Below are positions 1 to 59,466 of a stretch of DNA of 59,466 nt, piece by piece (the first letter of the stretch is position 1; each line of letters starts with the position of its first letter). The position numbers and the translations under genes are program-made. The stretch is taken from contig JAKLIP010000004.1 in the NCBI GenBank assembly GCA_022709545.1, positions 1 through 59,466 on the forward strand, read 5' to 3'. The notes under the pieces were generated by a model that made no database searches, was not told the origin of the DNA, and saw only the letters and a program-made list of their open reading frames with translations. This DNA is from Patescibacteria group bacterium (GTDB lineage Bacteria; Patescibacteriota; Minisyncoccia; Moranbacterales; GWC2-37-73).

Positions 1-30
1 ATGCTCCAGTTTATAGAGTTTGGTCAACAT
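1..30 (-). CDS. 5' end of a gene leaving the window (partial)
   Basis: Read on the minus strand, the first ten codons are MLTKLYKLEH, starting from an ATG at 30-28. A near-perfect Shine-Dalgarno, AGAAGGAGGTGATTTT, lies directly before it, complementary to the usual 16S 3' tail over more than eight bases. Only ten residues are visible, so no family can be named. The start is well supported by the SD and by the structured leader behind it. Confidence 0.6.
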   Translation of the reverse strand, partial: MLTKLYKLEH

Positions 31-124
31 AAAATCACCTCCTTCTAGGTTGGTGATTTTATTGTAACCCAAGAGCTACGCTTTAAAGGCACACACCACG
101 CTTCGCGTGGTGGTTTACCGGGTT
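31..124 (-). promoter_or_regulatory. Structured 5' leader with SD-sequestering hairpin
   Basis: Upstream of the partial gene, the minus-strand leader can fold into a 9-bp perfect hairpin (31-39 with 52-60, AAAATCACC/GGTGATTTT) that includes part of the SD. A second hairpin (ACCACGC at 95-101 with GCGTGGT at 105-111) is enclosed by AACCC (66-70) pairing with GGGTT (120-124). This layout is typical of translational control or a riboswitch-like leader. I do not recognise the RNA class, so the regulatory role is inference. Confidence 0.4.
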
Positions 125-130
125 AATTAA

Positions 131-168
131 AAGCAGCCCCTTTTGTTTCAAAAAAGGCTGCTTTTTTT
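131..168. terminator. Bidirectional intrinsic terminator
   Basis: The arms AAAAGCAGCC and GGCTGCTTTTTTT form a 10-bp stem with an A/T-paired inner part. There is a T-run on the plus side and a shorter TTTT on the minus side. It separates the lipoprotein gene from the partial gene, both on the minus strand. Confidence 0.7.
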
Positions 169-191
169 AAAAAAAATTAAATTTTTACTTG

Positions 192-1511
192 TTACGGTTT
201 ATTAAACGTAACAAGTTGCCATTCTGCTGATTCAAAATACCATTTTCCTACCCCTGCTTCCAAAGGATTGCGAGGGACTGAGCCTGGACTTGGAGGCGCA
301 TTAATAGTTGTATAATAATCCCCTCCGGCCTGAACTACAGCCGGACCTGTTATCCTGACCCGTGCTTCTCCCCAACATTGTTGGGCTCCGGATGGCACAC
401 TGCCTCTTGTGCTCCACCAATGCCAAACGCGAGATGCATTATCACTAGGATAAAAAATCATATATCCGCTCGAACTAATAGTAGCGTTCATGGATAAGTG
501 TTCGTCAGTCAAAAAGAACGGCCGTCTAATGTACAAGGCACCGCCATAACTGCTACTAAAATTATCCTCAGACACTAATTGATCCACTTCGCCAACTCGA
601 CAATACAACTTTATGTAATCAACTTCAACTATACTATTGCCGCTTTTCCGATCATCGTGCAATGCTTGCATCCACATTAGCATAGCCTTGTATTCACTCG
701 GCGGCACAGGATATTTGTTATAAGGTTCAGGCCAGGTAACTTCCGGCGGAATTCTTTCATCAATATTTGGGCTTGTTCCCGGACCAGGCGTAATAGCACC
801 GTCCGACGCAACCGTAATTGAAAATTGTACATAATCATTGGTATTGCCAAATACAATGTAAGATTTGTCTATTTGTATTCCGTTTATTTTCAATGATTTT
901 GCCCGAATACCAGCTTTCGACTCTATCCAAGAAGTTGTGTACCATTGCAAACTAGAACCGGTATCAAAATTAGACTGCAGTCTAAAAACATAACTTTTTC
1001 CAGCTCTAATTGCTCGCGTGAACGTCCATGAATCAGCCGTTTCCTGTGTCATCGCGCTTTCCACCCAAGAATCGTCGAAATTGTGCCAAACAGTAATTTT
1101 TGAAGCTGAATATGGAGTATAGTTTGTTTCTAAGGTAAAATTAAGATCAACATTAGACAAGGCATTTTCAGCGGTAAAATTTTTAGCCGCGATATTAGCC
1201 CCGCTAACAGAAACCGAAATTGAGCTCGGAGAAAAAGTATAGCCGGTTTTGCTTGGGGTAAGCGTATAACTGCCGTTTGGCAATCCAGAAAAACTGTATG
1301 CTCCACTAGAATCAGTAGCTGCACTGCCCGAACCGCTTCCCGAAAGCATAATAGTGACGCCCGCCAAAGCCACGCCATTTAAATTTACATTGCCTGAAAT
1401 TTTGTAATAAACATTCCCAATCATTAACGAATTTTCTCCGCCTCCACCGCCGCATCCGATAACCATCAATAAAAGTAGGGTCATTACACATAACAACATC
1501 TTCCTTTTCAT
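192..1511 (-). CDS. Predicted lipoprotein with carboxypeptidase-regulatory-like (Ig-fold) domain
   Basis: The 439-residue protein starts with a basic, then hydrophobic signal ending in a lipobox-like VIGC (about residue 20) followed by a Gly run, so export and lipid anchoring are likely. Residues 36-115 read as a CarboxypepD_reg/CNA-B-type beta-sandwich (SGNVNLNGVALAGVTI, then TDSSGAYSFSGLPNGSYTL). The remainder is rich in Trp, Tyr and Gly and looks like one or two carbohydrate-binding-type beta domains, but I cannot assign a family. The start is supported by the SD AGGAGGAG, 7 bases before the ATG. It lies at the edge of the glycosylation locus and could be a substrate or a surface sugar binder. 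Classical lipoproteins are not common in Patescibacteria, which makes the anchor worth testing. Confidence 0.75.
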   Translation of the reverse strand: MKRKMLLCVMTLLLLMVIGCGGGGGENSLMIGNVYYKISGNVNLNGVALAGVTIMLSGSGSGSAATDSSGAYSFSGLPNGSYTLTPSKTGYTFSPSSISVSVSGANIAAKNFTAENALSNVDLNFTLETNYTPYSASKITVWHNFDDSWVESAMTQETADSWTFTRAIRAGKSYVFRLQSNFDTGSSLQWYTTSWIESKAGIRAKSLKINGIQIDKSYIVFGNTNDYVQFSITVASDGAITPGPGTSPNIDERIPPEVTWPEPYNKYPVPPSEYKAMLMWMQALHDDRKSGNSIVEVDYIKLYCRVGEVDQLVSEDNFSSSYGGALYIRRPFFLTDEHLSMNATISSSGYMIFYPSDNASRVWHWWSTRGSVPSGAQQCWGEARVRITGPAVVQAGGDYYTTINAPPSPGSVPRNPLEAGVGKWYFESAEWQLVTFNKP

Positions 1512-1780
1512 AACTATACTCCTCCTCTTTTTCTTTAAAATTTGGCTGTTTATTTACTGTTTAACTACACATTATTGTCCTAATTGTTAAATAACTTTTT
1601 CGTGCTAATATCTCACATTATTTTATAAATGTCAAATTAAACTGCTTGTTTTATAAGCTAATATTGTGTATCCTTAAGCTATAAGCAAATTATTTTTGAT
1701 GCTTATTGTAAGCCAAAAATTATGAACCCCGGTAGAAGCTAAACGGATTTCCACGGGAACCACATCAATTTAATTACTAG

Positions 1781-1786
1781 TATAAT
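1781..1786 (+). promoter_or_regulatory. -10 box directly before the tmk-like start (possible leaderless mRNA)
   Basis: A perfect TATAAT ends three bases before the ATG at 1790, so the expected transcription start falls at or just inside the start codon. No clear -35 is seen. The 1512-1789 gap otherwise shows no gene and no other convincing signal. Confidence 0.4.
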
Positions 1787-1789
1787 ATT

Positions 1790-2404
1790 ATGAAAATTTC
1801 TAAGGGGGTGAAAATTATCACCATTTCAGGACTTGATGGATCGGGAAAGTCAACCCAAATAGAACTTCTGAAAACTTACCTTGAGCAACAAGGCCGGAAA
1901 GTTTTCTATTTCCACGCTGTTCATTTTTCCATCGCCAATCAAAGCAAAAAACAATCAACAAGCGTTGGCAAGAGTGTGACCAAAGCCAACTGGCTCCAAA
2001 TCCAGCTGCGCAAACTTGCTCTATTCATTGATTTTTGGCGTTTTAAAAAATTATTCAAAAAATTGAAAGAAGGTGGCTTTGATTTTATTCTAAGTGACAG
2101 ATTTTTTTACGATTCCATTATTAATATCCATTACCTTGAAAATAAGACCATTGAAAAATTGAAAAAATGTAAATTGATTGAAAATTGGAAATTGAAAATT
2201 GAAAATTATTCTTTCTATCTGCAATCTGATCCCGAAATAATTATGCAACGCGATAGAAAACCAGATCAGGGCCTGGAATATTTGCAAAAGAAAAAAGAAC
2301 TTTATGACACTGCGGCATCAGTTTGGAATTTAAAAATCATTGATGGCAATAGAAATAAAGAAGAAATTTTTGAAGAAATTAAAAAAGCGCTCCCGGTTTT
2401 ATAA
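1790..2404 (+). CDS. Thymidylate kinase-like P-loop kinase
   Basis: At 204 residues this matches the length of dTMP kinases. It has a Walker A near the N-terminus (GLDGSGKST, residues 14-22) and the DRFFYDS motif near residue 104, equivalent to the DR(Y/F)xxS signature of Tmk. Phosphorylation of dTMP is the standard family role, but it heads a sugar-export locus and the family has many divergent paralogues, so another small phosphate acceptor is possible. The ATG has no SD but a -10 box sits on top of it; a GTG six codons in is an alternative start. Around 2178-2210 the coding sequence contains a GAAAATTG-type tandem repeat (residues IENWKLKIENYS), a kind of repeat also seen at 57740-57770. 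Confidence 0.65.
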   Translation: MKISKGVKIITISGLDGSGKSTQIELLKTYLEQQGRKVFYFHAVHFSIANQSKKQSTSVGKSVTKANWLQIQLRKLALFIDFWRFKKLFKKLKEGGFDFILSDRFFYDSIINIHYLENKTIEKLKKCKLIENWKLKIENYSFYLQSDPEIIMQRDRKPDQGLEYLQKKKELYDTAASVWNLKIIDGNRNKEEIFEEIKKALPVL

Positions 2405-2420
2405 ACCCAAAAGCGCTTTT
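2383..2420. terminator. Bidirectional terminator between convergent genes
   Basis: AAAAGCGCT (2383-2391) pairs with AGCGCTTTT (2412-2420), with a further GGTTT/AAACC inner stem. It overlaps the last codons of the kinase-like gene and faces the end of the 108-residue gene. Confidence 0.7.
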
Positions 2421-2438
2421 GCAAATCTTGCTAAAAAA

Positions 2439-2765
2439 TCAATAACTGGCAAGAAGCCCTCTTACTCCTGCGCACAGTTTTTCATCCAGCAATTTAGCTT
2501 CATCGTGTCCTCCATTAAGGAAACCTCTTAAAGTGACTGTCAGGATATCCTTTCTGAGTTTAAGAGCGGAACGCATTGTAAAAATGGGTTCTCCCATAAA
2601 CTTTTCAGGGCAACTTGCTTTTAATCTTTCAGCATTGTCAGGGCATCTTTCTCTGAGTTCTTGGCTATTAAAATATGCCAAAAGCTCGCGGGTTTCTTCT
2701 TCTGCTTTTTTAGCAATTTTCACTAGAAGAAACCTCTCTTCAGAACTTAGATTTTTAAACAACAT
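2439..2765 (-). CDS. Hypothetical protein, 108 residues
   Basis: This is a small, mostly helical, charged protein without signal peptide or membrane segment; I recognise no family. It contains four Cys (RCPDN, SCPEK, LCAGV region) not arranged as a clear metal site. The start is supported by a good SD (AAAGGAG, about 8 bases before the ATG). It faces the kinase-like gene tail to tail and has its own terminator. The strong SD contrasts with the SD-less glycosyltransferase genes around it. Confidence 0.6.
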   Translation of the reverse strand: MLFKNLSSEERFLLVKIAKKAEEETRELLAYFNSQELRERCPDNAERLKASCPEKFMGEPIFTMRSALKLRKDILTVTLRGFLNGGHDEAKLLDEKLCAGVRGLLASY

Positions 2766-2846
2766 ACAGATTCTCCTTTCGTTGATTTATTGGTAATTTT
2801 CAATTAAACTAAAGCTAGTTTCAAATCATAACTAAAAATAAATTTA

Positions 2847-4376
2847 ATGTCAACTAACCTCGCAAAATCAACTTTCTGGCTCGTCGTTTCGGAAATAATT
2901 TTCAATCTTTCCGGCTACATCATCCACTCTTTCGTGGGACGCATTTTGGGTCCGGCCGATTATGGCCGCTATGGATTGGTAGTGACTCTCACTACCATGG
3001 TCATTGTTCTGATAGGCAATGGAATTCCAACGGCCATGGCCAAATATATCAGCGAGATTTTTGAAACCAATCCCCGCTTGGTGCTTGTTATCAAAAAGAA
3101 AGCTATCATCTTGCAATCGATTTTGATTGGCGCAGTTACAATAATATTTTTTCTTTGCGCCCCGTTTATAAGTTTTATTCTCGGCGATCCCAGCCTCACT
3201 CCCCTTTTCAGAATTTCAACTTTGATAATTCCGGCTTTTGCCTTAGCATCATTCTATTTTTCCTTCTATACCGGATTGCACAAATTCAACGTACAATCGG
3301 TTTTAAAAACGCTCCGCTCTGTCTTCAAGGTTTTGGCCATTGTCGGCTTGGCGTATGCCTTTCGCGTGCCTGGCTCGATTGTGGGATATGCCCTGGCCGC
3401 ATTTTCGGTCTTTTTAATCGCTTTTTCCCTAGACTGGTTCAAATACACCCCTGAGCTTAAAAAAGCCGCTAAAAGCCAAAATTTGAGCTTACAGGCCACT
3501 TTTGAGACCAAAAAACTGATAAATTACGCCTGGCAAATTATCCTGTTCTTTTTAGCCTATGAGCTCCTGATTAGCATCGATCTCTATCTGGTCAAAGGCA
3601 TCCTGCATGATGATTATTTGACCGGCATATACAATGCCTCTTTGACTGTCGGACGCATTCCCTATTACATTTTTTACGCCCTGACGATTATGCTCTTGCC
3701 AGTCGTTTCCAAAACCACGGCCGAAAATAATTCGGAAGAAACCAATAAAATTATCGGCCAGTCGATGCGCTTGATGACCATTTTGCTGGTGCCGTCCGTA
3801 ATTTTGATGTCGCAGTTTTCACGGCCAATTATAAAAATATTTTTTAGCGTCAAATATATCGACGCGGCTTATCCAATGTCCATTCTGGCCTACGGTGTCG
3901 GATTTTTGACTATTTTTTATGTGATGAGTTTTGTCCTCAATGGCGCCGGCAAAACAAAAATTCCGATGTGGATTTCCATTTTCGGAGTTGCAATTAACAC
4001 AATATTAAACTACATCTTGATCAGGCGTTATGGAATTGTCGGCTCAGCCGTTGCGACTACCATCACCTCTTTCGTAGCTATGCTGGCTATTTTGTATTAC
4101 GTGAAACGGGATTTTGGAACCATTTTCAAATTGAAAAGTTTGGCAAAAATAATCTTCGCCGGCGTCGTTATGTTCGGTGCATCCAGCTTCTTTTCCAAAG
4201 GAGAAATAATTTTTATGGCTTGGTCCATAATCCTATTTGCCGGATACTTGATAATTCTATACGCTTTAGGCGAGATTACTAAAAATGACATTGATTATAT
4301 CAAACAAATTGCCACGAAAAAGAAAAGGAAAGTTGAAATCCAAGAAGAACTTTCCGGAAATGAGCCGCAATCATAA
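2847..4376 (+). CDS. Wzx/MATE-type oligosaccharide flippase
   Basis: This 509-residue polytopic membrane protein has about twelve to fourteen hydrophobic segments and the N-terminal pattern of the polysaccharide transport family (GRILGPADYGRYGLVVTLTTM, with an Asn/Gly-rich first helix). Such proteins flip polyprenyl-diphosphate-linked glycans across the membrane. Here it would feed lipid-linked sugars to the GT-C enzymes encoded nearby. The C-terminus is a Lys-rich cytoplasmic tail. The ATG has no evident SD. A terminator follows immediately. Confidence 0.85.
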   Translation: MSTNLAKSTFWLVVSEIIFNLSGYIIHSFVGRILGPADYGRYGLVVTLTTMVIVLIGNGIPTAMAKYISEIFETNPRLVLVIKKKAIILQSILIGAVTIIFFLCAPFISFILGDPSLTPLFRISTLIIPAFALASFYFSFYTGLHKFNVQSVLKTLRSVFKVLAIVGLAYAFRVPGSIVGYALAAFSVFLIAFSLDWFKYTPELKKAAKSQNLSLQATFETKKLINYAWQIILFFLAYELLISIDLYLVKGILHDDYLTGIYNASLTVGRIPYYIFYALTIMLLPVVSKTTAENNSEETNKIIGQSMRLMTILLVPSVILMSQFSRPIIKIFFSVKYIDAAYPMSILAYGVGFLTIFYVMSFVLNGAGKTKIPMWISIFGVAINTILNYILIRRYGIVGSAVATTITSFVAMLAILYYVKRDFGTIFKLKSLAKIIFAGVVMFGASSFFSKGEIIFMAWSIILFAGYLIILYALGEITKNDIDYIKQIATKKKRKVEIQEELSGNEPQS

Positions 4377-4399
4377 ATATAAAATCAAAAATATAAAAG

Positions 4400-4432
4400 A
4401 CCGTCCCATAATGATAATGGGAGCGGTTTTTT
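4400..4432 (+). terminator. Terminator after the flippase gene
   Basis: ACCG-TCCCAT pairs with ATGGGA-G-CGGT (one bulged base), followed by TTTTTT. Confidence 0.65.
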
Positions 4433-4460
4433 AAATTTCAAAAAATGCCTGAAAAAATTG

Positions 4461-6146
4461 TTATTTGGAACTAAACACATCTCTCCAATAAGCGCGTTGA
4501 TGCGTGGTTGAATCGGCATCTTCCTCTGCATTTTGAGAACTATTCATATTTTGAATGTTTTTTTCATCAGCATCTGAAGATATTCCTGTTTTAATCATCA
4601 TTACTGCTATATCACCAAAAGAAGCCTGCTTTTCAATTTCCAGATTCATTTCGTCTTTTTGCCCGTTTTTTTCCACCAAAAAATAACAGCCATTTTCAAA
4701 TTCACTTGGAATTTTTTTTAAAGAACTGATCGGACGCTTATCTCCGCTGGATTCATGCGCATAATCAAACACTGGTCTGAATTCAGCAACTTTTTTAGGC
4801 AGGTAATAAAATATTTTCTGTTTCACACAGGCATCTCGCATGAATATGCTGGCGCGTGAAATTATTCCCCATGTCCACCAAGCTGCATCTTTTTTGGTTT
4901 TCAAAATAATAGTGTCTTCAGGATTTAATGCTTTTTGCTGTGAAACAGAGAGCTCAAAAAGCCAAAACGCTGTTGCGATTATATTGGAAAGAAGAAAAGC
5001 ACAGAAAAATACTGCAAATACAGCTTTCAAAAAAACTGACTTCCTTTCCCAAAAAAATTTTCCGATAAGACCGACCCAGACAGAAACAACAAAAATAAGG
5101 GGGAGGAAGAATCTTGGTTTGTCTATATCATATGCCAGTGGGATGAAGAGCATAAAAAATATTGCTACCCAGAGAAGAATCATTAGCAAAAACCTCTTTC
5201 TTTCTTCATTTCTTTCTTTTTTGTATGCAAACCAATTGGCAGCCAAGCCAGCCAGCATAAAAAATGAACCCAAATAGTGGAGAATTTTCATAGATCCAAA
5301 ATAGCCAGTTAGGATCCTAAAAAAATATTTTCCAAAATAATAAATATCTTTGGAAATATTGGCCAAAAACGAATGATCGGATTTTTTGGTGCCTATGGAT
5401 TTGAAAAAAAGTTTTAAATTATCACCATGATTGATTAAGTCGCTCAGGATAACTGGGATATAAAAAAACAAGATCACTCCAAAAAAAATAAAGATATCCC
5501 AAATTCGTATCTTTTCGACAATTTTTTTTCTCTGAAAAAATAAAAAAATAACTGAAAATATCGGCAATGCTATAAAGCTGGTAAAATGCAACTGTCCTGC
5601 AACCGCTAGAGAAAACCCGACTAGCGCCACCCATAACCATCTGCGATTTTTTTCTTCTGAAAATACCTGCATCAGCGAATATAGGAACAGCAAAGTAAAA
5701 AACGGCAGCGAATTGGGATTCCATGTGAAACGAGCGTGCTCTATAACCAAAAAAATGCAAGCATAAAATGTCGTCAGAGCTAATGACCAGTTTTGCGAAA
5801 AATATTTTTTAAGCAAGAGATAGGCCAAAAAAATAGAGGCGATTCCAAAGATAAGATTTGGAAGAGCGGCAGAGGTTGGAGTATTTGCGCCCATCATCTT
5901 TGCTGAAACATACTGAAAATAATAAAAAGCCGGTCCCAGGCGGAGCATAGTGCCTCCTGCCCTGGGCCCTAATAAGGAAAGGCTGCCTGCGCCTTCTTCC
6001 ATTGCCCGATCTGTCACCATAATATCGCGTACTTGGTCGCCCTTCAAAAGAAGCAAATCACTAAATTCAAAACAGCGGGCCAAAACAGAAGTTGCAATGA
6101 TAAAAATCAGGAATATTTTTAACCAATTATGTTTTTTTGAATTCAT
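4461..6146 (-). CDS. GT-C membrane glycosyltransferase (ArnT/PMT-like), paralogue 1
   Basis: The 561-residue protein has one N-terminal helix, a periplasmic-type loop carrying KGDQVRD (about residue 36), a LGPRAGGT segment, and about ten further membrane helices before a soluble C-terminal part. In GT-C enzymes an acidic pair in the first loop is catalytic, and DQxRD is the likely equivalent. The expected reaction is transfer of a sugar from a polyprenyl phosphate to a protein or glycan outside the membrane. The same layout recurs in the genes at 6161-7969 and 13137-14780. It is the last gene of a three-gene minus-strand set, 14 bases after the second paralogue. Its Ser/Asp-rich C-terminal tail is not shared. 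Confidence 0.8.
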   Translation of the reverse strand: MNSKKHNWLKIFLIFIIATSVLARCFEFSDLLLLKGDQVRDIMVTDRAMEEGAGSLSLLGPRAGGTMLRLGPAFYYFQYVSAKMMGANTPTSAALPNLIFGIASIFLAYLLLKKYFSQNWSLALTTFYACIFLVIEHARFTWNPNSLPFFTLLFLYSLMQVFSEEKNRRWLWVALVGFSLAVAGQLHFTSFIALPIFSVIFLFFQRKKIVEKIRIWDIFIFFGVILFFYIPVILSDLINHGDNLKLFFKSIGTKKSDHSFLANISKDIYYFGKYFFRILTGYFGSMKILHYLGSFFMLAGLAANWFAYKKERNEERKRFLLMILLWVAIFFMLFIPLAYDIDKPRFFLPLIFVVSVWVGLIGKFFWERKSVFLKAVFAVFFCAFLLSNIIATAFWLFELSVSQQKALNPEDTIILKTKKDAAWWTWGIISRASIFMRDACVKQKIFYYLPKKVAEFRPVFDYAHESSGDKRPISSLKKIPSEFENGCYFLVEKNGQKDEMNLEIEKQASFGDIAVMMIKTGISSDADEKNIQNMNSSQNAEEDADSTTHQRAYWRDVFSSK

Positions 6147-6160
6147 AAAAATTTTTAAAC

Positions 6161-7969
6161 TTATTGATCCTCTTCTGTTTCTTCTTCATCTGCGCTGGCA
6201 TCTTCTTCCAATCTAAAACTATTTGTGCCATCCAAGCTTGGAAAAATATCGCGCCAAAAAACCCTACTTCCAGTTTCATTGTTTTCCCTATTTCCGGAGA
6301 CAAATGATTCATCTATTATTCGATCGGGAAAAGTTATTTCCGAAACAGTTATCTGTCCGACAATTTTTGTCGCCAGGACAGAATATTGGGTTTTAAATTT
6401 TGCAAAAACAGGATCCTTGTCCGTACCTGTTGGCACTACTGCAAAAAATTGTGCCTTGTGGTCCTTGTTAACATTCATCGAATCAAAAACTAGTTTTTGG
6501 TCTTTTTGTCTAAGCAGGAATTTAACCGGCGCTATATGCTCTGGTTTAACATAATAATATAAACTATGATCAGGCTTGTGCCTTTCATACATAAAATCAA
6601 CCGCAGCTTGAAGTTGTCCCAAAGTGACGCCATCTTTATTTTTCAAAATAAGCGTTCTGTTTATTTCGACATCACCTAACTGCGAATTTTTCTGTTCCCA
6701 AAACCATTTATAAGTGCCTCTTAAGTTCCAGCCAATTATCATGACAGCCAGTAATATAGAAAGAAATAGCCCCGCTCTCTTAAAATTTTCTCTAAAAAAT
6801 TCAAAAAGAAAACCGAGTAAAATAAAGGGTAAAGCAAAAACTACAATGAAAAACCTTGGTCTTAGCTGGAATGAAACCGGAATAGACAGGATGGAAAATA
6901 CTCCCAACCATACCAATACCAGCATGACGAAAATTTTACGATCTTCATCGTTTTCTTTCCTTAATTTCCTGAAAGCTAAAAATATTCCGGCAATAAAGAT
7001 AATTACAGTGATAGCTGCAGGCAAGAAATTTTTCTTGCTATTTATATTTCCGGAGTAACATTGCGATGTGGTGAGCAAACAATAATATTTCAAATTTTCT
7101 TCCACCCCCTTCTTTGCTTTAGCAATAAATGGCTTTTTTTCTGGCTTGCTGAAAATCGCTTGCACGAAATTCCTGGAATTTTCTCCTTTTTTATAAATAT
7201 CGCTTATGATTACTGGAACATAGGTTAATCCAAAAACAGTTGCCGCAAAAAAGGTGAAGAATAAAAAATTTTTCATTGATCCACCCGAAAAGATAGTTTT
7301 TAGTTCTTCCTTTCTCCACGGTTTTAGATAAAGCAAAAACATTAGGCCTGATGCTCCAAGCAAGCTGAAGAATCCAAAAAAATGAAGTTGCGATCCTATC
7401 GCCAGTCCCAATGACCAAAGCATGATCCAGTATTTCCTTTTTTTACTTCCTTTATCTCTGAAAAATTTTAGTAATCCATAGAAGCTTAAAATCATGAAAA
7501 ACGGCAGTGTGTTAGGATTCCAGGCAAAGCGGGAGTATTCTATAATCAAAAAAGAAAAAGCATACATAGCAGTTATGAGAAACGAACTGGATCGCCTGAA
7601 ATAAAGCCGCAGAAAAATATAGAGAAGAGGTAAAACTGCAATAGAAAAAAACAAGTCAGGATAAGCATTGGCCACAGGCTCATTGCCACCAGACAAGACT
7701 CCTGCGATGTATTGCATATAATAATAAGCCGGACCCAATCGCAAATAACCGTTGTCGACTTCCGTAGCTCCCGCACGAGGTCCGAGAAGCGGCAGGCTGC
7801 CTGGACCGTTTTCCAAAACATTTGTGATTAAAATTGCATCCCGTGCCTGATCCATCTTAAAATACAGCCACTGATCAAAGTTGTAGAATCGCACGGCAAA
7901 AGATACTGCCATTAAAACAATAATGGCTGCTACCATAATTATTTTTTTTTGTTCCAAGAATTTATTCAT
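6161..7969 (-). CDS. GT-C membrane glycosyltransferase, paralogue 2
   Basis: At 602 residues, it has the same architecture as its neighbour: N-terminal helix, loop with KMDQARD, LLGPRAGATEV, FAWNPNTLPFF between helices, then a soluble C-terminal region ending in an acidic tail (EEDASADEEETEEDQ). The FxWNPNxLPFF segment is shared with paralogue 1, which marks them as a recent family. The start overlaps the stop of the upstream phosphoesterase by four bases (ATGA-type), so the two are probably translationally coupled. The donor is presumably a polyprenyl-phosphate sugar; the acceptor is unknown. Confidence 0.8.
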   Translation of the reverse strand: MNKFLEQKKIIMVAAIIVLMAVSFAVRFYNFDQWLYFKMDQARDAILITNVLENGPGSLPLLGPRAGATEVDNGYLRLGPAYYYMQYIAGVLSGGNEPVANAYPDLFFSIAVLPLLYIFLRLYFRRSSSFLITAMYAFSFLIIEYSRFAWNPNTLPFFMILSFYGLLKFFRDKGSKKRKYWIMLWSLGLAIGSQLHFFGFFSLLGASGLMFLLYLKPWRKEELKTIFSGGSMKNFLFFTFFAATVFGLTYVPVIISDIYKKGENSRNFVQAIFSKPEKKPFIAKAKKGVEENLKYYCLLTTSQCYSGNINSKKNFLPAAITVIIFIAGIFLAFRKLRKENDEDRKIFVMLVLVWLGVFSILSIPVSFQLRPRFFIVVFALPFILLGFLFEFFRENFKRAGLFLSILLAVMIIGWNLRGTYKWFWEQKNSQLGDVEINRTLILKNKDGVTLGQLQAAVDFMYERHKPDHSLYYYVKPEHIAPVKFLLRQKDQKLVFDSMNVNKDHKAQFFAVVPTGTDKDPVFAKFKTQYSVLATKIVGQITVSEITFPDRIIDESFVSGNRENNETGSRVFWRDIFPSLDGTNSFRLEEDASADEEETEEDQ

Positions 7970-8868
7970 TCTAAAGATATTATCTTATAGTTAGGGTTAT
8001 CTTTATCAAGCGTTAATGACTTGATGATATGGTAAGTAATCCCACTAATATTTTTTTCCAGATCAATAGTGTGATAATGCCCTGAAACAACATGCACCAC
8101 ATTCCCACTTTTTTCAATTATATCCTTGAACTCTTTATATTCAACTAAAACTTCGTCGTTATTAAATTCATTAAAAATTGGATAATGCATTGAAATTATA
8201 ATTTTTTTGTCTGTTTTTAATTTATTTTTAAGCCATTCAAGCTGCTCTTGACTAAACCCGCCGTTACTACTTTCAGAATTCATTTCAGAATTATCAAGAA
8301 TGATAATCCGCCAATTTTTTCTGTCCATAATATAATAGTAAGGAATTTTTACGCCGAAACTTTCCATTGATTTGGTCTTTTCCCTGTCATGATTGCCCTT
8401 TGTCCACAAAATTTTTATGGCTCGAGATTTCGCTAGGTCCTTCAAAGTTTTGGAATATTGAATATCTCCTTCATTCGTGTTGTCTCCCGCAGAAATTACT
8501 ACCTCAACTCCTTCATTCTTCATCTTGTCTAAAGCTTCAGAAAAAAGTTTTTTATATTGTTTCGGATAGTTGAGAATTCTTGCTTCTACTACTCTTTCGC
8601 TAGGATTTCCAGCGTGTATATCTGAAACTACACCGAGAACTGCCAGATTTTTATTGCTATCAAAAAAGCAAAAACAAATAAACAAAACTGCCACAACTAA
8701 AAGAATGGCTGCGATGGAAAGACTGCTATATTTGAAATATTTGCGGTTTTTATTAAAATATTCTAGCAAAATTTTCATATTTTTAACATAAAAAGTTTGA
8801 ACGACGTATCCCAAACGCGTATTAATTATACCGTCTATTTTTTGATTTGTAAAAGACAAAATTGACAT
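7966..8868 (-). CDS. Membrane-anchored calcineurin-like metallophosphoesterase
   Basis: The 300-residue protein has a membrane helix at about residues 48-70 followed by all the calcineurin-like metal motifs: VVSDIHAG, SAGDNTNEGD, TKGNHDR, SMHYP and SGHYHT. The catalytic domain is therefore probably outside the cell or at the membrane face. Substrates of this family range from phosphoproteins to lipid and nucleotide phosphates. Because an equivalent gene at 14788 also precedes a GT-C paralogue, a role in recycling or trimming lipid-linked phosphate intermediates is attractive but unproven. The chosen start has a weak SD (AAGGA, 4 bases upstream); an internal ATG 30 codons later, just before the helix, is an alternative. 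Confidence 0.8.
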   Translation of the reverse strand: MSILSFTNQKIDGIINTRLGYVVQTFYVKNMKILLEYFNKNRKYFKYSSLSIAAILLVVAVLFICFCFFDSNKNLAVLGVVSDIHAGNPSERVVEARILNYPKQYKKLFSEALDKMKNEGVEVVISAGDNTNEGDIQYSKTLKDLAKSRAIKILWTKGNHDREKTKSMESFGVKIPYYYIMDRKNWRIIILDNSEMNSESSNGGFSQEQLEWLKNKLKTDKKIIISMHYPIFNEFNNDEVLVEYKEFKDIIEKSGNVVHVVSGHYHTIDLEKNISGITYHIIKSLTLDKDNPNYKIISLE

Positions 8869-8891
8869 TGCGTCCTTATTATCCCTAATCC

Positions 8892-8920
8892 TTGTTTTTA
8901 TGGTAAAATTATGCTATATT
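8892..8920 (+). promoter_or_regulatory. Candidate sigma-70 promoter for the 608-residue GT-C gene
   Basis: TTGTTT (8892-8897) and TATATT (8915-8920) are spaced by 17 bases in the divergent gap, giving a leader of about 26 bases without an SD. Confidence 0.4.
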
Positions 8921-8952
8921 CTATTTTGAATTAAATCATTACTTTTATTCAT

Positions 8953-10779
8953 ATGCTGAAGAAAATATTTCCCATCGCTATCATTGCCTTGGTTTTAGCA
9001 ATTAATCTTTTTCTGGGCCTGACAAGGCTTAAAAATTATTCTGCCGTAGATGAGCCTTATTGGACATACCAAAGAACACCTAAATTCTGGAATGCTGTTT
9101 TAAATGCTAAATGGTCAAAAACTGACATAAATGACAAGCCTGGAATAACAGTGGCTTTGCTTTCTGGAGCCGGTCTTTTAAAAATAGACCCCCTGCTCTA
9201 TAAAGAACTGCGCGAAAAAGAAAAAACACCCGAGCAGCTGGAAAAAATAAATACAATCAATTTCTTTTTCAGGTTGCCTATATTTCTTCTTGCTTTAGCT
9301 CTCCTGCCGCTTTTTTATTGGTTACTCCGCAAGCTGTTTGATGAAACTACTGCACTGATTGGATTTCTTTTTATTTCCTTATCGCCTATCCTGCTAGGAA
9401 TTTCTCTCATTATAAATCCAGATTCTTTCATGTGGCTCTTTGCGCCTATTTCTATTCTAGCCTATTTTGTTTTCCAAAAAACAAAGAAGTTTCCTTTTTT
9501 GATCATGTGTGGACTCTTTACGGGCCTTTCTTTGCTAACCAAATATGTCGCTAATATTCTTTATGTTTTCTTTTTTTTACTCCCCTTTCTAGAATATATC
9601 TTCGCAAAAGAAAAACCCGCAGTTGTTTCTTACCTTAAAAAATCCGCCAAGGACTATCTCGTAATTGCGGCAGTTTCTATGTTGACCTTTTTTGTCCTTT
9701 ATCCCGCTACCTGGACCGATCCAAAAATCCTGCTTGAGGGAACTTTTTTGAGCAGAGCCTTTGAAAAAACATGGCCGCTCTTTGTCTTACTCATAACAAT
9801 AATCGCGACAGACATGCTGATCTTCAAGAATAAGTTTACAGACTGGGTTCTCGATTTTTTCTTGAAATTTCGCGCTCTCATAGTCTCCGCCATACTTGGA
9901 GTATTTTCGGTTTTATCTCTTCTTGTTCTTGCAAACACATACCTTTCGATGAAATTTTTCAATTTTGAAACCATCGTAGCTTCACCAAAAAATAATCCTG
10001 AAACTTTCACCCTAATGAAAGGCTTCGGCAACATTCTCGCTGACGTATATGGACTCCTGTTCGGTTTGCACCCTATCGTGTTGGCAGGAATATTGTTTTT
10101 TATAATCATTGCTTTTATAAAGCGCAAGTCTTTTGATCGAGAGCTGTCAATATCTTTCTATCTGATGATATTCATCCTGCTCTACTATCTGGCATCAACA
10201 GCCAATTTTGTCGTTGCAACCGTCCGTTACCAAATAATGCTTTACCCTCTTGCGTTTATAATTTCAGCCGTTGGTATCATAGCAATATTCAAGAAATTTT
10301 TTACCATTAATCTTCCAAGGCAAAGTGTGCTTGTCGTTGTCGTGATCTCATGCCTGCTTTTCAGTCTCTTTTCCATCCGACCTTTCTATCTCACTTACGC
10401 ATCGGTATTGCTTCCGGAAAAATATACGCTTAATTTCAAGGATATGGGTGATGGCAGCTTCGAGGCGGCGCAATATCTGAACTCTTTGCCAAACCAGCAA
10501 GACATTAGGATCTGGTCAGATAAAGGAGCTGTTTGTGCGGTTTCTCTAGCAAAATGTTCTGCTGATTTCGATGGAAAAGCAATGAAAAAATTGCCGCCTG
10601 ATTTCATAGTCATTTCTTCCGGACGCAAAAGAAAAACCATCGGACAATGGTCGACCACATCATCTCCGATATCTTTTTCCAAAGCCTACGAAATACAGAA
10701 CCCTGAATTTTTGCTTACTTTCGGCAGACAAAAAAATAACTTTGTAAAAGTTATCAAAACTTCCACCATTGCTAAATAG
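8953..10779 (+). CDS. GT-C glycosyltransferase, PMT/ArnT family, distinct type
   Basis: At 608 residues, it has an N-terminal helix, then a first loop with VDEPYW and NDKPGI, the usual (D/E)E pattern of PMT_2/ArnT-type enzymes, followed by around eleven membrane helices and a short soluble C-terminal domain. It differs from the three DQxRD paralogues in the window, so it probably uses another acceptor or donor. It is a single-gene plus-strand unit between a divergent phosphoesterase gene and a strong terminator. Transfer of mannose- or arabinose-type sugars from polyprenyl phosphate is the family role. Confidence 0.8.
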   Translation: MLKKIFPIAIIALVLAINLFLGLTRLKNYSAVDEPYWTYQRTPKFWNAVLNAKWSKTDINDKPGITVALLSGAGLLKIDPLLYKELREKEKTPEQLEKINTINFFFRLPIFLLALALLPLFYWLLRKLFDETTALIGFLFISLSPILLGISLIINPDSFMWLFAPISILAYFVFQKTKKFPFLIMCGLFTGLSLLTKYVANILYVFFFLLPFLEYIFAKEKPAVVSYLKKSAKDYLVIAAVSMLTFFVLYPATWTDPKILLEGTFLSRAFEKTWPLFVLLITIIATDMLIFKNKFTDWVLDFFLKFRALIVSAILGVFSVLSLLVLANTYLSMKFFNFETIVASPKNNPETFTLMKGFGNILADVYGLLFGLHPIVLAGILFFIIIAFIKRKSFDRELSISFYLMIFILLYYLASTANFVVATVRYQIMLYPLAFIISAVGIIAIFKKFFTINLPRQSVLVVVVISCLLFSLFSIRPFYLTYASVLLPEKYTLNFKDMGDGSFEAAQYLNSLPNQQDIRIWSDKGAVCAVSLAKCSADFDGKAMKKLPPDFIVISSGRKRKTIGQWSTTSSPISFSKAYEIQNPEFLLTFGRQKNNFVKVIKTSTIAK

Positions 10780-10792
10780 AAAACTTTTGAAG

Positions 10793-10821
10793 AAAAATCC
10801 GCCAAAGTCTGGCGGATTTTT
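10793..10821. terminator. Strong bidirectional terminator
   Basis: A perfect 12-bp stem, AAAAATCCGCCA (10793-10804) with TGGCGGATTTTT (10810-10821) and a 5-base loop, lies between convergent genes. Confidence 0.85.
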
Positions 10822-10844
10822 AAAATGATAAATGAGAAAAAATT

Positions 10845-11792
10845 TTATTTATTTCCTTGATTTTTATTTTTTAAATAATATGGCACTGCCGCAAAACTTA
10901 CAACCATCTGAATGACTCTGCTGATAATAGCAACTGCCACTACCCCTGAAGAAGCTATGCCGAAAAAACCAAAAAATGTGATATACGCCCATTCTTTGAT
11001 TCCGATATTGTTCACACTCACGGGAAGCGCCGAAACTATGCTTACCAAAAATATCACCGTGAGATAGTTTAAAATTCCTACCTGGATTCCAAGCCCCCAA
11101 AATAAGATATAGTTTACTACCGCAAGCCCGATTAGATTATAAGCAATCGCCAAAAGAAATGATTTAAAAAGAGTGTTTTTGTTATTTCCATATTCCGCAA
11201 AATCTATTATAATTTCAACAATTTTTTTCGGCATAAACTGAAGTAATTTTTGCCAGAAAGAAAACTTTGCGCTTGCTCCAATAATTACCATTGCAAAAAG
11301 AATTAAAAAAATTATAACCAGAATTATGAGCAGAATTTTATGTTCTGCCACCATTTGCCAATTTAGCGCGGCAAATATGACTGACAAAATCATTGCCCCA
11401 ATCAGTCCCGTAATTCTATCAACAAAGACTGAAGCAGCAGCTGAAACATATTTTTTATCTTTTTTTCCAAGCTGGTAAGCCTTATACGTGTCACCGCCTA
11501 TAAATGATGGCATCAGATTATTGATAAAAGCTCCCGCCAAATACAATTGAAAAGATTTTTTCAGAGAAATATCAAATCCTTTGAATTTCGCCAAAATTTT
11601 CCATTTATATGCAGAAATTGCCATACCAAAAAGCAAAACTGCGACATAAATCAAAATATTCCAAAAAGAAATTTTACTGATATAAAAAAGAACCTCCTGC
11701 CAATCAATCTTAAAAATAAGCCAGGCGACAAAAGCCAGGCTAACAAAAAGCTTAAGAAAAAATTTTACAATCTTGTTTTTTAGTATTTTCAT
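10845..11792 (-). CDS. AglD/LPG-synthase-type membrane protein (UPF0104)
   Basis: The 315-residue protein has about eight membrane helices and the family signature in the middle: AFINNLMPSFIGGDTYKAY and FVDRITGLIGAM. This family includes the flippase-like membrane half of lysylphosphatidylglycerol synthase and archaeal AglD-type proteins. In glycosylation loci it is thought to move or handle lipid-linked sugars. There is no soluble acyl-transferase half here, so the amino-acid-transfer function is unlikely. It lies 52 bases downstream of the GT4 gene start-to-stop order on the same strand. Confidence 0.75.
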   Translation of the reverse strand: MKILKNKIVKFFLKLFVSLAFVAWLIFKIDWQEVLFYISKISFWNILIYVAVLLFGMAISAYKWKILAKFKGFDISLKKSFQLYLAGAFINNLMPSFIGGDTYKAYQLGKKDKKYVSAAASVFVDRITGLIGAMILSVIFAALNWQMVAEHKILLIILVIIFLILFAMVIIGASAKFSFWQKLLQFMPKKIVEIIIDFAEYGNNKNTLFKSFLLAIAYNLIGLAVVNYILFWGLGIQVGILNYLTVIFLVSIVSALPVSVNNIGIKEWAYITFFGFFGIASSGVVAVAIISRVIQMVVSFAAVPYYLKNKNQGNK

Positions 11793-11831
11793 TATTTGAA
11801 AATTTAGAATTATAAATTGAAAAATTTTATA

Positions 11832-13004
11832 TTATTCTCCCTGTTTGATCTTTCTTAGTCTTACGGTTTTATCGTACAGATCAATGTATTTATTAGCAAC
11901 AACTGACCAATCAAGCTTTTCAGCCAGCTCTCTACTTTTTTGACCCATTTCTTTTTCCAAATTTCGATTTAGCAGAAATTTCTCAATTTTTTCCGCCAAA
12001 TCATGAGACTCTTTCATCTTAACGATGAAGCCATTCTGCCCATCCTCAATCAATTCTTTGGTTCCACCTGTATCAGTCGCGACCAGGGGCAAACCGCAAG
12101 CCAGCGCTTCCAGCATAGTATTACTCATGCCTTCGTTCATTGATGGCAAAGCGAAAATATTAGCTTTTTGATAATATCCCAAAACTTTTTCATGCAAAAC
12201 AGGACCTGTAAATAAAACTTTTTCTTTGAGTCCCAAGGCCTGCACCAAATCTTCGAGTGACGCACGCTCATTTCCATCTCCAACAATAACTAACTTAATA
12301 TAGTCATAACGGCGCGAAAGGACATTAAAAGCCTGAATTAAAAATCTAATCCCCTTTCTGGGAGTAACCCGCGAAACACAAATGATAGTAAACTGATCCT
12401 TATTTTTTTTACTTAAATCTGGAAAAAATTCTTCTATATCAATACCATTGGGAATTATGCCTATCTCTTTTTCTGGGCTGGATTTCAGGGAGAGTTCAGC
12501 TAAGCCCTGACTATTAGCTATCACAAAATAAGCTTCTCTCCATACTTTCTTTATGATAGGAGTGATAATTTTGTATAAAGCTGTGAATCTTTCACTATAG
12601 CCTGGAACATCTGAACCTCGCAGCGATATGATATATGGAATCCTAAATTTTCTTTTTAAAAGCAACGAGATGACGCCACAGGGAACGGAAAAAAATGAAT
12701 GAGTCAGATCATATTTATTTTCTTTTGCCAGTTTTTTGGAAAATCTATAAGCTTCCCAAGTATATTTCAATAATTCCTTCTGAGATTGATAATGAATATT
12801 TTCAGGATTTTTTCCAATTGGCAGCCTGTGGATGGTAATATTATTCCCTATTCTTTCCAAGTGCTGTTTTTCATCGATAGAAGATGTGATAAAATCAACT
12901 TTGATATTCGGATTTTTTGAGTATTCACGAAGAAGATAGTATGAAGCGTTTCCCGCTCCACCGCCCAACGGTGGAAATTCGTAGTTGAAAAATAATATTT
13001 TCAT
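11832..13004 (-). CDS. Glycosyltransferase family 4 (GT-B)
   Basis: About 390 residues with the standard GT4 layout: Gly-rich N-terminus (FPPLGGGAGNASY), a linker, SRVTPRKGIRFLIQAF, and the donor-binding C-terminal segment (NEGMSNTMLEALACGLPLVATDTGG) containing the E-x7-E motif. It is cytoplasmic and would add sugars from nucleotide donors to a growing lipid-linked glycan. I chose the ATG whose product begins MKILFFNYEFPP, because the extra eleven codons upstream lie inside a repeat-rich hairpin and add nothing conserved. No SD is visible. Confidence 0.85.
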   Translation of the reverse strand: MKILFFNYEFPPLGGGAGNASYYLLREYSKNPNIKVDFITSSIDEKQHLERIGNNITIHRLPIGKNPENIHYQSQKELLKYTWEAYRFSKKLAKENKYDLTHSFFSVPCGVISLLLKRKFRIPYIISLRGSDVPGYSERFTALYKIITPIIKKVWREAYFVIANSQGLAELSLKSSPEKEIGIIPNGIDIEEFFPDLSKKNKDQFTIICVSRVTPRKGIRFLIQAFNVLSRRYDYIKLVIVGDGNERASLEDLVQALGLKEKVLFTGPVLHEKVLGYYQKANIFALPSMNEGMSNTMLEALACGLPLVATDTGGTKELIEDGQNGFIVKMKESHDLAEKIEKFLLNRNLEKEMGQKSRELAEKLDWSVVANKYIDLYDKTVRLRKIKQGE

Positions 13005-13008
13005 GTTA

Positions 13009-13072
13009 TTGAAGATGGAGCATAAAACATGAGACAATCATATCTTATGTTTGTGCTCCAGCATATTATATT
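13009..13072. repeat. CATAAAACATG-type intergenic repeat forming a hairpin
   Basis: GGAGCATAAAACAT (from 13018) is mirrored by ATGTTTGTGCTCC near 13057, giving a long imperfect hairpin in the GT4 leader. The same degenerate word (CATAAAACATGGA / ATGTTTTATGCTCC) recurs at 16918-16965 and 17364-17440. Confidence 0.5.
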
Positions 13073-13136
13073 AATATTCGTCATTTATAGCACTTTTTTC
13101 CGCTCAAATCAAATGAGAGACTTTTTGATAAGTTAT

Positions 13137-14780
13137 TTATTTTCTGATAAAAAATAGATCTACTTTTCCATACCTTTGTCCATCAAGGGTTTCGTAGCCT
13201 TGGATTTTATTTTCGAGATTAACTGTTTTTGAATCACTTCCATGAATAAAGAACAACTCTTTTTCTTCTTCACTTAAACTTGTTTCCATTGAAGTAACAA
13301 TTTTTTTCTCTGATTTCCTAAGCAGATAAGCAAGAGAATTAGAAAATCTATTTATATATACTGCCTGTCCAGCAAGCATAATTTTTGGAGAATTGTTTCC
13401 GTTCGTTTTTTCCAGCATATATTCAGACATCAGTTCTGCCTGTTTCAGATTGCTATTGTCAAGATTGTTGTCTAGGTTTTTTGAATAATAATTGAAAAAG
13501 TATATGTCTATTAAGATAGAAGGAATAAATATTACCGCAAAAAGAGTCGCTGCTATCAATGATCCAAATTTTATATTTTTTTCCAAAATAAATTTAAGCA
13601 TCAGGCCGAAAAGCACAAAAGGAACAAAGAATATAAAAATAAAATAATTAACATTAATACGCACCACTACGGGAATAAGGAAAATCAAAGAAATTATATT
13701 GAATGTTAGAAAAAGGCCAAGGAAATTTTTTGCCTTTTCATCCTTTTCTTTTCTAAAATAATAAACCAACAAAAAATATCCCGCCAAAGAGAAAACAATG
13801 GAAGCCAACGTGCTTAACCAAAAAACAATACTCCTAAGCGGCAAAGGTTTGTTCTTTATCCCACCAAAAAGCTTTTTTGCGCCTAATTTTAAATCAAATT
13901 CTTTAACACATTCCTCCGTAATAGGCACGGAAGAAATAATATAAGAATTTGCCTTGACTTGGCATAAAGAAAGCAGGACTATTTTTTTTGTTATTGAAAA
14001 ATCACTATCGGTTTGCGAATCAAAAACTGCAAAAAATGCCTTGCTGTTTTCTCCTTGTGTTTTTATTTCATTAACTATCTGAGGTATGTTGAGCAGCAAT
14101 GCAATAAATATGACTATAAAAAATCCTTTGAAAACAGCCACTTTTTTCTGCTTTATCAGATACGCAAAAATTACAAGCATCATGACAGGTAAAACTACTA
14201 ACAAAATTGCATGCAGCTGAATTCCTATACCGATAGCTACCCCAACGACCAAAAACCAAAACCATCCGTCTTTTTTCTTACTATTTAATATTTTTAAAAA
14301 CGCATATAGAAATAAAAGGACGAAAAAAGGCATGAGATTGGGATTTGAAGAAAAACGGGAATTTATGACTGCAAAATAAGAGACGCTCATTATTGCAGTA
14401 AGCGAAATGGATATATTCCTGTTAAAATATTCTTTGAGAAAGTAAAACAGGAGAGGGATTGCAAGAATAGAAAAAAATAAGCTAGGATAGGCCATCCTGT
14501 CTGGATAATTTCCAAATATTTCTGCAGAAATATAAGAAAAATAATAATAAACAGGACCAAGATAGAAATCTGTTGCTCCGGCCGCCGGACCAAGCAATGG
14601 AAGCGCTTCTTTGCCCTCTATAGCATTACTTATTATAAAAGCATCTCTCGACTGATCCTTACTAAATCTCAGCCAGTCATGAAAATTATATGTCCTTATA
14701 AATATTCCCAATGCTAAAACACAAGCAAATAAAAGCCAGAAGAATTTTTTTTCTTTAATCTTATCTAAAAATTTTTTCAT
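13137..14780 (-). CDS. GT-C membrane glycosyltransferase, paralogue 3
   Basis: The 547-residue protein is the third of the DQxRD type: N-terminal helix, SKDQSRD in the first loop, LLGPAAGATDFYLGPVYYY, SSNPNLMPFF, then helices and a soluble C-terminus. The order of motifs matches the paralogues at 4461 and 6161. It begins 7 bases after the phosphoesterase gene at 14788, repeating the phosphoesterase/GT-C pairing seen at 6161-8868. It may modify a different acceptor. Its lower similarity to the other two suggests an older duplication. Confidence 0.8.
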   Translation of the reverse strand: MKKFLDKIKEKKFFWLLFACVLALGIFIRTYNFHDWLRFSKDQSRDAFIISNAIEGKEALPLLGPAAGATDFYLGPVYYYFSYISAEIFGNYPDRMAYPSLFFSILAIPLLFYFLKEYFNRNISISLTAIMSVSYFAVINSRFSSNPNLMPFFVLLFLYAFLKILNSKKKDGWFWFLVVGVAIGIGIQLHAILLVVLPVMMLVIFAYLIKQKKVAVFKGFFIVIFIALLLNIPQIVNEIKTQGENSKAFFAVFDSQTDSDFSITKKIVLLSLCQVKANSYIISSVPITEECVKEFDLKLGAKKLFGGIKNKPLPLRSIVFWLSTLASIVFSLAGYFLLVYYFRKEKDEKAKNFLGLFLTFNIISLIFLIPVVVRINVNYFIFIFFVPFVLFGLMLKFILEKNIKFGSLIAATLFAVIFIPSILIDIYFFNYYSKNLDNNLDNSNLKQAELMSEYMLEKTNGNNSPKIMLAGQAVYINRFSNSLAYLLRKSEKKIVTSMETSLSEEEKELFFIHGSDSKTVNLENKIQGYETLDGQRYGKVDLFFIRK

Positions 14781-14787
14781 TTTATAT

Positions 14788-15576
14788 TTATTCCAATGAC
14801 AGCTCCTTGAAATAACCTTCGTAATTCATAACGGAAGCAGATGGAACAGAACAATATTCTATATTACCCGACTTCAGGCAACCATTTTTCAAGTGAACGT
14901 GCCCAGAATAGACATATCTGACTTTGCCATTCGACTCTATGATTTCTATGAATTTTTCGTATACAGGATCTGGCAATTCCAATTGAATCGGCTTGAAAAA
15001 TTGCGGAAAAATAATTTTAGCATTGCTAGTATTGGGAAAAAGGTCGGTTTTTTCAAAAATATTGTGATGCGTCGCTATAAAAATATTTTCAATATCATTT
15101 GAATCATTTTCACTTAATTCTTTCTCTAACCACTCTAGCTGCTCATCCAAAAATCCGCCCGAGCCGCTAGGATCAATTTTCGAAGAGTCCAAAACTATTA
15201 TTTTCCAGTTTTCAATTTGTCTACTGTAATAATTGGGAGTTCCAAAAAGCTGCCAGGCAACCTCTTTATCATGATTTCCCTTTGTCCATAAAACATCATA
15301 ACCTTTCAGGCAATTTAGCACTTTTTTAGCTTCTGATTCTTTTCCATTTAATGTGTTATCCCCTAGCGTTAGAATATAATCAACATCTGATTTTTTTATT
15401 CCTTCTAAATTAATGCAATATCGGTTCGGATATAAAATATTTTTTTCCGATCTTGTAATGTCTCTGGAACCACCAGCATGAATATCCGCAACTATACCCA
15501 AATTAAAAGCTTGCGAATATGAAAAACTCAAGATAAATAGAAAAAATAATGCTAATAATATGAATGAATATCTCAT
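14788..15576 (-). CDS. Exported calcineurin-like metallophosphoesterase
   Basis: About 262 residues: an N-terminal hydrophobic stretch (YSFILLALFFLFILSFSYSQA) works as signal peptide or anchor and is followed at once by the metal motifs IVADIHAGG, TLGDNTLNG, TKGNHDKE, ATHHNIF and SGHVHLKNG. The active site should face outside. Start choice: the ATG at 15576 lies 10 bases past the ugd stop, with GAGG about 14 bases upstream; a TTG eight codons earlier is possible but would put extra charged residues before the signal. It is the second phosphoesterase directly preceding a GT-C gene in this window. Confidence 0.8.
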   Translation of the reverse strand: MRYSFILLALFFLFILSFSYSQAFNLGIVADIHAGGSRDITRSEKNILYPNRYCINLEGIKKSDVDYILTLGDNTLNGKESEAKKVLNCLKGYDVLWTKGNHDKEVAWQLFGTPNYYSRQIENWKIIVLDSSKIDPSGSGGFLDEQLEWLEKELSENDSNDIENIFIATHHNIFEKTDLFPNTSNAKIIFPQFFKPIQLELPDPVYEKFIEIIESNGKVRYVYSGHVHLKNGCLKSGNIEYCSVPSASVMNYEGYFKELSLE

Positions 15577-15586
15577 GGCAATGATT

Positions 15587-16915
15587 CTATCCTCTTCCAA
15601 TCGATTTATACTCGAACCCGAGTTCTTTCAATTTTTTCGGATCATACAGCAAACGACCGTCAAAAATCACAGGGTGATGCAAAAGTTTTTTGATTTCTTC
15701 AAAATCAGGCGCCCTGAAATCTTTCCATTCGGTCACGACAAGCAAAGCATCAGCATCTTTAAGCACGCTGTATTTGTCTTTAAAATAGGTTATGCTTGGA
15801 TTGTTGCCAAAATATTCTTCCCACTTGGCCATATGCATAGCTTCCGGATCATAAGCCTGAATTTTAGCCCCATGTTTGATGAGTTCACTAATTATTGTCA
15901 GAGCTGAAGATTCGCGCATATCATCTGTGCCTGCCTTGAAAGCCAACCCCCAAACAGAGAATGTTTTGCCTTTTAGATCTTCTCCGAATTTATCAATAAC
16001 CATCTGGGACAAAACAAACTTTTGTTTTTCGTTTGTAATTAATGTTTGCCTGAACATTTCAGCATCATATCCCAGATCTTTGGCGGTTTTTATGAGAGCT
16101 TTTACATCCTTGGGAAAGCATGAGCCTCCAAATCCAGGACCGGCATACATAAAAGGTTCGCCGATTCTTGGATCAGCGCCCATAGCTTTGCGAACATTAT
16201 CAAAATCAGCCCCGGCTTTAGCGCAAATATTCGCTAATTCATTGTTTACAGAAATTTTGGCCGCCAAGAAACAATTGGAAGCATATTTAACAATCTCGGC
16301 CGTCTTTTGATCCATGGAGAAAAACCTGCCTTCTCGACGCATAAACGGCGCATACATATCCTGCAATATTTTGATGGTTTCGGCATTATCTGATCCGACA
16401 ACAATCCGGCTCGGCTCCATAAAATCCTTGACGGCTGTTCCTTGCGCTAAAAATTCCGGATTGCTGACAACATTGAATTCTATTTTTTCGCCACGTTTTT
16501 CCAGTTCAGCATAGATAGTTTTGCTGACCAATTCGGCCGTCCCGACAGGAACCGTGGATTTATCAATAATAATCAAAGGATGATCCATCGTTTGCCCGAT
16601 TGATCTTGCAACATCCAAAACATGACTGAGATCCGCGCTGCCGTCTTCATTTGGAGGAGTCCCGACTGCAATAAAAATAATGTCATTTTCTTTAATCGCT
16701 TCTTCCAAATTTGTGGTGAAAGAAAGGTTTTTATTCTTCAAATTGCGTTCAACAATTTCATCTAAACCGTTTTCATGCAGAGGAACTTTGCCGCTGGCAA
16801 ATTGATCCACTTTTTTTTGATCTTTGTCCACACAAACGACATTGTTGCCCATTTCGGCAAAACATGCGCCGGTAACTGAGCCCACATAACCTGTTCCAAT
16901 GACTGCAATTTTCAT
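15587..16915 (-). CDS. ugd: UDP-glucose 6-dehydrogenase family
   Basis: The 442-residue protein has a Rossmann start (MKIAVIGTGYVGSVTGACFA), the central dimer domain and the catalytic Cys motif GPGFGGSCFPKDVKAL. It oxidises UDP-glucose to UDP-glucuronate with two NAD+ (or the GDP-mannose or UDP-ManNAc equivalent in close relatives). The length is normal. It supplies an acidic sugar nucleotide for the surface glycan and, if the nucleoside pathway at 23.5-30 kb uses a glucuronate unit, could supply UDP-glucuronate for that as well (inference). It sits upstream of the phosphoesterase with 10 bases between. Confidence 0.92.
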   Translation of the reverse strand: MKIAVIGTGYVGSVTGACFAEMGNNVVCVDKDQKKVDQFASGKVPLHENGLDEIVERNLKNKNLSFTTNLEEAIKENDIIFIAVGTPPNEDGSADLSHVLDVARSIGQTMDHPLIIIDKSTVPVGTAELVSKTIYAELEKRGEKIEFNVVSNPEFLAQGTAVKDFMEPSRIVVGSDNAETIKILQDMYAPFMRREGRFFSMDQKTAEIVKYASNCFLAAKISVNNELANICAKAGADFDNVRKAMGADPRIGEPFMYAGPGFGGSCFPKDVKALIKTAKDLGYDAEMFRQTLITNEKQKFVLSQMVIDKFGEDLKGKTFSVWGLAFKAGTDDMRESSALTIISELIKHGAKIQAYDPEAMHMAKWEEYFGNNPSITYFKDKYSVLKDADALLVVTEWKDFRAPDFEEIKKLLHHPVIFDGRLLYDPKKLKELGFEYKSIGRG

Positions 16916-16956
16916 ATTGTTTCATAAAACCTGGAACATAAAACATGGATCATAAA

Positions 16957-17334
16957 TCATTTTCCACATTTTTCATTTAGTCCCTTGATTGTTGACCAAA
17001 GCATTGCTCCAAGTTCTTCACTTAAATTTATTAAATTATTATAGTCATCAATTTTTAAATACTTCTCTCTAAAAGAAAACTCTAATAAATATTGTGATTC
17101 TTTCAGGGACCCGTATGACATCCGCAAGAAATTTCTGTATTGCACTTCGCCTATTCGGGCATAACCCTCTATATAGTTTAAAACCACAGAAAGCGACGCT
17201 CTTTTTAACTGGGATGTAATTCCAAAAACTTCTTCTTTAGGAAATTTTTTTGTTGCCTTATAAACCAAATATGCATAATTATCGGCCTTTTGTTTTAAGA
17301 TACCATGAAAATTATTTTTTATTGGTTTTTGCAT
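16957..17334 (-). CDS. Four-helix-bundle protein (S23 / bAvd-like)
   Basis: The 125-residue all-helical protein has the family pattern: AYLVYKATKKFPKEEVFGITSQLKRASLSVVLNYIEGYAR, then NFLRMSYGSLKESQYLLEF and a last amphipathic helix. Relatives are encoded in 23S rRNA intervening sequences, act as the accessory Avd protein of diversity-generating retroelements, or occur alone; the biochemical role of the solitary forms is not established. No reverse transcriptase or variable repeat is nearby. Both flanks are CATAAAACATG-type repeats, suggesting that this ORF travelled with them. Confidence 0.8.
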   Translation of the reverse strand: MQKPIKNNFHGILKQKADNYAYLVYKATKKFPKEEVFGITSQLKRASLSVVLNYIEGYARIGEVQYRNFLRMSYGSLKESQYLLEFSFREKYLKIDDYNNLINLSEELGAMLWSTIKGLNEKCGK

Positions 17335-17363
17335 TTTAACTTTTGTTTTTAATCCTTTTTTTG

Positions 17364-17440
17364 TTTATGCTTTCTGCTCTTTGCCCCATGCCCCATGCCC
17401 CATGTTCCGTGCTCTATGTTTTATGCTCCATGCTTTATGA
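17364..17440. repeat. Tandem CCCCATG / TTTATGCTCCATG repeat
   Basis: The segment is a degenerate tandem array of words such as GCCCCATG, GTTCCGTG, CTCTATG, TTTTATG and CTCCATG, with ATG every eight to nine bases. It is related to the repeats at 13009 and 16918. Confidence 0.6.
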
Positions 17441-18373
17441 CTGTATTATTTTTTCAACATTATAATTCATCGTATTTCTATTTTTGTAATATATCTTGAG
17501 TAAAATGTCAGCTAGAAGTCCAAACACGAAAAGCTGAATTCCGACAAGCACCAAGAATACCCCGATCAACGGCCAGTTGCGTTCCGATATTGACATTCCC
17601 AGAAACATCTTTTCCACACCCATCCAGGCAAGAATTGCAAAACCAACGAGTGAAAAAATAATGCCTGTAGCCCCGAATAAATGCAGCGGCCTGTTAGAAT
17701 ATTTTCTCCAAAACCAAATAGAAATCATATCCACAAAACCCTTAATGGCTCTTCGCCAATTATATTTAGTTTTACCATGGATTCGCGGATGATGAGAAAC
17801 CTTCACTTCCCCAACCTTATATCCATCAAACTGCAGAATAGCCGGCATAAAACGGTGCATTTCCCCGAAAAGATCGACATTTTCAAAACATTCTTTTTTA
17901 TAGGCCTTCAGACTGCAGCCACTGTCATGAATATTATCTTCCACTAAAAATTTTCTGAGAAGATTAGCACCTCTTGAAAAAAACTTTTTCATAAAAGTGT
18001 CTTTTCTTGCAAATCTCCATCCGGAAACCACATCAAATCCTTCATTCATCTTTTCAAGCAACAGTCCAATATCCTTAGGATCATTTTGCAAATCACCATC
18101 CATCGTGATGATAATTTCTCCCTTTGCCTGCTTGATTCCAGCATCAAAAGCAGCTGTCTGACCAAAATTCTTTCTAAATTTTATGAGCGTCAATGGAGAA
18201 AGTTCTTCGCAGTCCTTAACTGTTCCGTCTTTAGACCCATCATCAACAAATATTATTTCAAAAGATTTTCCAAGTGCCTGACAAGCGGCTAAAATCTGTT
18301 TGTGCAATTCTTTCACGTTCCCTTCTTCATTATATAAAGGAACAACGACCGAAATATGGGGTTTTCCATCCAT
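17435..18373 (-). CDS. Polyprenyl-phosphate glycosyltransferase, GT2 (DPM1/GtrB-like)
   Basis: The 312-residue protein has an N-terminal GT-A domain with VVVPLYNEEGNV, FVDDGSKDGT, the catalytic DGDLQNDP and GWRFARKD, followed by two C-terminal membrane helices (about residues 232-300). This architecture belongs to enzymes that load glucose, mannose or aminoarabinose onto undecaprenyl or dolichyl phosphate. It is the obvious donor-making partner for the GT-C transferases in this locus. It is transcribed away from the SpoIID-domain gene. The N-terminus (MDGKPHISVVVPLYNEEG) is normal for the family. Confidence 0.88.
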   Translation of the reverse strand: MDGKPHISVVVPLYNEEGNVKELHKQILAACQALGKSFEIIFVDDGSKDGTVKDCEELSPLTLIKFRKNFGQTAAFDAGIKQAKGEIIITMDGDLQNDPKDIGLLLEKMNEGFDVVSGWRFARKDTFMKKFFSRGANLLRKFLVEDNIHDSGCSLKAYKKECFENVDLFGEMHRFMPAILQFDGYKVGEVKVSHHPRIHGKTKYNWRRAIKGFVDMISIWFWRKYSNRPLHLFGATGIIFSLVGFAILAWMGVEKMFLGMSISERNWPLIGVFLVLVGIQLFVFGLLADILLKIYYKNRNTMNYNVEKIIQS

Positions 18374-18456
18374 AGATTTATTTTAATTTAAATATTTTAA
18401 AAACTTCCAATTACCAGTTAATTATATAAGAAATGCTTACTTTAGGCAACCTCGCT

Positions 18457-18504
18457 CTAATCTTTACTAAAGTGGCAAAGATTAGTAAAAAATGTTACTA
18501 TAAA
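18457..18504 (+). promoter_or_regulatory. Inverted repeat plus -10 box upstream of the SpoIID-domain gene
   Basis: CTAATCTTT (18457-18465) and AAAGATTAG (18477-18485) form a perfect 9-bp inverted repeat with an 11-base spacer. TATAAA (18499-18504) follows, so the repeat covers the expected -35 region and looks like an operator or a regulated promoter. It is inference from position only. Confidence 0.4.
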
Positions 18505-18551
18505 GGTAGCAGTTTTTGCTGTTTTTAAGCTTGTTTTTAAAACAAAAACCA

Positions 18552-19976
18552 ATGACAAAAAAAACAAAAATCACATCTTTTTTTATTCTGGCTTCTTTTT
18601 TTCTTTTACTTCTGCCAGGCATAAAAGTTGATGCTTCCGTGTCTGAAGATTTTGAATATTACCAAAAATATCAGCTTTACCCTAAATACGAAAAGAAACA
18701 GAAATATTCAAAATACAAGAAATATTCAAAAAACAAAAAGAAATACGGTTTCGCAGATGCTAAAGAAAAAGTTGCAGCTAAAGATGGCTGGACAAAATAT
18801 AAATTATACAAAAAAGATCCGGCCAAATATCGGGCTTATGCCGTATATGAAAAAGAATACAAAAAATACAATAAGTACAAAAAATACGTAACTCCCTATT
18901 CCAAATACAGCAAATATAAAAAATATAAAAACTACGATAAAGACTCCTACAACAGCTACAAAAATTATGGAAGCGCTGAATATAAGGCTGGTTATAACAG
19001 ATATGTGGCTTTTATGAACGATCTCGACAACGTGACAACAGATACGGGTCCTGAAATCAGCGTAGGCCTCTGGAGCAGCGGCAATGTTGCCCTTGAGGAC
19101 ACTTCCAATGCCTTCAATATTTCTGCCGATAAAATATTCAAAGTCACCGATTGTGCCTCAAACACTATTGGTCAAGTTCCTATTGGCGAAAGCGCACGCA
19201 TCATCTATGTTGATGGTTCGAGCGGGACTCTTCGCGTTTACAGCAGTAATGACGTACCCACATTCCCTTCAACAGATCTATCCGGTGGAAAAGTCTGCTT
19301 CGAGGCAAATGACACAGCAGAGAGTGATGACATAATCTTTGATGTCGACAAACCAAGCTCCACTTATGATCACTACCGAGGAAAAATAAAAGTCCAGCAT
19401 AGTTATACTGAAGATAACGACACGTTTGAAGGAAGCGCCAGAAGAATCTGGGTCATCAACACTCTCCCTCTTGAACATTATTTATGGGGATATGGCGAGA
19501 TGTCATCGGGAGGCGTTCCGCAGCACGCCAAAGCACTTATCGTGGCCGCCAGATCATACGCTAGATGGCACATTGCATATGGAACTAGGTGGACAGATGA
19601 AGGATTTAATATTCTTTCCACTTCATCTTCGCAAATATATAACGGCTACGATTACGAAGTCGACCATTCTTTCATCCCCGAAGCAGCCCGCGCAACAAAT
19701 GGCATCGTAATGAAATATGGCGAAGGTGAGGACATTGAATATGTCCTTGGAGCCTATTGCAGTAATACTGATGGAAACACTCGAGCCTTGGCTGGATATC
19801 CTTATCTGGTTTCCGTGCCTGATCCATATGGCAAAGTTGACAATCCTTCCGCCGGAAATCATATGTGGGGAATGAGCGCAAACGGTTCTGTCGTTCTAGC
19901 GCGCGACCATGATTGGTCATACACTGCAATCCTCAGCTACTATTATTCCAACATAAGCATAGTCAAGGATTACTAG
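18552..19976 (+). CDS. Exported SpoIID/LytB-domain protein with Lys/Tyr-rich arm
   Basis: About 474 residues: signal peptide (ITSFFILASFFLLLLPGIKVDA), then about 120 residues of KY repeats (KYSKYKKYSKNKK, YKKYNKYKKY), and a C-terminal SpoIID-type domain with LPLEHYLWGYGEMSSG (catalytic-type Glu) and NHMWGMSANGS, the counterpart of the GHxxGMSQ motif. SpoIID proteins are lytic transglycosylases on denuded peptidoglycan; some CPR homologues are only presumed wall-active. The basic, aromatic arm may bind anionic wall polymers. The start is the ATG before the signal peptide; a TTG 12 codons upstream is open but unlikely. No SD is seen. Confidence 0.8.
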   Translation: MTKKTKITSFFILASFFLLLLPGIKVDASVSEDFEYYQKYQLYPKYEKKQKYSKYKKYSKNKKKYGFADAKEKVAAKDGWTKYKLYKKDPAKYRAYAVYEKEYKKYNKYKKYVTPYSKYSKYKKYKNYDKDSYNSYKNYGSAEYKAGYNRYVAFMNDLDNVTTDTGPEISVGLWSSGNVALEDTSNAFNISADKIFKVTDCASNTIGQVPIGESARIIYVDGSSGTLRVYSSNDVPTFPSTDLSGGKVCFEANDTAESDDIIFDVDKPSSTYDHYRGKIKVQHSYTEDNDTFEGSARRIWVINTLPLEHYLWGYGEMSSGGVPQHAKALIVAARSYARWHIAYGTRWTDEGFNILSTSSSQIYNGYDYEVDHSFIPEAARATNGIVMKYGEGEDIEYVLGAYCSNTDGNTRALAGYPYLVSVPDPYGKVDNPSAGNHMWGMSANGSVVLARDHDWSYTAILSYYYSNISIVKDY

Positions 19977-20101
19977 ATTTTTGAGCAATTTTTAATTTTG
20001 TAATTTTTAAATAATTTTTTAAGTTCCAAATGTTTTAAACATTAAAAATTTAGATTTATTTATAAAATTAAAAATTATAAAATTTAAAAATTTTTACATA
20101 T

Positions 20102-20686
20102 ATGTCCTATTCTTCCAATAAAATCATAGCTGTAATTTTTGCAGCTATTTTTATCAGTTTATCCGTGTGGGGATTTTCCGTTTTTAAAAATCGCAATTCT
20201 TCGCCCACTGATAACGCTGAAGAAATTAAACAACCGGAAACACAAGCTGAGGAACAAACGCAGGAAGAATCTGCCGATGAGCAAGCAGACGAAAGCGAGA
20301 TTGACACTGACTCATCAGATCAAGATGAAAATTCAGATGAAGACTTAGATGAAGAATTTTCAGATGACGAAGATACTGCGATTGAAAAAACAAATCTGCT
20401 TGAAATATCCTCCAAAGATTGCAGCAATGAGTGCGAAGATTTTGATGATTCAGAAGAATTCAAATATTGCAAAGAGGTTTGCGGACTCAATTCGGAATAT
20501 ACTGGAAAAAAAGATGAATCCAGCAATGATTGTGATGATCTTTCGGGCCTCAAAAAAGACTATTGCCTCAAAGATCTGGCGATAAGTGAAAAAGATTTTG
20601 CGATGTGCAAAGAAATTGAAGATGCCGGCATTCTAAAAGTTTGCCGCAACCGCATCACGGAAGACATCATTGATTCGCAAAAATAA
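20102..20686 (+). CDS. Membrane-anchored acidic Cys-containing protein
   Basis: The 194-residue protein has an N-terminal anchor (IIAVIFAAIFISLSVWGFSVF), then a strongly acidic Glu/Asp/Ser linker (residues 36-105), then a compact region with eight Cys in CxxxC-like spacing (CSNECEDF, YCKEVC, DCDD, YCLKD, MCKE, VCRN). The tail could be a small disulfide-stabilised outer domain. I recognise no family. It is organised like the larger Cys/acidic repeat protein at 46993-47742, which also has one N-terminal helix. It ends in its own terminator. Confidence 0.65.
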   Translation: MSYSSNKIIAVIFAAIFISLSVWGFSVFKNRNSSPTDNAEEIKQPETQAEEQTQEESADEQADESEIDTDSSDQDENSDEDLDEEFSDDEDTAIEKTNLLEISSKDCSNECEDFDDSEEFKYCKEVCGLNSEYTGKKDESSNDCDDLSGLKKDYCLKDLAISEKDFAMCKEIEDAGILKVCRNRITEDIIDSQK

Positions 20687-20691
20687 ATAAC

Positions 20692-20720
20692 AAAAAACAA
20701 CCTTCTAGAGGTTGTTTTTT
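20692..20720 (+). terminator. Terminator after the acidic membrane protein
   Basis: A 12-bp stem, AAAAAACAACCT with AGGTTGTTTTTT and a 5-base loop, ends in a T-run. Confidence 0.85.
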
Positions 20721-20752
20721 GTTTGTTTTTCGACATTTTTATACATGATACC

Positions 20753-20797
20753 TTATACCTGAGCCTCGATTGGGATTTCAATAATAAATAAATTCAT
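20753..20797 (-). pseudogene. Relic of a histidine kinase 3' end
   Basis: The minus strand encodes NLFIIEIPIEAQV and a stop, nearly identical in DNA and protein to the end of the histidine kinase at 30325 (FIIEIPIEAQV). The similarity continues for some bases past the stop (GATACC and a CATTTTTATA stretch on the plus strand). Nothing of the kinase core precedes it. It is a leftover of a duplicated or recombined kinase tail. Confidence 0.6.
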
Positions 20798-20858
20798 TTT
20801 CTGCACTCGCTCGGAAATGAAAATAAATTTTTGATTGCTCCTCGAGCATATGCCAATT

Positions 20859-21344
20859 CTAGTTACGTAAAATTATTTCTAACTCAATTTCATCTCTAAG
20901 CGGAATGCCGTCTTCTCCAATTTCTGGTATTTCTGGTTTAATTTTTCTTGATTCTTCTAATGCATTAGGGTAAATTTTTACTAAATGAAAATCATTCTTT
21001 TGATAGAATTTCAAAGCATTCATATTGTCATTAGTCGTAATTAGCCACAATCTTTTGACATTTTCTTTTTTTGCAATATTTATTACCTTATCAAGTATCA
21101 ATTTTCCAATTCCCTTACCAGGTTTCAAACTATCTATGGTTACTAATTCCATTTCATCATTTTCAACATGAATGGTGGCTAAACCCACTTTTTCTCCATT
21201 TTCCTCAGCAATAATTCCCCTTAAATTTTCTGGTTTCTGTATTTTTCCACGGCTAATAATAAAATCACTTCCCCAATTGTTGATAAAGAGGTTTTTAATC
21301 CAGCTAGAATCAGCTGCGATTGCTTCTCTTATTTGTATTCTCAT
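20859..21344 (-). CDS. GNAT-family N-acetyltransferase
   Basis: The 161-residue protein has the GNAT acetyl-CoA motif SLKPGKGIGKLILDKVI (motif A) and the C-terminal NMNALKFYQKNDFHLVKIY. It transfers an acetyl group to an unknown amine; RimI-like or small-molecule substrates are both possible. The last 40 residues, rich in Glu, Ile and Pro, extend beyond the minimal fold. It stands alone between the kinase relic and the SPASM fragment. No SD is seen before the ATG. Confidence 0.8.
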   Translation of the reverse strand: MRIQIREAIAADSSWIKNLFINNWGSDFIISRGKIQKPENLRGIIAEENGEKVGLATIHVENDEMELVTIDSLKPGKGIGKLILDKVINIAKKENVKRLWLITTNDNMNALKFYQKNDFHLVKIYPNALEESRKIKPEIPEIGEDGIPLRDEIELEIILRN

Positions 21345-21429
21345 ATTATTATTTTTAATAATTATTTAATTAAACATTATCTAAGTTAAAATCAAATTTC
21401 CAATAAAAACCACAGCTCGGAGTATGCGA

Positions 21430-21795
21430 TTAAAATATCTTTTTATTTTTTATATTTCCGCCTTGAAGTAAGAAGTCTTTATAGTCATTCAACAAGCCAT
21501 TATTCAAATCTTCAACAATGTCTTTTATGATTTTTTTAATATCCTCACAATATGGATGTCTGCTCACTAAATCACCAGAATGATGATATGAAATAGCTCT
21601 ACATCCACCGCCACACCCACCAATTGCTGGGCATGCCAAGCATAAAGAATTTTTAAATCTATTTCTCGCACTCCAGTAAATTCGATTTGCAGATTCTGGT
21701 TCAAATTCAATATTGCTCCAGTCATCTCGGCATTCCCTTAGTTTAAGATCATTTTCTAATTTTTGATATACTTCTTTTTGACATATTTGAATCAT
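21430..21795 (-). pseudogene. SPASM-domain fragment of a radical-SAM maturase
   Basis: The 121 residues correspond only to the C-terminal iron-sulfur (SPASM) part of peptide-modifying radical-SAM enzymes: CLACPAIGGCGGGCRAISYHHSGDL and HPYCEDI. The CxxxCxxC radical-SAM core is absent and the upstream DNA does not encode it in any frame I could see. It may be a decayed maturase or, because an AAGGA lies about ten bases before the ATG, a translated SPASM-only protein. It sits next to the ABC-F gene and shares the accessory region with two intact radical-SAM maturases. Confidence 0.6.
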
Positions 21796-21910
21796 ATCAC
21801 AATTTTCCTTGATAAAAAAGGTATCTGACCCCTTTTATCCATTCAAAAAGATGCTATACTGTAATAAATAAGAGTCTTATTGATGCTATTAATTGAAGTT
21901 GGTTCCTACA

Positions 21911-21936
21911 TTGACAAAAACCCTATTTTATTATAG
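21911..21936 (+). promoter_or_regulatory. Weak promoter candidate upstream of ABC-F gene 1
   Basis: A consensus -35 TTGACA (21911-21916) is followed by TTATAG at a short 14-base spacing. A 50-base leader then reaches the SD. The spacing makes it doubtful. Confidence 0.3.
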
Positions 21937-21986
21937 CCTGATATGAGCTCTTTAAAAAACATTACTTAAAACAATTGGAGGATAAT

Positions 21987-23480
21987 ATGAATACTATATC
22001 AGCAAGCAACATTTCAAAGTCTTTTCCTGCAAAAAAAGTCTTCGAAAATATCTCACTAACAATCAACCAGGGTGATAGAATAGCTGTCATCGGAGAAAAT
22101 GGCATTGGTAAATCAACATTAATGAAGATACTTTGTGGCATAGAGTCGCCTGATGAGGGAAAGATCCAATGTGATAACTGGATTGACAGACGATATTCTG
22201 CTCAAGAACCAACATTTAACAAAACAAAAACACTTCTCGAGATAATTGCGGATTTAGCTAATCCAGATGAGTGTCTCAGAAATATGAGTAAACTTGGTTT
22301 TAAAGTTAGCGACAAAGACATCTCGGAAATGAAGGTGCAATCGTTAAGTGGTGGCCAGCAAAAAATTCTTGATCTCGCTTGCCAAATTTCATCTTCACCA
22401 GATTTTCTATTTATCGACGAACCAGAAAACCATCTTGACATTATTGCACGAAGAGAGCTCGGAAAAATAGTTAAGAAATATTGGGGTGCTGTTGTTTTCG
22501 TTTCGCATGATCGCCATTTCATCAACGAGGTTGCTACAAAAATAATTGAAATTGAAGATTGGCAAACAAGAGTTGTTACGGGAACATACGAAGAGTACAT
22601 AGCACAAAGAGAAATAGAAATTGAAGCTGAAGCACGTCATTGGAAATCAGAAAAAAAAGATATTCAACGATTAGAGAATGCCGTTCGCATCCTACAACTA
22701 CGTGCTCGATTCAATACAAAGGGTTCTGGTGTTTATCAGAGCAGAAAACGTGAACTCGAGAAACGAAAATCTAATTTGGGTGAGAAGCCCGCTACAGAAA
22801 GAGGACGAATTAAATTGCAATCAAATGATATTGACAGAAAAAATGGAAAGCGAATCGTCGTATGCGAAAATTTATCATTTCGCTATGGCAATTCTACACC
22901 ATTCTTATTTACTAATGTCAATCTGGGATTACAATTTGGTGAAAGGGTTGCTCTTGTTGGACGAAACGGCACTGGAAAGTCAACCCTCGTGAATATATTG
23001 CGAGGAATAATTCAACCGAATAGGGGGATTTGCAAATTAGGAAATGACATTAATGTCCAATATTTTGATCAGATGTCAACTTTTGACAATAAGTCCACTG
23101 CACTAAAAATTGTCGAAAGTGCCATGAGTTGCCATGAGGGAATCGCGAGATCTTTGCTTGCGAAAATACTCTTTAACCAACATGAAGTAACACTTCCTCT
23201 CCACAGACTTAGCGGAGGACAAAGAAACCGAATAAGAATCGCGTTACTTTTCGCGAAAAATCCAGAGTTTATTGTCCTTGATGAGCCAACTAATAATTTA
23301 GACCCCACAACATGGGACGTATTGGTTGATCAAATCCAAGACTACAAGGGAACACTTCTTATTATCTCGCATGATCAAAGTTTTCTTGAAAACATAAATA
23401 TGGATAAATTTTGGGTTTTCAAGAATCGTTCAATCATAGAAGATCTGCGAGATCTATCCAAAATACTGGCTGAGCTATGA
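21987..23480 (+). CDS. ABC-F ATPase, ribosome-associated type (1)
   Basis: The 497-residue protein has two ABC domains and no membrane segment. ABC1: GENGIGKST, LSGGQQK, LFIDEPENHLD. Interdomain linker about residues 190-290. ABC2: GRNGTGKST, LSGGQRNR, IVLDEPTNNLD. This is the ABC-F plan of translation factors and antibiotic ribosome-protection proteins. The ATG is fixed by TTGGAGGATAAT; a TTG inside that SD is not the start. It is convergent with the seven-gene biosynthetic operon at 23533-30067, which makes self-protection a reasonable guess. It differs clearly from the second ABC-F at 33965. A housekeeping EttA/Uup-like role cannot be excluded. Confidence 0.85.
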   Translation: MNTISASNISKSFPAKKVFENISLTINQGDRIAVIGENGIGKSTLMKILCGIESPDEGKIQCDNWIDRRYSAQEPTFNKTKTLLEIIADLANPDECLRNMSKLGFKVSDKDISEMKVQSLSGGQQKILDLACQISSSPDFLFIDEPENHLDIIARRELGKIVKKYWGAVVFVSHDRHFINEVATKIIEIEDWQTRVVTGTYEEYIAQREIEIEAEARHWKSEKKDIQRLENAVRILQLRARFNTKGSGVYQSRKRELEKRKSNLGEKPATERGRIKLQSNDIDRKNGKRIVVCENLSFRYGNSTPFLFTNVNLGLQFGERVALVGRNGTGKSTLVNILRGIIQPNRGICKLGNDINVQYFDQMSTFDNKSTALKIVESAMSCHEGIARSLLAKILFNQHEVTLPLHRLSGGQRNRIRIALLFAKNPEFIVLDEPTNNLDPTTWDVLVDQIQDYKGTLLIISHDQSFLENINMDKFWVFKNRSIIEDLRDLSKILAEL

Positions 23481-23493
23481 AGCCTATCCTTAT

Positions 23494-23529
23494 ACACTCA
23501 CATTGGAAATTCCGATGTGAGTGTTTTTT
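23494..23529 (+). terminator. Terminator after ABC-F gene 1
   Basis: ACACTCACAT (23494-23503) pairs with ATGTGAGTGT (23515-23524), followed by TTTTTT. It separates the gene from the convergent operon. Confidence 0.85.
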
Positions 23530-23532
23530 CAT

Positions 23533-24660
23533 TTACAAATAAAATTCAATTTTATTAACAATTTCTAATGAGCCGCCAGAACCAACCCATAAACCAAGCT
23601 TAAATAAGCGTTCTTGATTATCCAAATTATTAACATTATCATCGAATAATTTTGCCAATTTTTTGATTTTTTTCTTATTTTTTAAAGTTTTTTCATAAAC
23701 ATATTCGAGCAAGTCAATAAATTCTTTTTCTGACATAAATTTATATTTTTCTTTTGATATTTCTAGTTCTTTTTCCCACCACATTATATTGCCACCAATT
23801 TCTTTAGAAAATATTCTCTGCAATTCTAATTGGCTCAAATTAGATGGTATAAAAAAACTGGTTGGTATATTACTCAAAAGAGCCTCCATAGTTGAGGTTT
23901 GCCCACCAATCGAGATGTAATGATCAATAACTTTCATTTTATCAAGTACTTCATCATGACTTAATGCCGAAACACCTAACCTTTTAGATGCAATTTGCTT
24001 TTTCAGAAAAAGCACTGCTTCTTTCCCTGCTACAATTTCAGTATTTTCATTACAAATAGTAGATAATTGCAAAATTGAAGCTATTAGCAATAAGTAATTC
24101 TTCTGAATGCCAGATCTCAAAGGATTGAAACCACCTCCTAAGCAAAGTATTTTTGAACCAGGCATAATTTTTTTATCCCTTGTTATATTCTCAAATATTC
24201 CTTCAATGATATTTATATTTGCTTTGTTGGTATATTCTGCTTTTCTTTTCACTATACCAGGAAAGCGCATCCAAAAAACCTCATCTGCTGCCAAGTGGGA
24301 CTCTGGAATATTTGTCCACATCCACGCCAATACATCCAAAAAAAATGTTGCGCAACCAACATTTTTTCCAGCTTCAACAATGAACCTATTCTGCACACCT
24401 AGCACCACTGTTTTGCCTTTAAGATTTTTCAAAAAATTCTCAATAACAGAAACATCTCTCTCGTTCAGTAATATTTTATTAACCGAATCAAGTTCAGGCA
24501 CTATTCTTTGACACTTTTCTGAACCAACAAAATAAACAGTGATATCTTTTTTTAATGAAAACCTTTTTTGAAGCTCCTTTAATATTGGTATTGCGTTTCC
24601 AGTTGGCCCAAAGCCAAAAGGATTAGAGGCTACTACAATATTTTTCATATTCATCATCAT
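23533..24660 (-). CDS. GT-B glycosyltransferase, MurG/cytosylglucuronate-synthase-like
   Basis: The 375-residue protein begins with IVVASNPFGFGPTGNAIPIL, a Gly-rich loop like that of GT-B enzymes, and carries the C-terminal donor-site pattern SIGGQTSTMEALLSNIPTSFF found in GT28/MurG-type transferases. The N-terminal FGFGPxGN segment and the LDVLAWMW stretch remind me of cytosylglucuronate synthases (BlsD/MilC) that join cytosine to UDP-glucuronate, but this is by eye only. It is the last gene of the operon and overlaps the LysRS-like gene by about 38 bases. The start could be any of several ATGs (MMMNMKN). An unrelated sugar transfer is the main alternative. Confidence 0.6.
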   Translation of the reverse strand: MMMNMKNIVVASNPFGFGPTGNAIPILKELQKRFSLKKDITVYFVGSEKCQRIVPELDSVNKILLNERDVSVIENFLKNLKGKTVVLGVQNRFIVEAGKNVGCATFFLDVLAWMWTNIPESHLAADEVFWMRFPGIVKRKAEYTNKANINIIEGIFENITRDKKIMPGSKILCLGGGFNPLRSGIQKNYLLLIASILQLSTICNENTEIVAGKEAVLFLKKQIASKRLGVSALSHDEVLDKMKVIDHYISIGGQTSTMEALLSNIPTSFFIPSNLSQLELQRIFSKEIGGNIMWWEKELEISKEKYKFMSEKEFIDLLEYVYEKTLKNKKKIKKLAKLFDDNVNNLDNQERLFKLGLWVGSGGSLEIVNKIEFYL

Positions 24661-25660
24661 TAATGTTCATTACTGCCTCATTAGGCATCCTAAATTCATG
24701 TCCGCTATATACTCTAGCGAAATTAATTAATTTTTCCAAATCAGCATATACTGTGTTATTTCTACTTTTACTCATTCGCTCATTGTTAAGCGGGGAAAGC
24801 AATGTTGGTGTAAATAGCATCCTTGGAATCTTAATCGAATCGTCAAAATATTCAATCATTTTTTTTCGAATCATATAGTCACCCTCACTAAAATGATCGC
24901 CTCCGCTTAGTGTAATATCAATATCAAATATCTTTAGTCGAGCAACAAGAAGCGGTTTATGATACCACCAATAATCAAACATTTTTAAAGGATTTATTAT
25001 TTTTGTCGAACACGTAGAACATTCCCATTTGATTATTTTTTTTTGAATATCGATAACATTAGTTTTTCCGTGAGATTTTTTACATAAAGGACAGATTGCA
25101 CCAGCATATGCTATTGGTTTTTCGAGAAGCTCCATTCTGGAATATTTCTTGAATATCTGCGATTGATCCAATGGATTTAATATTGTTTTCATCAAATATT
25201 CTTCAAAAATTGGCGATGATTTCAAATCAGAATTGCGAACAAAATTAATAGATATATTGCTAAATTTTTTAAGCTTAGACCTCAATGCTGCTTCAATTGA
25301 AGGTTGCCAATAATCCACAACTGATATTGCTTTTCTGTTTGCACTTTCATATTTCAAATATTTTATAGATGTCTCCTTGGGATAAATATTGAATGGATAT
25401 CTCCTGTAATCAGGTCCGTCCAATGCATCCTGTTCCCAATCGTTAATTGATATAAAAAATGTAAATTCAGGCTGCTTTTTATATTTTTTTTCATAAAATT
25501 CACATAAAAGATAAGGATAAGCCACTACGGCAAGTGCATTTCCAGCATGAAACCCGTAAGGACGTATACCGACATGAATTTTTTCATTGCCATTGGTAGA
25601 CGCGACTAAATTTTTAAGCCCTTCTAAATATAAGAACAGATCGTTTGGGTTATTTTTCAT
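24623..25660 (-). CDS. Stand-alone class I LysRS-like catalytic domain (aminoacyl ligase-like)
   Basis: The 345 residues carry the class I synthetase signatures: a HIGH-like HAGN (about residue 39), a four-Cys zinc ribbon (CPLCKKSHG then CSTC), WWYHKPLLVARL and GGDHFSEG as in class I LysRS, and a clear KMSKS counterpart ERMSKSRNN near residue 302. Class I LysRS is usually above 500 residues; the C-terminal anticodon-binding part is missing. Such truncated synthetases elsewhere work as amino-acid ligases (for example MshC, a CysRS relative, on an amino sugar). In an operon with an aminotransferase and glycosyltransferases, activating an amino acid for an amide bond is the best inference. It starts 3 bases after the kinase gene. 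Confidence 0.75.
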   Translation of the reverse strand: MKNNPNDLFLYLEGLKNLVASTNGNEKIHVGIRPYGFHAGNALAVVAYPYLLCEFYEKKYKKQPEFTFFISINDWEQDALDGPDYRRYPFNIYPKETSIKYLKYESANRKAISVVDYWQPSIEAALRSKLKKFSNISINFVRNSDLKSSPIFEEYLMKTILNPLDQSQIFKKYSRMELLEKPIAYAGAICPLCKKSHGKTNVIDIQKKIIKWECSTCSTKIINPLKMFDYWWYHKPLLVARLKIFDIDITLSGGDHFSEGDYMIRKKMIEYFDDSIKIPRMLFTPTLLSPLNNERMSKSRNNTVYADLEKLINFARVYSGHEFRMPNEAVMNINDDEYEKYCSSL

Positions 25661-25663
25661 AAA

Positions 25664-26650
25664 TTATTTTAAATTACTTTCAATATCAATCTGTTTAAAA
25701 TATTGTATCTTACGAAACATATGAGATTTAAGTTCCCTTGGTTCAAAATTGACAGACAATTCTCTTTTTTTTTCTTCAGTAATAACATCAGCAATATATG
25801 TTGCAGTATCTGACAGACATGAAAATTCAATCCATTGCTCCAAATCACTAACTTTTGGATAAAAATCTGAATCAATAATATTACAATATCCCTTAAAAAA
25901 AGCATTGAAATTACGCCAATTAACTTCTGTGCCACCATCAGCAAGAGACCATTCGACAAGCGCAAGAGCTAGATCTTTAATTGGTGGTGCAACACAAATC
26001 CAATCAAAATCAACAATGCACGAAATCTTTTTTTTCGAGCTATCAACTCCAAATAAAACATTGTGAGGACGAAAGTCGTTGTGTATTATTATATTTTTTC
26101 TACTAATATTGTTTTTAGCGAAATCAATCATTTTTGTAATTATATCTAAAAAAACGTTACCATTATTATATCGCGCCTTAATATCATCACTTAGTAATAA
26201 CGCTCTTTCAATTTCTGTTGTTATTGTTCTTTGTAATTGAAAAGGAGTGCCATATTTAATGCTTGCGTTATGAACAGAGGCTAAAGCACTCCCCCCGTTA
26301 TATGCTTGGAGTTCCGATAAATAATTATTTGGTAAAATATTAAAACTATTACCTTCAATCCACTCAAAAACCACTAAAATTTTATTTTCAAAATTAGTCA
26401 TTAACAAACCGTTTATATTTTTAATTACACCTGCCACTAAGACATTTTGCTTTTTTAAAAACTGCAAAAAATCCAATTCTTTCATTACTTCATTTGTATC
26501 TTTTACTAATCTTTTACTTAAACGAACAAAAAATAATCCACAATTTGATGAAACTTTGTAGGTATCATTGTCTTCAGATGATCTAATATGGCTTATTTTA
26601 ACATTGGTAAAATTATAAAATTTTTCAATGTGTTGTTGCAATTTTTTCAT
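25664..26650 (-). CDS. APH-family (aminoglycoside/choline) phosphotransferase
   Basis: The 328-residue protein has the APH kinase core: the N-lobe, then the catalytic loop IIHNDFRPHNVLF (HxDxxxxN) and the metal-binding segment CIVDFDWICV (DFD). Members phosphorylate hydroxyls of small molecules such as aminoglycosides, choline, homoserine or nucleoside antibiotics, or act as fructosamine kinases. Here it may phosphorylate a pathway intermediate or mask the product for self-protection. The start lies 26 bases inside the end of the GT4 gene, which argues for coupled translation. Confidence 0.75.
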   Translation of the reverse strand: MKKLQQHIEKFYNFTNVKISHIRSSEDNDTYKVSSNCGLFFVRLSKRLVKDTNEVMKELDFLQFLKKQNVLVAGVIKNINGLLMTNFENKILVVFEWIEGNSFNILPNNYLSELQAYNGGSALASVHNASIKYGTPFQLQRTITTEIERALLLSDDIKARYNNGNVFLDIITKMIDFAKNNISRKNIIIHNDFRPHNVLFGVDSSKKKISCIVDFDWICVAPPIKDLALALVEWSLADGGTEVNWRNFNAFFKGYCNIIDSDFYPKVSDLEQWIEFSCLSDTATYIADVITEEKKRELSVNFEPRELKSHMFRKIQYFKQIDIESNLK

Positions 26651-27842
26651 AATTATTTTTTTTAATTATATCCCAAACTAATTGTGACTCTTCTGACCAT
26701 AATATAATAGACTTTTTATCATTACTTCCTTGAATTATATCCTTATATATTGAAAAATATTGGTTTGCAATATTTTTCCAAGAGAATTTTTGAACGTAAA
26801 TAAGCGCATTTTTGCTAAGACGCTTACGTAAGATATCATTCGATAATAATTCTCTCATACGTGAAACACATTCGTCAATATTTTCAATTTCAAACAAAAG
26901 AGATGTTTCATTTTCGGATGTATACTCTGAAATTCCAGCAGCGCGACTGCCTATAACAGGACATCCACTTGCTTGAGATTCCAAATTTATCAATCCGCCT
27001 CCTTCTGAACGAGATGGAACAACAGTAAACAATGCTGATTTTAACCATGCTATTGATTCTTCCCAATTGATAGCACCGATAAATTTTATCCTATCTTCAA
27101 CGTCATGTTTTTTTACTAGCTCTAATAAATCTTCATATTCATCTCCATCTCCTGCAATAACCAAATCAACATTTGGAAATTCATTGTGTATGCGAGCAAA
27201 GGAATTTATCGTAATATCAATTCCTTTTGACCAAACAAGACGCCTGCATGAAAAAATAAATTGCCTATCATGTATGACTGGCTTTATTAAAGAAACAGCA
27301 TTTACATCAACGCCTCCGTATACAACGTAAACTGGAAGATTGGGATCAATATTTTTATTTATTATTTTTTTTAAGTCTTCTGAAAAAGTTACATTACGAT
27401 CTGCCTGCATTGAAACATTAATTGCAATATCCTTGCTTTCTTTCCAAATAAGATTTGACAATTTGTCATTCGGTTCAGGCAATTCGCCTCCACCAGCACT
27501 TACCACAATAGGTACACCCCACTTTCTTGCAAGCAACAATGCGAATAAAGGAGTTGGTCTCCTTAGCCCAATGACATGAACACAATCAGCCTTGATATTA
27601 TTTTCTATTTCAACAAGCTTTTTAGCCACTTCCACAAAATCTTCACGAGTTTTTGCTGATTTTATCCTATAAATATCAACGCCATCAACAGAAGAGTATT
27701 CATCTAATTCTGCTGGGTACTTTTTAGTTAAGACACATACACTATGTCCGTTTCTTATGTATACACGACTCAATTCCCTTATAGTTGTTTCAATGCCACC
27801 AATGTGAGGATAATAAAGTGATGCGACAAATAATATTTTCAT
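26625..27842 (-). CDS. Glycosyltransferase family 4
   Basis: The 405-residue GT-B enzyme has the Gly-rich N-terminus (YYPHIGGIETTIREL), SCRRLVWSKGIDITINSF and the E-x7-E donor segment SRSEGGGLINLESQASGCPVIGS. It would transfer a sugar from a nucleotide donor to a soluble or lipid acceptor. The 4-base overlap with the upstream methyltransferase stop and the 26-base overlap with the downstream kinase tie it into the operon. The C-terminal 40 residues (after YKDII) extend beyond the normal domain and are not recognisable. Confidence 0.85.
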   Translation of the reverse strand: MKILFVASLYYPHIGGIETTIRELSRVYIRNGHSVCVLTKKYPAELDEYSSVDGVDIYRIKSAKTREDFVEVAKKLVEIENNIKADCVHVIGLRRPTPLFALLLARKWGVPIVVSAGGGELPEPNDKLSNLIWKESKDIAINVSMQADRNVTFSEDLKKIINKNIDPNLPVYVVYGGVDVNAVSLIKPVIHDRQFIFSCRRLVWSKGIDITINSFARIHNEFPNVDLVIAGDGDEYEDLLELVKKHDVEDRIKFIGAINWEESIAWLKSALFTVVPSRSEGGGLINLESQASGCPVIGSRAAGISEYTSENETSLLFEIENIDECVSRMRELLSNDILRKRLSKNALIYVQKFSWKNIANQYFSIYKDIIQGSNDKKSIILWSEESQLVWDIIKKNNYEKIATTH

Positions 27843-28555
27843 ATTTTTTTCTTCCTACATATTGCAAATAATTGTCCTCTAAATTGATCTTTTTCAGTTA
27901 CACCATTTTTGTAATTTATGTAAAACAAATGCTCAATAGTAAAACCGCTTCCATCTAATAAATTGCTGAGTTCCTTTTTGGAAGAAATATAGACTTTTGA
28001 TTTTTCATCATTTATTGGAATAGAGAAAATCCCCTTATTTCTTCGAGCCATTTCAATAATACTATTTCGTAAAAAATTGCAAATTCCGTATTGTGCTATG
28101 TTGAATCTGTTATTAACATCGATGAAAAGCATTCCTTCTGAATCTAGAAGCGTTGACATGTTTTTTATTGCTTTTTGCCTATCTTTCATAATTGTTATAT
28201 GTCCCAAGACATTCCACAAACATAGAATTGAACCAAAAAACCCTTTGTATTTGTTTATAGTTTGTTGCGAAAGATTTTCAATACTTTCATTAATGATAGT
28301 CTGCATGCCATTTATCCTAGCTCTTTCACACATTTCCGCACAATTGTCTAATCCAACAAAATCAACACAAATTTTGTTTTTCAATTCAAGAGAGCGCAAT
28401 CCGTCTCCACAACCAATATCTAAAATGGAACCACTTTCATAATTATCAATGATGTAAGAATTAATTGCATGTATATAATCAAGCCTTCCATTTCTCAATG
28501 AATCATAATAATCATAATGTTTTGTGTAAAATTGTTCTGAAGATAAGGTTTTCAT
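27839..28555 (-). CDS. Class I SAM-dependent methyltransferase
   Basis: About 238 residues with motif I ILDIGCGDGLRSLEL, the acidic residue after strand 2 (VGLDN) and a motif IV-like GSILCLWNVLGHI, typical of small-molecule methyltransferases (Methyltransf_25/UbiE-like). I chose the ATG of MKTLSSEQFY at 28555; a GTG at 28573 overlapping the DegT stop is equally open and would couple the genes. The likely role is O-, N- or C-methylation of the pathway product. Confidence 0.8.
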   Translation of the reverse strand: MKTLSSEQFYTKHYDYYDSLRNGRLDYIHAINSYIIDNYESGSILDIGCGDGLRSLELKNKICVDFVGLDNCAEMCERARINGMQTIINESIENLSQQTINKYKGFFGSILCLWNVLGHITIMKDRQKAIKNMSTLLDSEGMLFIDVNNRFNIAQYGICNFLRNSIIEMARRNKGIFSIPINDEKSKVYISSKKELSNLLDGSGFTIEHLFYINYKNGVTEKDQFRGQLFAICRKKKI

Positions 28556-28562
28556 ATTATTT

Positions 28563-29669
28563 CTAGCACTCACTAATAATATTTACTATCATATCCACAT
28601 CTGCTTCTGTCATTTCATAATACAACGGCAAGGCTATGACACTATCGTAAAAACTTTCTGCAATATTAGAATAAAAATTACTATTTTCATATGCCTTAAA
28701 TTTATACACTGGGGGAAAATAATTTGTTTTACATTCTATACATGCATCCTGTAATCCATCGATTATTTTATTTTTTAAGTCAATATTTGCAACAATAATA
28801 TAAAAAATGAACCAACTTTTATGAGGATCATCAATATCATCAGGCAAAGAAATATGTGCCAATTTTTTCAGTTTTTTCTTGTACAATAATACTATTAATC
28901 TTCTTTTTTCAATGAATGCTTCTATTTGTTCCATTTGAGCGCAACCTATAGCTGCCTGAACCTCAGTCATGCGATAATTATAGCCAACTTCTGCATGATT
29001 TAACCAATCTGATCCTTCAATCCTTCCCTGATCACGCATTGAATTACAAAACCTATAAATATCCTCATCATCAGTTACAATCATTCCACCTTCACCCCCA
29101 GAAGTTATTTGCTTGTTTTTATTAAAACTAAAAACAGCTGCATGCCCAATCTGACCAGCAATAAAAGATTTATTTCTTGATCCCACTGCTTGTGAAGCAT
29201 CCTCCAGCAAAAAAACACCATACTTATCACATATTTCCTTTATTTTTTTAGTGCTTGGTATTCGACCAAAAATATCAACATATACTACAGTTGAAATATC
29301 GCTGTTCGATTTCAAAATAGATTCGAGTGAATTTTCATTAATTAATAAATTTTTTCCTATATCGCAAAAAATAATGCGTTGTTTTTCATAAAGGGCAACA
29401 TTTGCACTTGCAATAAAGGTAAGTGGAGTAGTAACAACTGCACTTCTTGATATCTTATTTCCATTATATTTAACAAGCAAATGAAGGGCGGAAGTTCCAT
29501 TGGACACAGCGATAGCATATCTTCTTCCAATGAATTTAGCAAAATCTTTTTCAAAAAGATTTACAAAACTTTGCTCGGGCGATAACCTACTTTCAAGTGC
29601 AGTTTCAATATACTTTGACTCATTACCACCAAAATAAGGCTTAAAAGAAGGTATAATATATTTGCTCAT
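28563..29669 (-). CDS. DegT/DnrJ/EryC1/StrS PLP-dependent aminotransferase
   Basis: The 368-residue protein has SNGTSALHLLV (phosphate cup), the LLEDASQAVGS motif and the PLP-lysine segment FSFNKNKQITSGGEGGM. The family makes amino sugars from keto sugar nucleotides and, in nucleoside antibiotics such as blasticidin S, aminates the hexose (BlsH). An amino group on the sugar would give the acceptor for the LysRS-like ligase in the same operon (inference). The start overlaps the stop of the preceding gene by four bases. The length is normal. Confidence 0.85.
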   Translation of the reverse strand: MSKYIIPSFKPYFGGNESKYIETALESRLSPEQSFVNLFEKDFAKFIGRRYAIAVSNGTSALHLLVKYNGNKISRSAVVTTPLTFIASANVALYEKQRIIFCDIGKNLLINENSLESILKSNSDISTVVYVDIFGRIPSTKKIKEICDKYGVFLLEDASQAVGSRNKSFIAGQIGHAAVFSFNKNKQITSGGEGGMIVTDDEDIYRFCNSMRDQGRIEGSDWLNHAEVGYNYRMTEVQAAIGCAQMEQIEAFIEKRRLIVLLYKKKLKKLAHISLPDDIDDPHKSWFIFYIIVANIDLKNKIIDGLQDACIECKTNYFPPVYKFKAYENSNFYSNIAESFYDSVIALPLYYEMTEADVDMIVNIISEC

Positions 29670-30067
29670 AAAAATAATTCTTTCAATACTTTACATGCAT
29701 CGTCTAATGTTTCCACTCTCACATGGGAGTGATAATCCATCCAATAATCTCCTTTATGAGCATTCCCAAAAACAATAACTGGCATATTCGAGGTATAAGC
29801 AACATAGATTTCCATCGCTGTACCAATCATGGAAACATTTTCAAATGTATCATTAACCAAAAGAATGTCGGAGTGATTAATATCATACAAATCACGTATA
29901 ACAGCACTCTTCTGTGAGGGCATTGTTTCTTTTTTTTCACGACCACGAAGTGCGTGAATAACATTAAATACATTTACTAGCTTATTTTTTGCGTCATTAC
30001 GCCATTCTAATGATTTATCACGTGAAACACCACGCATAGGTCCACTTAAAAATACAGTTTTTTTCAT
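29666..30067 (-). CDS. Nucleoside 2-deoxyribosyltransferase-like (CMP-hydrolase-like) enzyme
   Basis: The 133-residue protein has the family start VFLSGPMRGVS, RDLYDINHSDILLVN, and VSMIGTAMEIYVA with the catalytic-type Glu of the GTAxE motif. The family cleaves or transfers N-glycosidic bonds; MilB and BlsM of mildiomycin and blasticidin pathways belong here and release cytosine from (hydroxymethyl-)CMP. As first gene of an operon with a DegT aminotransferase and a GT-B enzyme, this is the most diagnostic hint of a nucleoside pathway. A salvage or DUF1937-like role is the alternative. Confidence 0.65.
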   Translation of the reverse strand: MKKTVFLSGPMRGVSRDKSLEWRNDAKNKLVNVFNVIHALRGREKKETMPSQKSAVIRDLYDINHSDILLVNDTFENVSMIGTAMEIYVAYTSNMPVIVFGNAHKGDYWMDYHSHVRVETLDDACKVLKELFL

Positions 30068-30201
30068 AATATTGTAAGATGTAAAAGATTATTGAGCCTC
30101 GAAACCCAATTTAAGTTAAAATAAACTTTTCTCCCAAAAACAATACTGCCGCCAAATACGAATATTTTACGCATATTGCTCGGTATTAAAAATACATTAT
30201 C

Positions 30202-30258
30202 AAAATCCACTCATATTCAGTGGATTTTATATTATAATATATTAAATAAAAAAGTCAA
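30202..30258 (-). promoter_or_regulatory. Promoter and 5' hairpin of the biosynthetic operon
   Basis: On the minus strand TTGACT (30258-30253) and TATAAT (30236-30231) are 16 bases apart. The perfect inverted repeat AAAATCCACT/AGTGGATTTT (30228-30202, 7-base loop) lies at the expected transcription start, so it could be an operator or a stabilising hairpin at the very 5' end. It could also stop read-through from the histidine kinase. Confidence 0.6.
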
Positions 30259-30324
30259 CAAAATAAAGTTTTTGTATAAAGCAACATTGCTCATTTTTAT
30301 ATACGATACATTCTGCAAGATACC

Positions 30325-32031
30325 TTATACCTGAGCCTCGATTGGTATTTCAATTATAAACCTTGAGCCCTTGCCTTCGCCGTCGGATTCGACCCAGGTG
30401 GCGCCGTGGTGCGCGTCAGCGATGGCTTTGCCCACAAAGAGTCCTAGACCTGTGCCGCCGACATGCAGACGCGACACGTCTTTGCCACGTGAGAATTTTT
30501 TGAAAAGAGACGGGATTTCTTCCCTAGGAACTCCAATGCCGGTGTCAGAAACCGTGACTCGAATAACTTTTCCGTAGGGTGATTTTTCTCCCTCTTTGAC
30601 AAAACCGTCTTCATTAATAACCACCCCGGATTCGCGGATTTCCGCTTTCACGGTCACTCCGCCCTTCTCGGTATATTTGAAAGCATTGTCGATAAAATTG
30701 GAAATCAGTTCGCGAATTTTGGCCGCATCCATTTTAATTTTCGGAAGCGGATTTTCCGGAACCTTGAGATCCAAATAGAATTTTTTGGATTTAGCAATCA
30801 GCATAAAATTGTCGTAAAGTTCTTTCAAGATGTCATTCACACTGCCCATTTCGAAAGTAAAAGTCAGACGGCCGGACTCGATGCGGGATACATTCAAAAG
30901 ATCTTCGATGAGATTCACTAATCTTTCGCTGGAAACATAAATTTTTTCCAACGCTCCTTTGATTGAATTGCTGACCTCCCCATATGACCCCTCTAAAAGC
31001 AAAGAAGCAAACCCTTTGACGGCTGTGACCGGAGTTCGGAGCTGATGGGAAGCAATCGAAATAAACTCGGTCTTGGCTTTGTCCAAAATCCTAAGCTTAT
31101 CATTGGCAATCGCCAAACTATCCGCCATTTTTTGCAATTCTTCCTTGCGCTCAACCTCTTTCTGAATGGATTTTATGAGCACATAGCCGAAACCAAGAGA
31201 CAAAGCCATTGTTATTCCCGTCAAAACTCTGCTGGTTGTATTGTCAGCAAAAAAGAATTGCGATCCGACAAGAATAATCAAGGCAATAACCAACGCCTGC
31301 GCACCAATAAGCTTAATATTGAAAGCCTTATATTTAACGATTATATATGCCAGAACACCCATGAAAAAGGTCATACCAAACAAGCCATATTGCTCAATTT
31401 CAAAATCATCAAAAATAAGATTTGCAAAAATATTTGACCATGAAAAAGCAAAAATAAAAAATATTATACCAATAAAAAAATAAATAATTTTCTTTCTAAA
31501 TATTTTATCTTTACTACTTATAATATTTTTTATAAAAAACCCACATAAAAGAACTGAGATAAAAATTTCTAAGCCATAAGAATAGTAAACAAGATTTCCC
31601 TGAACAGCTTCGCAAGCAACCAAATTAAATTCTTTTATGCCGCTCTTTTGAAACATGAAAATTAAAAACGGAACAATTAATATAAATAAGAATATCTTTA
31701 AAAAAATATTCGCGTCTTTTTGTTTTACAAAAACATATGATAAATAAAAAGACCAAATAAAAATCATGGCTTCTATAATATAAGTTAACGACCAAAAAAA
31801 CATTATAACTTGTGTATTATAGCTTATCCAAAGAATTAAATTACAAAAAATCCAAAAAGAAAAAGTTAACGAAAATAAAAAAAGTAACTTTCCCGCTAAA
31901 TCCCTGTTTTTTAATAAAACAAAAAGACCGATACCAAAAGCAATAACGGCTGCCGGAATATGAGAATAATAAAGAAGATTAGGAATATCCACATAACAAC
32001 TCTCTGCATTTGTAACAAAGTTATATATCAT
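30325..32031 (-). CDS. Sensor histidine kinase with 7-TM-type N-terminal region
   Basis: The 568 residues comprise about seven to eight membrane helices (residues 20-290), a short coiled linker, the HisKA box IASHQLRTPVTAVKGF with the phosphorylated His, and a HATPase domain with NFIDNAFKYTEKGG (N box), VSDTGIGVPREEI (G1) and GGTGLGLFVGK (G2). No PAS or receiver domain is evident, and no response-regulator gene adjoins it. The membrane part probably senses a membrane or small-molecule signal. A relic of the same C-terminus lies at 20753. It follows the SET-domain gene by 15 bases. Confidence 0.9.
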   Translation of the reverse strand: MIYNFVTNAESCYVDIPNLLYYSHIPAAVIAFGIGLFVLLKNRDLAGKLLFLFSLTFSFWIFCNLILWISYNTQVIMFFWSLTYIIEAMIFIWSFYLSYVFVKQKDANIFLKIFLFILIVPFLIFMFQKSGIKEFNLVACEAVQGNLVYYSYGLEIFISVLLCGFFIKNIISSKDKIFRKKIIYFFIGIIFFIFAFSWSNIFANLIFDDFEIEQYGLFGMTFFMGVLAYIIVKYKAFNIKLIGAQALVIALIILVGSQFFFADNTTSRVLTGITMALSLGFGYVLIKSIQKEVERKEELQKMADSLAIANDKLRILDKAKTEFISIASHQLRTPVTAVKGFASLLLEGSYGEVSNSIKGALEKIYVSSERLVNLIEDLLNVSRIESGRLTFTFEMGSVNDILKELYDNFMLIAKSKKFYLDLKVPENPLPKIKMDAAKIRELISNFIDNAFKYTEKGGVTVKAEIRESGVVINEDGFVKEGEKSPYGKVIRVTVSDTGIGVPREEIPSLFKKFSRGKDVSRLHVGGTGLGLFVGKAIADAHHGATWVESDGEGKGSRFIIEIPIEAQV

Positions 32032-32046
32032 AATTGTTTTTTAGAT

Positions 32047-32673
32047 TTAATTTTTCCTTTCCCAAGGAGCTGGCTTAGATTGATATGATTTATCAATATT
32101 TTTTGAAAGTTTCTTTTTTTTCTTCTTATTCTTTTCTATCTCATTTTGAATAAACCATTGAAAATAACCGTCGTATTTTTTTTGTAATTCTGGAATTTCC
32201 CAATCATCTTCTGTTATATATCCTCTACAATTTTTTGAACCACATTCGCATTTCATTCTAAAATAGCAATTGCTTTTTCCGGATTTATCCGGATACATAA
32301 CCATTGCATAGTCAAAAGTTATTTCCTCTCCTTTTCTAATCTTTCTCATTGCAACCACAAAAATTTGTCCTCTAAAACCAGCATTGGGATTGCAACTATG
32401 ATTCATCCAGTGTTGTGGCAATAAATCTAAATCAGAAATTTTTGTTGGACCAATCAAAAAACGATCTGATAAATCTATAGGTTTATCGGCTAATGATCCT
32501 CTCAACTTATTATCATCATCTATAGTTAAAATATAGCCACCAATTACGAAGAGCATCTCTTCCTTTTTAATATCCTTCTTGGCATAAACTCCTTTGCCAT
32601 ATTTTTTAGTGTTTCGAATTTCTAGTTTTGGATTCATCCAGGAGAATGGTCTTCTCTTTTCTTTATTTCTCAT
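32047..32673 (-). CDS. SET-domain protein methyltransferase
   Basis: The 208-residue protein has a SET fold with YGKGVYAKKDIKKEEML, the pseudoknot motifs NHSCNPNAG and GEEITFDYA, and a post-SET Cys cluster (KCECGSKNCRG). Bacterial SET proteins methylate lysines of proteins such as ribosomal or DNA-binding proteins, or of host histones in symbionts. The basic C-terminal tail (NKKKKKKLSKN) may bind nucleic acid. It precedes the histidine kinase gene on the same strand and both have no SD. Confidence 0.85.
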   Translation of the reverse strand: MRNKEKRRPFSWMNPKLEIRNTKKYGKGVYAKKDIKKEEMLFVIGGYILTIDDDNKLRGSLADKPIDLSDRFLIGPTKISDLDLLPQHWMNHSCNPNAGFRGQIFVVAMRKIRKGEEITFDYAMVMYPDKSGKSNCYFRMKCECGSKNCRGYITEDDWEIPELQKKYDGYFQWFIQNEIEKNKKKKKKLSKNIDKSYQSKPAPWERKN

Positions 32674-32821
32674 AAGTCATTTTAACTCTATTTTATTAAA
32701 CTTTGTTGTTTTTATTAAGATATTCCCATCTGATAATATAATACCACAAAATGTGAAATTATGAAAACCTGAGAATCGCATCTCCAAAAAACAAACGTGA
32801 AGATGACATCTGAAAAACACA

Positions 32822-32865
32822 AAAGGCGTTCCAGTGATAATCCACCAAAATGCCTTTGATTTTTT
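32822..32865 (+). terminator. Orphan terminator-like hairpin
   Basis: AAAGGCGTT (32822-32830) pairs with AATGCCTTT (32849-32857, one G-T pair), followed by GATTTTTT. No plus-strand gene lies upstream, so it may belong to a lost gene. The rest of the 32674-33059 gap holds the erm promoter and leader. Confidence 0.45.
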
Positions 32866-32953
32866 AAAGATAGTGCAAAAATCTGTAGTTTTGATATGAT
32901 AAAATTAAGAAAATTGTTTGATATTAATAAATTTAAATTATTAAAATTTGAAT

Positions 32954-32980
32954 TTGACAGGATGGTTCATTTGTTATAAT
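32954..32980 (+). promoter_or_regulatory. Consensus promoter of the erm-like/ABC-F operon
   Basis: Perfect TTGACA (32954-32959) and TATAAT (32975-32980) are separated by 15 bases, shorter than ideal. The leader (about 33 to 70 bases) contains a hairpin AGTCAGA/TCTGGCT around 32991-33010. Confidence 0.65.
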
Positions 32981-33036
32981 GTAAAACGTCAGTCAGATAT
33001 TTCTGGCTAGTACCTTACAAAACAAATAATAACCAT

Positions 33037-33063
33037 ATGCTCAGAAAGGAGAAAACGCTATGA
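33037..33063 (+). CDS. Possible leader peptide MLRKEKTL overlapping the erm-like start
   Basis: An 8-codon ORF begins at ATG 33037 and its TGA overlaps the start codon of the methyltransferase (ATGA). The methyltransferase SD (AAAGGAG) lies inside it. Inducible erm genes are often controlled by short leader ORFs, but this one has no SD of its own, so it may be chance. Confidence 0.3.
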   Translation: MLRKEKTL

Positions 33064-33959
33064 GTAAAGATACAAGACAATTGAGCCACTCACAGAACTT
33101 CCTTCGAAACTTTAAATTAGTAACTAGACTGATAGCAGACAGTGATATTAATAGTAATGATGTTGTCTTTGAAATAGGCCCAGGTAAAGGAATTATCACG
33201 AGTCAATTAGCAAAAAAAGCAGCTAGGGTAATTGCAATTGAATATGATAAAAATTTAGCTGATAAACTCAAACAATCATTTGTTGATTATGGCAATGTTG
33301 AAATTATTTTTGGTGATTTTTTGAAAGTAAAATTACCGGAACAAAAGAACTATAAAATTTTTTCCAATATTCCCTTTAATCTAACAGCTGACATTCTAAA
33401 CAAGTTAACCTTGGATGTAAATCCTCCACAAGAATCATATTTAATTGTTCAAGAAAATGCTGCCAGAAAATATGCAGGTGGCCCCTATGGTGAGGAAAGA
33501 CTGCGTTCTCTTATATTAAAACCCCGGTTTGAACTGATTATCACTCATCAATTCAGAAACATTGATTTTTATCCGGTGCCAAGTGTTAATATTGTCATGC
33601 TCAAAATAAAAAAACGCAAACAGTGTTTATTAAATAGTAATGAGATGAATATATACATGGATTTTGTCGCTTATGCTTTCAGCCATCAAGGTAGAAATTT
33701 TAAAGAAAGGATGAGACGAATTTTCACTAATGAACAGTTTAGACGGCAAGCTTCTGAACAAAAATTTGATTTATCAGCTCGTCCAGGTGATTTGAATTTT
33801 GAACAATGGCTAGGATTGTTTAAATACTTTGTAAAAGGAGTATCTGGTGACAAAAAAGCTTTAATCCATGAGTCTTATTCGCGATTGATTCGTAAACAAA
33901 GCAAATTGGAAAAAATACACCGTACTCATAATATTAAAAAAGAAAGAATAAGGAGGTGA
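33060..33959 (+). CDS. Erm-like 23S rRNA (adenine-N6) methyltransferase
   Basis: The 299-residue protein has HSQNFLRNFKLVTRLI, motif I FEIGPGKGIITSQL, AIEYDKNLADKL, and the catalytic NIPFNLTADIL. The stretches VQENAARKYAGGPYG and FYPVPSVNIVML match actinobacterial-type Erm proteins better than KsgA/RsmA, which has NLPYN. Erm enzymes methylate A2058 and confer macrolide-lincosamide-streptogramin B resistance. There is a basic C-terminal extension of about 50 residues. Start: ATG with AAAGGAG nine bases before. Its stop is inside the SD of the following ABC-F gene, so the pair is coupled. KsgA-like rRNA dimethylation is the alternative, though less likely. Confidence 0.8.
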   Translation: MSKDTRQLSHSQNFLRNFKLVTRLIADSDINSNDVVFEIGPGKGIITSQLAKKAARVIAIEYDKNLADKLKQSFVDYGNVEIIFGDFLKVKLPEQKNYKIFSNIPFNLTADILNKLTLDVNPPQESYLIVQENAARKYAGGPYGEERLRSLILKPRFELIITHQFRNIDFYPVPSVNIVMLKIKKRKQCLLNSNEMNIYMDFVAYAFSHQGRNFKERMRRIFTNEQFRRQASEQKFDLSARPGDLNFEQWLGLFKYFVKGVSGDKKALIHESYSRLIRKQSKLEKIHRTHNIKKERIRR

Positions 33960-33964
33960 AACAT

Positions 33965-35641
33965 ATGTTGTTAGCAAATAATATCCACAAAAGTTATAGG
34001 GGTAAGGAAATACTCTGTGGCATATCATTACAAATCGATCAAAATCAAAAAGCTGCTTTAGTAGGCTCTAATGGAGCTGGAAAATCAACTTTTTTAAAAA
34101 TTTTGGCTGGTTTTGAAAAACCTGACACAGGATCAATTCGGCTTAATGGAAGCAGGATTGGCTATTTGCCTCAGGAAATCAAAATTGATTCTAAAGAAAC
34201 AGTCTTGGACTATCTTAAAAGGATAACCGGGATCGATAAAATAGAATCTAAAATGAATGATCTTGAGCGGGACCTAAATAATCCAGAAAATATAGTAAAA
34301 TATGGTGAATTCCAAAGCCAATATCTCCAATTAGATGGTTACACATTTGAGTATCGTATGAAGGCTATTTTAAGAGGATTTGGTTTGAATTCCATATCCA
34401 CAGCAAGACCACTAAATTCTTTAAGCGGGGGTCAAAAAAGTAAAGTAGCTTTAGCTGGTTTATTGCTTCAAAAATTTGATTTGCTTTTGCTTGACGAACC
34501 GACTAATAATCTTGATTTGCCAGCTATTATCTGGTTAGAAAATTTTTTACAAAACACCAGCGCTTCGTGCTTGATAGTATCTCATGATCGAAGATTTTTG
34601 GACAAATTAATTACAAAGGTATTTGAAATTGATTGGTTTAAACGAGATATCAATGAATATTCAGGTTCGTATAGTAATTACCTTAACTATCGGGAAGCAA
34701 AAATACACCGCGAACAAGAGCAGTACGAACTACAAGAGAAAGAAAAAAGAAGATTGGTGGCCAGCATACATCAAAAGAAACAGTGGGCTGAAAGGGGCTC
34801 AAAACAAACTACAACAGATAACGACAAGTATATACGCGGTTATCGTCGTGATCATGCGGCAAAAATTGCTCAAAATGCAAAGTCAATTGAAAGACAGATT
34901 GAGAAAATGGACGTAATAGAAGTCACAAGACAGCGATCTAAGCTTATTATACCCTTACTAGCCAAGAATAGTGAAGCTAAACATGCAATCACTCTTGAAG
35001 ATGTATGCGTTAAACATTCAAATGGTTTTCAGTTGGGACCTATTAATCTACAAATCAGTTATGGAACCCGGATAGGCATTCTCGGTCCTAACGGAAGCGG
35101 AAAATCAACCTTGCTAAAAGTTATTAGTAAAGAATATGAGCCAACTTTTGGTCGAGTATTTGTCGGATCTTCTCTTAATTTCGGTAACCTGATGCAAGCG
35201 CACGAAAATATGTCACGGGAAAAATCTATTTTTGACTTTTTCTGTGATAATTCAGTAACCGATAAAGAAAAGATTTATTTTACACTAAGTAAGTTCCAGT
35301 TTTTAGCAGAAGACGCCAAAAAGAAAATTGGTGACCTGAGTCCAGGTGAGCGAGCTAGAGTGTTATTGGCTTTGTTTTCTGCTTTATCGGTAAACGTTCT
35401 TTTGCTTGATGAACCTACAAATCACTTGGATTTTGAGGTAATTGAGGCATTGGAGCATACGCTGGCAGATTATACGGGAACAATTGTGTTTGTTTCGCAT
35501 GATCGCTATTTTTTGCAGATGGTTAACCCGACTAATTTGTTCCTTATTAATGATGGAAATTTCAAACCAATTGTCAACTATGACAGTTATATTTCCTCAT
35601 TGACTTCCGAAGTTAAAAAACTATTAACTTCTTTGCCATAA
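33965..35641 (+). CDS. ABC-F ATPase, probable ribosome-protection protein (2)
   Basis: About 558 residues, two ABC domains, no membrane helices: GSNGAGKST, LSGGQKSKVA, LLLDEPTNNLD, a charged linker (residues 225-325, EQEQYELQEKEKRR), then GPNGSGKST, LSPGERARVLL (LSPGE variant of the signature) and LLLDEPTNHLD. This matches antibiotic-resistance ABC-F proteins of the Vga/Lsa/Msr kind. The true start is the ATG at 33965 behind AGGAGGTGA; the GTG at 33956 is inside the SD. Coupled to the Erm-like gene, it would give a second layer of ribosome protection against 50S-targeting drugs. Confidence 0.88.
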   Translation: MLLANNIHKSYRGKEILCGISLQIDQNQKAALVGSNGAGKSTFLKILAGFEKPDTGSIRLNGSRIGYLPQEIKIDSKETVLDYLKRITGIDKIESKMNDLERDLNNPENIVKYGEFQSQYLQLDGYTFEYRMKAILRGFGLNSISTARPLNSLSGGQKSKVALAGLLLQKFDLLLLDEPTNNLDLPAIIWLENFLQNTSASCLIVSHDRRFLDKLITKVFEIDWFKRDINEYSGSYSNYLNYREAKIHREQEQYELQEKEKRRLVASIHQKKQWAERGSKQTTTDNDKYIRGYRRDHAAKIAQNAKSIERQIEKMDVIEVTRQRSKLIIPLLAKNSEAKHAITLEDVCVKHSNGFQLGPINLQISYGTRIGILGPNGSGKSTLLKVISKEYEPTFGRVFVGSSLNFGNLMQAHENMSREKSIFDFFCDNSVTDKEKIYFTLSKFQFLAEDAKKKIGDLSPGERARVLLALFSALSVNVLLLDEPTNHLDFEVIEALEHTLADYTGTIVFVSHDRYFLQMVNPTNLFLINDGNFKPIVNYDSYISSLTSEVKKLLTSLP

Positions 35642-35645
35642 AAAA

Positions 35646-35680
35646 AGGACTGCCTGCGATTTGCCGGTAGTCCTATTTTA
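35646..35680 (+). terminator. Terminator after the resistance operon
   Basis: AGGACTGCC (35646-35654) pairs with GGTAGTCCT (35666-35674), followed by ATTTTATTT. It also faces the convergent radical-SAM gene. Confidence 0.7.
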
Positions 35681-35700
35681 TTTGAATTAGCTTTTTACAG

Positions 35701-36936
35701 TTAACTTGTTGTGACCTTTTTATTATACCAATACTCTCTAAAGGCATTAATGCCATACGGGTCACGACCATGTACGTCACGATTAAAGATGAAAGACCGA
35801 GCTTGGCATTCTCGTAAGCCATTTTGTCGAAAGTTGGAAAATGCTTTATGACTTCGCCACGTTTCCATAAAATTATCATCAAAAAGTGGTAATTCTTCTT
35901 CCCTATAATATCCTGCGGCTTTTAGGGATGGACACGTTACCATACGTCCAGTTACATCGATTACCATGCCGGATCTTGTCGCACGGCACTCATTACGAGG
36001 AGGCAAACCGAGTAACTCTGTAACGATTGCGGCATTTGATAGCCCGATTCTATACCCCTTGTCTCGTCGTAACCTAAGCAGATCAGCAACTGTTTCAAAA
36101 AAAATATTAGGATTTGGAATCAATTCTTTATGTTCTGGACGAAACGGTTTAAAAAGGTTGAAGTTGCACGGAATTTCTAGTTTCTCGCAATATTCGATAA
36201 CATCTTTATAAATCGGTAGATTTACTGAATTTAGTGTGCAGGTGACTTCTACAGCAACGTTATAACTTAGAAGTTGTTTCAGAACTGCATCAACTTTGTC
36301 GAAAACACCATCGCCTCTGATATAGTTATGAATATTTTTTGTGCCATCAAGACTAACAATTATTACTAGTCGATTTATTTTGGCTAGTTTTTTAATCTTT
36401 TCTTCATCAATAAGTGTAGCGTTAGTAACTAGATTTATTGCCATATCTCGACTTTGACAGTATTCTAAAATATCCATTAATCCCTTGTGTTTTAATGGCT
36501 CTCCCCCAATAAGACTTACTTCACATACCTGATGATTGGCAAGTTGACCAATAATACTGATGGCTTTTTCGGTGAGCATATGTACACCATCATGGTGAGC
36601 TTGAAAACAGTGCCGGCAACATAGATTGCATGAAGTGGTAATTTCGAGTTCTATGCCGAGTGGTATTTCAAGCTGTTCTTGCTCAATTATATTGAATCCA
36701 TCTGGGTGAATTTCGTCTTTTATCTGCGCTAGAAATTCGGCAACATCGTCTTTCGCTTGCAATAGTGGAATTTTATAGTCATTAGCAACTGTTTTTGCAA
36801 TCCTTTCCGCATCTTTCTCTTGATTAAATAACATATCGAGAATTAAGGAACCGATTTCGTTTACACCAACTATTCGGCGTGAATCGATAAAATATACCAG
36901 ATAGCGATTTTTTTCCTTTCTAATCTTTATTCTCAT
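35701..36936 (-). CDS. Radical-SAM RiPP maturase with N-terminal PqqD-like RRE
   Basis: About 411 residues in three parts: a PqqD-like RiPP recognition element (residues 1-85, VGVNEIGSLILDMLF then a helical bundle), the radical-SAM core with CNLCCRHC (C103, C107, C110) and SLIGGEPLKHKGL, and a short SPASM-like end with NECRATRSGM and VTCPSLKAAG but few later Cys. PqqE-like enzymes with this plan install carbon-carbon or thioether links in a small precursor. The start at 36936 has AAAGGAG at good spacing; an ATG six bases earlier is too close to the SD. The gene follows the precursor gene at 37039 behind an attenuator-like hairpin. Confidence 0.85.
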   Translation of the reverse strand: MRIKIRKEKNRYLVYFIDSRRIVGVNEIGSLILDMLFNQEKDAERIAKTVANDYKIPLLQAKDDVAEFLAQIKDEIHPDGFNIIEQEQLEIPLGIELEITTSCNLCCRHCFQAHHDGVHMLTEKAISIIGQLANHQVCEVSLIGGEPLKHKGLMDILEYCQSRDMAINLVTNATLIDEEKIKKLAKINRLVIIVSLDGTKNIHNYIRGDGVFDKVDAVLKQLLSYNVAVEVTCTLNSVNLPIYKDVIEYCEKLEIPCNFNLFKPFRPEHKELIPNPNIFFETVADLLRLRRDKGYRIGLSNAAIVTELLGLPPRNECRATRSGMVIDVTGRMVTCPSLKAAGYYREEELPLFDDNFMETWRSHKAFSNFRQNGLRECQARSFIFNRDVHGRDPYGINAFREYWYNKKVTTS

Positions 36937-36973
36937 AATCATACTCCTTTCTGTTTTGCCTTTGAAAAAAATT

Positions 36974-37006
36974 AAGAGAGCGTGATCCAGTGAATCGCAC
37001 TCCCTT
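36974..37006 (-). terminator. Attenuator-like hairpin between precursor and maturase
   Basis: On the minus strand, GGGAGTGCGAT and ATCACGCTCTC pair around a short loop, with one mismatch and one G-T pair, followed by TTAATTTTTTT. It should lower maturase expression relative to the precursor, as is common in RiPP operons. Confidence 0.55.
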
Positions 37007-37038
37007 ATTTGTGTGTTTACGCATTAGCTAAACATTAT

Positions 37039-37227
37039 TCATTTAGACTTGATGCTGGCTTTTTCTAGCATAGTAAGAGTTTTTTCGGCTTCTTTGTTAA
37101 GATGCCGCCCGGCTTGCATCCCGCCTGGCGAACCACCACAGCTAGTTAAACAGCAACCTGCTTCAACCGGTTCGGGAGAATATCCCGGACTAACAACTAC
37201 TGGTTTTTCATACTTTTTCACGACCAA
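37039..37227 (-). CDS. RiPP precursor peptide, about 60-62 residues
   Basis: The peptide begins VKKYEKPVVVSPG, containing the YxxP motif known from RRE-bound leaders, followed by a short Cys/Gly segment (EAGCCLTSCGGSPGG) and a helical Lys/Glu tail. Three Cys (CC and C three residues later) and the Gly-rich stretch are the likely modified core. The SD AAAGGAGG fixes the start to a TTG at 37227 (5 bases) or a GTG at 37221 (11 bases); an upstream ATG at 37287 overlaps the promoter -10 and is excluded. It directly precedes the RRE-containing maturase. The core being internal, not C-terminal, is unusual. Confidence 0.7.
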   Translation of the reverse strand: MVVKKYEKPVVVSPGYSPEPVEAGCCLTSCGGSPGGMQAGRHLNKEAEKTLTMLEKASIKSK

Positions 37228-37285
37228 ATTTACCTCCTTTAGTTTTATAATGAACAACCCGATTACCTTTAAAGCAATCGTAAAC

Positions 37286-37315
37286 ATTTTATCAACATTC
37301 TGCTTAATCTGTCAA
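37286..37315 (-). promoter_or_regulatory. Promoter of the RiPP operon
   Basis: Minus-strand TTGACA (37315-37310) and TAAAAT (37291-37286) are 18 bases apart, giving a leader of about 50 bases before the precursor start. Confidence 0.6.
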
Positions 37316-37496
37316 GCAACACATATTAACATACCGCTTTCAAAGTAGTTTCGGATTTTACGATAAAGTCTGCAGCGCTTAATTTTTTTAGCTTATTATT
37401 GAACTTCTTTCTTAGTGAAATCTGTAAACATCGTCACTAAGATATTTTTGGTTTTTGGATTTATACTCCCTTTTTCAATAATTATTTTTAAAAAAA

Positions 37497-38330
37497 TTAC
37501 TTCTTTTTTTTATTTGCAAAATATCCATTCCAATGATGCGAATACATTTCATCTTCAATAGGAACAAGCGGGACAATCAACGGTTTTATATTAAATGTAT
37601 CGACTATTTTCTTATAATTAGTCATGATTATGCTCTCGGTAAAGCTTTTTTCCTTGCCCTTGGCATGAAAATTTTCAAAAAGTATGCCATGGCACAAGAA
37701 AAGTAAAAGGAAATTTTCATAGTATTGAAAAGCGCTATTTCTTTTATTTCTTTTAGAAAACCAGCAAAAATCATCAAATGTGTCTATTTCAGAATCATAA
37801 ATATTCAAAAGCCTGTGATGAAAATCAACCAAATTTTCTCCCCACAAAGTATCAATTTCGCAAAGTTTTTTGCCATCATTTTTTTCTATATCTATAAGTC
37901 TAACAACTCTTTTTTCAAACCTTGTTTTTTTCCCTTCTTCTTTGGCTTTCTCATAAAAAGATAATTTTGCAAGCGAAACTTTGTCTGAATTTTTTGTACA
38001 AAATTTGTCTTCCAGGCCTTCCAGGCCTACTGGTTTCAATTTCGCTGTTTTTGCCAAATCAAGAAAATAGAATAATTCCATATTGGGACTTATGATATGT
38101 CGCGACAAAACAGCCCTAGGTTCTTTTTTAAAGGGTTTTGGGATTTCTCCTCCTAAAAATTTTTCTACCTTGTCTCTCAGTTTCTTGTCCTTCCATCTTT
38201 TTTTTATCTCTTCTTTGGCCACGGAAAACGGAGTATAAATTTCCTTTATATCCAATTCGCATTCGGATTCTTTTGTGCTATCTTCCCTTTTTTTATTATT
38301 CATAATTTTACAAAGACGATCAACAAACAT
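37497..38330 (-). CDS. Hypothetical cytoplasmic protein, 277 residues
   Basis: No signal peptide or membrane helix. Noticeable conserved-looking stretches are SPNMELFYFLDLAKTAKLKP, LWGENLVDFHHRLL and SHHWNGYF; such patterns recur in proteins of uncertain function in Parcubacteria genomes as far as I remember, but I cannot name a domain. The His/Asp-rich pieces hint at an enzyme, without proof. An alternative start is the ATG nine codons later (MNNKKRED). Upstream lies one of three TTGACA-17-TATAAT-type promoters of a shared kind. Confidence 0.65.
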   Translation of the reverse strand: MFVDRLCKIMNNKKREDSTKESECELDIKEIYTPFSVAKEEIKKRWKDKKLRDKVEKFLGGEIPKPFKKEPRAVLSRHIISPNMELFYFLDLAKTAKLKPVGLEGLEDKFCTKNSDKVSLAKLSFYEKAKEEGKKTRFEKRVVRLIDIEKNDGKKLCEIDTLWGENLVDFHHRLLNIYDSEIDTFDDFCWFSKRNKRNSAFQYYENFLLLFLCHGILFENFHAKGKEKSFTESIIMTNYKKIVDTFNIKPLIVPLVPIEDEMYSHHWNGYFANKKKK

Positions 38331-38426
38331 GGCCTTTTACCCTTATATTTCAATAAGCAAACCACGTTGTAGCGTCTTAATTATGCTCTAAAAATCACAA
38401 AAAAGCAAGGAAAAATCAATTTAAAA

Positions 38427-38454
38427 GGGATAACCTCAATAAACACTATCCCTT
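38427..38454. terminator. Hairpin in the 38331-38645 gap
   Basis: AAGGGATA pairs with TATCCCTT around a 12-base loop. It could terminate transcription from the M28 peptidase side. The remainder of the gap holds only the promoter at 38514. Confidence 0.35.
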
Positions 38455-38513
38455 ATTTGAAAAACATTTTAAAAACTTCGATTCGCCGATTATCCACTTT
38501 TGACCAACGTTAA

Positions 38514-38542
38514 AGTATACTCCTAAAAAGCATATTTGTCAA
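38514..38542 (-). promoter_or_regulatory. Promoter, shared GGAGTATAMT type (A)
   Basis: TTGACA (38542-38537), 17-base spacer ending TTTTTAGGAG, TATACT (38519-38514). The spacer and flanks match the promoters at 40877 and 49184. Confidence 0.65.
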
Positions 38543-38645
38543 ATATAATTCGCTGTTTTTGGCTTAAAAAAGCCGCCCTAAAACAGAAAGGAGCATCGCT
38601 GCTTCTTTATAATAATTTTCAATCTCGTTGGAAAGTTTGTAATAC

Positions 38646-39821
38646 TCATTTTTTCTGCAAAAATGGCATTATTTTTTTTAAAATACTATTCTCTTTTTTA
38701 TCAAAATAAATATCCGGGGATTTAAATTGAATATTTTTTATATAATTAAAAACAGATAAAATAGTATCTGAACACATTCCTATGTTTAAATTTTTAATAT
38801 CATTTGCTTCTGAACTATGATAATAAAAGTCATTAATTTTTACTTCAATCAAGCAGCTGTCAATTCCTGAAAGCTTGAAATAATAATGATCACTTATATC
38901 CACAGAATCATCCATGCTTGATAAAATTAGTTTGTCTTCTATTTTTTTAAAAGCACTTTTAATTTGAGGAAAATAATCTTCTTCTACATAAACAGAAACA
39001 TTATCGCCCATTCCTATGCCATCTACAGAAACAACATAATTAATGCTCTTTTTTTCTTTATCCGTTAATGTGTCAATAAAAAATTTTGAGCCAAACATCG
39101 AATTTTCTTCTGCCCCAAAATAAACAATCCAAACATCAAATGGCAACTTAATTTTTTTTATTTCCTGGGATAATACCATAGCGGCAGCTATTCCGCTAGC
39201 ATCATCCAAAATTCCCTTGGAATGAGGAACCGTATCAACATGAGCACATATAACCAGTTTTAATTTTCCCTTTCTATTTGATAATTTATGAATTAAATTG
39301 ATTGATTTTTTTATTAGAAACTTAGTTTTTATTCTTATTTCAACATTTTCTCCAAGATTTTTTTTAATAATATCAAGATATTCTGAACCAACAATTAACG
39401 AGGGTATAAGATAATTTGCTTCTCCATTGCAATAATAAAATGGTTTTTTAAAGTTTTTTGATAAATTAATAAAAGCTGAGATATTTTTTTGCTTATCCCT
39501 AACACAAAAAACATCAAATTCATTATCCTTTTCATAATTATTTTCTCCAAAATATTCTAGCTTTCCTTTAATTTTAGAGCTGGGACTATAATAAATTGCC
39601 TGGCATTTTATGTTCTCACCATTTATTAAAAACATTGATTTTTCCGATTCTTCCCAAGTTAAAATTTTGTATTTTTGAAAAATAATTTTTCCTCCAATTT
39701 TTTCTTTTATGTGTTTTTTAATATAATCAAAAGCTTCTGATTCACCTTTTGAACCAGCTAGCCTGCTCTTTTTTCCTATATCTTCAACTATTTTTATAAA
39801 ATATTCTTTGTCGAAATCCAT
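38646..39821 (-). CDS. M28-family zinc peptidase
   Basis: The 391-residue protein has the co-catalytic metal motifs of M28 aminopeptidases: ICAHVDTVPHSKGILDDASG (His, Asp), YFGAEENSMFG (Glu-Glu), VSVDGIGMG (Asp) and a C-terminal YYHSSEAND (His). An N-terminal PA-like insert is reduced. There is no obvious signal peptide, so it may act in the cytoplasm. Lying between two RiPP-type loci, it could trim a modified precursor, but it has its own transcription unit and general peptide turnover is equally likely. Confidence 0.85.
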   Translation of the reverse strand: MDFDKEYFIKIVEDIGKKSRLAGSKGESEAFDYIKKHIKEKIGGKIIFQKYKILTWEESEKSMFLINGENIKCQAIYYSPSSKIKGKLEYFGENNYEKDNEFDVFCVRDKQKNISAFINLSKNFKKPFYYCNGEANYLIPSLIVGSEYLDIIKKNLGENVEIRIKTKFLIKKSINLIHKLSNRKGKLKLVICAHVDTVPHSKGILDDASGIAAAMVLSQEIKKIKLPFDVWIVYFGAEENSMFGSKFFIDTLTDKEKKSINYVVSVDGIGMGDNVSVYVEEDYFPQIKSAFKKIEDKLILSSMDDSVDISDHYYFKLSGIDSCLIEVKINDFYYHSSEANDIKNLNIGMCSDTILSVFNYIKNIQFKSPDIYFDKKENSILKKIMPFLQKK

Positions 39822-39855
39822 AAAACAATATTAGCATTAAAAGAAGTAATTTAAA

Positions 39856-39887
39856 AGGGGCGTATCGATATTACCGATAACGCCCCT
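39856..39887 (-). terminator. Terminator after the EamA gene
   Basis: AGGGGCGTTATCG pairs with CGATACGCCCCT on the minus strand, followed by TTTTAAATT. It also separates the EamA and peptidase genes. Confidence 0.75.
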
Positions 39888-39889
39888 CT

Positions 39890-40819
39890 TTACCCGATAA
39901 GATAAATTCCTGCCATCATCACTGCGGTTGCAATGACTTTGGCGGGAAGTCCTGCCAGCATATTTTCCTCATACACCCTCTCTAGAGTTTTGCCTCTTTT
40001 GAAGATTTTAAGAAGAAAAATGCATACACCCGTCAGAACAACAACCATTACCGGCATAAACGACTCCACCACCCCAAAAAGCGCAATGGAGGGAGTTTTG
40101 GCAATGGCCAGCTGCATGAGAAATAGGCCTATCAATTCCAGTGCTTCGCTGGAAAAAAACAGGTGCCAGTTCTCCTTGACTATTCTGCCAACGTGTTTCG
40201 GGTTTTGGCGGAAAATCAAGATGATGCTGCCGAACAAAACTTGTCCCAAACACACGAACGGGAAGCTTTGTTCAAAGTCTATCTTCTGAATCTCGACGTA
40301 CTTCATCAACACTTCGGAAGCGGAATATAGAATAACCATCGGAATTAGGAACAGCAAAAGCTTTCCCAAATTGCATTTGAACGAATCTTTCTGAAATGAA
40401 ACAATGAAAGATCCCGCAAACACAACGATCATTCCGACGTAGGCCAGGGGCGCGAATTTCTCTCCCAAGAAAAACCAGCCCATGACCACAACCACCGGCG
40501 AAGACAAATTCCATACCACTTGGATCAATGACATATCATTGTGGTACAAAATTGCCGCAAAACAAAACAGAAATGCGGCAGAAATCAAGGCTCCACCGAG
40601 CATTGAGAGCAGCGCGCCTGCCAGGGAAATTTCAACCACTTTCGTGAAAAAAATTCCTCCCAGAATGACCACGCCGATAATTTTATACAGCGACGACACA
40701 ATCGTGCCGTCCCATATATTCTCATACGTTTTGTTTTCTATAAAATAAGAATCCAAAACGTTAACCAGCCCCCAACAAACAATGGAGGCAACCGCATAAA
40801 TCAACCATTCACCGAACAT
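39890..40819 (-). CDS. EamA/DMT-superfamily exporter
   Basis: The 309-residue protein has ten predicted helices as two EamA repeats; the second helix set contains the VVVMGWFFLGEKFAPLAYVGMIVVFAG pattern typical of the fold. Members export amino acids, nucleosides and other small metabolites. The gene is GC-richer than its neighbours and has a strong SD (AGGAGGTG), its own promoter and terminator, so it is probably a transferred single-gene unit. It might serve export of a small product of the region, but no physical operon supports that. Confidence 0.88.
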   Translation of the reverse strand: MFGEWLIYAVASIVCWGLVNVLDSYFIENKTYENIWDGTIVSSLYKIIGVVILGGIFFTKVVEISLAGALLSMLGGALISAAFLFCFAAILYHNDMSLIQVVWNLSSPVVVVMGWFFLGEKFAPLAYVGMIVVFAGSFIVSFQKDSFKCNLGKLLLFLIPMVILYSASEVLMKYVEIQKIDFEQSFPFVCLGQVLFGSIILIFRQNPKHVGRIVKENWHLFFSSEALELIGLFLMQLAIAKTPSIALFGVVESFMPVMVVVLTGVCIFLLKIFKRGKTLERVYEENMLAGLPAKVIATAVMMAGIYLIG

Positions 40820-40876
40820 GCGACACCTCCTATTTGATTTTTTTAGGTACTATTGGCCATCATTGACTAACGTTTA

Positions 40877-40905
40877 ATTATACTCCTAAAAACGGAATTT
40901 GTCAA
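40877..40905 (-). promoter_or_regulatory. Promoter, shared GGAGTATAAT type (B)
   Basis: TTGACA (40905-40900), 17-base spacer ending TTTTTAGGAG, TATAAT (40882-40877). It drives the EamA gene. Confidence 0.75.
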
Positions 40906-40961
40906 ATCAAAACACCTATTTTTCGCTGAAATAAAGCAAAAAATAGCTAGAAAAGACTGTT

Positions 40962-41027
40962 TTACATCTTCCAAAAAATGAACATGAGGATTGCATAAAA
41001 CAGCGCGAACATCGCCACATTATCCAC
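40962..41027 (-). other. Short hydrophobic ORF module, copy 1 (ends IFWKM)
   Basis: A 21-codon ORF (VDNVAMFALFYAILMFIFWK plus M) starts at a GTG overlapping the methyltransferase stop and would encode one membrane helix. Its end and 3' flank (AAACAGTCTTTTCTAGCTAT) recur with changes at 45667-45751; a shorter, more divergent match follows the Fic gene at 44446. It is either a micro-protein or a conserved 3' element. Confidence 0.35.
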
Positions 41028-41635
41028 TAGCATTTACGTGCAATTATCTCAACTATGCCATGAATATGTTTTTCTTCTTTGCCTGGATGACCTTTGTCTA
41101 CAACTATACCTTCCGAATAATGCAGACACTCAAAGTCTCTAAACATATTCGCAAGCTCTCCTTGTTTAAAATGGTATTTGATTGATCTTTTTTTTGTTTT
41201 ATTTGAAGGATCTTTATTGGTAAAAGAAGAAATTATTATTATTCCATTTTTTTTTATTTTATTCTTAACATTGTTTATTAATTTTATAATATTTCTTTTA
41301 TCCAAAAATTGTAAGACATTGAGGCAGACTACAAAATCGTAATAGTTAGAAGCTATATCGTAATTGGAAATATCTGCCTGTATAACTTCTATATTCTTAC
41401 TATCTTGTTCAGAAATTCTCTCTTTTATTTGTTTAACAGCAATGTTTGATAAGTCAACCGCTGTCATTTTAAAATTCTTACTCGCAAAATAAAAAATGTT
41501 CTGTCCTTGACCGCAACCCAAATCGAGACCCCTGCTATCTGGTTTTATATATCTCAAGGCCTTTTTAACAAACGAATTGGTATTTCCACTTTGAGAAGTT
41601 CTATTCTTTTTATATACTTTATCAAAAATAAACAT
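41027..41635 (-). CDS. Class I SAM-dependent methyltransferase
   Basis: About 202 residues with motif I GLDLGCGQGQNIFYF, acidic AVDLSN, ADISNYDIASN and the motif IV-like DFVVCLNVLQFL. This is a small-molecule or protein methyltransferase of the Methyltransf_25/TehB-like kind. I chose the ATG whose product begins MFIFDKVYKKN; a TTG upstream lies inside a stable hairpin. It follows the Cys-rich 46-residue peptide gene on the same strand, so it may belong to that RiPP-like locus as a tailoring enzyme (inference). Confidence 0.75.
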   Translation of the reverse strand: MFIFDKVYKKNRTSQSGNTNSFVKKALRYIKPDSRGLDLGCGQGQNIFYFASKNFKMTAVDLSNIAVKQIKERISEQDSKNIEVIQADISNYDIASNYYDFVVCLNVLQFLDKRNIIKLINNVKNKIKKNGIIIISSFTNKDPSNKTKKRSIKYHFKQGELANMFRDFECLHYSEGIVVDKGHPGKEEKHIHGIVEIIARKC

Positions 41636-41659
41636 ATTTAATATTTTAATAAATTTTTT

Positions 41660-41689
41660 GGAGGGTGGCAATATCTACTGCCACCCTCC
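41660..41689. other. Perfect 11-bp hairpin without a U-tract
   Basis: GGAGGGTGGCA (41660-41670) and TGCCACCCTCC (41679-41689) pair perfectly. On the minus strand an A-run, not a T-run, follows, so it is not a standard terminator. It sits between the precursor-like gene and the methyltransferase and may be a processing or stabilising site. Confidence 0.6.
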
Positions 41690-41708
41690 TACCTAGTTCG
41701 AATAGTTT

Positions 41709-41849
41709 TTAATCACCGCAAGAAAAATCACAGTGACCACAGACACGAGCTTTGCCATTAAAAACAAAGCCTTTTGCGACAAGATCCCTGATCTTGGTCT
41801 TCTGATCATTGGTAACCTTAATGTATTTTACCTTCTTTTTTTTCTGCAT
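41709..41849 (-). CDS. Cys-rich RiPP precursor-like peptide, 46 residues
   Basis: This short gene encodes a Lys-rich leader (MQKKKKVKYIKVTNDQ), a middle helix (KTKIRDLVAKGF) and a C-terminal core with three Cys: RVCGHCDFSCGD. A good SD (AAAGGAG, 8 bases before the ATG) supports translation. It lies 83 bases downstream of a radical-SAM/SPASM maturase on the same strand. The layout and the CxxCxxxC end are typical of thioether-bridged (sactipeptide/ranthipeptide) or other radical-SAM-modified RiPPs. I do not recognise the exact family. Confidence 0.7.
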   Translation of the reverse strand: MQKKKKVKYIKVTNDQKTKIRDLVAKGFVFNGKARVCGHCDFSCGD

Positions 41850-41932
41850 AATAAGCTCCTTTCGGTGAGCGGTTATTTTTTATTTGTTTGCTATACCTAC
41901 TTTCCGTATTGACCTGTTTTTATCACCTCCTT

Positions 41933-42979
41933 TCAGTTATGACAATGCAACAAGCATTGGGGATCATGTTTAAAATCACTGCCAGTTGCAACATACGCAA
42001 CCGCTCTGCATCCACGACAGTATTTCAAAAGTTTACACTCTCGACATCCTTCAATTTCCTCAACTCTTCGATACTTTTCCATTTTTGGATTATCAACAAA
42101 ATGATAAAGGAAATTGCTTTTTGGACTCCATTTTCCTATGATACTGCCTGGGTGTCGCCTGCATGCCATCAATGTTTTATCTGGCAACATCGTCATAGTA
42201 GACGATCCCATTCCACATCCCCCGCTAACAACACCTTGTTCAATACCAAGGGAATCCTGCCGACAAATAGCAATAAGCGGTTCTTTTCTGAGTTGTTTAT
42301 ATCCTTTCTTTTCATATTGCAGATGCTCTTCCAAAATTTTCTTTATAAATCGCATGTACTCGTTAGCTGGAATACCACAATCTCCCTGATTCGGAACCCA
42401 GCGAGCAAACATCCAGTGTTGAGCGCCATTGTCATAAACGGCTTTCATGACATCAAACATTTCTCGAAAGTTGTGTGCAGAAAGAGTGGACATGATATAT
42501 ACTGGTATTCCTGCTTTAGAAAGATCCCTAATAGCTTGCATGGTTCTTTGAAAACTGCCTTTGTATCTGATTTCATCATGCTTTTTTTCCATACCATCTA
42601 TAGATAGTTGGAAATGCTTTAGGTTAAACTTCGCCAACATTGAAATATTTCTTTCATCGAGAAGTTCTGGGTTACCTAGAATGCTAACACAACTAAATTT
42701 GGTCAGAGATTGAGAAGCTGCCTTAACTTTAGCCAAAATGTCCCAAAAATGATTATGGAGCATCGGATCACCGCCTGTCAGTGCAATAACGGGTAGAGCA
42801 TCGAATGCGTCGCAACACTCTAAAAAATCACCTATAATTGCATCAGCATCGTCCAATCTCACGTCCTCTCCTTGGTGCGTATGCTGGTAGCAATGTTTGC
42901 ATCCATTATTGCATTTGTTGGTCAAATGCCATTGAAGATAAATTCGATTTATTTTTTCAGGACCTTCTTTTTTCATCAT
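41933..42979 (-). CDS. Radical-SAM/SPASM peptide maturase
   Basis: The 348-residue protein has the radical-SAM motif CNNGCKHC (C23, C27, C30), LTGGDPMLHNHF, and a SPASM-type end with MACRRHPG, GCRECKLLKYCRGCRAV and DPQCLLHC giving at least eight Cys for auxiliary clusters. No RRE is fused. This is the plan of sactionine/ranthipeptide synthases and AnSME-like enzymes. The start is set by AAGGAGGGAAACTG before ATGATG. A further orphan SD (AAAGGAGGTGAT) lies at the 3' end of the gene without a matching ORF. The likely substrate is the 46-residue peptide just downstream. Confidence 0.85.
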   Translation of the reverse strand: MMKKEGPEKINRIYLQWHLTNKCNNGCKHCYQHTHQGEDVRLDDADAIIGDFLECCDAFDALPVIALTGGDPMLHNHFWDILAKVKAASQSLTKFSCVSILGNPELLDERNISMLAKFNLKHFQLSIDGMEKKHDEIRYKGSFQRTMQAIRDLSKAGIPVYIMSTLSAHNFREMFDVMKAVYDNGAQHWMFARWVPNQGDCGIPANEYMRFIKKILEEHLQYEKKGYKQLRKEPLIAICRQDSLGIEQGVVSGGCGMGSSTMTMLPDKTLMACRRHPGSIIGKWSPKSNFLYHFVDNPKMEKYRRVEEIEGCRECKLLKYCRGCRAVAYVATGSDFKHDPQCLLHCHN

Positions 42980-43083
42980 CAGTTTCCCTCCTTATTTCTA
43001 ATGAAAGTATTTTGTCAATAGTTGAGGCAAAAATGATACCGACAATTTTTTATGAATATTTTTATACAAAATTTAAAAAATAT

Positions 43084-43920
43084 TTACGAAAAAAAAACTG
43101 CCTTAAATATTTTCAGCTTTAATTCTGATATCTCACTCCAAGTTAGATCCGGATGAGCTTTAAAGTATGCTTTTACCATTTGATATCCCGCTGCATACCC
43201 TGCCCACATTGGATATTTTTTATTCTTTTCAAAAAAAATTTCCTGATATATTTGTTCGTCCTTTAGATCTAGCAGATTTTCTATTTTCTTAAGAAAAACC
43301 ATGCTTTCTTTTTTGGACAGAGCCTTGACCCAAGGGCTGGTTTTGCCAGTTATATCTTCTACAAAATTGTCAGCCATACCCTCATAAACCAGCGCCTCAA
43401 GCAACGTCCATGTTTGCGGATTTCTCTTGGTTGCAATAATTGAATGATGGAACTCATGACACAAGGATCTTCTTAATGCATCTTGCCATCCACTCACTGG
43501 ATTTATATTGATCAAAATTGTATTTTTCCAAGGACAAAGCCCGCCTACGCCATTCATTTTTTCTTTTTTAAATTTATTGAAATTAGGAAAGATAAAAAAA
43601 TATACCACTTTTGATTTTAATTTTTCATTACATTTTTCTAACGTGTTTTTAATTATTCGAAAAATCTCTTGTTCTCCAAAATCAATCTTTGGGACTCCAT
43701 TAAATTTTTCAAAACCAAAAACCGCTTTCACTAAATGTTTGTGTAAATTTGCCTCATCTTTAAAGCCAGCGTAACCTATGCCCTTAATTTTTGGAATGGT
43801 TCTAACTAAATAATTTATAAACTCTTGTTTGTTTTTATATTTTCTATTTTCATATTCAAGAAAATAAAAAACATTAGAAACTGTTTCATTGTTTTTGTTT
43901 TTGATTTCAAGTTTTTTCAT
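43084..43920 (-). CDS. DUF2268-like putative zinc protease
   Basis: The 278-residue protein carries the HExxH-type motif CHEFHHSII near residue 161, followed by LLEALVYEGMADNFVEDITG with the downstream Glu expected of gluzincin-like DUF2268 proteins. No signal peptide is visible. The family is predicted, not proven, to be a Zn-dependent protease. It is upstream of the radical-SAM gene on the same strand but about 105 bases away, so it could process the peptide product or be unrelated. No SD is present. Confidence 0.75.
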   Translation of the reverse strand: MKKLEIKNKNNETVSNVFYFLEYENRKYKNKQEFINYLVRTIPKIKGIGYAGFKDEANLHKHLVKAVFGFEKFNGVPKIDFGEQEIFRIIKNTLEKCNEKLKSKVVYFFIFPNFNKFKKEKMNGVGGLCPWKNTILININPVSGWQDALRRSLCHEFHHSIIATKRNPQTWTLLEALVYEGMADNFVEDITGKTSPWVKALSKKESMVFLKKIENLLDLKDEQIYQEIFFEKNKKYPMWAGYAAGYQMVKAYFKAHPDLTWSEISELKLKIFKAVFFS

Positions 43921-44121
43921 AATAATTGATAATCATTTTTTTACAATTTATTTAAATTTTACCTTTAATTACAAAAAAATGAAAGCGTGGATTGTTTTTG
44001 CCATAATAATATCCGATCTTTCAGACAAAATAAAAAGCCTTAAAAATGGTCTTTTTACAAGAATGATTAAAGAGTATAGAATATAAATATAATTTTAAAA
44101 ATACAATAGCAAAACCATTAT

Positions 44122-44298
44122 ATGCAACAAAAATTAAACCTACCGCTTGTTAATGCACATACGCATGCAGCCATGGTTGCTTTCCGCGTGATAGACGAGG
44201 ATATGCCCTTGGAAAAATAGCTAAATGATTATATTTGGCCAGCCGAAAAACATCATATAAATTCTGATTTTATATACAAAAAAACAAAAGAAGTCAGG
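44122..44298 (+). pseudogene. Amidohydrolase (TrzA/MtaD-like) remnant
   Basis: The frame reads LPLVNAHTHAAMVAFR, then DMPLEK, an in-frame TAG where the family has Trp, then LNDYIWPAEKHH and SDFIYKKTKE before similarity ends. The HxH metal motif is intact but only about 58 codons of a roughly 430-residue enzyme remain. It is a dead 5' fragment of a deaminase-like amidohydrolase. The rest of the 43921-44505 gap has a terminator-like hairpin and nothing else that I can name. Confidence 0.7.
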
Positions 44299-44387
44299 TG
44301 CCTTTTTGGTTTCATTTATAAATTCTGTATTCCACCTCTTCCATTTCTCTCAGCACTCTAAAGAATAAAAAAATAAAGTCGGTTTTT

Positions 44388-44417
44388 AAAAAGAAGCATC
44401 ACTAGTGTTTCTTTTTT
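44388..44417. terminator. Terminator-like hairpin
   Basis: AAAAAGAA and TTCTTTTTT flank a CACTAGTG palindrome. It would end minus-strand transcription from the Fic gene. Confidence 0.5.
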
Positions 44418-44445
44418 GTTTGATAAAATTGTTTTTTCACATCCT

Positions 44446-44505
44446 CTAAAAGATCAGCAAAAGGATCACATAAAACAGCGTAAATATAACTGCTTTATAA
44501 TACAT
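44446..44505 (-). other. Short hydrophobic ORF module, copy 2
   Basis: An ATG follows the Fic stop without a gap and opens 19 codons (YYKAVIFTLFYVILLLIF), one membrane helix. The LFYxIL core and the DNA CATAAAACAGCG match copy 1 at 40962. Confidence 0.35.
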
Positions 44506-45567
44506 TTATAATTTTCTATATCTTGTCGCTCTTCCCATTCCTATTCTTTCAATCTTTTTAAGTTTAATCAGCCTATTGAGAACCTGGATAACTGTCGATT
44601 TTGTTATTTTGGTTTTTTTGCAAATTTCAAGAGGAGTCGCTTCAGCAACTTCACGCATATAATTCCAAACTGTCAGTTGTTTCGGGGAAAGCAATTTCTC
44701 AACATCCTCGCTTCCCAAAAGCTTTATGGCCATTTCCGATTGTTTTAGCAAAATATCCAGAAAAAAATTAAGCCAAGTAAAAATATCTTCACTTTTCTTG
44801 CCAAAGCTATTTTGACTTTTACGAAGCGCTATATAATAGTTGTTTTTATTATCTTCAATCAATTTCTCATGAGAAACGTAGGGCATGTATAAGTAGCCTG
44901 CTTTCAAAAGCAGCAAATTAGTGAGAATTCTAGAAAGCCTGCCGTTGCCATCCTGAAAAGGATGAATTTTCAGAAATTCAACTATGAAATTGCCGACAAT
45001 CAAAAGCGGATGATATTTTTTTTCTTTTATCACATCAGCAGTCCATTCCACTAATTCTTGCATTTCTTTTGGAGTAAGAAAGGCTTTGGTTGGCTCAAAT
45101 ACTATACCAACGCTTTTACCGCCTTGATCAAACATCTCAACTACATTTTCCGTTTTTTTATAATTACCTTTATGTTTTTGGTCTTTTAGCACATACTTTA
45201 GCAATTGATTATGAAAATGCTTTATTGTGCTTTCATTGAATTTTATTGTTTTCCATGAGTCAAAAACGTTCTGAAGAAGTTCATAATAACTCTTTATCTC
45301 CTGCGAATCTCTGTCAGTAAATTTTTTGGTTTTAACGCCTTGCATTAATTTTTCAATTTCTTCATCAGTAAGTTTTGCCCCTTCAATACGAGTTGAAGAT
45401 CCTGTTGAAGTAACCAAAACAGAACGTTTTAAGCGTCCTAGCGTTTGATGATTTAATTGCAATCCACCAATCCAATGTCCTTTTAACTCATCAATTTTAG
45501 CTATTTTTGATAAAATTTCAGATGGAATACTATTCAGTCTTTTATCAAATCTATTGTTTTTAATCAT
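44506..45567 (-). CDS. Fic-domain protein with C-terminal winged helix
   Basis: The 353 residues comprise an N-terminal inhibitory motif STRIEG (residues 58-63, the [S/T]xxxE[G/N] of self-inhibited Fic proteins), the intact active site HPFQDGNGRLSR (from residue 202), and a C-terminal MarR-like winged helix (LTVWNYMREVAEATPLEICK). Fic enzymes transfer AMP or related groups from nucleotides to protein hydroxyls; this fused-HTH class often regulates itself. It has a consensus promoter at 45597-45625. Confidence 0.88.
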   Translation of the reverse strand: MIKNNRFDKRLNSIPSEILSKIAKIDELKGHWIGGLQLNHQTLGRLKRSVLVTSTGSSTRIEGAKLTDEEIEKLMQGVKTKKFTDRDSQEIKSYYELLQNVFDSWKTIKFNESTIKHFHNQLLKYVLKDQKHKGNYKKTENVVEMFDQGGKSVGIVFEPTKAFLTPKEMQELVEWTADVIKEKKYHPLLIVGNFIVEFLKIHPFQDGNGRLSRILTNLLLLKAGYLYMPYVSHEKLIEDNKNNYYIALRKSQNSFGKKSEDIFTWLNFFLDILLKQSEMAIKLLGSEDVEKLLSPKQLTVWNYMREVAEATPLEICKKTKITKSTVIQVLNRLIKLKKIERIGMGRATRYRKL

Positions 45568-45596
45568 AATTTTACGTATATACTTAACTATGTACG

Positions 45597-45625
45597 ATTA
45601 TATGCGATTATATTTATTTTGTCAA
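45597..45625 (-). promoter_or_regulatory. Consensus promoter of Fic gene 1, abutting a MITE end
   Basis: TTGACA (45625-45620), 17 bases, TATAAT (45602-45597) on the minus strand; a 10-bp direct repeat CGATTATAT(G/T) at 45595-45614 covers the -10 region. The -35 directly follows a GTGCGGGG sequence equal to the end of the 126-bp elements at 50176 and 52014. Confidence 0.75.
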
Positions 45626-45666
45626 CCCCGCACTAAGTTATGCTGTATATAAGCCCTAATTCAATA

Positions 45667-45751
45667 AAAGCAAAAAATAGCTAAAAAAAGCTGCTTTACA
45701 TCTTCCAAAAAATGACTACGTTGCCAATTATTCTATATAAAAGATTTTTTA
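45667..45751 (-). repeat. Short hydrophobic ORF module, copy 3
   Basis: After the second Fic stop, an open stretch ends NVVIFWKM-stop and is followed by AAAGCAGCTTTTTTTAGCTA. About 50 bases match 40932-40982 with roughly four differences. No normal start codon is seen here. Confidence 0.45.
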
Positions 45752-46816
45752 TCCGAAATAATTTTCCACAGCAAACTCAAACTGTTTCAAAAACAGTTCC
45801 TTGAAATAGGAAATATTATTCTGTTCATAAAATAAAAGAATTGCTTTTTTGTATTCAATTTCGTTCATATTGCGATATGAAAGAGGACAAGAATCAAAAG
45901 ATTGCAAAATAGCGTTACCGGAAAGTCGGCTTGTGCGTTTATTTCCATCAATAAAAGGCTGGATGTAAGCGATGAGCAACATTAAGACCACCGCTTTTTC
46001 AAAAACATTTTCTATTTCATTAACTTTCTGGCATGTTTTTTCCAGAGCCTCTCTGATTTGAAATTCGTTGTCTAATGGCTTATAATTTGTTCCGGTTATT
46101 CCGACTAAGCTTTTTCTCAAGTTTTTGGTCACATTTAAATTATCGACTATCAGCGAATGGATACTTTCTATTTTAGCAACAGACATGGTTTGAAAATTTT
46201 TCTTATTGCTGCCGATATAGTCCAGGGCTTTTTTGTGATTAAGGATCATTATAGCTTCTTCTTTTCTGTGTCCTGATGCTTCTTGCTGATTTTTAATTAA
46301 TTGCTCAGTTTCCAAGAGACTATAGGTATTGCCTTCTATTTTGGAAGACTTCCAGCTAAAATCAATATTAAGCCTCTCGATTTCCTTTCGAAGAGCATCC
46401 GCTGAAATATTTTTTACTTTATTCCTATAAACTTGATTTAACTCTGAGATTTTCTTTTTTTCAGCATTGGAAAAAATATTATTCAACTGTTCAAAAATTC
46501 CGAAATTAAATTTCTTTTTAATTTCTCGCTGGTCAACATCTTGGGAAAAATATTTTTCCACATCAATCTTTTTTAAGATTGAATATTGGGATGAAATCTG
46601 ATAAATAGCTGCTCTCTTTGATTTTCCTTTTCTTTCAATCAAACTGAAACTAATCAGCTTTTCTAAATCTCTGGAAACAGTAATTCTGGTAATTTTATTA
46701 AACTTTTCTTGAACATGTTCAAAAATCTGTCCCATAGAAGCAGCTTTGTTGATTTCAATGAAATCCAATACCGTGTTCTGTCTTTCGTTTAAATTGTTGT
46801 TTGCTATTTTTGGCAT
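45749..46816 (-). CDS. Fic-domain protein with N-terminal HTH and Gln in place of the catalytic His
   Basis: The 355 residues comprise an N-terminal winged helix (residues 10-75), an inhibitory SSKIEGN motif (157-163) and a Fic motif that reads IQPFIDGNKRTSR, with Gln286 where the family has His. The DGNKRxxR anion-binding part is intact. In studied Fic proteins the His is the general base for AMP transfer, so this protein may be inactive or use another chemistry. The promoter region carries three TTATATCAT half-sites, suggesting autoregulation by the fused HTH. Confidence 0.8.
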   Translation of the reverse strand: MPKIANNNLNERQNTVLDFIEINKAASMGQIFEHVQEKFNKITRITVSRDLEKLISFSLIERKGKSKRAAIYQISSQYSILKKIDVEKYFSQDVDQREIKKKFNFGIFEQLNNIFSNAEKKKISELNQVYRNKVKNISADALRKEIERLNIDFSWKSSKIEGNTYSLLETEQLIKNQQEASGHRKEEAIMILNHKKALDYIGSNKKNFQTMSVAKIESIHSLIVDNLNVTKNLRKSLVGITGTNYKPLDNEFQIREALEKTCQKVNEIENVFEKAVVLMLLIAYIQPFIDGNKRTSRLSGNAILQSFDSCPLSYRNMNEIEYKKAILLFYEQNNISYFKELFLKQFEFAVENYFG

Positions 46817-46821
46817 AAATT

Positions 46822-46864
46822 TTATATCATTTTTTATGCTTTAATTATATCATTTATGATATAA
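46822..46864 (-). promoter_or_regulatory. Palindromic operator of Fic gene 2
   Basis: The perfect 20-bp palindrome TTATATCATTTATGATATAA (46845-46864) is followed by a third identical half-site TTATATCAT at 46822-46830, six bases before the start codon. It probably binds the encoded winged helix. Confidence 0.6.
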
Positions 46865-46935
46865 AAATCAAGCAATATACCAATTTTTAGCTAAAAAAAG
46901 CCAAAATTTATATATCATTATTAAATTAGCCTAAC

Positions 46936-46966
46936 AAAAAAAGAAGTGGAAATGCTTCTTTTTTTT
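46936..46966. terminator. Bidirectional terminator
   Basis: AAAAAAAGAAG (46936-46946) pairs with CTTCTTTTTTTT (46955-46966). It ends the Cys/acidic repeat protein gene. Confidence 0.75.
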
Positions 46967-46992
46967 AAAACTAAAAGTGAGATTTAACTTTT

Positions 46993-47742
46993 TTATTCAG
47001 CCGGATCAGCAGCGGTTTCCGCACTGCAATCTTCAGTTGCCGGATCACATTCGGCGGATTCTTCTTCAGTAGCCGCAGCCTCCTCTTCAGCAGCCAAACA
47101 TTCCGCATCACCCTCGGCGCACTCTGCATCTTCCTCTTCTGCTGCTAGACATTCATCGTCTCCCTCTGCACACTCAGATTCCTCTTCTTCGGCAGCTAGG
47201 CATTCCTCATCGTCCTCAGCGCATTCGGATTCTTCTTCAGCCGCCAGGCACTCTTCATCATCCTCGGCGCATTCGGATTCTTCTTCGGCGGCTAAACACT
47301 CTTCATCGTCTTCGGCACATTCTTCTTCCTCTTCAGGATTATCCAGGCTGTATTGCACCGGATCACTGCATTCCACCCCTTGTTCTTCTTTGGTTGTTTC
47401 ATCGCAAAAATTTACGCTGCAATCTTTCTCCCCTTCCAAGCATTCAAAAGGAGCACAATTTTCATCTTCTTCCGGATTACAAAAAGGAATATTGGCCGCT
47501 TTTCTTTGCGCAACGGCATAATACCAGATATCCATTTCCGGATCGCCGGTGCAAGCCTCCCCTTCCACAGTTGACGTTGGATCGCATTCCCAAATAAAAC
47601 ATTTTTCCGCATATGGATCGCAATCAATTTGATTTTCAATAATATAGTCGCGCTGAATCATAATCCGCCAAAAAGTGATCAGAATTGAAATCAATATGAG
47701 AATTACCACAACCGCTATAAGTAACTTTGATTTTTTATCCAT
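46993..47742 (-). CDS. Membrane-anchored Cys/Glu tandem-repeat protein
   Basis: The 249-residue protein has one N-terminal helix (LLIAVVVILILISILITFW), a Cys-rich region (residues 38-125) and then at least five tandem copies of a 15-17 residue unit of the form ECAEDDEECLAAEEES. Each unit has two Cys, so the outer part is highly acidic with regularly spaced thiols or disulfides; metal binding or an extended stalk is possible. No family is recognised. Repeats differ at the DNA level by synonymous changes, so they are selected at the protein level. The GIY-YIG element ends two bases before its ATG. Confidence 0.7.
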   Translation of the reverse strand: MDKKSKLLIAVVVILILISILITFWRIMIQRDYIIENQIDCDPYAEKCFIWECDPTSTVEGEACTGDPEMDIWYYAVAQRKAANIPFCNPEEDENCAPFECLEGEKDCSVNFCDETTKEEQGVECSDPVQYSLDNPEEEEECAEDDEECLAAEEESECAEDDEECLAAEEESECAEDDEECLAAEEEESECAEGDDECLAAEEEDAECAEGDAECLAAEEEAAATEEESAECDPATEDCSAETAADPAE

Positions 47743-47743
47743 A

Positions 47744-48037
47744 CCCTGTAGTATTACTTCAAATTAAAATATTTACCTAACCTTAATTTTAACATTTTTT
47801 TACCTTGTGTAGTTTTTAAATATTTTTCCCTTCTTGTAGCATCATCTTTTTCCAGACAGGCCTCGTAATAAATAATGCTCCAAGGAATATGCGGTCTGGT
47901 GGAAAAGTTTCTACCGGAATTATGTTCTTTTACTCTTTTCTTTAAATCTTCAGTATAACCAAAATAGAGCTTTTTATTCTTCAAACTTTCTAAAACATAA
48001 ACATAGAACATAATTCGTTTGAAGTATCACTACAGGG
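47744..48037 (-). mobile_element. Putative small element: GIY-YIG ORF between 17-bp inverted repeats
   Basis: CCCTGTAGTATTACTTC (47744-47760) and the inverted GAAGTATCACTACAGGG (48021-48037) differ at two positions and bracket just the GIY-YIG gene. The left end of a second, truncated copy follows at 48041. No target duplication is clear. Confidence 0.4.
47754..48011 (-). CDS. GIY-YIG endonuclease-domain protein
   Basis: The 85-residue protein is a bare GIY-YIG domain: YVYVLESLKNKKLYFGYTEDL (the YV-x10-YFG form of the motif), RVKEHNSG, the catalytic Arg region and EACLEKDDATRREKYLKTTQG with the metal-binding Glu. Such solitary proteins are abundant in CPR and are relatives of homing endonucleases and UvrC/SLX1 nucleases; their cellular task is not known. 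The flanking repeats and the second partial copy suggest it spreads as a unit. Confidence 0.85.
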   Translation of the reverse strand: MFYVYVLESLKNKKLYFGYTEDLKKRVKEHNSGRNFSTRPHIPWSIIYYEACLEKDDATRREKYLKTTQGKKMLKLRLGKYFNLK

Positions 48038-48052
48038 CATGCCCTTACAATA

Positions 48053-48125
48053 TTACTTCAAATTAAAATATTTACCCAACCTTAATTTTAACATTTTTTT
48101 ACCTTGTGTAGTTTTTAAATATTCC
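48053..48125 (-). pseudogene. Second copy of the GIY-YIG 3' end
   Basis: About 70 bases repeat the end of the GIY-YIG gene (KTTQGKKMLKLRLGKYFNLK plus stop) with very few changes; the frame is lost upstream. Confidence 0.75.
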
Positions 48126-48189
48126 TCTCTTTAAAATATTTATTTATTACTATTAATTATTATATCACAATATTTATTTTATGGAAAAT

Positions 48190-48229
48190 AAAAAAAGGCT
48201 ATGGCCAAGAGTTTCCTCCGACCATAGCC
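48190..48229 (-). terminator. Terminator after the secreted protein gene
   Basis: GGCTATGG and CCATAGCC pair across a loop containing GGAGGAAAC, followed on the minus strand by TTTTTTT. The stem and loop resemble the terminator at 49277. Confidence 0.8.
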
Positions 48230-48240
48230 CTTACTCATAC

Positions 48241-49110
48241 CTATTCTTCTGCCTTTGGTTCTTCTGAACCAGGCAGAGAAATGACAATTACGCCTGACAC
48301 GAACAACTTGTCCGTATCAGCCGCGATTCCGTCCCGAAGACCCAAGTTTTGCTGGGTCATAGCTGAAGCTTTAACTTTCAGCCAGTTCGTGATAGAAATT
48401 GAAATTTCTAATTTCTCACGAGCAAAACTTAAATTTTCGGCCGGCATACCATAGATACCAGTGTGTCCACCGACAGAAACTTCGGCCAACAGATTCACGC
48501 GTTCGTGAATCTGAAACTCTCTCCGAAGGCCTCCATAATACACGAAGCCGTTCTGAGAGATTCCTTCGCCGTCTTCATTCTCAACCCTTTCAGAAAAGCG
48601 ATACTCGCCTTTGATAAAAGGAACGATTTTGAAGAACGGCGCTGGAAAAGTTACTTCGGCATAAATGCCGTTGTAATCAATTTCGCCTTTTTCTCTGATC
48701 CAATAGCGGCCATAACCGACATCGATTTTCACGCCCTTGATTTCAGCATAAGCTCCGACACAAAAATCGGTTTCCTTGAATTCGCCTCCAGTCGGAATGA
48801 AATTTTCTGCTTGAATGTAAATTCCGATTCCGTTTCTGTCGACGCCCACCATTATCGATTGGCTTGACATCACCTTGTCAAAATACAAGGCGCCGGAGTA
48901 CTCATCTGCGTACTTATTTTGCACGCCAATAGAAACTTCCGCAAAAGGCTTTACCCCTTCTCCCTTTTCTTCCGTGACTTCTCCAGCCACTGAAGTTTTT
49001 TCTTCAGCCGCCACCGGTTCGTCGATTAGTACTTCATCAGTAGCAAAAGCGAACCCAGCTGAAACAATCATCATCACAATAGCCATAACAATCGTAAAAA
49101 TCTTCTTCAT
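48241..49110 (-). CDS. Secreted beta-strand-rich protein
   Basis: The 289-residue protein has a clear signal peptide (MKKIFTIVMAIVMMIVSAGFAFA), an acidic linker (residues 25-50) and about twelve alternating polar/hydrophobic strands with many Tyr, Phe and Gly (VCGxYAEI-like, RYWIREKGEIDYNGIYAEV), resembling an outer-membrane barrel or an extracellular beta-solenoid. No family is recognised. It has a strong SD (GGAGGAAG), a consensus promoter with an operator-like palindrome and a terminator; its GC content is above that of the neighbourhood. An outer-membrane protein would be odd in Patescibacteria. Confidence 0.65.
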   Translation of the reverse strand: MKKIFTIVMAIVMMIVSAGFAFATDEVLIDEPVAAEEKTSVAGEVTEEKGEGVKPFAEVSIGVQNKYADEYSGALYFDKVMSSQSIMVGVDRNGIGIYIQAENFIPTGGEFKETDFCVGAYAEIKGVKIDVGYGRYWIREKGEIDYNGIYAEVTFPAPFFKIVPFIKGEYRFSERVENEDGEGISQNGFVYYGGLRREFQIHERVNLLAEVSVGGHTGIYGMPAENLSFAREKLEISISITNWLKVKASAMTQQNLGLRDGIAADTDKLFVSGVIVISLPGSEEPKAEE

Positions 49111-49158
49111 CTTTCTTCCTCCGTATATTTTTGTAATTTTTTAAGTTTACTGTTTTTA

Positions 49159-49212
49159 AAAGTTACCACTATGGTAACTTTCAATTATACTCCTAAAATT
49201 GGCATCTGTCAA
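49159..49212 (-). promoter_or_regulatory. Promoter (shared type, C) and operator-like palindrome
   Basis: TTGACA (49212-49207), 17 bases, TATAAT (49189-49184). The perfect inverted repeat AAAGTTACC/GGTAACTTT (49159-49181) lies just downstream, at the expected transcription start. A related sequence follows the response-regulator promoter at 50122. Confidence 0.75.
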
Positions 49213-49276
49213 ATGCCAACACCTATTTTTGGCTTAGATAAACGATTTTTACAAAAATTATCGCCGCGCAGCAAAT

Positions 49277-49320
49277 AAAAAAGGGCTATGAAATTGCAAA
49301 TGTTTCCGCAATCATAGCCC
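49277..49320 (-). terminator. Terminator after the response-regulator gene
   Basis: GGGCTATG and CATAGCCC pair across a loop with GCGGAAAC, followed by TTTTTTATTT on the minus strand. Confidence 0.75.
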
Positions 49321-49334
49321 TATTTTCGGTTTGA

Positions 49335-50078
49335 CTAGGTGGTATGCGACAATAGTGCATACCGAGTATACGTGAGCGCGGCTTCGACGCGATTTCTAAT
49401 GCCGGTCTTCTCGAAAATGTTCCGGACATGCGTCTTGACAGTCTTAGCGCTTAGAAAAAGCTTTTCGGCAATTTCCTCATTGGTCATGCTTTCACTGACC
49501 AGTGACAGAATCTCCATCTCACGAGAAGTAAGCCCTTTCAGTTTTTCCCTGCTTATATGAGCTAGAGCTTTAAGAGAATTTTTTGATTCTTTTGATTCTT
49601 CTGATTCTTCGCTGATTTTATCAAAAACTCGATTGGTTAGTTCAGTGTCTAGCCAGCGCTGCCCCTCGGAAACTACGCGAACACATTTGATAAGTTGCTC
49701 GTCGCCCTGTTCTGGCTTAAAAAATCCGTGAGCGCCTCCCTTCATCATAACCAACACATTTTCCTCATTGTATCTTTTGCCGACAATGATGGTTCTCATG
49801 TTAGGTAGCTTTCTCCGGTATCCCAGAATTCTCTCCAGGTCTAGAGAGGCCACTTCCCGCAAAATTATCTGATCCAGAATGAGAATTTCTGGCTGCTGCT
49901 TAATCATCTGTTCCAGAAAAGCAATTGCCGGCTGAACTTCAGTTTGGAGATCTTTGATATTCATAGCACAAAGAACATTTATGTCCTTTTCATTCTGCAA
50001 AATCTCCACAATATGCTGAAAATATTCTTCGTCACGAATGACGATTGCCAGCTTAATCACCTTCTTCTCCTTTTCCAT
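49335..50078 (-). CDS. NarL/LuxR-type response regulator
   Basis: The 247 residues comprise an N-terminal receiver domain (acidic RDEE, phospho-Asp in EILILDQII, GAHGFFKPEQ near the Lys site), a Ser/Glu linker (SEESEESKESKNS), and a LuxR HTH (LTSREMEILSLVSESMTNEEIAEKLFLSAKTVKTHVRNIF). No kinase adjoins it. A strong SD (AAGGAGGTG) fixes the start. Because its own promoter and that of the secreted protein share a palindrome, it may control both. The receiver lacks a classic LDxxMP after the Asp, so phosphorylation is uncertain. Confidence 0.9.
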   Translation of the reverse strand: MEKEKKVIKLAIVIRDEEYFQHIVEILQNEKDINVLCAMNIKDLQTEVQPAIAFLEQMIKQQPEILILDQIILREVASLDLERILGYRRKLPNMRTIIVGKRYNEENVLVMMKGGAHGFFKPEQGDEQLIKCVRVVSEGQRWLDTELTNRVFDKISEESEESKESKNSLKALAHISREKLKGLTSREMEILSLVSESMTNEEIAEKLFLSAKTVKTHVRNIFEKTGIRNRVEAALTYTRYALLSHTT

Positions 50079-50121
50079 ATTTCACCTCCTTGGGTGTTGT
50101 TTTTTAAGTTTTTAAGTTTAC

Positions 50122-50175
50122 AAAATTACCTCAATAGTAACTTACCAGTATATGCCAAGAATAGCAACCCGTCAA
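50122..50175 (-). promoter_or_regulatory. Promoter and operator-like site of the response regulator
   Basis: TTGACG (50175-50170), 17 bases, TATACT (50152-50147) on the minus strand, then an imperfect AAGTTACT/GGTAATTT repeat (50122-50144) like the one at 49159. The -35 overlaps the TCAA flank of the 126-bp element. Confidence 0.6.
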
Positions 50176-50301
50176 CCCCGCACTAACTTTTTGCTGCGCC
50201 AAAGGCGCAAGGCAATAAAATATTCTACTCACTGTTCTAAAATAATAAACATATATTTTGCCAGAATAATAAATTCAAAAAAGCAAAAAGTTAGTGCGGG
50301 G
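50176..50301. mobile_element. 126-bp MITE-like element, copy 1
   Basis: The 19-bp perfect terminal inverted repeats CCCCGCACTAACTTTTTGC/GCAAAAAGTTAGTGCGGGG flank an AT-rich centre without coding capacity. TCAA is present directly outside both ends. It is about 94 percent identical to copy 2 (I count eight differences). Confidence 0.85.
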
Positions 50302-50362
50302 TCAACCCTTTCTCAGTTTTAAAAGTTAATACGCATTAAGTTGGCGCGGAAGTATAAAAACA

Positions 50363-50403
50363 AAATAGCAGCCTTCGTTTTTTTAGACGAAAAGCTGCTA
50401 TTT
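50363..50403 (-). terminator. Terminator after the MFS gene
   Basis: AAATAGCAGC and GCTGCTATTT pair with a further TTTCG/CGAA inner stem, followed by TTGTTTTT on the minus strand. Confidence 0.75.
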
Positions 50404-50407
50404 ATTT

Positions 50408-51589
50408 TCACAGTGCTTTATGCTTGCGCATGAAAAGCAAAGCAATCGCTCCGGACAATAGGAATATCAATCCGGAAACTGCCAGCGCGGCTTGCAATGA
50501 AATCGCATCATTGATCCAGCCGACAAAAGGTCCGATTACGGAAAACGCCAGTCTCCCGATCAGATTTTTCACTGACAAAATTGACGCTCTGACATCTGAA
50601 GACACAAGTCCGTTTATATAGTCTGAAATTACCGGGTTATTTATGCCTACCGTCACATAGAAAAGAAGCATAAAAATATTCAGCCAAATAAACAGAGACG
50701 TGCTCAAAATAAAATATCCAACCACCGGAAAAACAATCAGCAGCAGCAAAGATTTTTTTCGGCCCAGATATTTTTCAATCCTATGCGCGTGCCAGGAAAA
50801 GAAAGCTGCTGAAAACTGCAACACTGCCCACAAAACACCGAAAAGCGTGAGTGGCACATTCGTAGCAACCCAATAGACTTGGATGAACCATACCATCGTG
50901 AGAGTTGAAGCGCTCACGATGGCTGAATAGAAGATCAACCATTTGAGTTCTTTGTGATCGTTCAGTGAAAACTTTAGAAGTTTCCACATCTGAACAAAAA
51001 CACTTTCCTTATTTTCCGTTTTATGTATTTTCGGTTCAGTGAGCGTGAGTGCCAGCGGCACCATAAGAAATGCCAGTCCGGCGTCCCAATAGAGAGGAAA
51101 TCTCAGGCTTACAAGCGCTAGGAATCCACCAATGAAACTGGTTATTCCTTCCGAAACTTTGCCAATGCTATCATTTTTACCTTGAAATTTTTTGTATTCG
51201 CTTTCCGCATCCCTTTCCATCAATGTATCATAAAGCATCGCATTGTCAGCTCCGGAAACGAAACTGAGCCCGACTCCCAAGACAGCTTCAGCGCACAAAA
51301 ATCCCCAGAACGAGTACGACATTGAATATATAACATATCCAACAGTCGCCATAATTCCCCCGATCAAGATTGATGCTTTTCTACCAACACAATCCGCGAA
51401 GCGTCCGGTCGGAAGCTCCAAAGAAATAGCAACGATTGAAAAAAATGATTGCAGCAATAAAATTTCTTTCATCGACAAGCCGTTTTCCTTGAAAAACAAA
51501 ACGATTATCGGAATAGCAAACATTCCGCTTCTGACTGCTTTGATTAAATAGAGCTTCCAAACATTTGAACTTAAATTTAGATTTTTCAT
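50408..51589 (-). CDS. MFS transporter
   Basis: About 393 residues and twelve helices. The loop between helices 2 and 3 has GRFADCVGRKASILIGG, the MFS motif A (GxLaDrxGrkxxl). Members export drugs or take up small solutes; the substrate cannot be told. The start is the ATG preceded by AAAAGGAGAAG. An open stretch of 26 codons upstream reaches into an inverted-repeat element and is not coding. Higher GC and a good SD suggest a transferred gene. Confidence 0.88.
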   Translation of the reverse strand: MKNLNLSSNVWKLYLIKAVRSGMFAIPIIVLFFKENGLSMKEILLLQSFFSIVAISLELPTGRFADCVGRKASILIGGIMATVGYVIYSMSYSFWGFLCAEAVLGVGLSFVSGADNAMLYDTLMERDAESEYKKFQGKNDSIGKVSEGITSFIGGFLALVSLRFPLYWDAGLAFLMVPLALTLTEPKIHKTENKESVFVQMWKLLKFSLNDHKELKWLIFYSAIVSASTLTMVWFIQVYWVATNVPLTLFGVLWAVLQFSAAFFSWHAHRIEKYLGRKKSLLLLIVFPVVGYFILSTSLFIWLNIFMLLFYVTVGINNPVISDYINGLVSSDVRASILSVKNLIGRLAFSVIGPFVGWINDAISLQAALAVSGLIFLLSGAIALLFMRKHKAL

Positions 51590-51644
51590 AATTCTTCTCC
51601 TTTTAAATTGGTTTATGCAAATTGTTAAAGAACAATTTTGCTTC

Positions 51645-51765
51645 ATCCCGCACCAATATTGTTGCATGAAGCAAATTTAGCTGTCTTATTTCGATCACAT
51701 GTTGTTGTAAAAATATGTAATCTATATCTATTTTTTAAAATACCTTCAACAACATTGGTGCGGGA
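51645..51765. mobile_element. MITE-like inverted-repeat element with CCCGCACCAAT ends
   Basis: ATCCCGCACCAATATTGTTG (51645-51664) and CAACAACATTGGTGCGGGAT (51746-51765) are inverted repeats with one mismatch around an AT-rich centre. The ends share CCCGCAC with the 126-bp elements. Confidence 0.65.
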
Positions 51766-51771
51766 TAAACA

Positions 51772-51798
51772 AAAACCCGGCTTTTGTTTAGCCGGGTT
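51772..51798 (-). terminator. Terminator in the MFS/GNAT gap
   Basis: AAACCCGGCT (51772-51781) pairs with AGCCGGGTTT (51789-51798); on the minus strand TTTTTGTTT follows. It would stop transcripts coming through the GNAT gene. Confidence 0.75.
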
Positions 51799-52013
51799 TA
51801 TCCGAAGAAGAATTTTATATATAATCTAAAAAGTTTTTATACGAAATCGCTTCAGGTAATCGCAGCTAAACGAAATATTTTTTACTTCTGGAGACGCAAA
51901 AATACAATCGTGTTTCAAAACGGTCATATTCGCTCTATTTAGCTGTTGATTATACTGTTGCATATATTTTTTACTTACACCTACTTTCTAACATTAATTG
52001 ATATTCTTGTCAA

Positions 52014-52139
52014 CCCCGCACTAACTTTTTGCCACACCAAAAGCGCAAGGCAATAAAATATTCTGCTCACTGTTCTAAAATAATAAAAATATATTTTGCC
52101 AGAACAATAAATTTAAAAAAGCAAAAAGTTAGTGCGGGG
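52014..52139. mobile_element. 126-bp MITE-like element, copy 2
   Basis: Same length and 19-bp inverted repeats as copy 1, again with TCAA outside each end (52010-52013 and 52140-52143). It lies just past the GNAT stop. Confidence 0.85.
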
Positions 52140-52145
52140 TCAAAT

Positions 52146-52673
52146 CTAAACATTTTTTATAACAAATTCCATTTCTGGAATAATTACGCCGCTTATCGGC
52201 ATCTTGTGTTTTTCATTTGTGAAACGTTTTCCGGTATCAATAAATCCTAATCTCTGATAAAAATTGATGGCTTGTGTGTTATAGGTCGCAACGTGCACAA
52301 TAATACTTTTTTCATTTCCAAAAAATTCTTTAACTTTTTCCCAAAGCATCATCCCGACACCTTTTCCTTGATAACTTGGCAGAACATATATGGCAGACAA
52401 TTCATTTTCTGTTTCTCTTTTTTCTGCTTTGCACACACCAACAATAGCATCTCCATCTTTGGCAATTAAAAAAATTTCATTTTCCGGCATATTCAAAATA
52501 TCTTTGGTTCTTTTCTGAATTTTTTCTTGCGATAATCTGTCCTTAAATTTTTCCTCAATGTCCTCTACTGTGATACCAACCTCCTTGTTTGGATATGTAA
52601 CAAGCCAAGTTTCATAAAAAACTTGCTGGATATCGCGCACATTTTCTTTTGTTGGTTTTTGAATTATAATCAT
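52146..52673 (-). CDS. GNAT-family N-acetyltransferase
   Basis: The 175-residue protein has the acetyl-CoA loop SAIYVLPSYQGKGVGMMLW (motif A, QGKGVG) and TYNTQAINFYQRLGFIDTGKR (motif B). The N-terminal part (IQQVFYETWLVTYPN) resembles PaiA-type or phosphinothricin-type acetyltransferases. The substrate is unknown. It is divergent from ispD with two bases between the outermost possible starts; the actual ispD start is further in. No SD is seen. Confidence 0.85.
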   Translation of the reverse strand: MIIIQKPTKENVRDIQQVFYETWLVTYPNKEVGITVEDIEEKFKDRLSQEKIQKRTKDILNMPENEIFLIAKDGDAIVGVCKAEKRETENELSAIYVLPSYQGKGVGMMLWEKVKEFFGNEKSIIVHVATYNTQAINFYQRLGFIDTGKRFTNEKHKMPISGVIIPEMEFVIKNV

Positions 52674-52735
52674 GTTTGAATTATGCCTTAAAATTTATTT
52701 TCACACAAGAAAAATGCCTGTTTTTAAATTTTGTG

Positions 52736-52765
52736 TTGCAAAATTCAAGATTGTGCTACTATAAA
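52736..52765 (+). promoter_or_regulatory. Promoter candidate of the isp operon
   Basis: TTGCAA (52736-52741) and TATAAA (52760-52765), 18 bases apart, give a leader of about 20 bases without SD. Confidence 0.5.
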
Positions 52766-52792
52766 TACAGCGTTAAAAGCATTCGAAACCAT

Positions 52793-53494
52793 ATGAATGT
52801 TGGCATAATTTTAGCCTCAGGCATCGGAAAAAGAATGGGGCTCGGGAAAAATAAGGTTTTTCTAAGACTCAAAAACAAGCCTTTGGTTTATTATGCGCTC
52901 GAGTCTTTTGAAAAATGCAAAGATATCGACAAAATCTTGATCGTCACGCGCAAAGAAGAAATTGGAATCGCCTGCCAACTTGCCAAAAAATACAAACTTC
53001 GCAAAATAATGGCCGCGATTGAAGGCGGGACAGAAAGACAATTTTCCGCGTTTAATGCCGTGCTCTTTTTGAAAAATATTTTGCAAGATAAAAGCGGATC
53101 AATCATCGCGTTTCATAATGGAGCCAATCCGTTTGTGACGCCGGAAGAAATTTCCGAAACATTTTTGAACGCCAAGAAATATGGCGCCTCAGCCATTGCA
53201 TATCCGACCAAAGACACCATCAAAGAAGCAGACAAAAACGGAATAGTGCAGAAAACGCTGGACCGATCAAAACTTTGGAACATGCAAACTCCGCAAACCA
53301 TCCAATTCCCTCTCGCGCTGAAAGCCTTCACAAAAGCATCCAAAGAAAATTTTTTGGGAACCGATGATGTTTCTTTGGTCGAACGATTGGGGAAAAAAGT
53401 AAAATTAATCCAAGGTTCGCAGTATAATTTTAAAATAACAACACCTATAGATTTAGAACTGGCAAAAATAATAATTAAAAGTTTCAAAATATGA
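52793..53494 (+). CDS. ispD: 2-C-methyl-D-erythritol 4-phosphate cytidylyltransferase
   Basis: About 233 residues: the nucleotide-binding start MNVGIILASGIGKRMG, the substrate region AIEGGTERQFSAFNA, the HNGANPFV segment (counterpart of HDAARP) and NMQTPQTIQFPLA. It makes CDP-ME from MEP and CTP, third step of the MEP isoprenoid route. The 39 open codons upstream of this ATG are not conserved and overlap the promoter. The stop overlaps the ispF start (ATGA). Confidence 0.9.
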   Translation: MNVGIILASGIGKRMGLGKNKVFLRLKNKPLVYYALESFEKCKDIDKILIVTRKEEIGIACQLAKKYKLRKIMAAIEGGTERQFSAFNAVLFLKNILQDKSGSIIAFHNGANPFVTPEEISETFLNAKKYGASAIAYPTKDTIKEADKNGIVQKTLDRSKLWNMQTPQTIQFPLALKAFTKASKENFLGTDDVSLVERLGKKVKLIQGSQYNFKITTPIDLELAKIIIKSFKI

Positions 53495-53979
53495 ACGATT
53501 TCAGAGTTGGCATAGGACAAGATTCCCACAAATTTTCCAGCGATCCTAACAAAAAATTATTTTTAGGCGGAATTGAGATTGCGGAAGCTCAGGGACTGGA
53601 AGCCAATTCAGATGGTGATGTCGTTATTCATGCTCTTTGTAATGCTTTGGAACAAGCGCTTGGCAATGATTCTTTTTCAACCTACGCCGACCCGATGTGC
53701 CAAAAAGGCATAACCGATAGCAAGGAATATTTGCGTGTAGCTCTTGAACATGTCCGAGATAAAAAATATAAAATTAATAATATCGGAATATCCGTTGAAG
53801 CCAAAAAACCGAAAATATTGCCTGTTTCTGACAAGATTAGAAAATTTTTGTCGGAAATTATGAAAATAGAAGAAGATGCCATCGGCATTAATGCCACTTC
53901 CGGCGAAGAATTGACGGCTTTTGGCAAAGGCGAAGGGGTTCAGGCTTTTGCAATCGTCAGTTTATCCCGCACTTTATAA
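53491..53979 (+). CDS. ispF: 2-C-methyl-D-erythritol 2,4-cyclodiphosphate synthase
   Basis: The 162-residue protein has the DxH metal motif in RVGIGQDSHKF, EANSDGDVVIHALCNAL and the C-terminal INATSGEELTAFGKGEGVQAFA. It cyclises CDP-ME 2-phosphate, fifth step of the MEP pathway, as a trimer. It overlaps ispD by four bases. The last four codons (SRTL) fall in the left arm of an inverted-repeat element, so the C-terminus may have been rewritten by its insertion. Confidence 0.92.
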   Translation: MNDFRVGIGQDSHKFSSDPNKKLFLGGIEIAEAQGLEANSDGDVVIHALCNALEQALGNDSFSTYADPMCQKGITDSKEYLRVALEHVRDKKYKINNIGISVEAKKPKILPVSDKIRKFLSEIMKIEEDAIGINATSGEELTAFGKGEGVQAFAIVSLSRTL

Positions 53980-54061
53980 AAAATATATAATTTTTAAAAC
54001 ATTACCAATATAAATAAATTTCTGCAGAGAAGATAATTATTTTTTGCATAAAAGTGCGGGA
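53965..54061. repeat. Inverted-repeat element between ispF and ispE
   Basis: TCCCGCACTTT (53965-53975) is mirrored by AAAGTGCGGGA (54051-54061), with weaker pairing further in. About 97 bp, AT-rich, no coding capacity. Confidence 0.6.
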
Positions 54062-54070
54062 CTTAATTAA

Positions 54071-54934
54071 ATGAAAACTCTCAAATTAAAAGCTCCAGCC
54101 AAAATAAATTTGACACTGGAAGTTTTGCGAAAACTTCCCAGCGGTTTTCATGAAATCAGAACAGTCATGACGCAACTATCTGATCTGTACGATGAAATAT
54201 CAATAAATTTTATTGCCGAAAAAAACACTATCACGCTCAAAAGCAATGCAAAAAATATGCCTCTCGACGAAACAAACATTTGTTTCAAAGTGGCCAAAGC
54301 TTTTTTTGGGAAAACAAAAAAATCCGGCGGGATTGAAATTTACCTCAAAAAAAATATCCCCATCGGTGCCGGCCTTGGCGGCGGCAGTTCTGATGGGGCC
54401 GCTGTGCTGAAAATTTTGAGCAAACATTTTCATCATCCCCTTTCGCAAAAACAATTGATTGAAATGGCTGCCAAAATCGGCAAAGATATTCCGTTCTTTT
54501 TTGCCGAAAAAAATTCAGCGCTGATTGAGGGCGCTGGCGAAAAAATTAAAAAAACGTTTGCCATGCCAAAGCTGAATATTCTGCTCATAAATCCCAATAT
54601 CAACATTTCAACCAAATGGGCCTATGAAAATCTTTCTCCATTACTTGGAAAGATAAAAAGGGAAGAAAAATTGGCGCAAAAAATAATGTCAGCCGCAAAA
54701 ATGAAAAATGCAGCCATTATTTCCAAATATCTCTACAATGATTTTGAAATTTTGGTTGAAAAAGAATATCCATTGATCAAAAAACTCAAAAATGAATTTT
54801 TGAAAAATGGCGCCAGCGGAGCACTCATGAGCGGTTCCGGCTCAACTGTTTTTGGAATATTCAAATCAAAAAAGATTCTTTTGACAGCCAAAAAGAATCT
54901 TCTGAAAAAATATCCGCAGTTATTGATCAAGTAA
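54071..54934 (+). CDS. ispE: 4-diphosphocytidyl-2-C-methyl-D-erythritol kinase
   Basis: The 287-residue GHMP kinase has APAKINLTLEVL (motif 1), IPIGAGLGGGSSDGAAVL (ATP loop) and GASGALMSGSGSTVFGIF (motif 3). It phosphorylates CDP-ME, fourth step of the MEP pathway. It is downstream of ispF, separated by an inverted-repeat element, and converges on ispG. The length is normal; no SD. Confidence 0.92.
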   Translation: MKTLKLKAPAKINLTLEVLRKLPSGFHEIRTVMTQLSDLYDEISINFIAEKNTITLKSNAKNMPLDETNICFKVAKAFFGKTKKSGGIEIYLKKNIPIGAGLGGGSSDGAAVLKILSKHFHHPLSQKQLIEMAAKIGKDIPFFFAEKNSALIEGAGEKIKKTFAMPKLNILLINPNINISTKWAYENLSPLLGKIKREEKLAQKIMSAAKMKNAAIISKYLYNDFEILVEKEYPLIKKLKNEFLKNGASGALMSGSGSTVFGIFKSKKILLTAKKNLLKKYPQLLIK

Positions 54935-54948
54935 AATTATTATTTTGA

Positions 54949-55998
54949 TTAGCAAATCTTTTTTAGTTCTTTCTGAAATTCGGAAAAAAGTTTGTCCTCA
55001 CTGACACTTCTGATCACTTTACCCTTCACAAAAATTGCGCCAGCTTTTTTGCCTCCCGCAATGCCGATGTCAGCTTCGCGCGCTTCTCCCGGACCATTCA
55101 CCACACAACCCATGACCGCAATTTTCAACGGTTTTTTTATGCCTACTAAAACTTTTTCAACTTTTTGAGCCAGTCCGATAAGATCAATTTCAGTGCGGCC
55201 GCAAGTCGGACAGGAAATAAGTTCCGGTCCATGCTTCCTGACTTCAGTCGCGTTCAGAATCGCAAATCCGGCCTTAACTTCTTCACAAAGATCAGCAGTG
55301 AGCGAAACACGAATGGTTGCCCCAATTCCTTCAAGCAAAAGTACTCCGATGCCAATCGCGTTTTTCATAGTACCCATATACGCCGTTCCAGCATGCGTGA
55401 TTCCAAGATGCAATGGATAGTTAACTTTCTTGGCAAGTAAGCGATAACCCTCCACCATTTGCGGCACATCGCTGAATTTGATAGAAATTAAAATATCATA
55501 AAATTTCAAATCTTCCAAAATCCTGACATGGCGAAGCGCCGATTCTACGGCTGCTCTCGGTGTCGGTCCGTATTTGGCCTGTAAATCTTTTTCAATTGAA
55601 CCAACGTTGACTCCGATGCGAATCGGAATTTTTTTGGCGCGGCAAGCTTTGACAACGGCCTGGACTTTTTCCTTGGAACCAATATTGCCCGGATTAATCC
55701 TGATTTTGTCTATCCCCTGCGCCACGCATTCCAACGCTAATTTATAATCAAAATGAATGTCCGCCACCAATGGAATGTGGATTTTCTTTTTTATTTTCCC
55801 AATGGCTTTAGCGGCAACCATATCCGGCACAGCCACACGGATTATTTCACAGCCCGCTTTTTCCAATTCCAAAATCTGTTTGACTGTCGCTTTGGCGTCG
55901 CGTGTGTCTGTTGTGCACATTGACTGAACTCGGACCGGATTATCCCCGCCTAAAAGATACGGCCCAACTTTAACCACTTTGGATTTATATTTTTGCAT
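54949..55998 (-). CDS. ispG: 4-hydroxy-3-methylbut-2-en-1-yl diphosphate synthase
   Basis: The 349-residue protein has the TIM-barrel start (GGDNPVRVQSMCTTDTRD), IRINPGNIG and the [4Fe-4S] Cys set: SCPTCGRTEIDL and MGCVVNGPGEAREADIG. It reduces MEcPP to HMBPP, the sixth MEP step. It is the short bacterial form without the insertion domain of plants. With ispD, F and E adjacent, four MEP steps are encoded within 3.3 kb. Confidence 0.93.
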   Translation of the reverse strand: MQKYKSKVVKVGPYLLGGDNPVRVQSMCTTDTRDAKATVKQILELEKAGCEIIRVAVPDMVAAKAIGKIKKKIHIPLVADIHFDYKLALECVAQGIDKIRINPGNIGSKEKVQAVVKACRAKKIPIRIGVNVGSIEKDLQAKYGPTPRAAVESALRHVRILEDLKFYDILISIKFSDVPQMVEGYRLLAKKVNYPLHLGITHAGTAYMGTMKNAIGIGVLLLEGIGATIRVSLTADLCEEVKAGFAILNATEVRKHGPELISCPTCGRTEIDLIGLAQKVEKVLVGIKKPLKIAVMGCVVNGPGEAREADIGIAGGKKAGAIFVKGKVIRSVSEDKLFSEFQKELKKIC

Positions 55999-56108
55999 TT
56001 CGTTATTTTAAAAACTTAAAATTTTCACATTTAATACGTTGGAAAAAATTTTCCGCGCCGAGTAGTGAAGTAAAAAAATAAACATATAAATCCTAAACAA
56101 ACTGGAGA

Positions 56109-57491
56109 TTAATTTGAAAATTTTTCCTTGAAAAATTCCGAAAGCTTGGCAATTTCGATTCGTTCCTGCTTCATTGTGTCGCGGTCGCGGACGGTCACAT
56201 CGCCTTTCTCCAAACTGTCAAAATCAACTGTGATGCAATAGGGTGTGCCGATTTCGTCCTGTCTGCGATAGCGCTTCCCCACGTTGCCATTATCATCAAA
56301 TTCGCACATAAAATCAGTTTTCAACGTGTCATAAATTTCCCGAGCTTTCGCCACCAATTCCGGCTTGTTTTTCATAAGCGGAAAAACGGCAACCTTGATC
56401 GGCGCTAATTTTTTATTGATTTTCAGAACAGTCCTTATGTCTTCACCAGCCTTTTCTTCAACATAGCTATCACAAAGCACGGCTAAAAATGTTCTAGTAA
56501 CACCTACTGACGATTCTATAATATGCGGCATATATTTTTTGTTGCTTGCAGAATCAATGTAGGACAAGTCTTTGCCAGAAAATTTAGAATGTTGAGTCAA
56601 ATCATAATCGCCCCGCGCATGCACGCCTTCGAGTTCTGAAAAACCAAAAGGATAATTATATTCAATGTCATAAGCTTCTTTAGCATAGAAGACCAGATTT
56701 TCATGTTTGTGCCACTTCAAATTTTTTTCCTTTATTCCTAGGTTTATGTAAAAATTCCAGCGATACTTCCGCAGTTTTTCATATTCTGTCATTTCGTCTT
56801 CAGGATTTGTGAAATATTGCATTTCCATTTGCTCAAATTCGCGCGTTCGGAAAATAAATTGTCTGGCTGTGATTTCATTCCTGAAGGCTTTTCCGATTTG
56901 AGCAATTCCGAAAGGAATCTTGACCCGCGTGGAATCCAAAACATTTTTATAATTTACATAAATTCCTTGGCAGGTTTCTCCGCGAAGATATACCGGTTCC
57001 TTGCTCCAATCATCCGTAAAATTTCCCAGATTTGATTTGACCAAAAGATTGAATTTTTTAATTTCGGAAAATTCACTTTTTCCACAACTAGGACATTTTA
57101 TCTTTTCTTTATTATCAGCAAAAATTTTATTGAGTTCTTCCAAACCCATTTTTTCATCCGCATTTATACCCAATCCTGAAAGCAAATGATCAATTCTGAC
57201 TCGGGAATGACATTTTTTGCATTCTGCTAACGGATCAGAAAACCCGCCAACATGTCCGGAAGCTTCCCAAATTTTTGGACTCATAAAAATAGCGCTATCG
57301 AGTCCGACAATGTCGTCTCGCATCTGCACCATAGCTTTCCACCATTCTTTCTTGATATTATTAGCGAGTTCTACTCCATACGGACCCAGGTCATAAATCG
57401 CCGCAAATCCGCCATAAATTTCCGAAGACGGAAAAACAAACCCTCTTCTTTTGCAAAGTGAAACGATTTTTTCCATTGTATTATCCGCCAT
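56109..57491 (-). CDS. glyS: Glycyl-tRNA synthetase (class II, single-chain type)
   Basis: About 460 residues: MEKIVSLCKRRGFVFPSSEIYGGFAAIYDLGPYGVEL, WEASGHVGGFSDPLAECKKC, FRNEITARQFIFRTREFEQMEMQYF (class II motif 2) and the motif 3 region SVGVTRTFLAVL, then an anticodon-binding domain. This is the eukaryote/Gram-positive alpha2 enzyme (GlyQS-independent). I chose the ATG of MADNTMEK; an upstream ATG at 57524 would add eleven unconserved residues, and MEKIVSL is also possible. Confidence 0.92.
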   Translation of the reverse strand: MADNTMEKIVSLCKRRGFVFPSSEIYGGFAAIYDLGPYGVELANNIKKEWWKAMVQMRDDIVGLDSAIFMSPKIWEASGHVGGFSDPLAECKKCHSRVRIDHLLSGLGINADEKMGLEELNKIFADNKEKIKCPSCGKSEFSEIKKFNLLVKSNLGNFTDDWSKEPVYLRGETCQGIYVNYKNVLDSTRVKIPFGIAQIGKAFRNEITARQFIFRTREFEQMEMQYFTNPEDEMTEYEKLRKYRWNFYINLGIKEKNLKWHKHENLVFYAKEAYDIEYNYPFGFSELEGVHARGDYDLTQHSKFSGKDLSYIDSASNKKYMPHIIESSVGVTRTFLAVLCDSYVEEKAGEDIRTVLKINKKLAPIKVAVFPLMKNKPELVAKAREIYDTLKTDFMCEFDDNGNVGKRYRRQDEIGTPYCITVDFDSLEKGDVTVRDRDTMKQERIEIAKLSEFFKEKFSN

Positions 57492-57529
57492 GTTTGTCTG
57501 CGAGGTACGAGCAGCTACAAACATGAGCG

Positions 57530-57641
57530 TCCCGCACCAATTCTATATTATAATTTACTTTAATTACTTTTTGAGCCTAAGGCGTTTCCGTGCACAAACC
57601 AAACCTTTACCAATAAACTTACTTTGGAATTGGTGCTGGGA
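57530..57641. repeat. Degenerate inverted-repeat element upstream of glyS
   Basis: TCCCGCACCAATTC (57530-57543) is mirrored by GAATTGGTGCTGGGA (57627-57641), with a one-base insertion. It shares the CCCGCACCAAT end with the element at 51645. Confidence 0.5.
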
Positions 57642-57711
57642 TCACCCTGCCTATAATTATTTTAATCTTTAATAAAGCCTTTTTATAATATATTTATACT
57701 ACTTTTAAGCT

Positions 57712-57736
57712 AAAAAAACAAGCCCCGCAAAGCGGG
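57712..57736 (-). terminator. Terminator after ftsX
   Basis: On the minus strand CCCGC-TTT-GCGGG is followed by GCTTGTTTTTTT. Confidence 0.55.
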
Positions 57737-57777
57737 ATATTATTTAAAATTAAAAATTGAAAATTTGAAATTCTTCC

Positions 57778-58689
57778 CTATATCTTGAGATATCTGCGAA
57801 TAGCGATGAAACCGCTGATTGTTCCCAAAAGCACTCCCGACAAAAGTAAGCTGAAGAAAATTATGAAAAAGTGTGAAAGACAAAATGAAAAAATATCACC
57901 GCCGGAAATGCTACCTTCCGTTATTGGCGCTAAAAATTTTGAAGTAGCTAAAAGAGCAATCATGACAATTATAGCCGAAGAAATTCCATAGAAAATTCCT
58001 TCGAAAATAAAAGGCATGCGAATATACAGGTTTGATGCTCCAACCAGTCGCATAATTTCAAATTCCTGTTTGTGCGCGTACATCGTAAGTCGGATTGCGT
58101 TGAAGGTTATCAAAATTCCAATAAAGACAAAAACGATGCCGAGAGTGAGTCCGATTTTTTCTACCAAATTGATAATTGAAGTCAGCCGTCCTATGGCCAT
58201 CCTGTTTTCTTCAAAATCAATCCGGCTAACACTGTCGGAAAAAGTTGATCCGCTGATTGACTTGGTTATTATGTCGTATTGATCGGGAGAATTGGCTTTT
58301 ATCACCAAGGATGCCAAAAGCGGATTGTCTCCTAATTCTTCCAAGGCTTGCGAAATTGAAGGATTGTTGTCTCCAAGTTTTTTGAATTGTTCCAACGCCT
58401 GATCTTTGGAAACATATTCGATGGATTTTATTTCCTGATAGCCGACCAGTTTATTCTTTATTTCTAAAATGGCGTTTTCTTCAACATCGGGATTAAAATA
58501 GACACTGACATTGATTTTGTCCTGAATATTTTGCAGAACAATATTGGCAGTAACGCCCAGAATGGCCGTAACGCTTATTATATACAGCGATATAGCTAAA
58601 ACACTGACCGTCGCAAAACTGAGCCAGCCGTTGCGGCGGAAATTATCCAACCCTTCTTGAAATGTTCTTATTAGTTTTACTTTTTTCAT
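57778..58689 (-). CDS. ftsX: Cell-division protein FtsX
   Basis: The 303-residue protein has an N-terminal helix (FATVSVLAISLYIISVTAILGV), an extracellular domain of about 120 residues (VSVYFNPDVEENAIL, SIEYVSKDQALEQF) and three C-terminal FtsX-type helices with YAHKQEFEIMRLVGASNLYIRMPFIFEG. With FtsE it forms the ABC-like complex that activates peptidoglycan hydrolases at division. It lies 19 bases downstream of ftsE. Confidence 0.93.
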   Translation of the reverse strand: MKKVKLIRTFQEGLDNFRRNGWLSFATVSVLAISLYIISVTAILGVTANIVLQNIQDKINVSVYFNPDVEENAILEIKNKLVGYQEIKSIEYVSKDQALEQFKKLGDNNPSISQALEELGDNPLLASLVIKANSPDQYDIITKSISGSTFSDSVSRIDFEENRMAIGRLTSIINLVEKIGLTLGIVFVFIGILITFNAIRLTMYAHKQEFEIMRLVGASNLYIRMPFIFEGIFYGISSAIIVMIALLATSKFLAPITEGSISGGDIFSFCLSHFFIIFFSLLLSGVLLGTISGFIAIRRYLKI

Positions 58690-58708
58690 ATTCTATTTTA
58701 TTTTTTAT

Positions 58709-59389
58709 TTACACTGCATACTTCCCCTTGGCGTTGTCCCTGATTATTCTGCCTTTTTCCAGTTCAATCACGCGGCGATTTATTTTATCCACAATGCTTT
58801 TGTTATGAGAAGCCAGAAGCACCGTCGTTCCCATGCTGTTTATTTTAAGCAGGAGCTGCATTATTTCCATAGTTGAATTAGGATCCAGATTTCCGGTTGG
58901 TTCATCGGCTATTATTATTAGGGGTTTTCTGACAAAAGCTCTGGCCAAACAAACCTTCTGCTGTTCTCCGCCGGACAATTGTCTCGGATATTTTTCCATT
59001 TTATCACCCATGCCGACAAGATCCAAAATTTCCGGCACTAATTCCTGAATTTCTTCGAGCGATCCCTCTGAAACTTCCAAAGCATAGGCCACATTTTCAT
59101 AGGCAGTCTTTTGCGGAAGCAATTTGAAATCCTGAAAAACCGTTCCGATATTGCGGCGATAGAAAGGTAAGTGTTTGATTTTTATGGCATCCAAGGGACG
59201 ATCGTTAAAATAAACCGTACCGGTTGTCGGTTGTTCTTCGGCATAAACAAGCTTGAGCAAAGTTGATTTTCCCGATCCGCTGTGCCCCACGATTGAAACA
59301 AATTCTCCCTGCTCAATAGAAATATTAATATCTTCCAATGCTGAAAAATCTCCGGGATATATTTTTGAAACATTTTCAAAACGAATCAT
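58709..59389 (-). CDS. ftsE: Cell-division ATP-binding protein FtsE
   Basis: The 226-residue ABC ATPase has GHSGSGKSTLLKL (Walker A), TVFQDFKLLP (Q loop), LSGGEQQKVCLARA (signature), IIIADEPTGNLDP (Walker B) and LLASHNKSIV (H switch). It is the partner of FtsX, encoded just downstream. The start MIRFENVSKIYPGD is the usual one. A -10 candidate TATAAT lies upstream at 59451-59446, with its -35 outside the window. Confidence 0.93.
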   Translation of the reverse strand: MIRFENVSKIYPGDFSALEDINISIEQGEFVSIVGHSGSGKSTLLKLVYAEEQPTTGTVYFNDRPLDAIKIKHLPFYRRNIGTVFQDFKLLPQKTAYENVAYALEVSEGSLEEIQELVPEILDLVGMGDKMEKYPRQLSGGEQQKVCLARAFVRKPLIIIADEPTGNLDPNSTMEIMQLLLKINSMGTTVLLASHNKSIVDKINRRVIELEKGRIIRDNAKGKYAV

Positions 59390-59466
59390 ATTGAATTAGC
59401 TTTTAGGTTTTAGCTTATAGCTTATAGAAAAAACCTCACGATTAAATTATACCATAAATTAATTTT

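Follow-up and report, generated by a model that had tools for sequence, protein, structure and literature searches.

The operon at positions 23533-30067 of the window (the whole stretch of 59,466 nucleotides analysed, a contig assigned to a Patescibacteria bacterium), together with the ABC-F gene beside it, is probably a biosynthetic cluster that moves horizontally and makes an aminoacylated glycosyl-nucleoside aimed at the ribosome; this is our best explanation, and we hold it with moderate confidence. As the preliminary description had it, the operon consists of seven tightly overlapping minus-strand genes. All seven are present at their described coordinates in the ORF list of the window, with gene overlaps of 4, 11, 4, 26 and 38 bp and a single 3-bp gap, a spacing that points to coupled genes. 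The families proposed for the DegT, methyltransferase, GT4, APH and LysRS-like proteins also stand, since all of these score above Pfam cut-offs. The genes of the operon and the relevant genes around it are as follows.

15587-16915, minus strand: UDP-glucose 6-dehydrogenase-like enzyme (PF03721, 2e-65; TuaD 489 bits, under its cut-off)
21975-23480, plus strand: ABC-F ribosome-protection protein (ABCF1), proposed self-resistance (NF000355; tree)
23533-24660, minus strand: GT-B glycosyltransferase, cytosylglucuronate synthase-like (TIGR04467 below cut-off; fold)
24623-25660, minus strand: LysL, class-I LysRS catalytic core, 345 aa (PF01921)
25664-26650, minus strand: APH-type kinase, 328 aa (PF01636)
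26625-27842, minus strand: GT4 glycosyltransferase of the BshA/MshA superfamily, 405 aa (PF00534)
27839-28573, minus strand: SAM-dependent methyltransferase, 244 aa, GTG start (PF13489)
28563-29669, minus strand: DegT/PseC-like sugar aminotransferase, 368 aa (PF01041)
29666-30067, minus strand: NDT-superfamily protein, 133 aa (predicted fold)
33060-35641, plus strand: Erm rRNA methyltransferase and a second ABC-F (ABCF2), overlapping by 4 bp (NCBIfam-type scores)

It had been suggested that the same gene set be sought in other Patescibacteria, and it was found, among six other genomes: those of Staskawicz-, Nomura- and Beckwithbacteria, of one more bacterium in this phylum, and of two Alphaproteobacteria, one from the rumen and one belonging to Rickettsiales. 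The cluster thus occurs in five CPR genomes and two of symbiont-like Alphaproteobacteria, and because the set is repeated in six other genomes, the operon in the window is not a product of chance. NDT, LysL, GT-B, GT4, DegT and the methyltransferase recur, the APH kinase is variable, and in one cluster (L045) the gene order is identical to that of the window. Within the phylum, LysL and NDT orthologues co-occur in the same two of 380 genomes. In the LysL tree, the alphaproteobacterial sequences nest inside the CPR ones (AU p 0.0085). No relatives of LysL were found in plasmids, phages or IMG/VR, and none of GT-B in plasmids or IMG/VR. The cluster is rare but not a one-off, and would be moving horizontally. 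The source contig itself may stem from a sister CPR organism whose DNA entered the bin. Accessory genes vary among the clusters, so that their products probably differ. For example, the cluster of genome G362 additionally encodes a PseB-like dehydratase, a formyltransferase and a deacetylase like BshB1, which at 67 bits stays under the cut-off. L049 is the only cluster with an ABC exporter, and most clusters are without a dedicated one.

The ABC-F linkage is the strongest clue, and it was overlooked in the preliminary description. ABCF1, outside the interval described, ends 52 bp from the last gene of the operon. An ABC-F gene adjoins six of the seven clusters (none lies within the stretch examined around L049), and with an expectation based on 0.73 full-length ABC-F per relative genome the rough chance of this is 7e-11, a figure that assumes random placement and takes the ABC-F density from one lineage. 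In the ABC-F tree, ABCF1 and the ABC-F proteins of the L044 and L045 clusters make up one clade with support of 100/99, away from the common ABC-F of the relatives, and those of two other clusters form a second clade, likewise apart. Cluster-adjacent ABC-F proteins with clades of their own point to a ribosome-targeting product plus self-protection. The score of ABCF1 against NF000355, the model for antibiotic-resistance ABC-F, is 373.9 bits, just under the cut-off of 380, and that of ABCF2 (444.5 bits) is over it. ABCF2 is disfavoured as the self-resistance gene, as it groups in the tree with ABC-F proteins of relatives that have no cluster.

The 133-residue protein is, judging from its modelled structure, a probable nucleotide N-glycosidase that frees a nucleobase. 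Its AlphaFold model (pLDDT 87) has the NDT-superfamily fold shared by MilB and BlsM, with structure matches to NDT (Z 15.9), MilB (Z 14.1 over 130 residues), DNPH1 (Z 14.0) and BlsM (Z 12.7), so that deoxyribosyltransferases and DNPH1 tie with MilB. Thus the fold half of the earlier NDT/CMP-hydrolase-like assignment is borne out, but the sequence half is not: the Pfam score is 19 bits against a cut-off of 30, and where MilB and BlsM carry the motif F-L-(G/A)-(G/A)-P-F-x-x-L-(L/V/T) (PMC4081090), the window protein has F-L-S-G-P-M-R-G-V-S. The base-stacking Phe of this motif is Met in all six NDT orthologues. Those in five other clusters are 50-59% identical to the window protein, and Glu86 (at the nucleophile position), Asp59 and Arg12 are invariant, residues that may correspond, by a weak profile alignment to a CMP N-glycosidase (E 0.16), to the catalytic Glu (E103), the ribose Asp (D78) and Arg23 of MilB. 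This was the one match in the profile search of PDB with NDT; single-sequence searches of PDB with GT-B, NDT and LysL gave no relevant match.

GT-B, for which orthologues are present in all seven clusters, has no match in Pfam. Its sole meaningful NCBIfam match is the CGA synthase model TIGR04467 (36.3 bits, E 3.4e-9, against an equivalog cut-off of 300), which six of eight aligned GT-B proteins match, at best with E 1.5e-12. From sequence, CGA synthase is the only named family that GT-B resembles; the likeness claimed earlier is retained, but at a score far under the family threshold. The predicted structure (pLDDT 72.8, weak at residues 113-162) has the GT-B fold, with a near-tie between GT1 enzymes (Z about 21, ~300 residues) and MurG (20.3). 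On fold, the refuting case named in the preliminary description, in which NDT falls with salvage enzymes and GT-B with peptidoglycan enzymes, is neither borne out nor dismissed. Since GT-B and NDT fall short of the strict CGA synthase and MilB/BlsM tests, cytosine as the base is a guess. Most of the other TIGR04467 matches in the phylum are short and fall in MurG-sized proteins, a class treated as MurG on the strength of one inspected case (L015/L019) that sits in an ftsW/mur cluster. The GT-B of G460 (L017) has the motif, but its gene neighbourhood differs.

DegT (PF01041, 274 bits, E 2e-81) is closest to PseC (249.4 bits, under the cut-off of 423.5) and to LegC-type enzymes (243 bits, also below cut-off). 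Its PLP-binding Lys186 is kept in an NKxxT..GG motif invariant in five orthologues; ColD-type dehydratases carry His at this position. As PseC and LegC act in C4 amination of NDP-sugars, an amicetin-like amino-sugar donor for GT4 is suggested, rather than amination of the nucleoside by an enzyme of the BlsH type, which the preliminary description drew as a parallel. GT4 (PF00534, 8e-35) matches the BshA model at 104 bits, below cut-off, and also the MshA model, and has orthologues in four other clusters. The methyltransferase (PF13489, 3e-11) has orthologues of 29-34% identity in five. In the APH kinase (PF01636, 3e-19), HNDFR and DFDW are invariant in three orthologues, and the proposed role is either biosynthetic or product-inactivating. 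The UDP-glucose 6-dehydrogenase-like enzyme could supply UDP-glucuronate, with a tie to the cluster that we infer.

LysL, which lacks an anticodon domain, is proposed, by analogy, to be a tRNA-free aminoacyl ligase. Its match to PF01921 (E 3e-9) stops at the catalytic core, and at 345 aa it is well short of the canonical class-I LysRS length of about 525 aa. The adenylation motifs are invariant in seven orthologues (HIGH-like GIRPYGFHxGN and KMSKS-like MxKS), as is the zinc motif CxxC..CxxC. A housekeeping LysRS role was rejected because a class-II LysRS is encoded separately in the bin; the cluster genomes retain this enzyme. The precedent is MshC, an amide ligase derived from a class-I synthetase, which works on an amino sugar and needs no tRNA (PMC9736012, PMC2922099). 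LysL stands to LysRS as MshC does to CysRS, but is related to class-I LysRS and belongs to a nucleoside-type cluster.

The reactions, base, sugars, amino acid and antibiotic activity in the following scheme are predicted from the genes alone. NDT would cleave a nucleoside monophosphate, which could come from the Ham1-type pyrophosphatases that adjoin two related clusters, and GT-B would join the free base to a UDP-sugar. DegT would aminate an NDP-4-keto sugar at C4, giving an amino sugar for GT4 to attach. LysL would adenylate an amino acid, perhaps lysine, and form the amide with the amino group in the manner of MshC, without tRNA. The product would be finished or masked by the methyltransferase, joined in some clusters by the APH kinase, and the ABC-F would free the producer's ribosomes of it.

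With blasticidin S and mildiomycin the cluster shares a nucleotide N-glycosidase-type protein, a CGA synthase-like glycosyltransferase, an aminotransferase and an aminoacyl step. It differs from them in lacking a CGA synthase score at cut-off, the MilB/BlsM motif and a BlsE-type radical SAM, and in having a class-I LysRS relative for the amide, a second glycosyltransferase and the ABC-F linkage. The earlier remark on the missing BlsE-type gene holds for the operon and for the other six loci. A radical SAM gene at 35701-36942 was rejected as an equivalent; its best matches are unrelated maturases below cut-off, and no radical SAM gene is conserved with the cluster. By analogy, the gene logic would be no closer to blasticidin than to amicetin. 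Amicetin combines cytosine, two deoxysugars including amosamine and amide-linked acyl units, and inhibits peptidyl transferase (PMC7040171). Two glycosyltransferases, an aminotransferase and a methyltransferase would fit this product logic. Unlike the case of amicetin and plicacetin, no PABA genes are seen in the cluster, and a synthetase-like ligase takes the place of the amide-forming enzymes. The A201A cluster also carries an ABC-F protein, Ard1, which confers self-resistance specific to nucleoside antibiotics (PMC10201436), and the comparison drawn here is one of ABC-F presence.

CPR bacteria are viewed as streamlined and dependent on others, and as rarely carrying biosynthetic clusters. 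LAP, lantipeptide and terpene clusters are on record from them (PMC7298704), and no nucleoside pathway in CPR bacteria was found in the literature searched. The peptidyl-nucleoside-type operon claimed earlier for a CPR-like genome gains from the natural-product-like genes, the seven-genome conservation and the ABC-F, but passes none of the defining BlsM/MilB or BlsD/MilC tests. More tentatively, the cluster could represent a new class of pathway to peptidyl-nucleoside antibiotics, with a repurposed class-I LysRS core serving as tRNA-free amide ligase and with a dedicated ABC-F, spread across CPR and symbiont-like Alphaproteobacteria, and some episymbiotic CPR would then make translation inhibitors of their own. 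If true, a mobile cluster of this kind, carrying its own protection, would hint that episymbionts wage chemical warfare or manipulate their hosts, and would point to a new scaffold with the 50S subunit as its target. Few tRNA-free synthetase-like ligases are known, and LysL would join them as one derived from LysRS.

Other readings of these genes are less probable. A surface-glycan or glycolipid operon, in which LysL would aminoacylate, on the envelope, an amino sugar made by DegT, the two glycosyltransferases and the methyltransferase, would suit the PseC/LegC affinity of DegT, the tie of the GT-B fold with MurG, the polysaccharide-type genes in the left 17 kb of the window, and the dehydratase and formyltransferase of G362, which are typical of surface sugars. 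We consider it unlikely, for it gives the conserved NDT-type N-glycosidase no role, the ABC-F genes it makes incidental adjoin the clusters in clades of their own, and neither a lipid carrier enzyme nor a flippase or a polymerase is among the conserved genes. Still less likely is a cofactor or redox pathway of the mycothiol/bacillithiol kind, with its GT4, de-N-acetylase and class-I synthetase-like ligase. The BshA and MshA matches of GT4, the deacetylase of G362 and the parallel between LysL and MshC speak for it, but the deacetylase occurs in one cluster only, the distribution within the phylum is too sporadic for a core redox cofactor, and the ABC-F linkage and the NDT and GT-B pair go unexplained.

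That the operon belongs to a resistance island and modifies or detoxifies foreign antibiotics is very improbable. ABC-F, APH, the Erm and ABCF2 pair about 3 kb past the operon and a GNAT gene near its other side would fit this, but biosynthetic types account for six of the seven genes in the operon, Erm does not recur alongside the cluster in other genomes, and ABCF2 has its affinities elsewhere. From sequence comparison, Erm and ABCF2 (33-35.6 kb) probably form a separate resistance locus outside the cluster. Erm scores 233 bits against a cut-off of 212, and its membership in the cluster was rejected as unproven, since it is over cut-off in one of 57 relatives and at no locus of the other clusters. 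One of the genomes with those clusters does have an Erm match barely over cut-off, but on a different contig, and this match may be its KsgA.

All seven open reading frames of the operon (23533-30067, minus strand) were found where the preliminary description had placed them. Five of the six junctions are overlapping, by 4, 11, 4, 26 and 38 bp, and the remaining one is a 3-bp gap. In Pfam, the DegT aminotransferase, the methyltransferase, GT4, the APH-type kinase and the class-I LysRS catalytic core of LysL (24623-25660) are supported above cut-off; NDT (29666-30067) matches below cut-off, and GT-B (23533-24660) has no match. Further genes in the window are:

15587-16915, UDP-glucose 6-dehydrogenase-like gene
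21975-23480, plus strand, ABCF1, a ribosome-protection-type ABC-F gene whose end is 52 bp away from the last gene of the operon
33060-35641, plus strand, Erm methyltransferase and ABCF2, overlapping by 4 bp, about 3 kb past the operon's first gene, both above curated cut-offs

The operon gene set is a conserved cluster. GT-B was not found in 95 relatives. A phylum search with the cytosylglucuronate (CGA) synthase profile TIGR04467 led to genome G362, which carries orthologues of NDT, LysL, GT-B, GT4, DegT and the methyltransferase (31-53% identity) with two adjoining ABC-F genes. The preliminary description had proposed looking for the same genes in other Patescibacteria. A LysL search across some 85,000 species genomes, using a two-sequence alignment as query, gave six loci besides the window, that of G362 among them:

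L044, Staskawiczbacteria
L045, Nomurabacteria, gene order exactly as in the window
L046, CG_2015-02_35_19, the G362 contig itself
L047, rumen alphaproteobacterium
L048, Beckwithbacteria
L049, Rickettsiales bacterium

LysL and GT-B are present in all seven clusters, and NDT and DegT in six, L049 being truncated by a contig end. Of 380 phylum genomes, just two have full-strength LysL orthologues, and these two are also the only ones with full-strength NDT orthologues. LysL was found in 1 of 175 genomes in the order of the Rickettsiales bacterium and in 1 of 43 in that of the rumen alphaproteobacterium, together with one divergent LysL in another setting. In L044, the sugar-dehydratase (3191-5749) and DegT (5759-6874) genes are each broken into two ORFs and GT-B contains a run of N, which are frameshifts or assembly faults.

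GIRPYGFHxGN, two CxxC pairs and MxKS are kept in all seven aligned LysL orthologues, none of which has an anticodon domain, and they form their own clade, well separated from canonical class-I LysRS. MshC is the known parallel. An ordinary class-II LysRS exceeds the cut-off in five of the seven cluster genomes; in the remaining two it is either partial or scores slightly under that cut-off. Alphaproteobacterial LysL sequences are nested among CPR ones, and a single CPR clade is rejected (AU p 0.0085, seven ingroup sequences only), a phylogeny that may reflect horizontal spread of the cluster. In L049, a transposase-like ORF (8174-8629) separates the cluster from the ABC exporter, which fits mobility. 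The divergent LysL of L101 (G684:C28, 3666-4634; 30% identity, GIRPYAFHAGN) has Nudix, HAD and kinase-like genes beside it, and its contig also carries lysozyme- and integrase-like ORFs. This is a second, different setting of this ligase family.

NDT had been likened to the CMP N-glycosidases BlsM and MilB. Its predicted structure (pLDDT 87) matches NDT (Z 15.9), MilB (14.1), DNPH1 (14.0) and BlsM (12.7); since rows no more than 1 Z apart are ties, the substrate cannot be read from the modelled fold. The MilB/BlsM pyrimidine motif (PMC4081090) is absent, with Met where Phe is expected. Arg occupies the MilB Arg23 position in 6/6 orthologues. Ham1-family genes are found close to NDT in L046 and overlapping it in L047, consistent with a route from NTP through NMP to base.

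The GT-B model has the GT-B fold (Z about 21 against GT1 enzymes, 20.3 against MurG). Its proposed kinship to CGA synthase stands insofar as this is the single meaningful NCBIfam relative, matched by six of eight aligned GT-B proteins, but the score of 36 bits falls short of the cut-off of 300. A distant GT-B sharing PFGFGP (L017, G460:C40, 12834-13940) has the phylum's best CGA-synthase score (E 4e-12). Genes resembling those for dihydroorotase and dihydroorotate dehydrogenase are close by, and the locus may encode another pyrimidine-glycoside pathway. DegT retains the PLP-Lys position; its nearest NCBIfam families, PseC/LegC, and the additional PseB-like dehydratase and BshB1-like deacetylase of G362 point to amination at the NDP-sugar level.

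ABC-F genes adjoin six of the seven clusters, the exception being L049 with an ABC exporter-type protein instead. Given 0.73 full-length ABC-F per genome among relatives, a rough model of random placement puts this at about 7e-11 by chance. ABCF1 forms one clade with the ABC-F of L044 and L045 (support 100/99), and those of L046 (L046b) and L048 form a further one (100/100), both separate from the common ABC-F of relatives; ABCF2 places with ABC-F of cluster-less relatives. From this tree, ABCF1 is assigned to the cluster and Erm-ABCF2 is probably not part of it. Erm exceeds the cut-off in 1 of 57 relatives, only the window's genome, and the Erm-ABCF2 pair appears to be an MLS-type resistance locus in its own right. 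Beside ABCF1, 21430-21795 encodes 121 aa from the C-terminal, SPASM-domain end of a radical SAM maturase and looks like a gene remnant. A precedent for ABC-F self-protection is Ard1 of the A201A cluster, an ABC-F whose self-resistance is specific to nucleoside antibiotics (PMC10201436).

Beyond the observed gene inventory, conservation and ABC-F phylogeny, every catalytic step of the pathway is a prediction. NDT would release a base, GT-B would N-glycosylate it, DegT and GT4 would supply and then transfer an amino sugar, LysL would aminoacylate and the methyltransferase methylate, with optional phosphorylation, and ABC-F would protect the ribosome. Amicetin, composed of cytosine, amicetose, amosamine and amide-linked acyl units (PMC7040171), fits a set of two glycosyltransferases, aminotransferase, methyltransferase and amide ligase at least as well as blasticidin does. 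Cytosine as the base is a guess, and a rather doubtful one.

The window spans all of contig C12, and the bin to which C12 belongs has 9.6% contamination. The bin has two GlyRS genes, one on C12 and the other on contig C1; the former is 81% and 80% identical to those of two other genomes of the order. C12 also shares 2.2 kb at 95% DNA identity with contig C10 (40821-43019 against G000:C10:61215-63406). C12 is therefore CPR-type DNA, but it may come from a sister CPR organism of the main bin, as is also suggested by GlyRS (56109-57524) and IspG (54949-55998) being second copies relative to other contigs. The stretch shared with C10, probably a recent exchange or mixed strains, holds a methyltransferase and radical SAM/SPASM pair, ACGX-system-like and below cut-off, and its flanking genes have only 49-81% protein identity.
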